This document shows, in pieces, positions 1 through 46,462 of a DNA stretch of 46,462 nt (position 1 is the first letter of the stretch; each line of letters begins with the position of its first letter). Source of the stretch: Candidatus Hinthialibacteria bacterium OLB16. GTDB taxonomy: Bacteria > Hinthialibacterota > Hinthialibacteria > OLB16. Position numbers and translations under genes: made by a program. Under the pieces are notes generated by a model. That model ran no database searches. It was not told where the DNA came from and saw only the letters and a list, made by a program, of their open reading frames with translations. The stretch is taken from the NCBI GenBank assembly GCA_001567115.1, contig LMZT01000142.1:1-46462 (forward strand). The letters are read 5' to 3'.

Positions 1-90
1 ATGGCAGTCTGTGCCCTGGCGCTGGGCCTTTTCGGCGTGCTGTTTGTGGCTGCGGCTGTCCAGAGAATGGGAGATGGGTGGATTTTCTGA
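1..90 (+). CDS. C-terminal end of a membrane protein (partial)
   Basis: An open frame enters from the left edge and stops at TGA 88-90. The 29 visible residues are mostly Ala, Val, Leu, Gly and Phe and form one likely membrane helix, followed by a short tail QRMGDGWIF. The Met at position 1 need not be the start, because the frame is still open at the window edge. A terminal helix of a larger membrane protein is the simplest reading, but no family can be named from this fragment. The gene is convergent with the minus-strand sulfotransferase gene, separated by about 60 bases. Confidence 0.4.
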   Translation: MAVCALALGLFGVLFVAAAVQRMGDGWIF

Positions 91-149
91 AACGGGATCG
101 GGTGCAAGGGGAGCAGGTTATCCCACTCCCCCCCTCGCGATTGTTTTAA

Positions 150-872
150 TCAGGGCATCTCATAGCCATACTCGCGCATGGCTGGTTCGAAGAAGTCATA
201 ATAGTTGAGTCCCGTGTCAGCCAGGTAACGCCCGATCGGATCCCGTTTGACCGGAATTTTCGCCATCTTGATTCCCAGGAAGTCCTCCAGCCGGGCAAGG
301 GTTTCATCCTGCTTGAGAACGAAATCCTCAAGGCGGATTTCAATCCAATGGCGGGGCCTGGGAACCGCCTTCACCAGGTCATACTGGTATTTCCAGGAGA
401 TTGCACGTTTCATGCGCTCATTGTCGGTTTCGGGGTAATCGATGCAGAAATCATGCAGGTCATCGGTGACATGGGATCCGAGGATGCAATCCCGCGGGTT
501 CCGAATCCAGAAAATATAACGGATTTCTGGAAACATGCGGAAAATCCAGGGGTAAACAAGGGTGGTTTCAGGGATTTTCCAGCCCCTCATGGGGGCTGTG
601 CTGGAGAGAACTGTTTTGAGAAAAGAGTGGATCAGCCGGGTGAACTCCGGATCGATTTCACCCTCGAGCAGCTCTTTCCAGTCCCACTCCAACCCTCCCT
701 TCCATTTGACTTTTCTGCCCAGAACCCGGCAGGCCTCATACATGTCATCCGGCGGGATCAGGTCCCAGGATTCATTCATTGGCTCTCCCATGTAAACCCC
801 GCTGTCATGCAGAGTTTGTGACATGGCGCGTGTTCCGGAATGGCCGCGTCCGATGACGGTAATCAACGTCAT
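150..872 (-). CDS. sulfotransferase family protein
   Basis: The protein of about 240 residues begins MTLITVIGRGHSGTRAM. The GRGHSGT segment fits the 5'-phosphosulfate loop of PAPS-dependent sulfotransferases, which move sulfate from PAPS to a hydroxyl or amine of an acceptor. A second region around FWIRNPRDCILG fits the 3'-phosphate-binding Arg/Ser part of the fold (PRD with nearby Arg). The length fits the compact bacterial family. I chose ATG 872 because AGGAAAGGA lies about 9 bases upstream; a longer frame to 917 adds 15 residues before the conserved loop and has no better ribosome site. No signal peptide or membrane helix is seen, so it is probably cytoplasmic. The acceptor is unknown; glycans or surface polysaccharide are possible because a glycosyltransferase and a sulfatase-superfamily gene lie nearby. 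Confidence 0.75.
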   Translation of the reverse strand: MTLITVIGRGHSGTRAMSQTLHDSGVYMGEPMNESWDLIPPDDMYEACRVLGRKVKWKGGLEWDWKELLEGEIDPEFTRLIHSFLKTVLSSTAPMRGWKIPETTLVYPWIFRMFPEIRYIFWIRNPRDCILGSHVTDDLHDFCIDYPETDNERMKRAISWKYQYDLVKAVPRPRHWIEIRLEDFVLKQDETLARLEDFLGIKMAKIPVKRDPIGRYLADTGLNYYDFFEPAMREYGYEMP

Positions 873-919
873 TGAGTTCAATCCTTTCCTGATTGTGGAG
901 GGTATCGAACCCTTCAATG

Positions 920-2322
920 TTATTTTTTGCTTCCCTTCTTCGCCAGAGCCTGCAGCCTCTGGGCGGTGACCGGATCGCCGATGTGCAGCGTATCATAAGC
1001 CTGCTGCGAGCTGGTGAAAGGCCCGCCGATTTCGTCATGGCCATGCCAGAGCAGGTTGGTGTACATCGGGTTGGTTCGTCCGGTTTCCTTTTCACGCCTG
1101 GCGATCCAGTTGTGCATCCGGTCTTCAAGCATGGCGGCCACCTTTTTTTTCCTTGCCGGCCAGGTTGTGCTGCTCTTCCGGATCATCGATGAGATTATAA
1201 AGCTCCACTTCCGGTTTGAAATGGAAATCCGGTTCGAGGGCATGGATCAGCTTCCACTGCGGGGTTCTCCAGCCATGCTTGCGCATCCAGGTACATTCGG
1301 TGATGTAGAACTCGGTCTCCGGCACACGCCGTTTCCCTTTCATTTCGGGAAACAGGGATTTTCCATCGAATTTGATCCCGGTTTTGACCCCGAGGATATC
1401 GAGGATGGTCGGGGTGACACTCTTGAGTGTGGCATAACCCGGCAGGCGCAGGCCTTCGGGAACTCTGCCGGGAAAACGGAACACCAGGGGCACCTTCAAT
1501 GTGGGTTCATACAGGCCATGGTGATCGAAGTAGCAGTCGTGGTCGTAGAGGGTCTCTCCATGGTCGCTGTCGAGCACCACCAGAGTGTCTTCATCCAGGC
1601 CCAGGGCGGAGATGGTGGAGAAGATATTCTGGATGCAGGCATCCATGTATGCGATTTCGCCGTCATACTGGGCGATGATGTAATCCTTGTCGGTGACTCC
1701 CGGCGGCATCCAGCAGGCAAAGAAATCGCAGAAGGGCTTGAATTTGAACACCGGGTCCATCGATTTGTTTTTCGGGTCAAATTCGTTGCCACCATAAAAA
1801 GCGCGCTCAAAGGGAGCGGGAGGAAGGTAAGGGGAATGGGGATCCATGTGGCGCAGGAAGAGGAAGAAAGGCTTTCCGCTTTTTGCCAGTGCCTGCAATT
1901 CCGGAATCGCGACAGCATTGAGGTTCTCTGCCTTATGGCTGCGCCCCTGCTCCCAGCTGCCCCACCCATCGAAGTTCAGGTATTTGTCGAACCCGCGCGA
2001 TGCAGGATTGCCTTCAAAGCCGACACAGGAGGTCTTGTAGCCCTCTTTTTTGAGGATCTCCGCGAGGGTGGCAACTCCGGGGGCGTAAGAACCTTTATGG
2101 CGCAGGCCACTATGTTGGTCCCGAAACAATCCAGGCCGGTGAACATATTGGCGTATCCCGAGGTGGTCGGGATATGAGTGCTGAAAGTATTTTCGAAGAC
2201 TGTCCCGCCCTCGGCGAAGTCATCGATAAAGGGCGAGGTCAGGTGCTCATAGCATAAAGGCTCATGTGGTCCGCTCGAAGGCTGTCAATTCCGAGCAGGA
2301 TCAGATTTGGTTTGCGTGGCAT
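920..2322 (-). pseudogene. sulfatase-superfamily hydrolase, broken by three frameshifts
   Basis: ATG 2322 has AAGGGG six bases upstream and opens a typical sulfatase N-terminus (PRKPNLILLGIDSLRADHMS), with the metal-binding Asp of the GIDSLRADH segment. The frame then breaks near 2250-2258, again near 2101-2112, and a third time at an eight-base A run (T run 1143-1150 on the plus strand). Joining the frames gives a continuous protein of about 465 residues: FRDQHSG/LRHKG, then HMDPHSPY, the metal site in VVLDSDHGE, DHHGLYEP, and a C-terminal tail ending ALAKKGSKK. The segment where the Cys/Ser-x-Pro-x-Arg formylglycine motif is expected reads THIPTTSGYANMFTG, so the nucleophile may be Thr and the enzyme may not be a true sulfatase. 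Consensus errors could explain the breaks, in which case the gene is intact. Confidence 0.7.
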
Positions 2323-2412
2323 GTTGGTCCCCTTTGTGTCTGGTTCAGCAGTTTTTATGAAATTTCGAGCGAGCCAGCGAAGCATAACCCGCTTTTAGAT
2401 TTTCGGGAATAA

Positions 2413-3510
2413 TTATCCAATCCTCTGCTGGGGTGACTCCTTCAGAGCGGATTGGAACAGAAGGAATTCTCCCAGGTTCTTCATGGTCAGCAGCCCCACC
2501 AGCTGTCCCTGCCGGACTGCCGGCAGTGTGTGGCAGTGGCACTCCTGCAGGCGCTGAAAGGCGCCTTCGAGCATTTCACCCGGATCGACAGTCTGGAATT
2601 CACGATTCATGGCGGAAGCAACCAGGGCCTGGTCCCCCGAGTGCCGCAACCCGGCCACCAGGCCGTTTTGAGTCAGTATCCCGACCACCTGCCCGGTCTG
2701 GACCACCGGAAAATCCTGCTGGGTGGTCTGAAGGGTCAATTCCACCGCATAGGCAAGACGGTCATCCGGGGCGAGGATGTGAAATTCAGTCAGCATGGCG
2801 CGTGCCACCGGGATCCCGGACAGCGATGACTTGAGCTGGACCATGCTGGCTTCCTGGGCGGCTCCGATCCACACGAAGAGGGCGATGAACACCAGGAAGG
2901 GATTGCTCATCAACCCAAGGAAACCAAAAACAAAAGCAATCCCCTGGCCGATTGCCGCAGCGATCTGAGTGGCCTGGGTGTAATCCATCCAGGCTGCCAG
3001 GATGGCCCGCAGCACCCGTCCGCCATCCATCGGAAAGGCTGGGATCAGGTTGAATCCCACCAGGAAAACATTGGTGATCATCAAGCGTTCGATCATCGAG
3101 CCTTCGGCGACCCCCAGGCTCTGAATTGGAACCAGAGTCCCGGTTGCAAGCAGCCAGCCGAACAGCAGAATGGCGATCACCACATTGACCAGTGGCCCGG
3201 CGAGAGCGACCCACAGCTCCTGGAGCGGTTTTTCCGGCATCCTTTCGAGACGTGCCAGCCCGCCGATCGGCAGCAATGTGATATCCCGGGTTTTGATGCC
3301 GAACTGCCCGGCTGCCAGGGCATGGCCGAGTTCATGGAGGAAGATGCAGAGGAACAGCGCCGCCAGAAAGATCATGCCGCTGACCGCAGCAGGCAGGCTC
3401 TGGTCAATCACCAGGTGGGAGGCACCCACGAATGCCACCAGGATCAGAAAGGTGGCGTGGATGAATACTTCAATTCCAGCAACTCGACCGATTCTCCAGG
3501 ACCATTTCAC
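2413..3510 (-). CDS. site-2 protease family membrane metalloprotease (M50) with two CBS domains
   Basis: This is an intramembrane zinc protease of the SpoIVFB/Rip type. The zinc motif HELGH is present inside a membrane helix near residue 60, and the second motif NLIPAFPMDGGR, whose Asp completes the zinc site, is near residue 155. Four to six hydrophobic segments fill the first two thirds. The C-terminal third (from about GIPVARAML) forms two CBS repeats, which in this subfamily are thought to sense adenine nucleotides. Start GTG 3510 (VKWSWRIGRVAG) is preferred: it matches where relatives start and has GAAAGGGA upstream. ATG 3540 in the same frame would add ten polar residues. The substrate is unknown; membrane-bound anti-sigma factors or other transmembrane regulators are usual for the family. 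It stands alone between the sulfatase-like and sugar-isomerase genes. Confidence 0.88.
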   Translation of the reverse strand: MKWSWRIGRVAGIEVFIHATFLILVAFVGASHLVIDQSLPAAVSGMIFLAALFLCIFLHELGHALAAGQFGIKTRDITLLPIGGLARLERMPEKPLQELWVALAGPLVNVVIAILLFGWLLATGTLVPIQSLGVAEGSMIERLMITNVFLVGFNLIPAFPMDGGRVLRAILAAWMDYTQATQIAAAIGQGIAFVFGFLGLMSNPFLVFIALFVWIGAAQEASMVQLKSSLSGIPVARAMLTEFHILAPDDRLAYAVELTLQTTQQDFPVVQTGQVVGILTQNGLVAGLRHSGDQALVASAMNREFQTVDPGEMLEGAFQRLQECHCHTLPAVRQGQLVGLLTMKNLGEFLLFQSALKESPQQRIG

Positions 3511-3592
3511 AGCGGTATCCCTTTCTCGCGAGGATGACACGCCCGGCCATAATCAGATCATCCCGGTCCGCCGGGTTCTATTGAGAGGCAGC

Positions 3593-4393
3593 TCATCGCG
3601 CGCCAAGCGATTTGAGAGTGGCGTTGAGGTACCCGTAGCTTTCAGCAGCGATTATGGCTTTGCGTGAAAGCTCATAGTCCTTTGCTCCGATCACTTCGAG
3701 GCACACCGGCCCGCTGTAATGTCCATCCACCATGGCCTTGCAATAGGCTTGCAGATTGACATCGCCGCGTCCATTCGCCTGAAGGTGGGCTTCCCCGGGG
3801 CTGGGGCCTCTTCCCTTGCAGTCGCGGATGTGGATATGGCGGGTCCGGGACAGCACCTGTGGCAGGGCCTCTTCGGGGTTCTCGCCGGAACGGAAAATAT
3901 GGCTTGGGTCCATATCGATTCCGAAAGCCGGGGACTTGATTTTGTTCATGGCGAATTGGGTGGTCGGTGTGTTGTAAATGCAGGCCCCCACATGGGCTTT
4001 GACACACAGGGTCACTCCGAAAGACTCGGCCCTCTCCGCCAGTCTGGCCATCAAGTCTGTCTGGCGCTCCAGGTCCTCCTGGTTATCGCTCTGTCCGCCG
4101 GGGCCGATATTCACCACCGGGATCCCGATCGCCTGGCCGGCTTCAAAAGCCTTCAGCAGGCGGTCTTCATCCAGGGCGGCTTCTTCCATGGAGAGCAGCT
4201 CCAGATTGTATTTTTTTGACAGGTCCTGAATGCGGTTCACCTGGCATTTCCAGTCATCCAGCACCAGGTGTTCGCACATCCCCTGAATGGCCGACAGTTC
4301 GATCCCGTCATATCCCGCCCAGGCGATGTGCTGCATGGCGGTTTCCAGGTCATGTCCGACAAACAGGACTGAGTTCACTCCGAGTTTGATCAT
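3593..4393 (-). CDS. sugar phosphate isomerase/epimerase (TIM barrel)
   Basis: A 266-residue protein of the xylose-isomerase-like TIM-barrel family (AP endonuclease 2 fold). Members isomerise or epimerise sugars or act as inosose dehydratases, using a divalent metal. Metal-ligand candidates are the Glu of GYDGIELSA, the His of VKAHVGA, the Asp and His of DMDPSHIF, the His of RHIHIRDCKG and the Glu of VCLEVIG. ATG 4393 (MIKLGVNS) is preferred because GGAG lies seven bases upstream; ATG 4399 would leave no spacing. The gene follows a Gfo/Idh/MocA oxidoreductase by 36 bases on the same strand. That pair is common in catabolic units for inositol-like or modified sugars. The real substrate cannot be read from sequence. 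Confidence 0.85.
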   Translation of the reverse strand: MIKLGVNSVLFVGHDLETAMQHIAWAGYDGIELSAIQGMCEHLVLDDWKCQVNRIQDLSKKYNLELLSMEEAALDEDRLLKAFEAGQAIGIPVVNIGPGGQSDNQEDLERQTDLMARLAERAESFGVTLCVKAHVGACIYNTPTTQFAMNKIKSPAFGIDMDPSHIFRSGENPEEALPQVLSRTRHIHIRDCKGRGPSPGEAHLQANGRGDVNLQAYCKAMVDGHYSGPVCLEVIGAKDYELSRKAIIAAESYGYLNATLKSLGAR

Positions 4394-4429
4394 GTTCATT
4401 CTCCAATCAGATGGGTGTGCAGTTCAGTG

Positions 4430-5422
4430 TCAGCCGATCTCCACGACAGAACGTGTCTCATGGGACCGGATCGCCGCTTCGATGACACGCTGGGCTTTGA
4501 GGGCTTCGAGGCCGCTGGCGGAAATCTGGCCGGGGGGTGTCTTCGCGATCAGCTGATTGACCCAGAAGGAGATGCGGCTCTTAAAGGTTTCCTGGAAAGT
4601 CATCATTCCTCCGAGATAATCATACCGTTCGGTTTCACGGCTGAAGCGTGGGAAATAGGTCAGGTGTTCACAGGCATCATCGAGCACAAATCGCCCATCC
4701 GAGCCGGTGATGTCACAGCACTCCAGGCCATAGCTGCCGCCGGCATCATAGCTGCCCACCAGATTGCCGATAACTCCATTTTTGAATTCCATCGCCACCT
4801 GGGCATTGGACCAGATGGCACGGTTTTTCCCTTTGGCCAGGAATGCGCACACCGCTTTGACATCTCCGCAGAAATAGCGCATGACATCGACCGAGTGCGG
4901 GTGCAGGGCGCGCAGGTGGAACCAGGGGGAGCTTTCGTTCGGATTGTTGATCCACATGCGCATGTTGATCATGTGGACCTGCCCCAGGCGTCCGCTGTCG
5001 ATCCATTCTCTGGCGCGCACCGCGGCGGGAGTGAAGCGGTGGTTGAGGTTGATCGCATAGGGGATGTTTTTCTCCTGTGCGAGCGCCACCATCTCTTCTG
5101 CTTTCGAGATGTCATTGGAGATCGGCTTCTCGCCCAGGACCGGCAATCCCGCACCGAGCAGTTCCATGGTCGGTGTGTAATGGTCGCCGCCATTTTCAAC
5201 ACCGGCGGTGGTCATGCTGACTGCATCGAGCTCGATCCCGCTGTCCAGCATTTCCTGAACACTGTAAAAGGGCCGGGCACTGTAATCCGCCGCTGCTTTG
5301 TCGGCCTTTTCCTTGATGATGTCGCAGACCGCGACAATTTCTGTGTCGGGCAGCTCCCGGTAAACCCCTGCATGAACATTTCCGATACCGCCCATGCCGA
5401 CAATTCCGATGCGAAGAACCAT
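4430..5422 (-). CDS. Gfo/Idh/MocA family oxidoreductase
   Basis: An NAD(P)-dependent dehydrogenase of about 330 residues. The N-terminal Rossmann motif is VLRIGIVGMGGIGNVH, the cofactor-side Lys sits in the family EKP motif (VLGEKPIS), and the C-terminal part has the usual substrate-domain motif (HLRALHPHSVDVMRYF with a candidate catalytic His). Members oxidise sugars, inositols or sugar derivatives. The start at 5422 is chosen because GGAGG lies eight bases upstream; the frame extends to 5497, but those residues are unlike the family. It is first in a two-gene unit with the TIM-barrel isomerase downstream, so the two probably act on the same sugar. Confidence 0.88.
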   Translation of the reverse strand: MVLRIGIVGMGGIGNVHAGVYRELPDTEIVAVCDIIKEKADKAAADYSARPFYSVQEMLDSGIELDAVSMTTAGVENGGDHYTPTMELLGAGLPVLGEKPISNDISKAEEMVALAQEKNIPYAINLNHRFTPAAVRAREWIDSGRLGQVHMINMRMWINNPNESSPWFHLRALHPHSVDVMRYFCGDVKAVCAFLAKGKNRAIWSNAQVAMEFKNGVIGNLVGSYDAGGSYGLECCDITGSDGRFVLDDACEHLTYFPRFSRETERYDYLGGMMTFQETFKSRISFWVNQLIAKTPPGQISASGLEALKAQRVIEAAIRSHETRSVVEIG

Positions 5423-5566
5423 TGGACCAGCCTCCATCCCGATCTTTATTGAACCGATTGACCTCTTGCGAGATTCGGAAAATGCATTGTCTCTCAAGGA
5501 TATCGGTAATTCAATACTGCCAATCAGCCGGGGAGGTGGCGCGGGCTGGCGCTAATGATCGGAGTG

Positions 5567-6652
5567 TCAGTCCTTGCGTGGATCGAAAGCATCCCGCAGT
5601 CCATCTCCCAGAAAGTTGAATGCGAAAACGGTGATGAAAATGGCCACACCGGAGGAGAGAATCCATCGGAAATCATCCAGCACCTGAACATCCTGCGCTT
5701 CTTTGAGCATCAATCCCCAGGATGCCTGCGGCTCTTCGATACCGACCCCCAAAAAAGAGAGAGAAACCTCCCCGAGGATATAACTTGGGACCATGATGGT
5801 TCCGGCAACGATCAGATAGGTGAAGGTTCCGGGGAGGATATGGCGGACCAGGATTCGCAGATGCGATGCCCCGATCGCACGCGCCGCCAGGACATGCTCC
5901 CTTTCGCGGAGTGACAAGACCATCCCACGTATCACCCTCGACAGCCCGGCCCAGAAGATGAAGCCGAGGATCACAACGATCAGCAGGTAAACTTGAACGG
6001 AGTTCAGGTGCTGAGGGAAAACCGCTCTCAGAGCCAGGATCAGGTATAATCCCGGGATGGAGAGGATCAACTCGACATAACGCATCAGCAGCACATCGGT
6101 CCAACCCCCGAAGTATCCCGCAATGCCCCCCATGAGTGTGCCCAGGGTCAAAGTGATCAGAATGCCCAGAAGCCCCACAGAGAGCGAAACCCTTGATCCG
6201 CTCAACAGGCGCGACCACACATCCCGGCCCAGGGAATCACAGCCCAGCGGGTGGAATTCTCCCCCTGTTTCAACCTGTATGAAATGGCGTGTGCACTCGA
6301 ACAGGCCCCACAATCGGTAAGGGTATCCCTCCGCGAAGAAACGCAATGGATATTTCTTCTCCAGGACCGGTTCATATTTCAGGTAGTCGAGATCGACACA
6401 TTCCATCCCATAGACAAAGGGCCGCCAGTGGAACTGCCCTTCTTCATCGAAGAAATGAAACCAGTTGGGCGGGTGGTAGGACGAATCCAGATTCGATTTG
6501 ACCGGATCGGCCAGCGAGAAAAAGGAGGAAAAAAGCGCCAGGAAATACAGCACCAGCAGGATCAGCAGGCCGGTCATGGCAGTTGGGTTTGCCAGCAGCC
6601 TGCGCAGGCTGAGCTGAAAGGGTGAAAGACTTTTTCGAGCCTCACCTGCCAT
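5567..6652 (-). CDS. ABC transporter permease, OppC/DppC type
   Basis: A 361-residue inner-membrane permease of the oligopeptide/dipeptide/nickel (DppC-like) class. An N-terminal OppC-N helix (TGLLILLVLYFLALFSSFF) is followed by a periplasmic region with the family motif HPLGCDSLGRDVWSRLLSGSR in short form, then about five helices. The EAA loop that docks the ATPase reads REHVLAARAIGASHLRILVR. The periplasmic loop of about 90 residues between the first helix and the HPLG motif is longer than in E. coli OppC and is rich in aromatics, as in many enzyme-like uptake systems of environmental bacteria. No partner permease, ATPase or binding protein lies within the window, so the other parts must be elsewhere. 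Substrate is unknown. Confidence 0.87.
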   Translation of the reverse strand: MAGEARKSLSPFQLSLRRLLANPTAMTGLLILLVLYFLALFSSFFSLADPVKSNLDSSYHPPNWFHFFDEEGQFHWRPFVYGMECVDLDYLKYEPVLEKKYPLRFFAEGYPYRLWGLFECTRHFIQVETGGEFHPLGCDSLGRDVWSRLLSGSRVSLSVGLLGILITLTLGTLMGGIAGYFGGWTDVLLMRYVELILSIPGLYLILALRAVFPQHLNSVQVYLLIVVILGFIFWAGLSRVIRGMVLSLREREHVLAARAIGASHLRILVRHILPGTFTYLIVAGTIMVPSYILGEVSLSFLGVGIEEPQASWGLMLKEAQDVQVLDDFRWILSSGVAIFITVFAFNFLGDGLRDAFDPRKD

Positions 6653-6708
6653 GGCGCGCTCCAGCCCATTTCCGGATGGGGGTGTCTGCTCTCTCCGGGA
6701 AGATGGAT

Positions 6709-7749
6709 CTATGCCTGAGGAGTCTGGACCCCATCATACTCCTTCCTGACCCACAGCCCCATGAAAAAACCATGTGCTGCGCCGATCGCCAGAACAAACG
6801 AACGCAGAAACAGGATCAGAGGGGACCCCAGGGCAATTGTCCTGGATTGTTTCGCCACCCAGAAAGTGAAGGGAAGAGTCAGGGCGAATATCGCGGCGAG
6901 TATCCCCACCGGGACCATCCAGCCCCAGGAGGCCAGTGGGATTGCAGCCAGACTCGGGAAAAAGAGCATCCCGAGCAGGGTCTGAATTTTCAGTGTGTTG
7001 GGTGTGTAGGAATCCTTCCACATGCGTGAGAAATGCTGGCGGTAGATCAGGTTGCGCCAGTAGGCCCGCCAGTATTTTTGCCGGAGGTAACGTTGCAATG
7101 TATCCGGATGGCTGTGATACACAAAAGCCTCAGGCGCAAACACCATGCGCAGCCCATGGTCTGCAAGACGGAAAGAAAATTCGGCATCCTCGCCGCTGGC
7201 CATCGGGAAGCGTGTATCGAATCCCCCCTTTTCGAAGAAAATCTGGCGCCGGTAAGCTGCCGCATAGGTGCCGATGAAATCGATGGAGGGGGAGCGCAAC
7301 ATGCGGGTGTATCTTTCCTCAATTTCGAGCTGGCTGAACTGCGCGATCCACTCCGGCTGATTGCAACGGTAGGCTCCCTGCACTCCCACCACTTCCGGAT
7401 CTGCGAAAGGTGCAGCCATTTTCTCCAGCCAGTCCGAGAGTGGAATACAGTCGCTGTCGATAAAAACCACCAGGTCGCCGGTTGCCTGATGGGTGCCACG
7501 GTTGCGTGCGGCAGCCGGCCCCTGATTGGCCTGCTGAATGATCTGAAGGAGGATTTCGGGATGGCGGTGATGCCACTGCCGGGCAATGTCTCCCGAGCAG
7601 TCGGTCGAGCCGTCATCCACCACCACAATTTCATCCGGAATCCGGGACTGCATGGCAAGTGCATCCAGAAGTCTGATGAGAGACTCTCCTGCGTTGTAGA
7701 CCGGGACGACCACCGAGGTTGTCAGGCGGGTCTTGTGGGCGAGATCCAA
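6709..7749 (-). CDS. glycosyltransferase family 2 membrane protein
   Basis: A GT-A fold transferase that moves a sugar from a nucleotide-sugar to a glycan. TSVVVPVYNAGESL and IVVVDDGSTD (Asp45-Asp46) bind the nucleotide; the metal-binding DxD is D98-S-D100 in VVFIDSDC; the probable catalytic acid pair E187-D188 is in MASGEDAEFS; and QKYWRAYWR near 224-232 is the acceptor-side motif of processive-like members. Two or three C-terminal hydrophobic segments (from about residue 255) anchor it in the membrane. The start is a TTG at 7749 with AAAGG about 11 bases upstream, so the exact start is less sure than the rest. The upstream 430 bases hold hairpins but no gene. A role in surface polysaccharide or glycoprotein synthesis is an inference. 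Confidence 0.85.
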   Translation of the reverse strand: MDLAHKTRLTTSVVVPVYNAGESLIRLLDALAMQSRIPDEIVVVDDGSTDCSGDIARQWHHRHPEILLQIIQQANQGPAAARNRGTHQATGDLVVFIDSDCIPLSDWLEKMAAPFADPEVVGVQGAYRCNQPEWIAQFSQLEIEERYTRMLRSPSIDFIGTYAAAYRRQIFFEKGGFDTRFPMASGEDAEFSFRLADHGLRMVFAPEAFVYHSHPDTLQRYLRQKYWRAYWRNLIYRQHFSRMWKDSYTPNTLKIQTLLGMLFFPSLAAIPLASWGWMVPVGILAAIFALTLPFTFWVAKQSRTIALGSPLILFLRSFVLAIGAAHGFFMGLWVRKEYDGVQTPQA

Positions 7750-8180
7750 ACCGATGTCAGCCTTTCGCTTTGTGTGTGCGTCTTTCTCACACCGGATTTT
7801 CTCTATCCCTCAGCAACCGTCAAGCAGACAGGCCCCGGAAGAAGGCCCGGACCCCGAGGGGAGGGAACCGGGCCTTCACCTGAGGAGAAGCCATCGCAGA
7901 GAAAATCTTTTTCTCTGCCGATGGACGACCAATTCACGAGTGATCTCTCGATCGCCCGAATCTATTGTCTGGCGGGGGTGATGGAGGAAAAGGATGCGCT
8001 GCGTGTCGATTTCATTCCACCACCGGACTTCTTTCTGGTTTGGCAAACCCGGCAACCGACCCGTATCGCAAGGACATCAGATGTGAGGCAAGATGAAAGG
8101 TAAATTAGTTCAGATATAATGTCAAGTTATATTTTATAACTACAATGTTATGAGTATGTTATGATGTTTTATATGGAGAC
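7750..8180. other. gene-free stretch with two inverted repeats
   Basis: No convincing gene is seen on either strand. Two short inverted repeats occur: 7842-7850 with 7868-7876 (nine bases, AAGGCCCGG arms, 17-base loop) and 7896-7905 with 7909-7918 (ten bases, GCAGAGAAAA arms, three-base loop). From 8101 onward the sequence is AT-rich and lies next to the prepilin terminator. The stretch is upstream of the glycosyltransferase and probably carries its promoter. Confidence 0.5.
7892..7923. repeat. perfect inverted repeat (hairpin)
   Basis: Arms of ten bases, GCAGAGAAAA at 7896-7905 and its complement at 7909-7918, separated by three bases, with four or five more flanking bases that can pair past one bulge. 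No U run follows on either strand beyond the arm itself, so a terminator role is not clear; a protein-binding site or transcript end structure are alternatives. Confidence 0.6.
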
Positions 8181-8213
8181 AAAAAAAAGCGGAGCGGAAA
8201 AAATCCGCTCCGC
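8181..8213 (-). terminator. intrinsic terminator of the prepilin gene
   Basis: Perfect ten-base stem GCGGAGCGGA (8189-8198) with TCCGCTCCGC (8204-8213), loop of five A, followed on the minus strand by eight T (8188-8181). It lies 15 bases after the prepilin stop. Confidence 0.92.
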
Positions 8214-8228
8214 AAATGGATGATTAAA

Positions 8229-8942
8229 TCAGTTGATGACCCCAATCCCCTGCAACAGGTGGATGTCCCCGCCACTTTTGCTTCCATTGGTGGGGCTGTA
8301 TTCCCAGTAGGTGCCATCGGGGAAGTTGTTTTTGCGATAGTCTTCTGTCCAGCAGAACATGAAATCGCCATCGGCATTGGAGCAGCTGTCCGGCCCGACC
8401 GAATACACCCAGTAGTCGGAAAAAGAGGCCGGATTTCTCCGCTGAGGGTTCGCCATGTGCCAGAAGAGGAATTTGCCCTCCACCGATTTATGGCCTGGGT
8501 TGTAATAACCGAATGGACGCCTTGAGGTGTCATCGCTCGCGCTGCCTTCCGCCATCTGGAACGGATCGATGACAGAGGTTGTGGTGACAAAGTACCGGAC
8601 CGGTGTGGTCAGGAGGTTCAGGCAGCCGGGATCATAATTGGTGCCGCAGCTCAGGCTGGCGGTCCTTCCGGTACGGTTCACGCCATAGGGCGGGTAAGGG
8701 CCGTATCGGTTCCGCAGGGCGGGGTTGAAGTTGGGCCTTGGCTCCTTGTAAGGCTTGTTGTCAAGGCCATAGGACTCCAAGGCCACCTGCACCGATTTCA
8801 GAGTTCCTTTCGCAGCAGCCACTTTGGCGCGAATCTGCGCCTCCAGGAAATTGGGCAGGGCAATCGCGATCAGGATCAGGATGATCGCAATGACGATCAG
8901 CAGTTCGATCAGAGTAAAGCCATATTTCTGATTTTTTTTCAT
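8229..8942 (-). CDS. prepilin-type pseudopilin (type II secretion/type IV pilus-like)
   Basis: A 237-residue protein with a textbook prepilin start: a short Lys-rich leader MKKNQKYG, then FTLIELLIVIAIIL, with the peptidase cutting after Gly8 and Phe9 becoming the methylated first residue; Glu13 is the conserved +5 Glu. The hydrophobic helix runs to about residue 32. The rest (SLSCGTNYDPGCLNLLTTPV, later SDYWVYSVGPD) matches the globular part of G-like pseudopilins common in environmental bacteria. AGGGAGG lies five bases before ATG 8942. It is the second gene of a unit behind the beta-helix gene (62-base gap with a small hairpin) and ends in its own terminator. No secretion ATPase or prepilin peptidase lies in the window. 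Confidence 0.9.
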   Translation of the reverse strand: MKKNQKYGFTLIELLIVIAIILILIAIALPNFLEAQIRAKVAAAKGTLKSVQVALESYGLDNKPYKEPRPNFNPALRNRYGPYPPYGVNRTGRTASLSCGTNYDPGCLNLLTTPVRYFVTTTSVIDPFQMAEGSASDDTSRRPFGYYNPGHKSVEGKFLFWHMANPQRRNPASFSDYWVYSVGPDSCSNADGDFMFCWTEDYRKNNFPDGTYWEYSPTNGSKSGGDIHLLQGIGVIN

Positions 8943-8972
8943 GGCAGCCTCCCTGGCTTCCAGTTATTTCTA

Positions 8973-8992
8973 AGAGCCTTCAGGCAGGCTCT
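8973..8992 (-). other. intergenic hairpin between beta-helix and prepilin genes
   Basis: Seven-base arms AGAGCCT (8973-8979) and AGGCTCT (8986-8992) with a six-base loop and no T run. It may reduce or process the transcript between the two genes. Confidence 0.4.
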
Positions 8993-9004
8993 CAACTACT
9001 CGAA

Positions 9005-10772
9005 TCAATACAGATTCCAATTCAGCACATTCGACACAGGCTCGAGCTGGGATCCGATCGGACTGCCATCGGTCCCGGCTGTGCGCAATGTTTCATCTCC
9101 AGGCAGCCACCCGGCTGGATCGTTACATTTTCCGATCGCAGGGTAGAGCGGATCGCGGTCGAGGAAGTTCGGGGTGTACTGTTCCGCGACATCCGGCCCG
9201 AGCAGCTGTCCTCCTGTATAGGCATACGGAAGATCAACTCCATTGACAGTATACCCGTTTCCAGACACAAGGCGGACCCGCTTGGTGTCCGGATCACCAT
9301 TTTTCGAATTGAAAATATTGTTGAGCACCACAACGGAGGACTGGTTTGAGTAAAATGGCGGTTCTGTTCCAAATGCGCCGGATACTGCGGGCAGCATCTG
9401 GGTTCCATCCATCAGACCGATATCGGCGGTAATGATGTTGTTGGTCAGGATGACATGATTGCTGAAGTAAAAGGTCCCGGAATAAGGAGCGGCATTGGAA
9501 AATTCCGGTGCGAGTTCATTCATCATGATGGCGGTGCGCCAGGGGATCGGGCTTGCAGCGGGGTTGTATACATCGCAGTGATCCATCTGGAAGGTAAAGG
9601 ATGTGGGCAGGGTTTCACGGCCCGGAAATGCTCCTGCATCGGCATAGGGTGCCGGCCCGAGGAAATCAAAGGAGATGCCGCTGGTCATCAGAGACACACG
9701 CCGCTGGAAAGTGAAGGCGGTCGGGTTTGGCCCGGTTGAACTGACAATGCAGTGGGAAAAAGCCAGGTTCGCATCATCGATCAGATTCTGTTCGCCATTG
9801 TTTCCTCCACCGCAGATGGTGCAGTGGTCGAAGGCCAGCTCAATCAGCCCTCCTCCGGCCGGGACATTGGCCTGGCAGTTGATGGAACGGTTTGCCGGTG
9901 ACCCGATGAAGCAGTTGATAAAAGTAGTGGATCCTCCCTGGGCACGGATCGCATCCTGGTTATTGGTGGCACGGACCTTCAGCGAAGAATCCTGGAAGGT
10001 CCAGTTCTTTGCCCCAATGGGCTGGTAAGCACGCCGGGCCACTTCAATGGTGGTGTTGGACACGAGGGCGTTTTTCAGCTCTGAGGCGCACCTGGGAGCT
10101 GCCTGTTTCCACCGAAATATCGGACAGCATGGCCCCAATATCCGGAACATAGATTCCGCGGCGCCCATCGGTGATCTGGCAATTCTGGATTTTGAGGTTG
10201 TTGGTGGTTTGAGGCTGCTGGCCGGCATAGGGAGAGCCAGTAAAAGCGGTGAGATCCCCTTCACCGACAAACACAGCGCAGTCATCCTGCCCGCCATTCG
10301 GGCTGGCCGAAATCTCACAGTTGTCGATGGTGGCATTATCTCCCACGATGGTAAGTGCGGCCGGAACATCGACTGCATTGGCTGGATTGTTCAAACCGGC
10401 AGGATTGGAAATCACCAGGTTTGACAAGGTGACATTATCGGATTCGATGTAAAGTCCCTGGTTGTCCGCGTTCCAGCTGCCGCCCTGGGAAATCTGTACG
10501 AGCTGGCCAATCTCTCCGAGGTGCCCGCGGGTCGAGGTATTCGTGGCAACAATGGTGGGGCGCTGGCCATCCGCTCCACGAACAGTGAGGGCTTTATTGA
10601 TAAACACATCTTCGCTGTAGGTCTGGCTGTCGGTTATCTCAACCACATCGCCAGGGTTCGCGCTGTTGATTGCAGCCTGAAGCCCGCTTCCTCCAGACAC
10701 TGTCACGGTGGCGGCGTGGCCCGTGAAACTCACAGTCAGGATCATCAGAAAAAGTCCGAATGCTGTTTTCAT
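9005..10772 (-). pseudogene. secreted right-handed beta-helix protein, one frameshift
   Basis: The first frame (10772 to about 10085) starts with a signal peptide ending near TGHA-ATV and continues with beta-helix coils (LQAAINSANPGDVVEI, LTVRGADGQRPTIV, IESDNVTLSNLVI, NATIDNCEIS). The same protein continues in another frame from about 10100 to 9005 (LKNALVSNTTIEV onward) with more coils and a C-terminus NVLNWNLY. One base is therefore gained or lost around 10070-10100. Full length would be about 588 residues. A paralog with the same architecture lies at 28232-29842. Beta-helix folds of this kind are carbohydrate-binding, lyase-like or adhesive; no catalytic set is recognised. The gene is first in a unit with the prepilin and has a clear promoter with a LacI-type operator. 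Confidence 0.78.
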
Positions 10773-10819
10773 TTTTTCCTCCAGTCCAGTTCAGGTTGAA
10801 ATGATATCAGTCATACTCT

Positions 10820-10835
10820 GAGTTAACGCTAATCT
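10820..10835. promoter_or_regulatory. candidate LacI-family operator over the beta-helix promoter
   Basis: GAGTTAACGCTAATCT. The core TTAACGCTAA is a near palindrome (TTARCGYTAA) with the central CG typical of LacI/GalR operators. It overlaps the -10 box and start region of the promoter of the beta-helix gene. A close copy lies upstream of the LacI-family gene (12207-12222). Confidence 0.6.
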
Positions 10836-10860
10836 AGTCTCTGCAACCCCGGTTTGTCAA
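10831..10860 (-). promoter_or_regulatory. sigma-70-type promoter of the beta-helix/prepilin unit
   Basis: On the minus strand TTGACA (10860-10855) and TAGATT (10836-10831) are 18 bases apart. The ATG lies at 10772, leaving a leader of about 50 bases with GGAGG before the start. Confidence 0.6.
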
Positions 10861-10965
10861 GAACAAAAATGGGTGAAGAATTCCAATTAATTTATAAAGT
10901 GAAATATATCAAAGGGTTATCAGTTGAATTCAGGGTCTTTGCCATATCCGGAGAAAGTCTGGGCA

Positions 10966-10980
10966 GGCGAACGCTCACTC
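10966..10980. promoter_or_regulatory. possible third LacI-family operator
   Basis: GGCGAACGCTCACTC shares the AACGCT core with the two other sites but is less symmetric. It lies just after the end of the LacI-family gene and about 190 bases upstream of the beta-helix start, where it could serve in looping. The match is weaker and may be chance. Confidence 0.3.
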
Positions 10981-11001
10981 AAAGGGCTTCAGGAGGGGTG
11001 G

Positions 11002-12186
11002 TCAGCCTGTCAGGCACTGGGCCGGGGAGTGTGCCCATTCCGGAAGGCTGCAGGAAGAACGGACCACAAGTTCCACATCGATCATGACCTGGTAGCCGCC
11101 GCTCTGCTGGCCCTTTTCAATCCGGTCAATCAGCAGGCGTGCCGCCTCGCGACCCATTTCACGGACCGGCTGGCGTACTGTGGTGATTGGAATTGGTATC
11201 GGAAGCACCTGAGAGGATTCCACTCCCAGCGACCAGAGCAGCTCATGCTGAATGTCATCATATCCAACCACTGCAATGTCCTCGGGAACCCGCAGCCCCC
11301 TTGTTTTCAGAACCTCGATGACACGGAATGCATGAAGGTCATGCCCGGCTGCAATGACGCTTGGCCAGTTTTCCCTCAGGAGGTGCGGGTTGAGTGCGAC
11401 CTCCACATCCTCGAGGCTTTTGCCAGGGGTTTCGATAATACGAAAAACAGTTTCGGGGCAGGCCTGCTCCTCGACAGCGGAACTCATCCCGCGGATTCTT
11501 TCGCGGATCGAGGACAGATGCAGGGTGTCTGGCGGGCAGAGATACAGGATATCCCTGTGCCCGGTTTTGAGCAGGTGCCTGGCCAGAATTTTTCCACCCA
11601 TGTAATGATTGCCGCAGATCAGAGGAACATCGTGGTCGGCCCAGGGGAGGTCCACTGTGACCAGTGGGGTATTTGTCGAGAGCACCGAGTTGAGGGCGAC
11701 TTCCACTTCGGGATCGAGCCAGACTCCAATAAGCAGGAGGCCCTCGACATTATGGCTCAGGAAGCGCTCGATATAATCCAGTTTTCGAAATCCATCGAAG
11801 CGGGTGCATCCCAGAAAGCACTGGTATCCTTTGGCGGCGGCTTCACTTTCGAAAGCTTCGGCAAGGGGAGCGCCGAAATTGTTGGCGAGGGTGTCCAGCA
11901 GAACCCCGAGTGTGCGGGTCCTGCCACCCGCCAGCAGGGAGGCAGCGGTGTTGCGCCGGTAACCGAGGGAGCGTGCAACCTCCTGGATGGTTTGCCGTGT
12001 TTTTTCGCTGACACGCGCCTTGGTGCGGCGTTCGTTCAGCACAGCCGAAATGGTGTTGACACTCCATCCGGTGGCTTCGGCGATATCTTTGAGGGTTGCC
12101 CTTCCACCGTTTTTGCGTTGAGGCCTGGTGGTTGTCTGCACTGTGCCATCTTTCCCGGAAGGAGTGGGAGACGAACCCGCCGCCAT
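11002..12186 (-). CDS. LacI family transcriptional regulator
   Basis: The helix-turn-helix TLKDIAEATGWSVNTIS is followed by the hinge-helix region and a periplasmic-binding-protein-like sugar domain (TLGVLLDTLANNFG, VEGLLLIGVW, VAVVGYDDIQ) ending in the family C-terminal strand (RLLIDRIEKG). This is a local sugar-responsive repressor or activator. The frame is open to 12288, but the promoter-like CATAAT box and operator (12207-12222) fall inside that extension, so the start is placed at ATG 12186; a GTG at 12141 with GGGAAAG upstream is also possible. The ligand is unknown. The binding site shared with the beta-helix promoter points to control of the downstream unit and of itself. It is divergent from the cyclase gene. 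Confidence 0.88.
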   Translation of the reverse strand: MAAGSSPTPSGKDGTVQTTTRPQRKNGGRATLKDIAEATGWSVNTISAVLNERRTKARVSEKTRQTIQEVARSLGYRRNTAASLLAGGRTRTLGVLLDTLANNFGAPLAEAFESEAAAKGYQCFLGCTRFDGFRKLDYIERFLSHNVEGLLLIGVWLDPEVEVALNSVLSTNTPLVTVDLPWADHDVPLICGNHYMGGKILARHLLKTGHRDILYLCPPDTLHLSSIRERIRGMSSAVEEQACPETVFRIIETPGKSLEDVEVALNPHLLRENWPSVIAAGHDLHAFRVIEVLKTRGLRVPEDIAVVGYDDIQHELLWSLGVESSQVLPIPIPITTVRQPVREMGREAARLLIDRIEKGQQSGGYQVMIDVELVVRSSCSLPEWAHSPAQCLTG

Positions 12187-12206
12187 CCAGTTTTCATTCA
12201 GATTAT

Positions 12207-12222
12207 GAGTGAACGCTAATTC
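12207..12222. promoter_or_regulatory. candidate operator upstream of the LacI-family gene
   Basis: GAGTGAACGCTAATTC, sharing 13 of 16 bases with the site at 10820-10835. It lies just upstream of a CATAAT -10-like box read toward the regulator gene, consistent with autoregulation. Confidence 0.55.
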
Positions 12223-12429
12223 ATGATTCAGGAAAAAGCAAGCCCTGTAATTCATGGCGGGCTGATTCCCCGTTCTCCGAAAGGGCATGTCATGCTGTGC
12301 TCCTGCCGAAATGAGGCTCTACATGACGAGATCTTTATATCAAAACGCCAGGGGGATGGCTGGAGTATGGAGAGCTGCCCGCCAACCTGTTAGGATGATC
12401 CGTTTTATTGGATTCTCTGGAATGAATCG

Positions 12430-13923
12430 ATGATCCTAACCAATCGAATCAGGAAATGGGTTGCGCGGAGTCTGAAGCGCAAGCTGATTCTCAGCTATGT
12501 GGAGGTTTTCCTCCTGACCATGGTCGTGCTGAGCATTGGGTTTGCCTGTGTGATCACCATCGAGAGGGCGGCCAACCTCCCGGATGAGCTGGCAGTCATG
12601 GCGGAGAGGATCTCCTTTGAAATCGATGGGGATTTGCATGCCCAGCTGGAGCCGGTTCGTGCATCCATCCATTCGGAAATCTATCATCAGCTTCAGGGCC
12701 GGATCGATACCTTCATCCGGACCTGGATGCCTCAATGGGATCTCAGCCGGGCGATTACGCACTACTCGACTCTGGTGCGAACAGATCGGCGGGGGTATGG
12801 ACGCATTGTTTTATCTGACCAGCCTGAATTGTGCGGGACTGAGCATTACTTTGGCCGCTACCCCCAGATCGCCGCCAGTGCGAGCGAACCTGCCGCCGAT
12901 TTCTGGCCGACCTGGGATGAACGGGGCTGGTGGTTCTGCGGTTATGCTCCGATCCGGGATAAATCCAGGAAAGTGGTTGCACTCCTCAAAATCGATGTCG
13001 CTTTGTGGCATGTGCTGAGGAACCTGCTGATGCATGGCCTGATTCCTCCGGCAGTGGCGACCCTTCTGGGTTTGTTTCTGGCCTCGGTCCTGGCCGAGCG
13101 AAGGTGCCGTGATATCACGCAGCCGCTCGAAGCCCTGGCCAGCGCCATGAACCGGGTCTCTCAGGGGGATCTTGAGCAGTCGATAGAGACCAGTCTGGAA
13201 GACGAAATCGGCCAGATCACACGTGATTTCAACCAGATGGCTGAGGCTCTGCAGAGCGGAGAGAGGGCACGGGATCTGTTCGGTCGTTATGTCAGCCCGC
13301 AGGTCATGGAAAAGATCCTTGAAGCTCCGGGTGGCATACAAATCGAAGGTGAAAACCGTGAAGTCACCATCCTGATGGTCGATATCCGGGGATTTACCCG
13401 CATGAGTGCCACACTTCCTCCGAGTGGGATTGTGGCTCTGCTCAATGAGGTATTCCGGAATGTTGTGGGTGCAATCCGTGTCCATGGCGGGACGATCGAC
13501 AAGTATATCGGGGATATGGTCATGGCTGTATTCAATGCGCCCCTCGATCTGGAGGACCATGCCTGCAAAGCGGTGGCAGCCTCTCTGGACATCCACGACC
13601 GTCTTGGGGAATTGAACCGTGAACGTGCGAGACGGCATCAGTCATTGATCGAATATGTCGTGGTGGCTCACAGCGGGACAGTGACAGCGGGCAGCATCGG
13701 GACTCCTGACCGCCTGAGTTACACTGTCATCGGCCAGACAGTCAATGTGGCTTCGCGCCTCGAAGCGGTTGCCAAGCAGCGTGAGATCCCGCTCCTGGTG
13801 AGCGATTCAACCTGGCAGCTGACACATGGGATGTTTGAAGGGGAAGACCTTGGCGAAGTCGAGCTGAGGGACTATGGGTATCCCATGAAGATCTGGCGTG
13901 TTTTCCGATCCGCGCAATCCTGA
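12430..13923 (+). CDS. membrane adenylate/guanylate cyclase (class III) with HAMP domain
   Basis: A 497-residue sensor cyclase. Membrane helix 1 is near residues 18-43, an extracytoplasmic sensor region spans about 45-198, helix 2 is near 201-222, then a HAMP domain (about 222-275) and a class III cyclase domain from about 310. Metal-binding Asp318 (ILMVDIRGFT) and Asp362 (KYIGDMVMA) are present; Lys358 favours ATP as substrate; the transition-state Asn and Arg are in QTVNVASRLE. It should make cAMP in the cytoplasm in response to an outside cue. It starts 243 bases from the LacI-family start, divergently, and converges on gcvT with only 31 bases between them. Confidence 0.92.
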   Translation: MILTNRIRKWVARSLKRKLILSYVEVFLLTMVVLSIGFACVITIERAANLPDELAVMAERISFEIDGDLHAQLEPVRASIHSEIYHQLQGRIDTFIRTWMPQWDLSRAITHYSTLVRTDRRGYGRIVLSDQPELCGTEHYFGRYPQIAASASEPAADFWPTWDERGWWFCGYAPIRDKSRKVVALLKIDVALWHVLRNLLMHGLIPPAVATLLGLFLASVLAERRCRDITQPLEALASAMNRVSQGDLEQSIETSLEDEIGQITRDFNQMAEALQSGERARDLFGRYVSPQVMEKILEAPGGIQIEGENREVTILMVDIRGFTRMSATLPPSGIVALLNEVFRNVVGAIRVHGGTIDKYIGDMVMAVFNAPLDLEDHACKAVAASLDIHDRLGELNRERARRHQSLIEYVVVAHSGTVTAGSIGTPDRLSYTVIGQTVNVASRLEAVAKQREIPLLVSDSTWQLTHGMFEGEDLGEVELRDYGYPMKIWRVFRSAQS

Positions 13924-13954
13924 TTCATGGCCCGTTATTTCCCGGCCCTGCCTC

Positions 13955-15028
13955 TTAACGTTTAACCCGGTCAGGAATGAAGGGAACCTTGGCCCGTTTC
14001 GCCGGTATGGATTTCCCGCGAATCAGGACCTCGAGGTTTTCTCCAACCGAATCTTTGCGGACCCGGGCTAATCCGAATCCATTCGGCAGCCTCGAGGATA
14101 AACCGCCACTGGTGACATGCCCGACTTCTTTGCCATCCACCGCCACCGGGAACTCCGCACGGGGAATGGCTTTCTGCTCGCAGATAAAACCGATCAATTC
14201 GGTGCGGGGAGGGTTATCGAGAATCGCCTGGCGGCCGATATAGGGGTTCTTTTTGGACAAAGCCCACTCCAGCCCGCATTCAGTCGGCATGGTGGCTGGG
14301 CTGAGTTCATGGCCATGCAGGGAATAACCGACCTCGAGGCGCAACAGGTCCCGTGCTCCCAGCCCGCAGGCCTTCACTCCCCGTTCAGACAGGCTGGTCC
14401 AGAGAACCAGCCCGGCCTCGATCGGCAGGATGATCTCAAAGCCATCTTCGCCGGTATATCCACTGCGGCACATCAGGACCGGCGCATCTTCGAACTGCCC
14501 CTCCATGACATGGAGGAAACGCATCTGCGACAGATCCTGTCCGACCAGCCCGGACAGGTGCTGTTCGGATTCAGGCCCCTGCAGGGCGATCATGAGGGTG
14601 CTTTCGGAACGGTCTGTGAGGGGGCATTCCGGATCGAGGTGCCGATCCAGCCAGATGAAATCCCCGGAAAGGTTGTTTGCATTGACCACCAGAAGAAATT
14701 CTTCCTCGGCGATCCGCGCCACCATCAGGTCATCCAGGATTCCGCCTTCTTCATTCAGCAGCAGGCTGTAACGCTGCCGGCCGACCGCCAGGCTGGTGAG
14801 ATCGCGTGAAAGAATCGAATCCAGCGAGGCCAGAGCCTTTTCCCCGGAGACGAACAATCTGCCCATGTGAGAGACATCGAACATTCCACAGTGGTTTCGG
14901 ACCGCTTCGGCCTCTTCGACAATCGAGGTGTACATTACCGGCAGTTCCCAGCCGCCGAAGGGGACAAAGCGTGCCCCCTGGTCTTCCTGCAGGGGGGCGA
15001 GGCGGGTTCTCTTGAGTGTGTCTGTCAT
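13955..15028 (-). CDS. gcvT: glycine cleavage system aminomethyltransferase (T protein)
   Basis: A folate-dependent enzyme of 357 residues that releases ammonia from the aminomethyl group held on H protein and forms methylene-tetrahydrofolate. Family marks are the N-terminal FVPFGGWELPVMY, CGMFDVSHMGR, MIALQGPESE, RSGYTGEDGFEI and GLGARDLLRLEVGYSLHGHEL. The start at 15028 overlaps the stop of the upstream FIST gene as ATGA, so translation is probably coupled. H, P and L proteins are not in the window. The placement behind glutamate synthase suggests an amino-nitrogen unit. Confidence 0.92.
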   Translation of the reverse strand: MTDTLKRTRLAPLQEDQGARFVPFGGWELPVMYTSIVEEAEAVRNHCGMFDVSHMGRLFVSGEKALASLDSILSRDLTSLAVGRQRYSLLLNEEGGILDDLMVARIAEEEFLLVVNANNLSGDFIWLDRHLDPECPLTDRSESTLMIALQGPESEQHLSGLVGQDLSQMRFLHVMEGQFEDAPVLMCRSGYTGEDGFEIILPIEAGLVLWTSLSERGVKACGLGARDLLRLEVGYSLHGHELSPATMPTECGLEWALSKKNPYIGRQAILDNPPRTELIGFICEQKAIPRAEFPVAVDGKEVGHVTSGGLSSRLPNGFGLARVRKDSVGENLEVLIRGKSIPAKRAKVPFIPDRVKR

Positions 15029-16206
15029 GATCCCGGTAGAATAAACCCAATGCTGCTGGTAAATCCATGGATAAAGCTTTTTCCGCCAATCGGCCCGATT
15101 TCTCCCGCGCAGAAGAAACCCGCCGCCGGGGAAACCCCGGTCCATTTCCGAATCAGGGAGATATCGTGGTTCGGGCTTGAAAACAGCCTCTCCCCACGCC
15201 CATTGCAGCTGAAGACGAAAGCGGCCAGAGGCTGGCGCCCATTCCATGATTCCGGCCTGGAGGACAGAAGATACTCGAGATCCTCTGCGGCGGAACGGGC
15301 ATCGCGCACCTGGAACTGGATTGTCTGCCCGATTCCCACATTGTCATTGATCACCAGAGAACCTTTGGAGGGGTCGGCACCGATCAGGTTGCGGATCAGA
15401 AAATCACCGCGTTGAAATTCGGTCTTGTATTCATCGATCACCACTCCCATCAGGAGCGCGGTCTGAGCCAGGTTCATATCCTCTTCAGAGAGGGAGATAA
15501 AAAGCTCCTGAAGGGCTTCCAGAGCGGGACGGTTCCCCAGCTTGCGCAGAATATTCTGTTCAGCATCTGTCACCAGAAAAGGAGACCCGATGGGGCGGCA
15601 GCCCTGCGAAACTATTGGGGCGACCTCAATGTCACCCTGCAGCGCCATGCCGACCAGGCCATCCGTGAAGGTCTCATCATTGAGATAAAAACGGTTTGAT
15701 TCAGGCTGAAACCCCGCACTGGCGATCCCGCCCAGCTTGACGGATGAGGGATAAAACCGGTCGAGAATCGAGAGCAGATTCAGCGCATGAATCGAGAATG
15801 GATCAGGAAAGAGGAAAAAATTCGGCCGATCTTCGGGAGAAACGCCGAAAAGCCTCCTGGCATCCTCGATGTCAGTGATTCCCTGAAGGTCTTCCTGTGT
15901 CAGGCGAAAGGGGGCGATTTCTACTCCGGGAAGGGAACCGACCAGCAGAGAAATGGCTGGCTGCTCTTCGTATTCCTGGCTGCTTCCGATGATTCCACAG
16001 CCGGTGCAGCCCAGAAAGACGCCTGGACTGTAACGCTCCCGGATCCGGCGGCTGATCTCCTGGCAGTCATCGGCATAATCAGCGGTGGTGAAAATGATGG
16101 CAAGATCGGTCTGGTACCCACCCATGGCGCCTTCGATCTGTGTGTAAATCGATTTGAGTGCGGTATCGAGATCGCGTGAATTGGAAACACCTGAAGCAAA
16201 CAGCAT
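15025..16206 (-). CDS. FIST domain protein (signal/amino-acid sensor)
   Basis: A 393-residue soluble protein with FIST-N (about 30-215; FLGCTGCGIIG, LLSILDRFYPSSVKLGGIASAG) and FIST-C (about 220-370; GRPIGSPFL-like, ending SPAAGFFCAGEIGPIGGKSFIHGFTSSIG). FIST domains are thought to bind small ligands, amino acids being one proposal. It starts eight bases after the glutamate synthase frame and overlaps gcvT by four bases. The tight packing with two amino-acid enzymes supports a link to amino-nitrogen metabolism; the ligand itself is not visible in the sequence. Confidence 0.88.
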   Translation of the reverse strand: MLFASGVSNSRDLDTALKSIYTQIEGAMGGYQTDLAIIFTTADYADDCQEISRRIRERYSPGVFLGCTGCGIIGSSQEYEEQPAISLLVGSLPGVEIAPFRLTQEDLQGITDIEDARRLFGVSPEDRPNFFLFPDPFSIHALNLLSILDRFYPSSVKLGGIASAGFQPESNRFYLNDETFTDGLVGMALQGDIEVAPIVSQGCRPIGSPFLVTDAEQNILRKLGNRPALEALQELFISLSEEDMNLAQTALLMGVVIDEYKTEFQRGDFLIRNLIGADPSKGSLVINDNVGIGQTIQFQVRDARSAAEDLEYLLSSRPESWNGRQPLAAFVFSCNGRGERLFSSPNHDISLIRKWTGVSPAAGFFCAGEIGPIGGKSFIHGFTSSIGFILPGS

Positions 16207-16213
16207 GGTGTTT

Positions 16214-19200
16214 TCAGCGCCTCGGAGGCAGGCTCAAGCGGCGCGCATCGAACACCGGCAGGACCGATTGGCCCATGAGATAGTGATCGACACTCCGCGC
16301 GGCCTCGCGCCCTTCGGCTATCGCCCATACGACCAGGGACTGCCCTCGGCGCGCATCTCCGCAGGCAAAGATGCCGGGCTTCGATGTCATGTAATCCTGA
16401 TCTCCGAGGATATTTCCCCGCTCATCCAGAGCCAGGCCCAGGTCATCGATCAAGCCATTCTTTTCAGGCCCGACAAATCCGAGTGCCAGCAGCACCAGAT
16501 CAGCTGGGATATCGAACTCCTCGACTTCCCTGGAACGCTGACGGCCGGTTTCATCGGTTTCATACTCGAGGCGGGTGGCCCGCAGCTTTTCGACACGCCC
16601 GTTCGAGCCGGCAAATTCTTTTGTCAGGATGCTCCATTCACGCTGGACACCTTCCTGATGGGAGGATTCAGTCCGAAGGATCATGGGGTAGTATGGCCAG
16701 GGCATGGTCTCGGTCCGTTCTTCCGGAGGCCGCGGGAATATTTCGATGTTGGTGACAGACAAAGCGCCCTGGCGGATCGAAGTTCCGATGCAGTCTGACC
16801 CTGTGTCACCCCCGCCGATCACCACCACATGCTTGCCTGTGGCGGTGATGCTGGATCCTTCGGGGATGGCATCGCCCTGGTTGCGCCTGTTCTGTTGAGG
16901 CAGAAAATCCATGGCCAGATGGACCCCGTCCAGCTCCCGCCCGGGAATCGACAGGTCGCGTGCCTGAGTCGAGCCGACCGCGATCACAGTCGCGTCGAAC
17001 TCTTTGAGGCGTCCGGCCGGGAAGTTTCTCCCCACCCAGGTGCCGGGTTTGAAAATGACTCCTTCCTGCTCCATCAGATGCAGGCGGCGTTGCACCACGC
17101 TTTTATCGAGTTTGAAATCGGGGATGCCATACATCAGCAGCCCCCCGATCCGATCCGACCGTTCGAACACAGTGACTGCATGTCCGGCGAGATTGAGCTG
17201 GGCGGCACAGGCAAGCCCGGCGGGACCCGAGCCGATCACCGCCACTTTTTTCCCTGTGCGCTGCAATGGGGGATGTGGAATTATGTAACCATGGGCAAAG
17301 GCATGTTCAATGATCCCCACTTCGATCTGCTTGATGCTGACCGGGGGTTCAATAATCCCGAGGACACAGGCCTTCTCGCAGGGAGCCGGACAGACTCGCC
17401 CGGTGAACTCGGGAAAGTTATTGGTAAAATGCAGGCGCTCGATGGCTTCTTTCCATTTGCCACGGTACACCAGGTCATTCCAGTCGGGGATCATGTTGCC
17501 CAGAGGGCAGCCGGTATGGCAGAAGGGAGTCCCGCAATCCATGCAGCGCGCCCCCTGAATCTGCAGCTTGTCATCAGGGAAAGCCTGCACCACTTCAATG
17601 TAATCCCGGATGCGTTCTTCCACCGGCCGGTAAGAGGCGGTTTCACGCGGAAATTCCAGGAAGCCGGTAATTTTACCCACGGGTTGCAACCTCCTCGACA
17701 CTCCTTCATCGACATCCGCTTTGCCGTTCTTTTCGCGTTCGATCCCGGCCAGTGCGCGTTTGTATTCAATCGGCATGACTTTGACAAAATGGGGAAGGCT
17801 CTTTTTCCAGTCTTTCAGGATCCTGTCGGCGACAGAACTTCCGGTATAAGCCAGATGCTTTTCGACCAGCCCTTTAAGAAGGTCGATGTCGGCGGGATCC
17901 TCCACTTCTTCGAGGTCCACCATTTCCTGATTGCAGCGTGTCGCGAAGGTTCCATCCGGATTCCACACAAAGGCGCAGCCACCGCTCATTCCAGCAGCGA
18001 AGTTTCTTCCGGTCGGCCCCAGGATCACCGCCACTCCTCCGGTCATATACTCGCATCCATGGTCTCCGACACCTTCGACCACCGCGCGAATGCCGCTGTT
18101 GCGCACACAGAATCGCTCGCCCGCCATTCCTCGAACATAGGCTTCACCGCTGGTGGCGCCATAGAATGCGACATTGCCGATAACGATGTTCTTTTCCGGT
18201 TCGATGGCTGAGCGGCGGTCCGGGAAAATGATCATCTTCGATCCGGAACAGCCTTTGCCGAAGTAATCATTGGCGTCGCCTTCGACCTCAAGGGTCAGCC
18301 CTTTGACCGAAAAGGCTCCGAAGCTCTGGCCCGCTGATCCGGTGAAATGCAGGATCACAGAATCTTCTTCGAGCGCATCCGGCCCGTAACGGCGTGTGAT
18401 CTCACTCGACAGCATGGTTCCCGCAGTCCGATTGATGTTCCGGATGGGGTAATGTTTTTCAGCTTTGCCGTCCTTCTCGAGCATCGGCAGGATTTCATCG
18501 ATGAGGGTGTTATCGAGCGCCTTATCCAGATCATGGTTCTGGGACTGGCTGCAATAGGTGCCATAAGATGCGGGCACCTGGGGTTTGGTCAGCAGAGGAG
18601 TCAGGTCAAGCCCCTGGCTCTTCCAGTGATTGATGGCCAGCTGGGTGTCGAGGCATTCGACATGCCCGACCATCTCATTGATAGTCCGGAAGCCCAGCCG
18701 TGCCATGATCTTGCGCAGATCCTCGGCGATGAAAGTCAGGAAGTTGATGACATGCTCGGGCTTGCCGGTGAATTTGGCGCGCAGCCTGGGGTCCTGGGTG
18801 GCGACGCCTACCGGGCAAGTGTTGAGATGGCACTTGCGCATCATGATGCACCCGAGGGTGATCAGCGCAGTGGTGGCGAAACCGAACTCTTCGGCCCCCA
18901 GCAGGCAGGCGATGGCGACATCCCTGGCGGTTTTCAGCTGTCCATCGGTTTCGACGACGATCCGGCTGCGCAGATCGTTCATCAGCAGTGTCTGATGGGT
19001 TTCTGCCAGGCCAAGCTCCCAGGGAAGCCCGGCATGTTTGATCGAGGTCTGCGGGCTGGCGCCGGTTCCGCCATCCTGGCCGCTGACCAGAACGACATCG
19101 GCTTTCCCCTTGGCCACACCCGCGGCCACAGTTCCAACACCGACTTCGGCGACCAGTTTCACACTCACCCGGGCGTAACGGTTGGCGTTTTTAAGGTCAT

Positions 19201-22200
19201 GAATCAGCTGGGCCAGATCCTCGATGGAATAGATGTCATGGTGAGGCGGGGGCGATATCAGCTGCACACCGGGAGTGGAATGGCGCACCCGTGCGATGAC
19301 TTTGTCCACTTTATGGCCCGGCAGCTGGCCGCCCTCGCCGGGTTTGGCTCCCTGGGCCATCTTGATCTGCAGCTCATCGGCATTGACCAGATAACTGTTG
19401 GTGACCCCGAACCGTCCTGATGCAACCTGTTTAATAGCGCTGCGGCGCCAGTCCCCATTCTCATCCCGCACAAATCTCCCGGGATCCTCTCCACCCTCTC
19501 CGGTATTGCTCTTTCCTCCAATGCGGTTCATTGCGACCGCGATGGTTTCGTGGGCTTCTTTGCTGATCGAGCCGAAAGACATCGCGCCTGTTTTGAAGCG
19601 CCGCAGGATGGAGTCGACACTTTCGACCTCATCGAGCGGGACCGGGGGGTGAACCTCTTTGAAGTCGAGCAGGCGGCGGAGTGTGGACAGATTATGCTCG
19701 TGGTTGTCGACCAGCTCGGTGAACTCCTCCCAGGTGGGCCGGTGATTCCGCCGTGTGGCTTCCTGAAGCTTGGCGATGGTCAGTGGATTGTGCTGGTGGT
19801 ATTCGCCATCCCGGCGCCAGGCATACTGTCCACCGCTGACCAGCGGGCGGGCGCCACGGGCATCATGCTGCGGGAAAGCGTAGCGGAATCGCTCCAGGCA
19901 TTCGCGATAAACATCGGGCAGATCAACTCCCTGGATTCTGGAGGCGGTTCCAGTGAAGTATCGGTCAATCAGGCGGCTGTTCAATCCGACCGCTTCGAAG
20001 ATCTGGGCGCCGCGATAACTCTGCAGGGTCGATATCCCCATCTTCGACATCACCTTGAGGATGCCTTTGTTGGCCGCCTTGATAAATTTCTGGACAGCGG
20101 TTTCGAGATCGATGCCGTTGATTTCGCCTTCGTCGATCATCTGCTCGAGGCATTCAAAGGCCAGATAGGGGTTGATCGCGCCCGCGCCATATCCGGCCAG
20201 CAGGGCGAAATGATGAACCTCCCGCGCCTCGCCGGTTTCAACAACCAGCCCCACCTGTGTGCGGGTTCCTTCACGCACCAGATGATGATGCAGGGCGGCG
20301 GTCGCCAGCAGGCTGGGGATCGGCAGATGCTCCCGATCGAGGCCACGGTCACTGAGGATCAGGATAGTGGCTCCGGAAGATATCGCATCCGATGCCTCCT
20401 GGAAAATTGATTCGAGACGGTCTTCAAGGCCGCGGACTCCCTCAGAGACCCGGCAGAGCATGGAGATCTCCACCGAGCGCAATCCATCGCGGTTCACTTC
20501 CCGGATCTGCTGCATCCGCCGGTTGGTCAAAAGCGGGTATGGCAGGCTGAGCAGGCGGCACTGCTCGGGAGTTTCGGCAAACAGGTTTCCTTCCGAACCC
20601 AGGGTGCTGATCAGTGATGTGACCAGCTCCTCGCGTATGGCATCCAGCGGCGGGTTGGTGACCTGGGCAAAGAGCTGCTTGAAATAATTGTAGAGCAGTG
20701 GCGCTTTGTTCGAGAGCACCGCCAGCGGAGCATCGTTTCCCATCGACCCGACGGCTTCAATTCCATCCATCGCCATGGGAGCCAGAAGCATGCGCAGGTC
20801 TTCCCTTGAATATCCATACACCTGCTGTCTTTCGAGCAGGGAGGTTTTTTCCGGCGCCGGACCCTTTCCAGCAGGTTCCGGCAGGTCGCGAATATCCGCC
20901 AGATTTTCCTTAAGCCAGCGCCGGTATGGCCGACGGTCGATCAGGCGCTGCTTGAGTTCTTCGTCGGTGATGATCCGTCCCTGTTCCGGATCGACAAAGA
21001 ACATGCGCCCGGGCTGCAGGCGCCCTTTCATGGCGACATTCTCCGGCGGGATTTGAAGCACGCCAGTTTCCGAAGCCATGACGACACGGTCATCACGGGT
21101 GACTGTATAACGTGAAGGGCGCAGGCCATTGCGGTCGAGCACCGCCCCGATCCGGATTCCATCGGTAAAGGCAATGGAAGCCGGGCCATCCCAGGGTTCC
21201 ATCAGGCAGGAGTGGTATTGATAAAACGCCTTCCGGTCATCCGCCATGGATTCATGCCCATCCCAGGGTTCCGGAATCAGCATCATCATGGCATGTTCGA
21301 GGGGGCGGCCGCCCAGAACAATCATCTCCAGGACATTGTCGAGGGTTGCTGAATCGCTTCCTCTCGGCACGATTGCCGGGAAGATTTTTTTCAAGTCCTC
21401 TCCGAACAGGGGGGAATCCAGAAGTGTTTCCCGTGCGTGCATCCAGTTGATGTTTCCGCGCAGTGTGTTGATTTCCCCATTGTGAGCCAGGAAGCGGAAG
21501 GGGTGCGCCAGATCCCAGGTTGGGAAGGTGTTGGTGCTGTAACGCTGGTGAACCAGCGCCAGCGCGGACACCATATCCTCCGCTGCCAGATCCGGGTAAT
21601 AGCGGCACACCTGATCCGCCAGCAGCAGGCCTTTGTAAACAATGGTCCGTGATGACAGGCTGGGGAGGTAAAAATAATTGGCCTGGCGGATGTTCGAGCC
21701 GCGGATTTCGTTTTCGACCCGCTTGCGGATGACATAAAGCTTGCGTTCGAAAGCCCAGTCATCGGTTTTCGGGCAGTCTCCTCTGCCGATGAACACCTGG
21801 CGCATCAAGGGTTCCACACGGCGCGCCACATGGCCGATGCAGCCGCTGTTGGTTGGGGTCTCCCGCCACCCGAGGAGTGTCTGACCTTCCTCCCGGATGA
21901 TGCGCTCAAAGGTTTTCAGGCATAAATCCCGATCGGCTGCTTCAGTGGGGAAAAAAACAATCCCGGTCCCATACTCACCTGCTGGAGGAAGTGCGATGCG
22001 GCATTCATCCGCAACACGCGACATGAAGTCCTGAGGTATCTGGATCAGGATGCCGGCGCCATCTCCGGTCAGCGCATCACATCCGCAGGCGCCGCGATGT
22101 TCGAGGTTGCGCAGGATCTCAAGGGCATCCACAATGATCCCGCGGGACTTTCGGCCTTTGATGTCCGCGACAAATCCCACACCACAGCTGTCATGTTCAT

Positions 22201-22249
22201 GGATCGGATCATAAAGTCCGGTCCGGGTGAGGGGGCGGTTACCCGTCAT
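16214..22249 (-). CDS. gltB/gltD: glutamate synthase, large and small subunits in one reading frame
   Basis: Makes two glutamates from glutamine and 2-oxoglutarate with NAD(P)H. The large-subunit part has the nucleophile Cys22 exposed after a short propeptide (DSCGVGF), the central domain, the FMN domain ([18 protein letters not shown]), the 3Fe-4S ligands in [15 protein letters not shown] and the glycine-rich C-terminal beta-helix. The small-subunit part has Fe-S ligand clusters ([28 protein letters not shown]), the FAD loop [14 protein letters not shown] and the NADPH loop [13 protein letters not shown]. The junction near 17680 has AGGAGG then GTG GGT AAA, the normal beginning of gltD, and a TAA in the shifted frame that would end gltB. 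So this may be two genes (gltB about 22249-17673; gltD 17680-16214) joined by a missing base, or a real fusion. Confidence 0.93.
17678..17695 (-). promoter_or_regulatory. ribosome binding site and GTG start inside the gltB/gltD frame
   Basis: AGGAGG at 17695-17690, nine bases, then GTG at 17680, which begins the gltD-like sequence [13 protein letters not shown]. The overlapping GTGGGTAA carries a TAA for the other frame. This is the pattern of an overlapping gene pair rather than a designed fusion. Confidence 0.5.
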
Positions 22250-22733
22250 TGTCTTAAACCCATCCTCTTTTACGCATCAGAATTCTCATTTCGTTGAGAT
22301 TGCCGCAGATGTCTCCATCTGGATACACTTGCCTCAGATAAGCGGCACTTCTCCTGATCCCCTGGCCGGGGCGCCCAGATCGACTTGCTGCTGTCTGCCT
22401 TCGGGATCGTGCTGCACAGATACAACCTGGCTTTCCAACCGCCATGGGTGGCTGCATCGCTCCCTGGCAGAAGAGAAAATCAAGTCGTTCGGGTTAAATT
22501 CACCTTAACCTTCAGGCTTCTTGAAGACAACCCCTTTTTTGGCGAGGCATCATAACCGAAACTTCCTTGAATAACTTCCCCCATTCAGCGAATTCAGGCC
22601 GCCCTCAAGCCCAGCTCGACCACCCCGGGGGATCGCCCCGTTCATTTTTGTGAAGCGCCTTTGTTATTTAGCCTCCACCTGTTTAACATGGTTCCATGGC
22701 TGCCCCAAAGGTGGCTGGAGAGGAAGAGGTGGA
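22250..22733. other. divergent intergenic region between gltB and tmk-like gene
   Basis: About 480 bases without a supported gene. It must hold the promoters of both divergent genes. A frame of 67 codons on the minus strand (22254-22457) has no family signal. AAGAGGA lies 16 bases before the gltB ATG, a long spacing. I see no recognised riboswitch. Confidence 0.4.
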
Positions 22734-23357
22734 ATGAAAGGGCGCTGGATTGTTTTTGAGGGGCTGGATGGAGCCGGGACCACCACCCAGGTGAAGCTGC
22801 TGGAGAGCTCTCTCCGTGGCCTTCTGGGCGATCAAGCCCTGATCCGGTCGACTGCCGAGCCAACCCATGGCCCATTCGGAGAAATCTGCCGCCAGGCTCT
22901 CAAGGGACAGATCAGCCTGGACCGGCGCACCCTGGCGCTGGCTTTTACCACCGACCGCTGCCAGCATGTATTCTCGGAGGGCGGCATCGAGGCCACACTC
23001 GATTCGGGTGGATGGATCCTGCAGGACCGTTACCTCCACTCCACTCTGGCTTACCAGGATGGGCCGGATCGGGACTGGCTGGAAGCGCTTCATTCGATTT
23101 TCCCGCGGCCGGACCTGTTGTTTTTTATCGATACCCCCATTGCGGAGTGTTTGTCGCGAATTCGCAGCCGTGGCCAGGATCAGGAGCTGTTCGAACGGGA
23201 AGAAGTTCTTCGGTCGGTCCAGGCTGCCTATCAGCGGATCCTCGAAAAAGAGAGCGTGACCCATCGGGTGGAGATTCTGGATGGAACTCAGCCTGCTGGG
23301 AGCCTCCACAGGCAGGTGCTCGAGCGCATCCAGTCCCATTTTCATCCAGCTGGCTGA
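22734..23357 (+). CDS. tmk: thymidylate kinase-like nucleoside monophosphate kinase
   Basis: About 207 residues, the usual length of dTMP kinase, which makes dTDP for DNA synthesis. The start at 22734 has GAGGTGGA just upstream; the frame to 22650 adds 28 unrelated residues. The phosphate loop reads FEGLDGAGTTTQ, with Thr16 where the P-loop Lys is normal. The DR-Y-S-AYQ segment that contacts dTMP (LQDRYLHSTLAYQ), the strand LLFFIDTPI and the LID-like region (RIRSRGQDQELFE) are present. The lost Lys may mark a divergent subfamily or altered activity, so function in dTMP phosphorylation is probable rather than sure. Confidence 0.85.
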   Translation: MKGRWIVFEGLDGAGTTTQVKLLESSLRGLLGDQALIRSTAEPTHGPFGEICRQALKGQISLDRRTLALAFTTDRCQHVFSEGGIEATLDSGGWILQDRYLHSTLAYQDGPDRDWLEALHSIFPRPDLLFFIDTPIAECLSRIRSRGQDQELFEREEVLRSVQAAYQRILEKESVTHRVEILDGTQPAGSLHRQVLERIQSHFHPAG

Positions 23358-23380
23358 GCCGGGTTCAGGAAGCCTGCATG

Positions 23381-23415
23381 AAAAAGGGGCCGCACAGTTT
23401 CCTGCGCGGCCCCTT
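23381..23415 (-). terminator. intrinsic terminator between convergent genes
   Basis: Stem AAGGGGCCGC (23384-23393) with GCGGCCCCTT (23406-23415). On the minus strand it ends in five T (23385-23381), fitting termination of the 23450-25135 gene; the plus strand has only a short T end. Confidence 0.85.
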
Positions 23416-23449
23416 GAATAAGCTCTCGGGCTTATCTAATCAATCTGGC

Positions 23450-25135
23450 TCAGTACAGATCCCAGTTCTTGATGTTGGAGGTGACATTCACCTGGAAGAC
23501 ACGGGCTGCGGTCGAAATGGCCGCGCCGGTGATCGAGGTGGACTTGGTTGCACCGGAGCAATCCGGGGCATCGACTGAAGCCACACCATTGGCTGTGAAC
23601 CAGCTCACGCAGACCGCATCGCCATTGAAGCCGGCTTTGACCTGGCGGTCATCCAGCGGCATGTTCTGGCACAGGTCGGTGGTGGGATCGGCCAGAGAAG
23701 AAACATAGAAGCTGCCGGTGGCGGGTGTGCCATCGACATTGTAAACACGGGCAACGACCGGGCCGCCCAGATCGCCTTCACCACGGCGCCAGGCAATCAC
23801 GAAGTCACCCACCGGATTGGCGGCGACATCCATGGTGTCATGATGAATGTTGTCTGTTGATGCAGCCGAGAAGTCATCATCTGCGATAATGGCCGGAAGC
23901 AGAGTGACATCGGTCAGGCCTGCATTGACTTTGAAGCGAAGGACGCAGGGCCGGTGAACCTCGGTCCCGTTGGCGGAATACTTGGTGGAGACATAAAGCA
24001 TATCGCCACCCGCCGAAATCGAATTGCCACCATCGGTGATGACAATGTCATCGTTGCCAGGCAGAAGGCCCGGGGTGTCCTGATAAAGGTTTGGATAACC
24101 GTAGATCTGCTTGATCCGGGTGCCATCATTACGGAAGAAAGCAACCACACCACCGGCGCTGCTTGAGCGCATTGCAAACCATCCATTGCCAGCCGCAGCC
24201 ATCTGTGGCTGTGAGTTTTCAAAGGTTCCGCCTGTGTTCGGGTCCACAAAGGTCGGGGTGGTGTTCACGACAAAAGTGGCTGCATCCGGGCTGGTGACGG
24301 TGTGGACATTGACACGGTGGCTGGTCCCGTTGTTGAGAGATGGCACCAGGCCATTGTCGACGAAGTACTCAACAGCACCCTTGTCTGCTTCTCCACCGCC
24401 CTGGCGGCTGCGGTCATTGATGGCGTGCAGAGAATTCCCATTGGAGAGAATCGCGCAACCAGCCGCACGGCTCTCATGGGCATCACTCGGGTACCAGGGA
24501 TCCTGCACGTGAGAGGTCGAGGAAGGAATGTTTCGTCCCGGCGAGATGTTGCTGACTTTGGCACAATCCCGGGTGAAGCGCTGGCTGAGGTAATGGTCGT
24601 CCACCAGGTTGGCCTCGATTGAAGATTCGCAATAATCAAAAGCCGCGACCGGGTTCCCAGGGAAGTCAATCACTGCGCCAGTTTCATTGTTGAAGAAAAT
24701 CATGGCGACAATGAACTGCCCGCTGGAGGCATCTCCATCGGCCATGGCACGCCAGCCGAATCCATTGACCACACCATAGTTGGCGATGGCGGCTGCGCCG
24801 AGGAAATCGGCGCCATTGTCATCCACCAGACCATCACGGACTGCAAACTCAACACCGGTGCCTGAAATGACAGCTTTTTTCGGGCCGCACTGGGCGTCAT
24901 TGGAGACGCCGAAGAAAACGAACTCCTCCTTTTGTGTCTGAGCATCTTTTCCGATGGCATCGACATCATAGTTGCCGAAGCCATTATCGAGTGTCAGCAT
25001 CTCCGGCCATACATCCACGTTTGGCCCCAATGGAGTTGCTCCGACTGAGGCTGGGTTGGTGCTCTGCGCCAAAGCCAGAACCGGCAGCGCAGCACCGAGC
25101 AGAGTACAAAGGACTAGTCTCTTTGCGAGAGTCAT
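23450..25135 (-). CDS. secreted protein of unknown function with NWDLY C-terminus
   Basis: About 561 residues. A signal peptide (Lys-Arg then a long Leu/Ala stretch, cleavage near LALAQ) directs export. The body is rich in Gly, Asp and Asn, with recurring strand pairs of the kind GDFVIAWRRGEGD and VVARVYNVDGTP, similar to extracellular beta-propeller-like repeats; no catalytic motif was recognised. The last residues SNIKNWDLY resemble the tails of the two beta-helix proteins of this window, although the rest is unlike them. Start ATG 25135 has GGAGG seven bases upstream; a TTG at 25138 is less likely. It ends in its own terminator. Confidence 0.8.
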   Translation of the reverse strand: MTLAKRLVLCTLLGAALPVLALAQSTNPASVGATPLGPNVDVWPEMLTLDNGFGNYDVDAIGKDAQTQKEEFVFFGVSNDAQCGPKKAVISGTGVEFAVRDGLVDDNGADFLGAAAIANYGVVNGFGWRAMADGDASSGQFIVAMIFFNNETGAVIDFPGNPVAAFDYCESSIEANLVDDHYLSQRFTRDCAKVSNISPGRNIPSSTSHVQDPWYPSDAHESRAAGCAILSNGNSLHAINDRSRQGGGEADKGAVEYFVDNGLVPSLNNGTSHRVNVHTVTSPDAATFVVNTTPTFVDPNTGGTFENSQPQMAAAGNGWFAMRSSSAGGVVAFFRNDGTRIKQIYGYPNLYQDTPGLLPGNDDIVITDGGNSISAGGDMLYVSTKYSANGTEVHRPCVLRFKVNAGLTDVTLLPAIIADDDFSAASTDNIHHDTMDVAANPVGDFVIAWRRGEGDLGGPVVARVYNVDGTPATGSFYVSSLADPTTDLCQNMPLDDRQVKAGFNGDAVCVSWFTANGVASVDAPDCSGATKSTSITGAAISTAARVFQVNVTSNIKNWDLY

Positions 25136-25357
25136 CAATGAACCTCCTTCTGATTTGAAATGACAGTTGCACTCAACTGTCCTTAAACATCAATACTTGC
25201 CCAGAACCAAAAAATGTTTCAAGTAAATTTTTCGATTTTTTTCTTTAATGCATGAATGTGGTAATTGTTTTCCGATATGGCTGTATTGGTCATAACAGCT
25301 GAACTTCGGCAAGGAGTTGTGGGGTGAGAGATGGTTCAAGGCTGATGGAACCCGGAT

Positions 25358-26923
25358 TCAGAACTGACGCTCAGCGTGTTTCTTTTCGAGCGCCCTGCCA
25401 CGCCAGATGCCGACACCGGCCCAGAACAGGGATGCAGTCTGGACATAGAACAGCGCGTTTTCAATCAACCCCTGGAGGACCAGCACCACGCAGCTGACCA
25501 GAAAGAGGTAGCAGAAAAAATCCAGCTCGGTATCGGTGCGATGCCGCCAGGTGATGCGTGCGAAACGGAAAACCTGAATCATCAGCAGCAGGAAAAAGCA
25601 GAGGCCGATGATTCCGGTTTCGGCCAGGATCTGTACGAACAGGTTATGGGCGTAGTTCTCGACAATATACAGGCCATCTTTGCGGTAATCCTGATTGAAG
25701 CGGAAGTTATCGAGGCCGATCCCCAGCATCGGGCTGGATTCGAACATGCGGATCCCCTCACCAATCAGGATGGTGCGGCTGCTGGCGGTCTTCTTATCCC
25801 AGTCTCCCGGCATGAAGAGGCGTGTCAGGCCGTTGTTTTCGCGTGTCGAGATGATCACCAGCGCAGCGATGATGGCGATCATGCCCACCTTGAAGATGAT
25901 CCCCCGCACAGTGGCCGAACGGGTCCAGAAGCCAAGGATCAGAAAAATGACAGTTGTGAAGGCTCCGAGAATGTCGGTGCGGTTGCCGGTGATCATGATC
26001 CCGATCGAAATCAGCAGGGTGGCGAGGATTGAGTCGATCCGCTCACGGGTGGTTCTGGCGGTCAGCGCCAGCCCGAAGGCGAGGGGGAATGAAAAGCAGA
26101 GCACATGGCCGAAGCTGGCGGCATCCGGCCAGACAGAAATTACCTTGCCTTCGCCAAATGTGAATTTCCACATCAGCTCGATTTTCTCCTCGGGGAACAG
26201 CACCAGGTTTCTGGCAATTCTGGCGAAATGCCCCCGGTGGGCGATCTGGATGATGCCCATCAAAGCTGAATAGAAGGCGGTAATCATGACAATCAGCCGT
26301 GCGATTTCTTTGACATTCGCCAGGCGCTGGATGGCATGGGATGTGTAGAGGTAAAAAAAGAACGGGATGATGAATATGACCCCGGTCGCCCTGAGCGCCT
26401 GGGTGGGATAGATCACCACCCCCTGAAAGGCGGAACCGATGCAGGCGAAAACAAACAGGGCCAGATAGGGTCCCAGCCGGTTGGCGCGGTTGGCCTGGTT
26501 GCGTTCAGGAAAACCGCGTTTCAGAGCACCACTCCAGCAATAAGGGATGAGATTCAAAGCTGGAATCAGGTAGGCCATCTCGACAGTGACAGGGCCGACC
26601 GGAAAGAGATCGGTCACGCCGAGAAGGACGGCCGGAAGAACAAGGAATAGAAAGGTCTCATACATTCCCTTTCCGCTCCCCAGGAACAGCAGGTTTCCGA
26701 TGAACCACAGGGCCAGTGCCAGCTCGAAACGAAAATGCCGGCCGGTGGCGAAATTGATTCCGACACAAACCACCCACAACCCCAGGAGGATATAAAGTGG
26801 TGTGAAGCTGAATTCCAGAGCAGGCGGTGCATGCAGCCCATTGCCGTTCTCGTTTTTATACCCGGCTGGAAGGGATTGCCCCCGGAAGGTATTTTGAACT
26901 GTGCTCTGGGGAACAGTGACCAT
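25358..26923 (-). CDS. O-antigen ligase/polymerase family membrane protein
   Basis: A 521-residue protein with about ten to twelve hydrophobic segments and the Wzy_C/WaaL-type periplasmic loop. The loop has Arg and His candidates in SRTILIGEGIRM and ENYAHNLFVQILAETGIIGL, the signature stretch of the family. Members join or ligate lipid-linked glycans on the outer face of the inner membrane, and some glycosylate pilins or secreted proteins. It lies upstream of, and divergent to, the PEP-CTERM gene, a known context for exopolysaccharide/exosortase systems. The N-terminal 35 residues are polar and may be partly outside the true start. The acceptor is unknown. Confidence 0.87.
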   Translation of the reverse strand: MVTVPQSTVQNTFRGQSLPAGYKNENGNGLHAPPALEFSFTPLYILLGLWVVCVGINFATGRHFRFELALALWFIGNLLFLGSGKGMYETFLFLVLPAVLLGVTDLFPVGPVTVEMAYLIPALNLIPYCWSGALKRGFPERNQANRANRLGPYLALFVFACIGSAFQGVVIYPTQALRATGVIFIIPFFFYLYTSHAIQRLANVKEIARLIVMITAFYSALMGIIQIAHRGHFARIARNLVLFPEEKIELMWKFTFGEGKVISVWPDAASFGHVLCFSFPLAFGLALTARTTRERIDSILATLLISIGIMITGNRTDILGAFTTVIFLILGFWTRSATVRGIIFKVGMIAIIAALVIISTRENNGLTRLFMPGDWDKKTASSRTILIGEGIRMFESSPMLGIGLDNFRFNQDYRKDGLYIVENYAHNLFVQILAETGIIGLCFFLLLMIQVFRFARITWRHRTDTELDFFCYLFLVSCVVLVLQGLIENALFYVQTASLFWAGVGIWRGRALEKKHAERQF

Positions 26924-27187
26924 ATCCGCAGTTTGAAACCGAATCGGAATGGAATCAAGAAACAGGGCAACTTCCCTGCCAATCGGTGAATCCCCAGGCC
27001 ATAAAGGGAAAAATTCCAGAATTCCGGTTTATAATAGATACTTGACAGAAGGCCGTTAAACATTGATCTCATTTGAATAAATTCTGTTCTGGAGTGGACC
27101 TGAAAGAGCTGGATTCCCCCCGCTGAGGCAGCCCTTGGCTGGATGTAAATCCTTTAATATGAGTGTGTTCTGAAATTGATCAGGTAT

Positions 27188-27203
27188 TTGGCACATATTC
27201 TGC
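27188..27203 (+). promoter_or_regulatory. sigma-54 (RpoN) type promoter of the PEP-CTERM gene
   Basis: TTGGCAC at 27188-27194 (-24) and CTGC ending at 27203 (-12). GG and GC are exactly ten bases apart (27190-27191 and 27202-27203), the defining spacing. It lies about 52 bases before the ATG. RpoN-dependent control by PrsK/PrsR is established for PEP-CTERM/exosortase loci in other bacteria, so the match is meaningful. Confidence 0.65.
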
Positions 27204-27254
27204 GATTTGGGAGTGGGACAAAATCATCCTTGAAACATAGGAGAGGAGAGAGAA

Positions 27255-27944
27255 ATGAAAAAAATGGTTCTGAGTGGGTGTGTGGCCCTGATCGCGCTGC
27301 TGTGCTTTGCCATGGGAGGCCATGCCACCACATTAGGCTTCGATGCCATCACCAACAACAGCGCGCAATCGGCCGCGATTGGTGAGGCGCAGTTGTCGGT
27401 GAGTGTGAACAGCTACAATGCCAACCAGGTGCTGTTTACTTTTTTTAATGTTGGCACAGCAGCCTGCTCGATCACGGATGTCTATTTTGATAATGGTTCT
27501 CCCGCCAAGACTCTGCTGAGCATGGCCGGGCTGATCGACAAGGACAATGGGACCGGTGGAGATGCGGGAGTCGATTTCAGCCCGCTCGCCAGCCCCAGCA
27601 ATCTTCCTGGCGGAAAATCGCTTGCCCAGCCATTCATTGCAAGCAAAGGGTTGTCAGCCGACTCGGACAGCCCGGTTTCCAAAAACGGTGTCAACCCAGG
27701 TGAAAAGCTGGGTGTGATCATGAACCTGCTGTCCGGCAAGACTTTCAACTCTGTGCTGGCGGCGCTGGGGAATGGCGATCTTCGTATCGGGATTCATGTC
27801 CAGGCGTTCAGCAATGGAAAGAGTGAAAGCTTCATCAATCAGAGGGCAGGCGGTTCGATGGTCGTTCCGGAACCGACCACAATCGGGCTTTTGGCGGCCG
27901 GCCTGATCAGCCTGACTGCAGCCAAACGCCGCCGTACCGCTTGA
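27255..27944 (+). CDS. PEP-CTERM sorting domain protein
   Basis: A 229-residue exported protein. N-terminal signal peptide (KKMVLSGCVALIALLCFAMGGHA), an Asn/Ser/Gly-rich body with no known domain, and a C-terminal sorting signal: VPEPTTIGLLAAG, a hydrophobic helix, then AAKRRRTA. In this family exosortase cuts at the PEP and the protein is exposed on the surface or with exopolysaccharide. AGGAGAGGAGAG precedes the ATG. A strong terminator follows. It is alone in its transcript; no exosortase gene is in the window. Confidence 0.92.
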   Translation: MKKMVLSGCVALIALLCFAMGGHATTLGFDAITNNSAQSAAIGEAQLSVSVNSYNANQVLFTFFNVGTAACSITDVYFDNGSPAKTLLSMAGLIDKDNGTGGDAGVDFSPLASPSNLPGGKSLAQPFIASKGLSADSDSPVSKNGVNPGEKLGVIMNLLSGKTFNSVLAALGNGDLRIGIHVQAFSNGKSESFINQRAGGSMVVPEPTTIGLLAAGLISLTAAKRRRTA

Positions 27945-27990
27945 GAGATTTTCCAGGATCATTCTGAAAATCAATCTGAAGTTAATCCAG

Positions 27991-28019
27991 AAAGGGGTGC
28001 AGGTTTCTGCACCCCTTTT
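27991..28019 (+). terminator. intrinsic terminator of the PEP-CTERM gene
   Basis: Twelve-base perfect stem (AAAGGGGTGCAG, 27991-28002; complement 28007-28018), loop GTTT, ending in T. It lies 46 bases after the stop. Confidence 0.92.
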
Positions 28020-28095
28020 GTTTAATCCCCTTCATTTATACGAATCAGCTTCTTTCCCCGCAGTTATAAAAAACCCTCCAGTTTGAAATTTTTTG

Positions 28096-28133
28096 TTGCC
28101 GGAGGGAGGAACTCTGGTTACCCTCCTCGGCAA
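28096..28133 (+). other. hairpin in the leader of the second beta-helix gene
   Basis: TTGCCG (28096-28101) pairs with CGGCAA (28128-28133), and a GA-rich arm can pair with CCCTCCT, giving a hairpin about 100 bases before the ATG. No known riboswitch consensus was recognised. It could be a control or stability element. Confidence 0.35.
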
Positions 28134-28231
28134 ATGCTTGCAGGACTGGAGATTCAGCAGATCTGGCTCATGGGAGTCAGACCCAGAAAAAAGGTCCACA
28201 AATCTGAGAGGAAGAAAGGAGCTGTCGAGTC

Positions 28232-29842
28232 ATGAAAAGCAGTTTAGTGCCACTCATTGCTGTAAACCTGGTCCTTGCGGCTGGAAGCTTTGCTGCCACC
28301 ATCAATGTTGGTGCACCACCGGCTTCGATTCAGGCAGCTATCAACTCGGCTGGCAATGGCGATGTGATTCAGTTGCAGAGTGGAACTTATGTCGAAGACC
28401 TGATCATTATCGGTGGAGCCAACGCCAAAACCAACCTCACCATCTAAGCCGCGCCGGGCCAGACCCCTGTGATCGAAGCGGCCAACTCTGCAATTCCGAC
28501 TCCCGCGCGTGGCATGCTCGGGCTTCTCTCCCTTTTCATCGAAGCTGTGGCGGGATATCCAGCGGATCAGCCGGATGACCATGGTTTTCTGATCGAGGGA
28601 AATGGAACCACTCTCCGGAATCTGACTATCCGAAACAACAGCATCGATGGAGATGGGCAGTTCGGGGAAGCTGCCGCGGTTCAGATTGTGGCAAATGATG
28701 TGCGCATCGAAAACTGTGTCATTGAATCTGACCCGGCGACAAATGCGGGGCGCTGCATCTATGTTTTCACTGGAAACCTCCAGGCCTTCGATCAGGCAGT
28801 TCAGGGTTTGGGGGCATCTGCTGTCTTCGGTCCGAATGGTTACACCCAGCCACAGCTCACCAGTTCGAATCTCCAGGTGGTTAATACCACATTGCGGTAT
28901 GGTGAGGCGATGTTTGACACAACCGACTTTGCAACCTATCTCGGATTGATGTTGTCGGGCGATTCTCTCTATATTCCCCCAGTCCCTTCTTCGGGAACTT
29001 TCACCAATGTCAATTTCGATGGCGGCAACCTCGCGAGTGGCACATCCAGCCTGGCCACTTGTGATGGCGGGACCTACACCTTCGACAATTGCTTCTTTCA
29101 TGATCACCGCGGGGATTTCACGATCGGTGGAGGAAATCAAACCTTCAATGATTGCACCTGGCAGCGCGCCTTGCGGGATGACCATGTCGAGTTCAACGGC
29201 TCACCGGAAGAAGGGAACAGCCCCATTGTGGCCACATTCAATAATTGCCTGTTCTGTGGCGGCGGGGATGCCGGGCGGCTGGTCAGGGTGAATGAGGGGA
29301 CGGGAACCTTCAATGCCTGTATTTTCGATGTGACCAGCACCGACCCGAACTACCGGGCCATCCAATACTCACCAGGCGATATAACCCAGGACTACTACAT
29401 CGGAGTTCCAGGACTGGATCCACCCACCCAGACATCCTGCATTCTGGATAACTGCGATGTCTATGCTCCCAGTTCAATTGGTGTTCTGGCGGAGGATGGA
29501 CCGGACTCTCATGAACCCCCCGGAACTCTCACTATTACCGACAGCATTTTCCAGGCTGCTGTGGGTGTCAGCCTGACTGCCGACAGCCCGGTTGCACTCG
29601 TCGCCAATATCAACAATAACGATATCTTCGCAGGGACTCAGGTTTCCAACACCGGCAGCTTCACTGTGAATGCCGCCAGCAATCTGAATGTCGATCCGGG
29701 CTATACTGCCCCAGGTTGCGACAAGGATGGCTTCCTTTACAGCAATCAAGCTCTTGCGACTGCTGGTACGAATGGCAGTGCTCTCGGTTCCCAGGGACCG
29801 ATCGCACCCTCTGCTATCATCGACTGGTCACTGTATCAATAA
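28232..29842 (+). pseudogene. secreted right-handed beta-helix protein with an in-frame TAA
   Basis: AAGGAG (28215-28220) lies 11 bases before ATG 28232. A signal peptide (MKSSLVPLIAVNLVLAAGSFA) leads into the first coil (SIQAAINSAGNGDVIQL, YVEDLIIIGGANAKTNLTI), then TAA at 28445-28447 and the same frame continues (AAPGQTPVIEAAN and on) to 29842. A CAA-to-TAA change would explain it (NLTIQAAPG in a relative would be expected). Full length is about 536 residues. It is a paralog of 9005-10772 and ends similarly, in IIDWSLYQ. Repeated coils (VRIENCVIES, TYTFDNCFFHDHRG, QTFNDCTWQ, ATFNNCLFCGGG) mark the helix. It could be a real nonsense mutation, a sequencing error, or less likely a readthrough codon. 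Confidence 0.8.
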
Positions 29843-29878
29843 GCCGGCTGGTTGATTCGGATTTATTCGTCATGTCGA

Positions 29879-29907
29879 GGGGGCATCGGAAACGATGCCC
29901 CCTTTTT
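29879..29907 (+). terminator. intrinsic terminator after the second beta-helix gene
   Basis: Ten-base stem GGGGGCATCG (29879-29888), GAAA loop, complement 29893-29902, then TTTTT. It also sits at the 3' end of the convergent fucosidase gene. Confidence 0.93.
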
Positions 29908-29927
29908 CGTGGTGGTGTCTGGCCGGT

Positions 29928-31277
29928 CTATTCCACACCCTTCAGGCGGATCACAAAGGCATGACGGATTGTATTGTTATCCGGGGGAATGACCGGCATG
30001 GAAATGTGGATTTTTCCATTTTCGACTTTGCAGGCCAGCGGTTCGGGCCAGCCCAGCAGGGAGGCTTCAACTGTTCCCCCGGCTTTGGGTGATTCCAGAG
30101 CCAGTTCCGCTCCGGGCCATTTGAGCAGGTGGGCATAAACCGCCCCATCACGTGTGGTGTAACGCACTGAATCTCCTTCGGCATTCACCCGCCAGGGGCT
30201 GGAGCCATAAATCCCTTCGCCATTCTCCTTCAGCCAGTCACCGATCTCGAGCAGGCGCTGCTGCATGATCACAGGGATCCGTCCATCGGCGGTCGGCCCG
30301 ATATCGAGCAGCAGATTGCCTCCCCTGGCGACCAGCTCGATCAGCAGGTGAATCAGCTCGCCAGCCGGTTTGTACTCATCGATGGTTTCATTCCGGTTGT
30401 ATCCGAAAGAAGCCCCCATCCCGCGGCATTCCTCCCACTTGCGTTTCTGGAAAGCATCCTCAGGAGCCTGATAGATGTTTCCGTATTCGGTGGTGTAGTA
30501 GCCGCCATGATGGCCGCGTGTGTCTTTGCCCCAGCGGTCATCGACAATGACATCCTCACGTGAGGGCGATTCATTGTAGAGCCAGGCCAGAAATTCGGTG
30601 CTGCGCCAGACATCGCTGGGGTGGTCCCATTCACCATCGCTGAAGATCAGTGAGGGTTGATAACGGTTCACCAGATCCTTGAGCTGCGGAAGCATGTGCT
30701 GATCGACATAACGGTGCACATCGGTTTTGTAAATCGGGTTGAACCACTCATAGAGCGAATAGTAAAAGCCCATTTTCAGCCCACGGTCCCGGACTGCCTG
30801 GGTCAGATCGCCGCAGAGATCGCGATGCGGGCCGATATCGACACTGTTCCAGTTCCAGCTGTCCGGGCTGGGCCACAGGCAGAATCCCTCATGGTGCTTC
30901 GAAGTCAGGACCACATACTTCGCGCCGGAGCGTGCGAAGATATCGGCCCACTGCGCCGGATCGAACATTTCCGCTTTGAACATCGGAGCGAAATCCTGGT
31001 ATTTAAAATCCTCGCCATAGGTCTTGAGATGGAACTTCCAGGTTTCTCCATTGGGATCCATCATGTCATTCCAGTACCATTCCGAATACTTTCCCTTCGA
31101 ACCCCAGGCAGGAACCGCATAGACTCCCCAGTGGATGAAGATGCCGAACTTGGCTTCATCGAACCAGGCGGGATTCGGGCGGCTGTCCAGGGACTCCCAG
31201 GTGGGTTCATAAGTGACCGCTGTCGCAGCGCCTGCCATCATTCCCACCATCAGTAAAACTGCCAGAATGTACCTCAT
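29928..31277 (-). CDS. alpha-L-fucosidase (GH29), exported
   Basis: A hydrolase of about 449 residues that cuts alpha-linked L-fucose from glycans. Signal peptide: MRYILAVLLMVGMMAGAATA. The catalytic domain has FGIFIHWGVYAVPAWG, VVLTSKHHEGFCLWPS and the probable nucleophile Asp in LIFSDGEWDHP. The C-terminal part is a beta-sandwich ending near VIRLKGVE. Start ATG 31277 has GGAGG nine bases upstream; the longer frame to 31316 adds 13 residues before the signal peptide. It follows a Gfo/Idh/MocA oxidoreductase by 42 bases, so released fucose or a derivative may be processed by the upstream dehydrogenase. Confidence 0.92.
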   Translation of the reverse strand: MRYILAVLLMVGMMAGAATAVTYEPTWESLDSRPNPAWFDEAKFGIFIHWGVYAVPAWGSKGKYSEWYWNDMMDPNGETWKFHLKTYGEDFKYQDFAPMFKAEMFDPAQWADIFARSGAKYVVLTSKHHEGFCLWPSPDSWNWNSVDIGPHRDLCGDLTQAVRDRGLKMGFYYSLYEWFNPIYKTDVHRYVDQHMLPQLKDLVNRYQPSLIFSDGEWDHPSDVWRSTEFLAWLYNESPSREDVIVDDRWGKDTRGHHGGYYTTEYGNIYQAPEDAFQKRKWEECRGMGASFGYNRNETIDEYKPAGELIHLLIELVARGGNLLLDIGPTADGRIPVIMQQRLLEIGDWLKENGEGIYGSSPWRVNAEGDSVRYTTRDGAVYAHLLKWPGAELALESPKAGGTVEASLLGWPEPLACKVENGKIHISMPVIPPDNNTIRHAFVIRLKGVE

Positions 31278-31319
31278 GTAAATGTGCCTCCATTTGTTTT
31301 CAGTGCAACTGCACAAGGA

Positions 31320-32330
31320 TCACAGATAAACACGCTGCTCTTCGCGGCTGCTGCGGTAAATGCTGGTGATCAGGTGGACCGACTTGCGCGCCTCAGCGCC
31401 GGTGACCACCGGGTCACGCCCCTCCTGGATGGCCTGGATCATATCACGGATATGATATTCATGCCCCGCAGTGGTAATCGCTTTGGGGTCTCCATAACCG
31501 CCTCCCTGGCTGTGGGAGGAATCGGCGATTTCGGGTTCGCCATCGATAACACACTTCTTCAGGCGGGTGTCTTCCAGCAGGATGCTGCCCTTTTCGCCAT
31601 GGATTTCGATCCGTGTTTCAATGCCGGGTTTGGCGCAGGTGGTGGCCTCGATGACTCCCTGACCGCCCCCTTTCCACTTGATGATAGAATGGCTGGCATC
31701 TTCCACCTCGATGCGGTGTCCCAGAGTGGAAGCCAGTGAATACACCCATTCCGGCTCCCCTGCCAGCCACTGGATCAGATCCACCCAGTGAACTCCCTGG
31801 TTCATGGTGGCTCCGCCTCCATCGAACTCCCAGGTCCCACGCCAGGCGGCTGAATCATAGTATTCCTGGGAACGGTAATATTTGATGTAGGCATCCGCCA
31901 CCAGAATCTTGCCCAGACGTCCTTCCTGGATGATCTGCCTGGCCTGCCGTGGGCCATCGAAAGTGCGAAACTGAAGAATTCCCCCCAGCTTCACTCCAGC
32001 CTTACGGCATTCGGCGATCATCCGGTCGATTTTTTCTGTGGTGACCTCCATCGGCTTTTCACACAGGATATGGGCGCCCGCATGAGCGGCTTCAAGGACG
32101 GGAGCCATGTGCCACCCGCTCGGAGTGGCGACAGTGACGACCTCACATCCTCCCGATTGCACCAGGTCTTCGATGCTGTTGAACACAGGGATGTTGTGCT
32201 GCTGGCCGAATTTGTGGGCTGCTTCGGGGAATTTGTCATAGACGCCCCCCAGCTCGGCTCCCTCCACCTGTTCAATCGCCCTGCGATGAAAATCAGCGAT
32301 GACACCGACTCCGACCAAGCCAAAGCGCAT
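31320..32330 (-). CDS. Gfo/Idh/MocA family oxidoreductase
   Basis: An NAD(P)-dependent sugar dehydrogenase of about 336 residues. Rossmann motif FGLVGVGVIADFH, family motif EKP in HILCEKPMEV, and substrate-domain motif GGGATMNQGVHWVDLIQWL with a candidate catalytic His. GGAGG lies ten bases before ATG 32330. It heads a two-gene unit with the GH29 fucosidase. It differs from the copy at 4430-5422 and probably serves a different sugar; fucose is the best guess from context only. Confidence 0.88.
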   Translation of the reverse strand: MRFGLVGVGVIADFHRRAIEQVEGAELGGVYDKFPEAAHKFGQQHNIPVFNSIEDLVQSGGCEVVTVATPSGWHMAPVLEAAHAGAHILCEKPMEVTTEKIDRMIAECRKAGVKLGGILQFRTFDGPRQARQIIQEGRLGKILVADAYIKYYRSQEYYDSAAWRGTWEFDGGGATMNQGVHWVDLIQWLAGEPEWVYSLASTLGHRIEVEDASHSIIKWKGGGQGVIEATTCAKPGIETRIEIHGEKGSILLEDTRLKKCVIDGEPEIADSSHSQGGGYGDPKAITTAGHEYHIRDMIQAIQEGRDPVVTGAEARKSVHLITSIYRSSREEQRVYL

Positions 32331-32414
32331 GAGGCCAGTTCCTCCCACTGTGTTGAATGTGGTGCCGATTATGGGAAGGCCCGCAGAGAATGACAACCAC
32401 TGAGTGAGAGGCGG

Positions 32415-33893
32415 TCAGCGAACCTGGTTCCCCTGCTGCTCGATGAGTATCTGCAGATCTTTGCTGTCGACTCGGCCATCTCCATTGATGTCAGGGGAGA
32501 GAGTCGGGCGTGGGGTCAGTGTCCGGGTTGGAGAAAGTGTGCGTGTGGGAGTGGCTGTCCGGGTCGGTGTTTGAGTGATGGCCGGGTACTGTGTGGGGGT
32601 GGAGGTGGGAGTCGGAGTCTCGACAGCTGGAAGGGCATTCAGAAAAACCACCAGGTTTCCAGGAATGCCGGAGGGAATGAAGCCTTCATTGGCTACTGCC
32701 AGATCCGCCCGTCCATCCCGGTTGAAATCATCGGCGCTGATTCCCATGCTGACCCGCCCCTCCGCGCTGAAAGAGAGAGGCTGGCTCGAGGCATAGGTCC
32801 GCGGGGAGGCTGCTCCATCATTCAGGAACACCATCACAGTCCCATTTGTGAAGGTATCTCCCGGCAGCACAGCGGCGATATCAAGGAAGGAATCTCCATT
32901 GAAATCGGCTGTGGCGATCTTGGTGACTCCCTTGCCGGGATCCAGGAAAGTGGATTGGGCAGGCGGCTGGCTGGTGCCATTTCCATACAGGATCGCCACA
33001 GCATGGGAGGCATCGGTGAGTGTGTTGAACAGGCCGCCATTGGCGACAACCAGATCCAGATGGTGGTCTCCATCCATATCCCTCATCAGGACATCGTATT
33101 CGAGGTGGGCGCCGGAACCTCCGGTAGCGAGGTTGATGCTGTTCGGGAACCATCCGCTGCCATCGCCAAAGAAGACCCAGACCCGCAGACGGTCAACCAT
33201 GGCGATATCCAGTAACCCATCCTCATTGAAGTCTCCGAGATCCAGGTTCTCGCCCGCACTTTGTGAAATCAGAGCCGATTCAAAAAAGGGGTTGAATCCC
33301 CCACCGCTGGTTCCGAGGTAAGTCAGCAGGCGAGGGTCGAGATACAACGACAGCGCCAGATCCGGCAGTGAGTCATAACCGGGGTTGAAATGCCCGGCGC
33401 GCACTGCGGTGGGATTCACACCCATATCGGCGGTGATCTGAACCGGTGGGGAGACGAAGGTTCCAGGTGACAGGGGCTGATTATAGTAGATCTGGATCGA
33501 GTTGCCGGTGCTTCCTCCCGGGTTGGGGGCATTCGCCACAAGAATATCCAGCAGGCCATCCTTGTTCAGGTCGAACAGCGAGGCGTATTCGTTTTCTTCC
33601 CCACCGGCCTGGTCGGTGGCATTGGTGACACGGGTGGCGATGGCATGGCGCCGGGGAAAATTTCCTCCTCCATCACCGAAGTAAAGGGAGATGAATCCAT
33701 TGTCCGCAGTGACCAGATCGAGGAAGCCATCCTGGTCGAGATCCCCGCATTCGACCGACTCCGGCCCGGCATTCAAGGCCGAGGAAGCCGGATAAACCTG
33801 CGCGGGCTGGAATGTGAGAGCGAATCCGGTCTGGGAGAACCCCGCCAGTAACACAAATAAAATTGATCGAATTTGCTTTATCTTGGTGAGCAT
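32415..33893 (-). CDS. secreted FG-GAP/VCBS-repeat protein with Thr-Pro linker and dockerin-like end
   Basis: A signal peptide (ILFVLLAGFSQTGFA) is followed by about six repeats with calcium-type loops (DLDQDGFLDLV, DLNKDGLLDIL, DFNEDGLLDIA, DFNGDSFLDIA, DFNRDGRADLA), as in FG-GAP/integrin-like beta-propellers. Then comes a Thr/Pro linker of about 45 residues (TPTPTSTPT style) and one dockerin-like loop DINGDGRVDSKDLQIL. One loop is not a full dockerin, which normally has two. Start is placed at ATG 33893; GTG 33929 in frame is possible. Neither has a clear ribosome site, and a TATATT box lies only seven bases before ATG 33893. It is an extracellular or surface protein of unknown binding target. 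Confidence 0.82.
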   Translation of the reverse strand: MLTKIKQIRSILFVLLAGFSQTGFALTFQPAQVYPASSALNAGPESVECGDLDQDGFLDLVTADNGFISLYFGDGGGNFPRRHAIATRVTNATDQAGGEENEYASLFDLNKDGLLDILVANAPNPGGSTGNSIQIYYNQPLSPGTFVSPPVQITADMGVNPTAVRAGHFNPGYDSLPDLALSLYLDPRLLTYLGTSGGGFNPFFESALISQSAGENLDLGDFNEDGLLDIAMVDRLRVWVFFGDGSGWFPNSINLATGGSGAHLEYDVLMRDMDGDHHLDLVVANGGLFNTLTDASHAVAILYGNGTSQPPAQSTFLDPGKGVTKIATADFNGDSFLDIAAVLPGDTFTNGTVMVFLNDGAASPRTYASSQPLSFSAEGRVSMGISADDFNRDGRADLAVANEGFIPSGIPGNLVVFLNALPAVETPTPTSTPTQYPAITQTPTRTATPTRTLSPTRTLTPRPTLSPDINGDGRVDSKDLQILIEQQGNQVR

Positions 33894-33988
33894 ATAGGAT
33901 AATATAGCAGGGTCTTGAGAGTTCTTCACAGGGAAGGAAGCTTGAGAGTAAAAAGAAGACTTTCAATACAAGCCAGGAAACAGGAATC

Positions 33989-34489
33989 ATGAGCCAGGAA
34001 AACCAGAATCTCTCCTCCAAACCTATCCAGTGTGTGGTTCTGACCATCCATGATGGAACCAGCTCCAATCATGATTCCAGCGGCAAGCTGATCGAATCCC
34101 TGCTGCATGAGGGGGGCCATGAGGTGGTTTACCGCCGGGTGGTCAAGCAATCGGAGGCGGCTGTTCGAGAAGCCTTTGCGGAAGCCCTGGCCGATGATGA
34201 GTGCGAAGTGATCCTGACAACAGGTGGAATCGGAGTGTCTCATAAGGATGAAGTCTGGGACATCCTCCACAGCCTGTATCAGAAACGGATCGATAGTTTT
34301 GGAAATTTATTGAATACCCTGATATTCGCTGAATCCGGCCCGGCCTGCCTGTATTCCCGTCCGAGCGCTGGAATCATCGAAAAACATCCGGTATTCAGCC
34401 TGCCATTGAACTCCACCTCGATCCGGGTTGCGCTCGAAAAGCTGATCCTCCCTGAATTGAACACCCTCGTTCTCGAAGCACGCAAGTAA
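33989..34489 (+). CDS. MoaB/MogA-like molybdenum-cofactor domain protein
   Basis: A 166-residue protein of the molybdopterin-binding fold. The family stretch VILTTGGIGVSHKDEVWDIL holds the glycine-rich loop; QCVVLTIHDGTSSNHDSSGKLI is the usual first strand. In the pathway MoaB/Mog adenylates molybdopterin before metal insertion. Here the normal TGGTG is TGGIG and the following Arg-Asp is changed to Lys-Asp, so the role is uncertain. No other cofactor gene is near. AGGAA precedes the ATG. It is the last host-like gene before the phage block. Confidence 0.75.
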   Translation: MSQENQNLSSKPIQCVVLTIHDGTSSNHDSSGKLIESLLHEGGHEVVYRRVVKQSEAAVREAFAEALADDECEVILTTGGIGVSHKDEVWDILHSLYQKRIDSFGNLLNTLIFAESGPACLYSRPSAGIIEKHPVFSLPLNSTSIRVALEKLILPELNTLVLEARK

Positions 34490-34509
34490 TCTGTCCTGAT
34501 TTTCAGACA

Positions 34510-34530
34510 ACCCCAGTTTCCAATCCTGGG
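34510..34530 (+). terminator. possible weak terminator after the MoaB-like gene
   Basis: Stem CCCCAG (34510-34515) with CTGGGG (34525-34530), nine-base loop. There is no T run directly after it; TTTTT occurs 31 bases later. Confidence 0.3.
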
Positions 34531-34660
34531 GGATCACCTGCTGTCCATGCTGCCGGGCCGTTTTTCTTGAATATTTATTAGTTGATCAGATAGAAATGAC
34601 ACATCGGGTGCTGTTTGCCGGGATAAGTGGAGGCCTTGAGGCGCTCCCAGGAGGCAGACA

Positions 34661-35959
34661 GTGGGCATTTCTCAGTGGTTCCAGTTATTCCGTAAAAAGG
34701 CCGCCGCACATTCACCTGTAGAACCAATCCGATCCCTCCCTGTACCCCATGCTCCCTCCATACCGACTGCGCCCAGGGCCTCCAGCATGAATGGGGCCTG
34801 GAAGGTGGATTCATCCCGTTATGGCGGGATCATTCCACCCCAGGATCTGATGCCTGAGAGATGGCATGCCTTTTACCGTTACTTGCGGGACCACATTCCC
34901 GATGTCTCGGCGGGAGTCTGGGCCTGGGTGCGTTTATGTTCGACTGCGCACTCACTGGATTATATCGGTGGAACCACCAGCGAGCGTGCCGATGCCCAGG
35001 TGCTTCTTGAGGAACTGGAACGGCGTCTGCTGGAATCCACCTTCGACCATCGCCCCGGTTTCGATGGATTGATCGACCAGTTTTACCAATCCGTTTTTAC
35101 AGTCGGTGCCTACTCCGGGGAGGTGGTGGCTCTGGAAAGCCGCAGCGGGATTTCACACTTTGCGCCGATCGATCCATCCAGCATCCGTTTCAAGCGCTAT
35201 TCAACCTCCGGGCGGATGATTCCCTGCCAGCTTGCTGAGGATGGCAGCCTCAAGCCCCTGCCGGAGGTTTCATTCTTTTATTATGGGCTGGATGCGGATG
35301 CGGAGAACCCTTATGGGCGTTCTCCCCTTTCCAGCCTGCCTTTTGTGCTGCGGCTGCAACAGCAGCTGTTCGAGGATATGGGCAAGGCGGCGCATAATGC
35401 CGGATATCCCTCGCTGCATGTCCGCTACCAGGCCCCCGAGCGTGAACCAGGGGAGGGGGTCGATGCGTATCGCGAAAGAATCCAGGGTGAATTCGATTCG
35501 ATCGATCAGGCTCTGCGGACTCGCTCACCCGAAAGCAATTTCCTCACCCAGGCCAATGTCGAAATCGCCTATGTCGGACCCAATGGCCAGATGCTGCGCT
35601 GGAGGGAAACCCTCGAGACCATCAGCGAGCAGGTGGTGTCTGCCCTGCACCTGGCTCCTTTTCTCATCGGACGCAATTATGGCACCACCCAGAGCTGGGC
35701 GCGTGCGCAGTATGATCTGATGATCAACAACGCCGCATCGGTGCAGCGCGCCGCTGCACGGCTGATCGAGTGGATCGCCAACCTGGAGCTGGCCTTCCAC
35801 AGATTCGATGTCAGGGTGCGCTGCCGTTTCGCCCCGCATCATGGCTGGAATGATGTCGATGAGGCGCGTGCACGGCAGATCCATGTTCAAACCCTGCTCA
35901 CACTCAAAGCACAAGGCTTGATCGAGGATGACCGCATCACCCGCGAACTCGATATCTGA
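34661..35959 (+). CDS. phage portal protein
   Basis: A 432-residue protein of the HK97/SPP1-like portal fold, the dodecameric ring at the capsid vertex through which DNA is packaged. Signs: an N-terminal variable tail, the core SFFYYGLDADAENPYGRSPLSSL, a long alpha region ending DLMINNAASVQRAAARLIEWIANL, and the family segment SALHLAPFLIGRNYGTTQSWARAQ (portal cores carry such a clip/stem). GTG 34661 starts six bases after AGGAGG. It opens the block and is followed by a 37-base gap. Identity is from motif pattern, so moderate confidence. Confidence 0.75.
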   Translation: MGISQWFQLFRKKAAAHSPVEPIRSLPVPHAPSIPTAPRASSMNGAWKVDSSRYGGIIPPQDLMPERWHAFYRYLRDHIPDVSAGVWAWVRLCSTAHSLDYIGGTTSERADAQVLLEELERRLLESTFDHRPGFDGLIDQFYQSVFTVGAYSGEVVALESRSGISHFAPIDPSSIRFKRYSTSGRMIPCQLAEDGSLKPLPEVSFFYYGLDADAENPYGRSPLSSLPFVLRLQQQLFEDMGKAAHNAGYPSLHVRYQAPEREPGEGVDAYRERIQGEFDSIDQALRTRSPESNFLTQANVEIAYVGPNGQMLRWRETLETISEQVVSALHLAPFLIGRNYGTTQSWARAQYDLMINNAASVQRAAARLIEWIANLELAFHRFDVRVRCRFAPHHGWNDVDEARARQIHVQTLLTLKAQGLIEDDRITRELDI

Positions 35960-35996
35960 TTAATCCCGAAAAATTAACAAGGCAAGGAAAGAGACG

Positions 35997-36704
35997 ATGA
36001 AGAACCGCTGTCTTCAGCGAATACAGGATGGCCTGCCGCTCCGTGTGGTGATTCAGGCGGATCGGCTCGATCTGTTTGATCGAACCTCTTCGGACCTGCT
36101 GGGGCAAATCCTCCTGAATGAATCTCCCGGGGATCTGTGCGGCCAGATTTTCTTCGCAACCCTCGAAGCCGCGCAGGGGAGGGAGCTGATCTCCGAGGCT
36201 GATCTTCGCAGGAAACCCCTGGCGGTGTGGATGCTGGATCCGGAGGTGTCAGGACGGCTGGTGTTGGACCAGAACCGGGAGGGGGAGCCGGTTTTCGAAC
36301 CGATCCGCCTGGTGGCGCAGATCCCGGTCGTTTCACGGCCGGTCCTGTTTGAAGAGGCCGGGCTGTCCGCCTGGAAGCTGGCACATTCAATGCCATGCCG
36401 CACTGTCCGGATTTATCAATTTCAGGCGGAGGGGCATTGGCTGATGACAGAAGAAATCAGGAAGGATGAGGAGGTCCCGCCGCAGCAGGCAGCCTCGGAA
36501 GCTGTGCGGCTCACAGACTGTTTTTCCCGGTGGATCGAATCCATCCCGAACCGTCCCTGTGCACGGGCATGGACCTGCCGGGGGAGCCGTAAAGGTTTTC
36601 AGAAACACGAGATGTGGCAGTTCAGTCTGAGATTCGGTGATCCGAACCAGACAAGTCAATCGACATGGCAGAGCCATGATTCAGGAAAGGAGAAAGTGCA
36701 ATGA
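35997..36704 (+). CDS. unknown phage protein
   Basis: A 235-residue protein with no motif I recognise. It is rich in Arg, Glu and Gln, has no signal peptide or membrane helix, and has few glycine loops. AAGGAAAGAGACG lies just before ATG. Its stop overlaps the next gene as ATGA, and it lies between portal and decoration genes, a usual place for scaffold, protease or head-completion proteins. That position is the only clue. Confidence 0.5.
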   Translation: MKNRCLQRIQDGLPLRVVIQADRLDLFDRTSSDLLGQILLNESPGDLCGQIFFATLEAAQGRELISEADLRRKPLAVWMLDPEVSGRLVLDQNREGEPVFEPIRLVAQIPVVSRPVLFEEAGLSAWKLAHSMPCRTVRIYQFQAEGHWLMTEEIRKDEEVPPQQAASEAVRLTDCFSRWIESIPNRPCARAWTCRGSRKGFQKHEMWQFSLRFGDPNQTSQSTWQSHDSGKEKVQ

Positions 36705-37069
36705 GCCGTCTGGCAGACAATCTGGGGGTCGGCAGCCTGTATGGCAGTTTCCAGATCGATGGAACCAGCCCGAATTATGATCTGACCGATGCAAATGTGG
36801 GGCAGGCTGTCGGTCTCTCGGGAAACAATGAGGTGGATCTCGGCAGCAATGGGGGAGCATTCCTCGGGCGCCTGGTATCGGTTCAGACCGATATCGCAGT
36901 TGTTCAGCTCAGGGGTGTGATGCGGATTCCTTACAATGCCGCCAGTGCCCCCGCGCTGGGTGGAACTGTGGTTCTGGATGGAGCCGGCAAGGTCAAGAGT
37001 TCGGCCAGTGGACGTGGAATTGTGATCGCGTTGGACAGCACCGCCGAGACAGCCGATGTCCTGCTGTGA
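36701..37069 (+). CDS. capsid decoration-like protein (DUF2190-type)
   Basis: A 122-residue protein rich in Gly, Val and Asp strands (FLGRLVSVQTDIAVVQLRG, PALGGTVVLDGAGKVKSS, GIVIALDSTAETADVLL). This resembles the small head-decoration/DUF2190 family next to capsid genes. It overlaps the previous stop by four bases and is directly upstream of the major capsid gene. Inferred from pattern and place. Confidence 0.55.
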   Translation: MSRLADNLGVGSLYGSFQIDGTSPNYDLTDANVGQAVGLSGNNEVDLGSNGGAFLGRLVSVQTDIAVVQLRGVMRIPYNAASAPALGGTVVLDGAGKVKSSASGRGIVIALDSTAETADVLL

Positions 37070-37113
37070 ATCCAACGGTGACCTGAATGAAACAGAACGA
37101 AAGGAGCCTTTCT

Positions 37114-38178
37114 ATGGCATCACCTGCGCATGAAGCAGAAGCACTGAGGAACGATCCTCAACATCCCTTCGATATCCCTCTCAGCGAAGACCTGCTGATC
37201 CAGGCACGGTCTCGCGGGGTCGGCCTGACTGAGATCCTCGAGGAGCTCGATCCGAGCCAGGGGGATTCCACCCTGGATGCCTTCGAGCGCCAGCTCGCAC
37301 GCGCCGGAATTCGAATCCAGGGAACACACAGCGACACTATCGACCGATTCTTCGCTTCGACCGAATCAGCCATCCTCTTCCCCGAGTATGTTTCCCGTTC
37401 GGTGCGGATCGGCATGACCGATTTCAGAGCGCTCAACCAGATCCTCGCCACACGCACCCGCATCGACAGCGACACATACAAGACCCTCTTCATGGATGAA
37501 TCGGCGCAAACCGCCGCGGACCGCCGTCTGGCGCGCCTGGCCGAAGGGGCGGAGCTGCCCTGCATTGAAATCAAATCCTCTGAACACACAGTGAAAATCC
37601 GGAAATACGGGCGTTACATCGAAGTCAGTTATGAAGCCCTGCGGCGCAAGACCATCGCTGTGGTGTCCGTTTTCCTGAAGGCCATCGGTTATCAGATCCA
37701 GAAGGACAAGTTCGAGGAGGCGCTGGCGGTGCTTGTCGATGGGGATGGAAACAGCAACCCGGCAGCAGTCAGCAACACCGCGGCCGATGGCACTCTGGCT
37801 TATGCCGACCTGGTGGATTTTGCGCTGTCGTTCCATCCCTATCAGATGAATGTGATCATTGCGCCCCCCGCGGTGGTCAAGACCATTCTGACTCTGGACG
37901 AATTCAAAGATCCATCGACCGGCATGAATTTCCAGGCGACCGGGGATCTGGTGACTCCTTTCGGGGCACAGATCATTCCAAACAGCGCAGTGGCCGCCAA
38001 TACACTGATCGGCCTCGACCGCCGTTATGCCCTGGAAGAGGTTTTCGAAACCGGACTGCTGGTCGAAAGCGACCGTCTGATCCGCCGCCAGCTGGAGGGA
38101 ACAGCCATCTCCGAGGTGGCGGGGTTTGCCAGGATCATTCAGCCGGCTGCGCGAGTCCTCGACATCGACTGGGCCTGA
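37114..38178 (+). CDS. major capsid protein (HK97-like)
   Basis: About 354 residues. The pattern fits HK97-type major capsid proteins: an N-terminal region, an arm segment with ESAILFPEYVSRSVRIG, the E-loop/P-domain area around LPCIEIKSSEHTVKIRKYGRYIEVSYEAL, the long spine helix region, and a late A-domain (IPNSAVAANTLIGLDRRYALEEVFE). Start ATG 37114 has AAAGGAG seven bases upstream; ATG 37087 adds nine residues without a good site. It would self-assemble around DNA to form an icosahedral head. No scaffold gene is clear. Confidence 0.75.
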   Translation: MASPAHEAEALRNDPQHPFDIPLSEDLLIQARSRGVGLTEILEELDPSQGDSTLDAFERQLARAGIRIQGTHSDTIDRFFASTESAILFPEYVSRSVRIGMTDFRALNQILATRTRIDSDTYKTLFMDESAQTAADRRLARLAEGAELPCIEIKSSEHTVKIRKYGRYIEVSYEALRRKTIAVVSVFLKAIGYQIQKDKFEEALAVLVDGDGNSNPAAVSNTAADGTLAYADLVDFALSFHPYQMNVIIAPPAVVKTILTLDEFKDPSTGMNFQATGDLVTPFGAQIIPNSAVAANTLIGLDRRYALEEVFETGLLVESDRLIRRQLEGTAISEVAGFARIIQPAARVLDIDWA

Positions 38179-38255
38179 TCGCAGCGCCGGCATGATCTGC
38201 CGCCGGACTCAGCCGGGCGTGCGCTCTCCCGAAAAATCTCGAAAGGATCCCTTGA

Positions 38256-38648
38256 ATGCCATTCTCAGATGAATCCCTGATCCGAACTCACAGCGGGTGG
38301 GCCAACACCAGCCTGGTGCCGTCATCGCTGGTGGTTCAGCGCCTCGAGGATGCACACCAGGTTCTCCTGTCAGCCCTTCATCCGGATTACCTCCAGTCCG
38401 AAGATCCGCGCCTGGTGCTGGCGGAAACCGAGCTGGCGACTGCATTTATCCTGCGTTCACTCGCCACGGAAGCGGGCTTCGAGGACCGGGATATCCGCAC
38501 CACACAGATCACACTCCGCGCCGGCTCGCGTGTCCGCAATCTGATCGAACTTGCGGATAACGAAGAGTCGCTGGCCTGGAGCCATGCGCGTCCGCTGCTG
38601 GCATGTGCCGGCTCGCGCATTCCTCTGCGCCTGGTGAGCGGGGGCTGA
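38256..38648 (+). CDS. head-tail connector-like protein
   Basis: A 130-residue alpha-helical protein between capsid and tail genes. AAAGGA lies before ATG 38256 and the stop is two bases before the next start. Its size and place fit a gp6/DUF1320-type connector, but no motif was recognised, so the call rests on context. Confidence 0.45.
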   Translation: MPFSDESLIRTHSGWANTSLVPSSLVVQRLEDAHQVLLSALHPDYLQSEDPRLVLAETELATAFILRSLATEAGFEDRDIRTTQITLRAGSRVRNLIELADNEESLAWSHARPLLACAGSRIPLRLVSGG

Positions 38649-38650
38649 GC

Positions 38651-39331
38651 ATGGTGTCCATCGGAACATTCACACTGCCTGATAATACCACCTGGTTCGA
38701 GACACGGATCGATCGGGTCGAAGAACGTTACCGGCGGGTGGTTCAAGTGGAATCTGTTCTCACTCGATTCGCCAGCCAGGAGTCTTTCCAGAGCTCGATC
38801 GACGAGCTCCAGCGCCAGATCGAGCGTCTGGACCGCCAGGAGGCAGCCCTGTCGGTGGCACCCGGAAGATCCATTCGAGGGCAGCGGCGGCGATGCCACC
38901 TGCATCGTGACACCGAAAAGTGTATTGCAGTTCTGAGCCTCGAGGTGCTTGGGGTGGACCGTTTTGAATATGGTTCCCTGCAGCTCCATTCGCAGGAACT
39001 GGCCTCCAGCCCGATGAATCTTCTGGCCAATGCTTCAGGAAACTGGACCGCGCTGCCACGAATCCAGATCTCCCCATCCGGAGAGATTCAGTATCCGCAT
39101 CTGTTTGACGGCCAGAACCAGATGACAGTTTTTCTGACCCTCTCCGCCCTGGATGTCCTGGTTCTCGATTCTGCGAATCGGACAGTGACACTCAATGGAA
39201 CGAATGTCCTGCGGGACACCCAGGGAGAGTTTGTCGAAATGATTCCCGGGCAGGCCAACCTTCATTACAGCGATGCAGGCGGCAGCCGCAGTGGCACTGC
39301 CCATATCTTCTGGGAGGACCGTTGGGTATGA
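38651..39331 (+). CDS. distal tail-like protein
   Basis: A protein of about 226 residues. The C-terminal half has a beta-rich pattern typical of distal-tail (Dit) or similar tail proteins: GNWTALPRIQISPSGEIQYP, VLVLDSANRTVTLNG, then an LSPGNN-like segment MIPGQANLHYSDAGG and HIFWEDRWV. The N-terminal half has a long charged helical region (RVEERYRRVVQVES, SIDELQRQIERLDRQ). Start ATG 38651 follows GGGGGCTGAGC. A longer frame to 38603 has no ribosome site. No tape-measure gene is linked to it. Confidence 0.5.
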   Translation: MVSIGTFTLPDNTTWFETRIDRVEERYRRVVQVESVLTRFASQESFQSSIDELQRQIERLDRQEAALSVAPGRSIRGQRRRCHLHRDTEKCIAVLSLEVLGVDRFEYGSLQLHSQELASSPMNLLANASGNWTALPRIQISPSGEIQYPHLFDGQNQMTVFLTLSALDVLVLDSANRTVTLNGTNVLRDTQGEFVEMIPGQANLHYSDAGGSRSGTAHIFWEDRWV

Positions 39332-39357
39332 GCTCATCTGAATCAAGGAGAAATTCG

Positions 39358-40073
39358 ATGCCAGAGGCCATCGTTTCACGTGCCACGCAGCTCGAAACAC
39401 CCTCTGACGGGCAGACAGTCGATGATGTGGAGAACATGGCCCTGATCAATCAGCTGGCGAATACGCCGCTTTCCCGTGGCCAGGTCTATATCCGCAGCAT
39501 GTATCTGTGCTCTTCACAGCTGTGTGAGTCCGACTGGTGCCGTTTCACAACACGGGCGCTTGATCGATCTGCCGAAAGGTGGTCGGCCAATCGGTCCTGG
39601 CCGGGCATGACAAACGCACACTGCCGGTGGCCCGATTTTTCAAGGCGGCGCTGGTCGAGCGCCCGGAGGTGCCGGAGGCAGATTCCGGGAAGCCCACGCT
39701 GTGGGTGCGAGCCTGGTTCTACTGGCTGAAAGGCACCCATGGGGCGGATGATCTGGCGCTGAACATGGATGGCGGCATCTATCGCGAGGTGTCGATTTCA
39801 TGGAGATACAGCGGCGGACATTGTTCCATCTGCGGCAAGCCCATGCGCAGCTGCCCGCATCAGGCAGGCGAGGTTTATGACAATCAGGTGTGTTACACCT
39901 GGATCGAGAATATTCTCGATGTCCTCGAAGGCTCCCTGGTCTACAAGGGGGCTGACCGGGAAACTGCCATCGCCGGAGAGCATCAGCCCCGCTTCGAATC
40001 TCAGCCGACTGCGCTGGAACGCCTCCTGCTTTTCGAGGTGGAGCTGTTCCGGGATGGAGGTTCACAGTTATGA
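39358..40073 (+). pseudogene. prohead-protease-like protein with a frameshift
   Basis: AAGGAG lies seven bases before ATG 39358. The first frame reads to about 39560 (FTTRALD) and a second frame continues from about 39570 (KVVGQSVLAGHDKRTLPVARFF) to 40073. Together they give about 238 residues. The second part has a Cys/His cluster CSICGKPMRSCPHQAG and the stretch ILDVLEGSLVYKGA, a pattern I associate with HK97-type prohead maturation proteases of some phages. Its place after tail-like genes is unusual for that role. One base is lost or gained near 39560-39580. It overlaps the next gene as ATGA. Confidence 0.55.
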
Positions 40074-40858
40074 GCCGCGCCGGCCGATATGATCCTCTCG
40101 GGGCTTTGAACAGCAGTGATCTGTTCGTGTATGGCGAAAGCCCGGTCACTGCCGCCAAGCTGAACCGTTGGGACAGCAACATCGCCGCATCCTTCTGGCT
40201 GGTGCAGTCACTGCTCCGGAACATCGCCATCCCCGAAGGAGAGGCCCGCCTGGCAGCACTGGGGAATCCACCTCCCCTCAAAGTCGAGGCGCAGGAGGTT
40301 CCGGACATGACTGTCCGGATCCAGCCTGGATTGCTGATCGGTCCCGGCTGGGTGGCTGGGTCTTCGGCAGCCGGAAGAATCCCGGAGACAGGATCGATTG
40401 CTGCTCCCTCAGTCCAGGCGCGAATCGATGCCATCGGAATCAATGCTGAAGGGCAATGGGTTCATCAGGCCGGCCAGGAGGCCGCAGCACCGGAATCTCC
40501 GGATCTGCCCTCAGAGACTGTTCATCTGGCTGACCTGTATCTGCGGCCAGGATCTGTTTCGATTCTGGATGCCGACGATGCAGTCAATGGTTATATCATC
40601 GATCAGCGCCCGCCATTGTTGTCTTCTCGAGCTCACCAGCACACGGCCATCGAACAGCCTGCGGAAACCTGTGATGGAGCCCGAACCGCATTTTCGACTC
40701 AGCAGAGATTTCTCGCCGGCAGCCTGCGTGTGTATGCAAATGGCCTGGCACTGATTCCTGCGGTTCATTACACCGAGGATGGAGGCCACATGGGTTATGC
40801 CTTTGTGAATCCCCCTCCAGCCGGATTTGTCATTCACCACGAATACCAGCCGGCCTGA
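40070..40858 (+). CDS. tail fibre/baseplate-like protein
   Basis: A 262-residue protein with strands and turns of tail-spike/fibre type in its C-terminal third (FLAGSLRVYANGLALIPAVHYTEDGG, then NPPPAGFVIHHEYQ). The N-terminal part has Pro and Gly and no recognised domain. ATG overlaps the preceding stop by four bases. Probable virion-surface or baseplate part; moderate confidence. Confidence 0.5.
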   Translation: MSRAGRYDPLGALNSSDLFVYGESPVTAAKLNRWDSNIAASFWLVQSLLRNIAIPEGEARLAALGNPPPLKVEAQEVPDMTVRIQPGLLIGPGWVAGSSAAGRIPETGSIAAPSVQARIDAIGINAEGQWVHQAGQEAAAPESPDLPSETVHLADLYLRPGSVSILDADDAVNGYIIDQRPPLLSSRAHQHTAIEQPAETCDGARTAFSTQQRFLAGSLRVYANGLALIPAVHYTEDGGHMGYAFVNPPPAGFVIHHEYQPA

Positions 40859-40936
40859 TCCAGGCCACTCGAAACCACTACGGCGATCTTGCATCCGGGC
40901 CAGGCCCGGAGGTTATCTGGAGGTTTATCTGCAAAC

Positions 40937-41905
40937 ATGAATAAAAAAATCGCATGTCTGATTCTGCTCGCTGCGGGAGTTCCCCTGGCGGCTGTTGCCC
41001 AGTTTCAGAAAATCGGCATAGAACAGCTGCCGGCGAATCTCGGCAATGTGGTTGCTGACCTTGTGACAGCGCCAAAGATCAGGGCTTACAACTCTGCAGG
41101 AAACGAGCATCTGCTTTATATCGGCAGTGACAGCGGCAATTCCACCGAGGGGTTCCGCTTCCGGTTTGATTCATCGAGCGGGCAGGCTTTTCTGTATGTC
41201 CGCAATTCGCTCCGCTGGCAGTTTGATTCCGGCAACATGTTCCTGCGGGATCCGCTCGATTTTTTCGATGGGGATGATCTGCGCTGGAATTATGATGATG
41301 CCAGCCTTGGGTATAACAGTTCTTCAAATGTTTTTCGCTTCGAAGATGCCAGTGACGCATCCATGGTGACTCTGGACATGGATGATGGTTCGCTGGATGC
41401 GCAGGGGTATTCTGAGTTTGGCAGCGCCTCGAGCACCCTGTCGATTTTTCAGCCTGCAGCAGAAGCGATTTCGGACTCTTCTTCGGCCGGAACTCCGGAG
41501 GTGTTGTTTTTCAGCACCGGCAACGATCTCTCTCCACGGCTGGCGGGCATCGATTCCCATGTTGTGTTCGGGTGCCCCTGGGCAACCTCGGGCACACGGC
41601 TGAAGAGCCTCAAGGCATTCTTCTATTTCGAGACTGCCAGTGACAAAGCCAATTTCTCAGTCTCGCGCCGTTCAACCACTGCACCTCAGACAGAGGTGAG
41701 CCTGTTGAATTATGCCGGCAGTGATTACAACAAATCCAACTCCACCCAGGTGAGTGGGAATTACTACACCGTCTCTTCGAATCTGAACACCACGCTCAGT
41801 GGAAGCAATCAGGCATGGGCCACAGTGCGCCTGTATGCCAGCAGCAATCCGCGGGACTGCCGCCTGTGCGGCATCGAGTGGGTGTTCGAACAGCGTCGCT
41901 ATTGA
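40937..41905 (+). CDS. signal-peptide fibre-like protein in the phage block
   Basis: About 322 residues. It starts with a strong Sec signal peptide (MNKKIACLILLAAGVPLAAVAQ), which is unusual for a virion gene. The body has regular strand repeats (FRFRFDSSSGQAFLYVRNS, LRWQFDSGNMFLRD, LRWNYDDASLG, DASMVTLDMDDGSLDAQ) like fibre or adhesive domains, and a C-terminal beta domain (ATVRLYASSNPRDCRLCGIEWVFEQRRY). GGAGG lies about 13 bases before ATG 40937. It could be a host-exposed protein encoded with the element or a fibre carrying an export signal. Function unknown. Confidence 0.6.
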   Translation: MNKKIACLILLAAGVPLAAVAQFQKIGIEQLPANLGNVVADLVTAPKIRAYNSAGNEHLLYIGSDSGNSTEGFRFRFDSSSGQAFLYVRNSLRWQFDSGNMFLRDPLDFFDGDDLRWNYDDASLGYNSSSNVFRFEDASDASMVTLDMDDGSLDAQGYSEFGSASSTLSIFQPAAEAISDSSSAGTPEVLFFSTGNDLSPRLAGIDSHVVFGCPWATSGTRLKSLKAFFYFETASDKANFSVSRRSTTAPQTEVSLLNYAGSDYNKSNSTQVSGNYYTVSSNLNTTLSGSNQAWATVRLYASSNPRDCRLCGIEWVFEQRRY

Positions 41906-41929
41906 GCCATTTCTTCAAAGGACACAGAA

Positions 41930-42244
41930 ATGAAACTGGATCTGGAAAATTCCTCCCAGGGAGGGATCTGGAAGGCAGCTGCTGCCACCCTGGCGGGAAT
42001 GCTGGCCACAGGCCTGAGCGCCTGGCTGCTCTTCGCCCAGGAGGCGGTCACCCGCGATGAGGTCCTTCATTTTATCCAGCGTGAAACACCCTACATCGAG
42101 GACCGCAAAGCGATCCAGGAATCCCTGGTGCGCAATCATGAATCCATCCTGCGCATGGCGGATGAAATCGCTCTGATCCGCGCCCAGCAGATGCGCATGG
42201 AATCGAAGCTCGATGTCCTGCTGGGGCAGAAAGGAGCGCCCTGA
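41930..42244 (+). CDS. single-pass membrane coiled-coil protein (spanin/holin-like)
   Basis: A 104-residue protein with one hydrophobic helix (about residues 16-36) followed by an acidic/basic helical tail (about 40-100) likely to form a coiled coil. AAAGGA lies before the ATG. Its last base of stop overlaps the start of the endolysin gene (TGATG). Such proteins in lysis cassettes are inner-membrane spanins or holin partners. No exact family recognised. Confidence 0.6.
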   Translation: MKLDLENSSQGGIWKAAAATLAGMLATGLSAWLLFAQEAVTRDEVLHFIQRETPYIEDRKAIQESLVRNHESILRMADEIALIRAQQMRMESKLDVLLGQKGAP

Positions 42245-42657
42245 TGACCCGTGGTACGCCTGTTTCGGCTCACCTTGTCTGGGAAGAGATTTGTTGCGGC
42301 TGTCATCGCCGGGGTTGTGCGGATGGCTGCACAGGAGGTGTACTCGATCCGGCGGTGGCGGATTTATTTGAAAGGATTCGTGCTTCCTGTTCCAGTTATC
42401 TGGGCCGGGATTGCCCGATCCGTGTGAGCAGCGGGGTCCGATGCCCGGCCCACAACAGGCATGTGGGAGGTGCGGCTGAGTCGGCCCACCTCGAAGGAAA
42501 AGCGCTCGATCTGCTCTGTCCGGAAGGGCTCTCCCTGGAGATTTTCTGGGCTGTCTGCGGGCAGGAAGCCGGTGATGGCGGCTTTGGAAAGTATCACTGG
42601 GGAGCACATGTGGATACGCGGACTGATCCCCCCTGCCGGCGCTGGAGTGCCTTATGA
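42244..42657 (+). CDS. M15 peptidase endolysin (D-Ala-D-Ala carboxypeptidase-like)
   Basis: A 137-residue zinc peptidase of the M15A type (peptidoglycan hydrolase). The motif S80-A-H82-L-E-G85-K-A87-L-D89 matches SxHxxGxAxD with the first zinc His and the Asp; the last zinc His is H118 or H122 in HWGAHVD. The N-terminus is Cys-rich (CCGCHRRGCADGC), which is not usual and may bind metal. No signal peptide is present, so a holin would be needed for access to the wall. Confidence 0.88.
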   Translation: MTRGTPVSAHLVWEEICCGCHRRGCADGCTGGVLDPAVADLFERIRASCSSYLGRDCPIRVSSGVRCPAHNRHVGGAAESAHLEGKALDLLCPEGLSLEIFWAVCGQEAGDGGFGKYHWGAHVDTRTDPPCRRWSAL

Positions 42658-42965
42658 AGCTGAAAGACCTCGAAGAAACACAGTTTCGTGAAAATCGGTT
42701 TGGATTTGCACTGTCTCTCTCAAACAGACACCTCGGAGAGATTGTCCGATCCCTGATTCAGAAATTCCAAAGGAGGAAAACACATGTCACGATGGAACAG
42801 CCGGAAGTTTGTCGCCCTGCTGGTGACTCTGCTGACCAACCTGCTTGTATGGGCGCAGGTCGATACCGAAACCGCACAAGCATTCGCATCCGCCGCCATC
42901 AATGCCCTGGCGCTCGGGTATATCATTGTTCAGGGCCTGATCGACGCACGGGAGAGCCGTCATGA
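42654..42965 (+). CDS. small overlapping ORF, doubtful
   Basis: ATG 42654 overlaps the endolysin stop (ATGA). The first 45 or so codons give a charged sequence, but the frame then runs through the holin-like gene in another frame and becomes Arg/Cys-rich. Only the first part could be real, with the end displaced. Listed because of the coupled start. Confidence 0.25.
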   Translation: MKLKDLEETQFRENRFGFALSLSNRHLGEIVRSLIQKFQRRKTHVTMEQPEVCRPAGDSADQPACMGAGRYRNRTSIRIRRHQCPGARVYHCSGPDRRTGEPS

Positions 42966-42978
42966 CCAGCAGCGATAG
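42784..42978 (+). CDS. holin-like small membrane protein
   Basis: 64 residues with two hydrophobic segments (about 8-24 and 32-52) and a charged end. AAAGGAGG lies eight bases before ATG. Size, place next to an endolysin and topology fit a class II-type holin. Its stop overlaps the next gene by 17 bases. Confidence 0.65.
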   Translation: MSRWNSRKFVALLVTLLTNLLVWAQVDTETAQAFASAAINALALGYIIVQGLIDARESRHDQQR

Positions 42979-43261
42979 CCCTCCCACCGGGTTCTGGGGG
43001 CAGCTGCTTCGATTCCTGTTTGAAGTTATCGAGGTCACCGAGACTCTCTCCGCAGATGCCGGCAGCAGGGAAAAGAAGAGGCATGCGCTGGAGCTTGTGG
43101 AGAAGTGGTACCGTTCGAGCGGCATCCGCATCCGCTATCTTCCGGCTCCGATCGAGCGTTATGTGGTGCGCCGGATCGCATCCGATCTGATCGATGCCCT
43201 GGTCGAGGTGCTCAACTCGCTTCCAGCCGACTCTGTTCTGGAAGAGAGCCGCGGATTCTGA
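42962..43261 (+). CDS. unknown small phage protein
   Basis: 99 residues, helical and charged, starting inside the 3' end of the holin-like gene. No motif was recognised. It has no membrane segment of clear length. It could be a lysis regulator or a tail chaperone-like protein; context only. Confidence 0.5.
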   Translation: MTSSDSPPTGFWGQLLRFLFEVIEVTETLSADAGSREKKRHALELVEKWYRSSGIRIRYLPAPIERYVVRRIASDLIDALVEVLNSLPADSVLEESRGF

Positions 43262-43280
43262 GGAGAACTGTCCAGTTTCC

Positions 43281-44384
43281 ATGCGACTTTATCCCCACAT
43301 ATCCATAGTCGATCCCGATGGAGGCCTGCTGTGGTCCTCGATCGAGGTGATGAAGGTGAATGTGATGGCGCGATTCGGAGCGGAAGACTCCGAAGCGGAG
43401 GTCTTTCTTCACCCGCATTCGCCGTTGCCTTCCTGCCAGCTGGGGGATGGGCTGATCATCCGGTTCGGCAGCACCATCCGCTTCCGGGGAACTCTCGTAG
43501 AAATTCAACGCCGGACAGTGGGTTCCCCCCTGGTCCTCAAGGCCTGCCGCCGTCCGCGCCGGCTGTTTCAACGGGAGGTCCGTGGCCTGTACGAGCACCA
43601 GTCACCGACAGAGATATTGTCCTCGATTCTGCTCTCGACTTATCCGCATCAGTTGTGGTGCGAGAATCAGCCTGCCTCGAACCGGGAGCTGGATCGCCTT
43701 GATTTCCGCGGGATCCCTCTGTTCTATGCGGTGGATCTGCTGGCGAAGCTGGCGGGCAACTGGCTCTGGTGGATCGATTGGGAGGATCACCTGCATTTCA
43801 TTTCCCCGGATTCACCCCCCGAGCATGAGTGGTATGTTCGTGAGGATTTCCTGCTTCTGTCACCCCGATTGAGCGATTACCGGGTAAAAAATGACTTTGA
43901 GTTCCATGGAGGGGTGATCGAAGGAGAAGAGTTCCTCCGGACCTTTTCGGATGCGGGCAGCATCGAGCTTTACGGCCGCAGCCCCGAATCCCTGTTCGCC
44001 CGTGCAGTGACGACACCCCTGGTTTTCGAATACCTGAAAGAGTCAGTGACCGAGGAGCTGCCCAGCCCGGGATATTCACGATTCATTCAGCGTGTGGATG
44101 GCGGTCTGGATGCCTTCTTTGGTGAGCGGTTTCGCCTGCGCGGGAATCTTCCGGCTGGAATGAGCTCCGGCCAGGTGTTTCGGATCGCCGGTGAGGAAAT
44201 CACCTGGAGTGAAAAAGGGCTATCGACCCGGTATCACCTGGCTTCCGGCATGGAAAGCGCCTCCCGGTACACCCGTTATCTGGATCATGAGCCTCTCACA
44301 GTCGATTTTGTTGGCTCCCAGCTCGGCTGGTTCACACTGGACCTGTCTTCGCTGGATTCAGAGGTGCGCCTGGGGCATGAATGA
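43281..44384 (+). CDS. baseplate hub/tail protein-like
   Basis: About 367 residues, of the gp27/late-control-like hub pattern: an N-terminal beta-rich region (RLYPHISIVDPDGG, GLIIRFGSTIRFRGTLVEIQRR), a middle domain with LDRLDFRGIPLFYAVDLLAKLAGNWLW, and a C-terminal beta part. AGGAG lies 15 bases before ATG 43281; the longer frame to 43194 adds 29 unrelated residues. It probably forms a tail or baseplate centre. No tape-measure gene lies beside it. Confidence 0.55.
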   Translation: MRLYPHISIVDPDGGLLWSSIEVMKVNVMARFGAEDSEAEVFLHPHSPLPSCQLGDGLIIRFGSTIRFRGTLVEIQRRTVGSPLVLKACRRPRRLFQREVRGLYEHQSPTEILSSILLSTYPHQLWCENQPASNRELDRLDFRGIPLFYAVDLLAKLAGNWLWWIDWEDHLHFISPDSPPEHEWYVREDFLLLSPRLSDYRVKNDFEFHGGVIEGEEFLRTFSDAGSIELYGRSPESLFARAVTTPLVFEYLKESVTEELPSPGYSRFIQRVDGGLDAFFGERFRLRGNLPAGMSSGQVFRIAGEEITWSEKGLSTRYHLASGMESASRYTRYLDHEPLTVDFVGSQLGWFTLDLSSLDSEVRLGHE

Positions 44385-44790
44385 ACTCGAGAGCCAGGTC
44401 TGCCAGCTGCTGTTCAAGGAGCAGATGTCCAATAAGGAAGCGGCACAACGCCTGAATCTCACACCGGCCGAGGTCCTCAGCATTGCAGTCAAATCCCGCA
44501 CTCACCAGCCCCATGCTGAAACGAATCCACATAAGGCGGCTTCCGAAACAGAAGAGGAACAGATTCAGCGCCTGCGCCGGCAGGTGCGCCAGGGGCTGCT
44601 CGAACGGACCCGGCCTGGAGCCATCGAAGAGATCCCCGCTCATGCCCTGGTCCGGTTGTGGTCGCTGATCGAAGACCAGAAGCTGATCCAGGGAGATTCG
44701 GCCTCGGCGGAAGATCCAATCCTTGACGGTCTGGCGGAGGAGATCAAAAAGCAGATATTCAGCCTGCTGGATCAGGCAGTGGAAGGATGA
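44377..44790 (+). CDS. terminase small subunit-like
   Basis: 137 residues with an N-terminal helix-turn-helix (LLFKEQMSNKEAAQRLNLTPAEVLSIAVKSR) and a C-terminal helical region (RRQVRQGLLERTRPGAIEEIPAHALVRLW, then EEIKKQIFSLLDQAV). The small terminase recognises the packaging site. It overlaps the hub-like gene by eight bases and the large terminase by four (ATGA). The call is supported by the neighbour and the HTH. Confidence 0.7.
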   Translation: MNELESQVCQLLFKEQMSNKEAAQRLNLTPAEVLSIAVKSRTHQPHAETNPHKAASETEEEQIQRLRRQVRQGLLERTRPGAIEEIPAHALVRLWSLIEDQKLIQGDSASAEDPILDGLAEEIKKQIFSLLDQAVEG

Positions 44791-46211
44791 CCCGGCTCCC
44801 TCGTCATTGGCTGCGCGAATACTGCGAGTCTCCGATACGCTTCGCTGCGATGATCCTTGGGCTGAAACTCCCCAAAGCCCAGAAAGAATGGACCGCACAT
44901 TTCGGAGAGCACCGCTTTTTTCATGCAGCCCCCCGGGATCATGGAAAATCCACTCTGTATGCCTTTGTTCTGCCGCTGTGGGAGGTGGCGCGTTGTCCGG
45001 AGAAACGGGTGCTCATCGTGGGCAAGACACTCGATCTGGCCAGCCGTTTCATCACCAGCCTGCGGGAGGAAATCGAGACCAACCCCCGCCTGATTGAAGT
45101 GTATGGTTTTCTGCGTCCGGAAAAACCGCGCGCCTGGAATCGTTATGCCCTTTTCCTCGACCGGAAGCGCAATATCCGTGAGCCGACCCTCCGTGCTCTG
45201 CCTGTCCTGGGGTCCTGTGCCGGGCTGCGGGCGGATCTGGTCATCGCCGATGACATCATCGACAGCGAGCTCTGTTATTTCCGCTCTCAGCGGGACCGTG
45301 TTCATCAGTGGTTCCTGTCCGAGCTGACACCGGTCCTGGAGGCAGATGGCCGCCTGCTGGTGGCCGGGACCCGCAAGCATCATGATGATCTGTATTCCCG
45401 CCTGATTGCCAATCCGGCATACCGTTCCCGCATCGACCGGGCCATTCTGGATGAAAGCGCGAAACAGGTGCTCATGCCTGAACGCTGGCCTTTTGAAAGG
45501 CTGCTGGCGGACCGTGAAGAGATCGGCACAGTGCTTTTCAATCGTGAAAAACAGAACCAGGTGATCGATGAACAGACAGCCCTGTTCAAGCGGGACTGGC
45601 TGGAAGGCTGCCTGGATCCTCTGTCGTTTTCAGGCCCCCAGCTCAACCCGGGCTGCATTGTTGTTCAGGGGATCGATCTGGCCGCAGTGGCGGATCCTCA
45701 GCGGGCATTGGCCAGTGACAGCGATTATAACGCCATCGTGACCCTGGCGCTGGAGGCGGATGACCGGCTCAGGGTGATCGATTTCTGGATGGAGCGCGGC
45801 CTCTCCCCGGAGCTGCTGATCGAATCAATCGTTCTTCAGGTCCGCAGGCATTCCCCCTGGCTGGTGGTGGTTGAAAACAACTCCTTTCAAAGCTGGGTGG
45901 AGCGTGAGCTGAGCGAGAGGATCGAGGTTCCAGTTCAAGGCCACACCACAGGAGCACGGAACAAGCATTCCTTCATCGAGGGAGTCCCCTCATTGGCGGT
46001 GCTGTTTGAAAGGGGCAAAGTGGTTCTCCCCGCAGGGGATGAATACAGCCGAAAGATGAGTGGCCTTCTGATTGACCAGCTCCATGGCCTGGGCCTCGAG
46101 CGGCATGATGATCTGGCGATGGCTTTCTGGTTTGCTGTATCCGCTGCGCGCAGAGTCAGGGAACGAAAGCGGGTTGCAATCAACCTGGGTCCGCCGGTTC
46201 AACGGTTCTAA
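44787..46211 (+). CDS. large terminase subunit (phage DNA packaging motor)
   Basis: 474 residues. Walker A at about 48-56 (PRDHGKST, Lys54), Walker B VIADDI with D155/D156, and the C-terminal RNase H-like nuclease with acidic ligands D297 (GIDLAAVADP), D311/D313, E363 (VVENNSFQ) and D441/D442 (RHDDLAMAFWFA). It pumps DNA into the head with ATP and cuts concatemers. It closes the element and ends in the terminator at 46221-46250. Confidence 0.92.
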   Translation: MTRLPRHWLREYCESPIRFAAMILGLKLPKAQKEWTAHFGEHRFFHAAPRDHGKSTLYAFVLPLWEVARCPEKRVLIVGKTLDLASRFITSLREEIETNPRLIEVYGFLRPEKPRAWNRYALFLDRKRNIREPTLRALPVLGSCAGLRADLVIADDIIDSELCYFRSQRDRVHQWFLSELTPVLEADGRLLVAGTRKHHDDLYSRLIANPAYRSRIDRAILDESAKQVLMPERWPFERLLADREEIGTVLFNREKQNQVIDEQTALFKRDWLEGCLDPLSFSGPQLNPGCIVVQGIDLAAVADPQRALASDSDYNAIVTLALEADDRLRVIDFWMERGLSPELLIESIVLQVRRHSPWLVVVENNSFQSWVERELSERIEVPVQGHTTGARNKHSFIEGVPSLAVLFERGKVVLPAGDEYSRKMSGLLIDQLHGLGLERHDDLAMAFWFAVSAARRVRERKRVAINLGPPVQRF

Positions 46212-46220
46212 ATGAAAAAA

Positions 46221-46250
46221 GGGCTGGCCTTGCGGCCAGCCCTTTTTTTT
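46221..46250 (+). terminator. intrinsic terminator of the phage block
   Basis: Nine-base stem GGGCTGGCC (46221-46229), loop TTGC, complement 46234-46242, then eight T. AAAAAA before the stem makes it work in both directions, so it may also end the minus-strand Cys-rich gene. Confidence 0.95.
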
Positions 46251-46274
46251 AAGGCTGCTATGCTTCAGATAAAC

Positions 46275-46462
46275 TTACTGGCCGGCGACCATTTGCGGCC
46301 CACAGGGTGAACAGGGGGCGCAGATGTTGCAGAAGGGATTGCAGACAGCACCCAGCATGCACTTGGCGGCTGAGCAGGTTCCGCAAGTGATGTCACACAC
46401 GCCTTTGGCGGTGACACAGGTCAGGCACTGAGCACCCTTGCACACCACATTCAGCAGGCACA
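46275..46462 (-). CDS. Cys-rich protein, C-terminal part (partial)
   Basis: The frame runs off the right edge; 61 codons and the TAA at 46277-46275 are visible. Thirteen of the 61 residues are Cys, with CxxC-like steps (CLTC, CGTC, CNIC, CAPC, CSPC) and Gly/Ala/Pro between. The end is GPQMVAGQ. No family was recognised. It could be a metal-binding or disulfide-rich structural protein. It shares the bidirectional terminator with the phage block. Confidence 0.75.
   Translation of the reverse strand, partial: CLLNVVCKGAQCLTCVTAKGVCDITCGTCSAAKCMLGAVCNPFCNICAPCSPCGPQMVAGQ

Follow-up and report, generated by a model that had tools for sequence, protein, structure and literature searches.

A 46,462-nucleotide contig of Candidatus Hinthialibacteria bacterium OLB16 (G000:C142, analysed whole and referred to here as the window) carries a block of phage-derived genes that nearly every sequenced member of the lineage inherits like an ordinary gene set, and we conclude from this that the uncultured class probably has a gene transfer agent (GTA) or a GTA-like element, whose genes of phage origin have become a permanent part of the chromosome and are maintained by host-level selection. 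The element is vertically inherited and domesticated.

Composition of the gene block

Genes for the portal, cement, major capsid protein (MCP), Dit, fibre, lysis proteins, baseplate hub, and small and large terminases (TerS and TerL) form one plus-strand run at 34661-46211, with short overlaps. A preliminary description had read portal, capsid, terminase, tail-like, and lysis genes in this arrangement, and phrog and Pfam matches confirm it, with TerS as a candidate. That description also held that integrase, repressor, replication, and tape-measure genes are missing, and we found none of these, nor a tail-tube gene, within the block; its longest open reading frames are only 474 and 432 aa, so a conventional tape measure has no room. 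Tape-measure proteins are diverse, and a PF10145 search for them gave matches on other contigs of genomes G002 and G013 only. On the left flank is a host gene with a molybdopterin-binding (MoCF) domain (33989-34489, plus strand; PF00994, E 2e-19), and a predicted intrinsic terminator, an inverted repeat plus T-run at about 46214-46250 (plus strand), closes the run after TerL; the contig stops 250 bp past TerL, and the right flank lies outside the window. Composition of the block is host-like (GC 0.58 versus 0.56), with GC3 as in the host.

The head genes begin with the portal (34661-35959; phrog_3753, E 4e-42), followed by g2 (35997-36704), which has no library match, is a candidate scaffold by its position, and was seen only in the three genomes of family f1 (~32% identical in G001/G002). 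Next are a cement/decoration protein (36701-37069; phrog_4588, E 7e-17, with Phage_cement_2 below cut-off), the MCP (37087-38178; phrog_3922, E 6e-84; Phage_capsid_4, 1e-12), and g5 (38256-38648), which also lacks a library match but adjoins MCP, is conserved in most class members, and may be a head-tail connector judging by position. The packaging genes lie at the far end, with a TerS candidate (44377-44790) suggested by its position before TerL and by weak DNA-binding matches, and TerL itself (44787-46211; phrog_38, E 2e-67) with Walker A (APRDHGKS) and Walker B (LVIADD) motifs. TerL in f1 belongs to a different family from that in f2 and f5, and the terminase has thus been replaced at least once; in G005 and G006 we detected no TerL. 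We left out the TerL of G012:C682, a separate phage-like contig, although it seemed related to that of the window.

The block is predicted to encode a short tail of Dit, hub, and fibre. The Dit-like distal tail protein (38651-39331, plus strand) matches SPP1_Dit (6e-11), and its AF2 model (pLDDT 94) finds SPP1 Dit with Foldseek (E 5e-11). The hub gene (43281-44384, plus strand) codes for a baseplate hub of the gp27/gp44 type, with gp44/gp27/VgrG-type hubs, including those of diffocin and Mu gp44, as top Foldseek matches to a low-confidence model (pLDDT 53); sequence searches of the PDB with MCP and hub gave nothing useful. The fibre candidate (40937-41905, plus strand) has a hydrophobic N-terminus, a putative secretion signal, which is present in 11/11 fibre genes of the cluster and absent from the other structural genes; a homologue in f5 carries Laminin_G_3 and Peptidase_S74 domains. 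The combination is unusual, in that a Dit and a gp27-type hub occur with no tail tube and the secretion signal of the fibre gene is conserved. A further conserved structural protein, g8 (40070-40858, plus strand), contains a DUF4815-like segment (weak PF16075/phrog_358) and is found throughout the class.

Between fibre and hub are the lysis genes, all on the plus strand. An M15 peptidase endolysin (42244-42657; PF08291, 4e-15; phrog_894, 3e-18) is preceded by g10 (41930-42244), a possible lysis accessory protein with a membrane segment plus helix predicted from sequence and a homologue in G002, and is followed by a small membrane protein (42784-42978) whose hydrophobic segments suggest a holin (67% identical in G002). 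We assign no function to g13 (42962-43261), whose counterpart in G002 shows 61% identity across 77 aa.

The remaining gene, g7 (39322-40073, plus strand; phrog_16951), is a candidate prohead-protease-like protein and is split in this assembly into 39322-39579 and 39579-40073 by a one-base frameshift near 39570. Relatives with this gene have it as one uninterrupted frame. We considered programmed frameshifting, and rejected it because those relatives need no shift to read the gene and we saw no slippery run at the site. With g7 frameshifted, the copy in the window strain may be dead or mis-assembled; the preliminary description called the terminase and endolysin motifs intact, and both Walker motifs are present in TerL, but g7 is not intact in this copy.

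Distribution, inheritance, and selection

MCP occurs in exactly one copy in 13 of the 14 class genomes, spanning four of five families with 52-77% identity, and the same single-copy pattern is seen for the portal (12/14) and hub (13/14); genes of the relatives were called with a codon-usage caller. The element is not indispensable, since every module searched is absent from G004. Two other families, f2 and f5, have the portal, hub, and TerL genes singly at sites surrounded by host genes and away from the capsid cluster, yet despite this scattering the three are essentially single-copy and follow the host rpoB tree. Flanks of these lone genes are common to several genera of a family or are shared within one genus, and the flanking genes that we tested belong to the host, one example encoding an NDH2-type oxidoreductase and another a glycosyltransferase. 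The preliminary description had proposed looking for the same island at the same site in related genomes; the element is present nearly class-wide in single copy, and in f2 and f5 it is split over several host loci. A Phage_integrase search identified none adjoining the capsid cluster, the nearest being ~27 kb (G005) and 112 kb (G002) away; in one case (G011) a XerC/D-like match lies ~4 kb from a lone portal.

The MCP and rpoB trees have 7 of 11 splits in common (label shuffles give a mean of 0.28 and a maximum of 3), and their distances correlate with r 0.94, with MCP evolving at ~1.4 times the rate of rpoB. No strongly supported conflict with rpoB was found for the portal, hub, g7, g8, or TerL trees. 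Between G008 and G013, dN/dS is 0.052 for MCP, 0.051 for the portal, and 0.03-0.27 for other element genes, compared to 0.05-0.17 for flanking host genes, and dS is alike for element and neighbouring host genes; purifying selection, raised as a question by the preliminary description, is evident in the values of ~0.05 for MCP and portal.

These patterns bear on two explanations that the preliminary description had entertained. The first, that the window strain harbours a decaying prophage and that look-alikes elsewhere stem from repeated infections, could account for the frameshifted gene, the missing integrase, and a contig that ends beside TerL; it is nonetheless very improbable, and for the lineage as a whole we reject it, given one copy per genome class-wide, tree congruence, shared host flanks, dispersal, host-like composition, and low dN/dS, even with g7 frameshifted in the window. 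Mobility was not seen, and the window block holds none of the integrase, repressor, and replication genes of a prophage. The second, a phage satellite that borrows the tail of a helper, would suit a compact block with no tape measure, but it is extremely improbable for an element with its own capsid, portal, terminase, and hub, no integrase, genes scattered in f2 and f5, and inheritance that is vertical rather than mobile; we saw no sign that a helper is needed for capsid or packaging.

We also found no free phage carrying the block, the occurrence of which in phage records would have spoken against a GTA. Among named phages, identity to the MCP reaches no more than 27%, and none has a match to Dit or hub. 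MCP matches of ~42% in phage records are to unverified faecal contigs, and the largest of these, MT835508, was dismissed as a free parent because it is bacterial chromosome, with SecY, S5, L6, and L5 beside the head genes.

The GTA interpretation and its alternatives

Using the six features by which Kogay et al. 2022 define GTAs (PMC9662315), we find particle proteins derived from tailed phages (portal, MCP, cement, TerL, Dit, hub, and endolysin), full endogenisation, often over several loci (chromosomal, and split in f2 and f5), and vertical inheritance with host co-diversification (rpoB congruence and host-like dS). The GTA-like explanation offered at the outset is strongly supported by single copy across the class, co-divergence with rpoB, purifying selection, dispersal, and the absence of an adjacent integrase and a recognisable tape measure. 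With the genes dispersed over several loci in f2 and f5, it is implausible that one packaged DNA molecule would carry them all there.

Particle formation, host-DNA packaging, and delivery are predicted here from gene content. In the most likely scheme, some host signal would switch on the element genes in a subset of cells, a small icosahedral head would be built on the portal, and, as the element has no replication or integration of its own left, TerL would load this head with host DNA. Dit, hub, and fibre would form a stub tail that closes the filled head, and endolysin and holin would free the particles, which would then bind kin.

A domesticated particle could instead be a weapon, one that may package host DNA but acts PBSX-like as a bacteriocin on related cells. 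The same genomic signature of vertical inheritance, selection, and lysis genes would be expected, also if it kills with no DNA delivery, and related Oscillospirales cassettes have contractile tail genes (e.g., sheath and baseplate J); however, the class element has no sheath or tail tube, and its portal and terminase, not obviously needed by a pure weapon, are under purifying selection, and we consider this unlikely. A capsid domesticated for another cell function, such as storage, DNA export, or a compartment, would fit the conserved secretion signal of the fibre and the loose gene linkage, which suggest new uses, but the portal, terminase, hub, and lysis genes have been kept together, which speaks for an element that packages DNA and is released, making such a role quite improbable.

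Returning to a GTA, we can imagine, as a possibility that falls somewhat short of an even chance, a class-wide (perhaps phylum-wide) agent with genes spread singly across four or more host loci, a tube-less stub tail, a fibre secreted through the envelope rather than assembled in the cytoplasm, and a head from a wider lineage that takes in the single-copy, vertical cassettes of Oscillospirales, among which may be the elements responsible for DNA packaging of unexplained origin in gut Oscillospiraceae. A GTA kept class-wide while its genes drift apart would, if true, be a natural experiment in the conversion of a virus into an organ of its host.

Comparison with known systems

To our knowledge, few GTAs are known outside the Alphaproteobacteria, and our literature search found no text pairing GTA with Hinthialibacterota, and none for Omnitrophota. 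RcGTA and its relatives (Rhodogtaviriformidae) resemble the element in vertical inheritance, slow evolution, more than one locus, and a Dit-type tail tip; the tail of RcGTA is longer and of siphovirus type, and homology to the window element is recognised only at the level of fold families.

Closer relatives are cassettes in Oscillospirales (e.g., L128, L145, and L137), which have a homologous portal, g7-like protein, cement, and MCP, with MCP identity of 42-46%. A g7 homologue in this order is flanked by the portal and cement genes and has a weak match (E 0.027) to a model of a prohead protease/MCP fusion. These cassettes also occur in one copy per genome, with 15 of 26 splits of their MCP tree in common with rpoB, but they differ in being compact (~12.5 kb), in having a different TerL, and in the P2/Mu-type contractile tail, with sheath and tube, that many members carry and others have lost; an hhalign comparison of the hub with the Oscillospirales D protein gave a short match only, at a probability of 4%. 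Their gene order presumably resembles that of PBSX. In Bacillus subtilis, a Gram-positive, PBSX is a prophage-like element that has been domesticated and that packages DNA of its host (PMC12946183). It differs from the element described here in having a long contractile tail, in killing rather than transferring, and in being absent from the class studied.

Oscillospirales is also the order of Faecalibacterium, source of the published FpGTA. FpGTA forms ~40 nm particles with no visible tails and ~9 kb of host DNA inside, and is encoded by two separate operons (head/packaging and baseplate/fibre/lysis) with no replication genes (PMC12946183). Compared by gene order only, its TerS-TerL-portal-scaffold-MCP arrangement resembles that of the Oscillospirales cassettes related to the window element; FpGTA particle production has been shown by experiment, whereas the window element is known from its genes. 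DNA packaging in Oscillospiraceae has been reported with no element identified (PMC12946183), and the Oscillospirales cassettes are a candidate gene cluster for it. The head module shared with Oscillospirales gives the class element culturable relatives, such as Flavonifractor and Pseudoflavonifractor, in which particles can be studied directly.

Gene content of the block

The phage-derived block (34661-46211) contains approximately 17 genes, all on the plus strand and in a single run with a terminator at its end. Sequence and fold searches identified a portal, cement protein, major capsid protein (MCP), distal tail protein (Dit), M15 endolysin, gp27-type baseplate hub, and large terminase (TerL), together with a candidate small terminase (TerS), bearing out the packaging block of the preliminary description. 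From position or weak matches, g2 is a putative scaffold, g5 a putative connector, and g7 prohead-protease-like, and the roles of g8, the fibre, the holin, and g10 are assigned likewise. No open reading frame in the block has the usual tape-measure length, and neither a tail tube nor a sheath was recognised there. Block composition resembles that of the host (GC 0.58 versus 0.56, with GC3 within the host range). The contig stops 250 bp past TerL, so the right flank was taken from relatives; in one of these, G002, the gene after TerL falls into one cluster with a sulfatase-like window gene. Elsewhere in the window, a 2,011-aa open reading frame (16214-22249) resembles a single-frame fusion of the large and small subunits of glutamate synthase.

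Relatives with a full-length g7 read it as a single frame; the window copy requires a shift near 39570, which may reflect either a sequencing error or a gene broken in this strain. All 11 fibre genes compared, the window's (40937-41905) among them, encode a hydrophobic N-terminus and a cleavage-like site, as called heuristically without a trained predictor, and this feature is absent from the element's other structural genes. In families f2 and f5 of the class, the mature fibre begins with a conserved QT-I---QIED motif. A secreted part of a virion would be unusual.

Inheritance and selection within the class

Among 14 class genomes (the window's own and 13 others), the MCP and the hub each occur as one copy in 13 and the portal as one copy in 12; searches of G004 for MCP, portal, TerL, and hub were all negative. 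The element genes lie together in the window's family, f1 (with G001 and G002), as far as contig ends permit, and so do those of f4 (G005) apart from TerL. The f2 and f5 genomes have the capsid-Dit-fibre cluster, portal, hub, and TerL at loci apart from one another, amid host genes. The f2/f5 TerL differs from that of f1, and G008 has two TerL copies. Shared flanks include an NDH2-type gene preceding the capsid cluster (G006, G009, G010), five neighbours of the lone portal (G003, G007, G009), two sets of hub flanks (G003/G006/G009/G010 and G008/G012), and TerL flanks (G008/G012/G013).

The MCP and rpoB trees have 7 of 11 splits in common (shuffled mean 0.28), with a distance correlation of 0.94. 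The hub and g7 each share 6/9 splits with rpoB (label-shuffle maximum 4 for each); portal (4/9, maximum 4), g8 (5/10, maximum 5), and TerL (3/4, maximum 4) are weaker evidence taken alone, given their shuffle maxima. No conflict of these five trees with rpoB is strongly supported. The comparison of G008 with G013 indicates purifying selection: MCP and portal each have a dN/dS of 0.05, no element gene reaches 0.3, and dS is similar to that of flanking host genes; more distant pairs give values affected by dS saturation. From copy number, rpoB congruence, and low dN/dS, we conclude with high confidence that the element is domesticated and vertically inherited.

In the window's family, rpoB itself (G000:C46, G001:C305, and G002:C2; loci L268, L266, and L265) carries a large insertion, possibly an intein or a lineage-specific insert, with open frames of 1,396-1,632 aa versus about 1,285 in f2.

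Mobility genes and phage relatives

Integrase-family genes are present in all genomes, with none beside the capsid cluster in those searched, and matches to the tape-measure family PF10145 are confined to separate contigs of G002 and G013. One separate contig (G002:C22:3531-31413), with an integrase match and a 1,327-aa tape-measure frame, is probably a genuine prophage, in contrast to the block. Among 50,697 phage records, MCP identity is ~42% to unverified faecal contigs and no more than 27% to named phages, portal matches are at 22-24%, Dit and hub have no match, and TerL has many phage matches (up to 30%). In these searches, neither an integrase or tape-measure gene next to the capsid cluster nor a free phage with the same block was found. 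A 46.7-kb GenBank 'Bacteriophage sp.' faecal contig, MT835508.1 (L345), is bacterial chromosome in which a head cassette adjoins a ribosomal-protein operon (SecY and ribosomal protein genes), and could represent either contamination or host DNA that had been packaged.

Two IMG/VR viral-collection contigs (L173 and L174), with MCPs at 49% identity and a class-type upstream gene and cement, probably derive from a relative of the class that has yet to be sampled. More distant MCP relatives (31-39%) with cement nearby occur in other lineages (G022, G020, and G042; L031-L033).

Gene transfer agents and Oscillospirales cassettes

Of the six formal features of gene transfer agents (GTAs; Kogay et al. 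2022, PMC9662315), the three that genomic data can address are all present. As to the GTA-like nature suggested in the preliminary description, domestication and vertical inheritance are established, and we infer that the element probably works as a GTA, the best reading of these data.

A scan of named genomes yielded at least 586 MCP relatives, of which the best 80 are nearly all from Oscillospiraceae and other Clostridia (~40-46% identity). The ~12.5-kb Oscillospirales cassette has the order TerS-TerL-portal-g7 homologue-cement-MCP-adaptors-sheath-tube-short genes-hub-J-I; some variants have lost sheath and tube, and in others the head alone remains. Loci such as L128, L145, L137, L144, and L122 are single-copy, ~12.5 kb long, with a full head, TerL, and short contractile-tail genes, and at these and other Oscillospirales loci neither an integrase nor a tape measure of more than about 270 aa was seen. 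The MCP occurs in 27 of 148 genomes sampled across this order, single-copy each time, as in all 12 Oscillospirales locus genomes. Across 29 Oscillospirales genomes, MCP and rpoB have 15 of 26 splits in common (shuffles: mean 0.21, maximum 3), and inheritance of the cassettes is thus also largely vertical. These cassettes are candidate GTA-like elements of gut Clostridia. A 2026 paper demonstrated a GTA-like element in Faecalibacterium, and reported packaging in Oscillospiraceae for which the responsible genes were not found (PMC12946183); the Oscillospirales cassettes are candidates for those genes.
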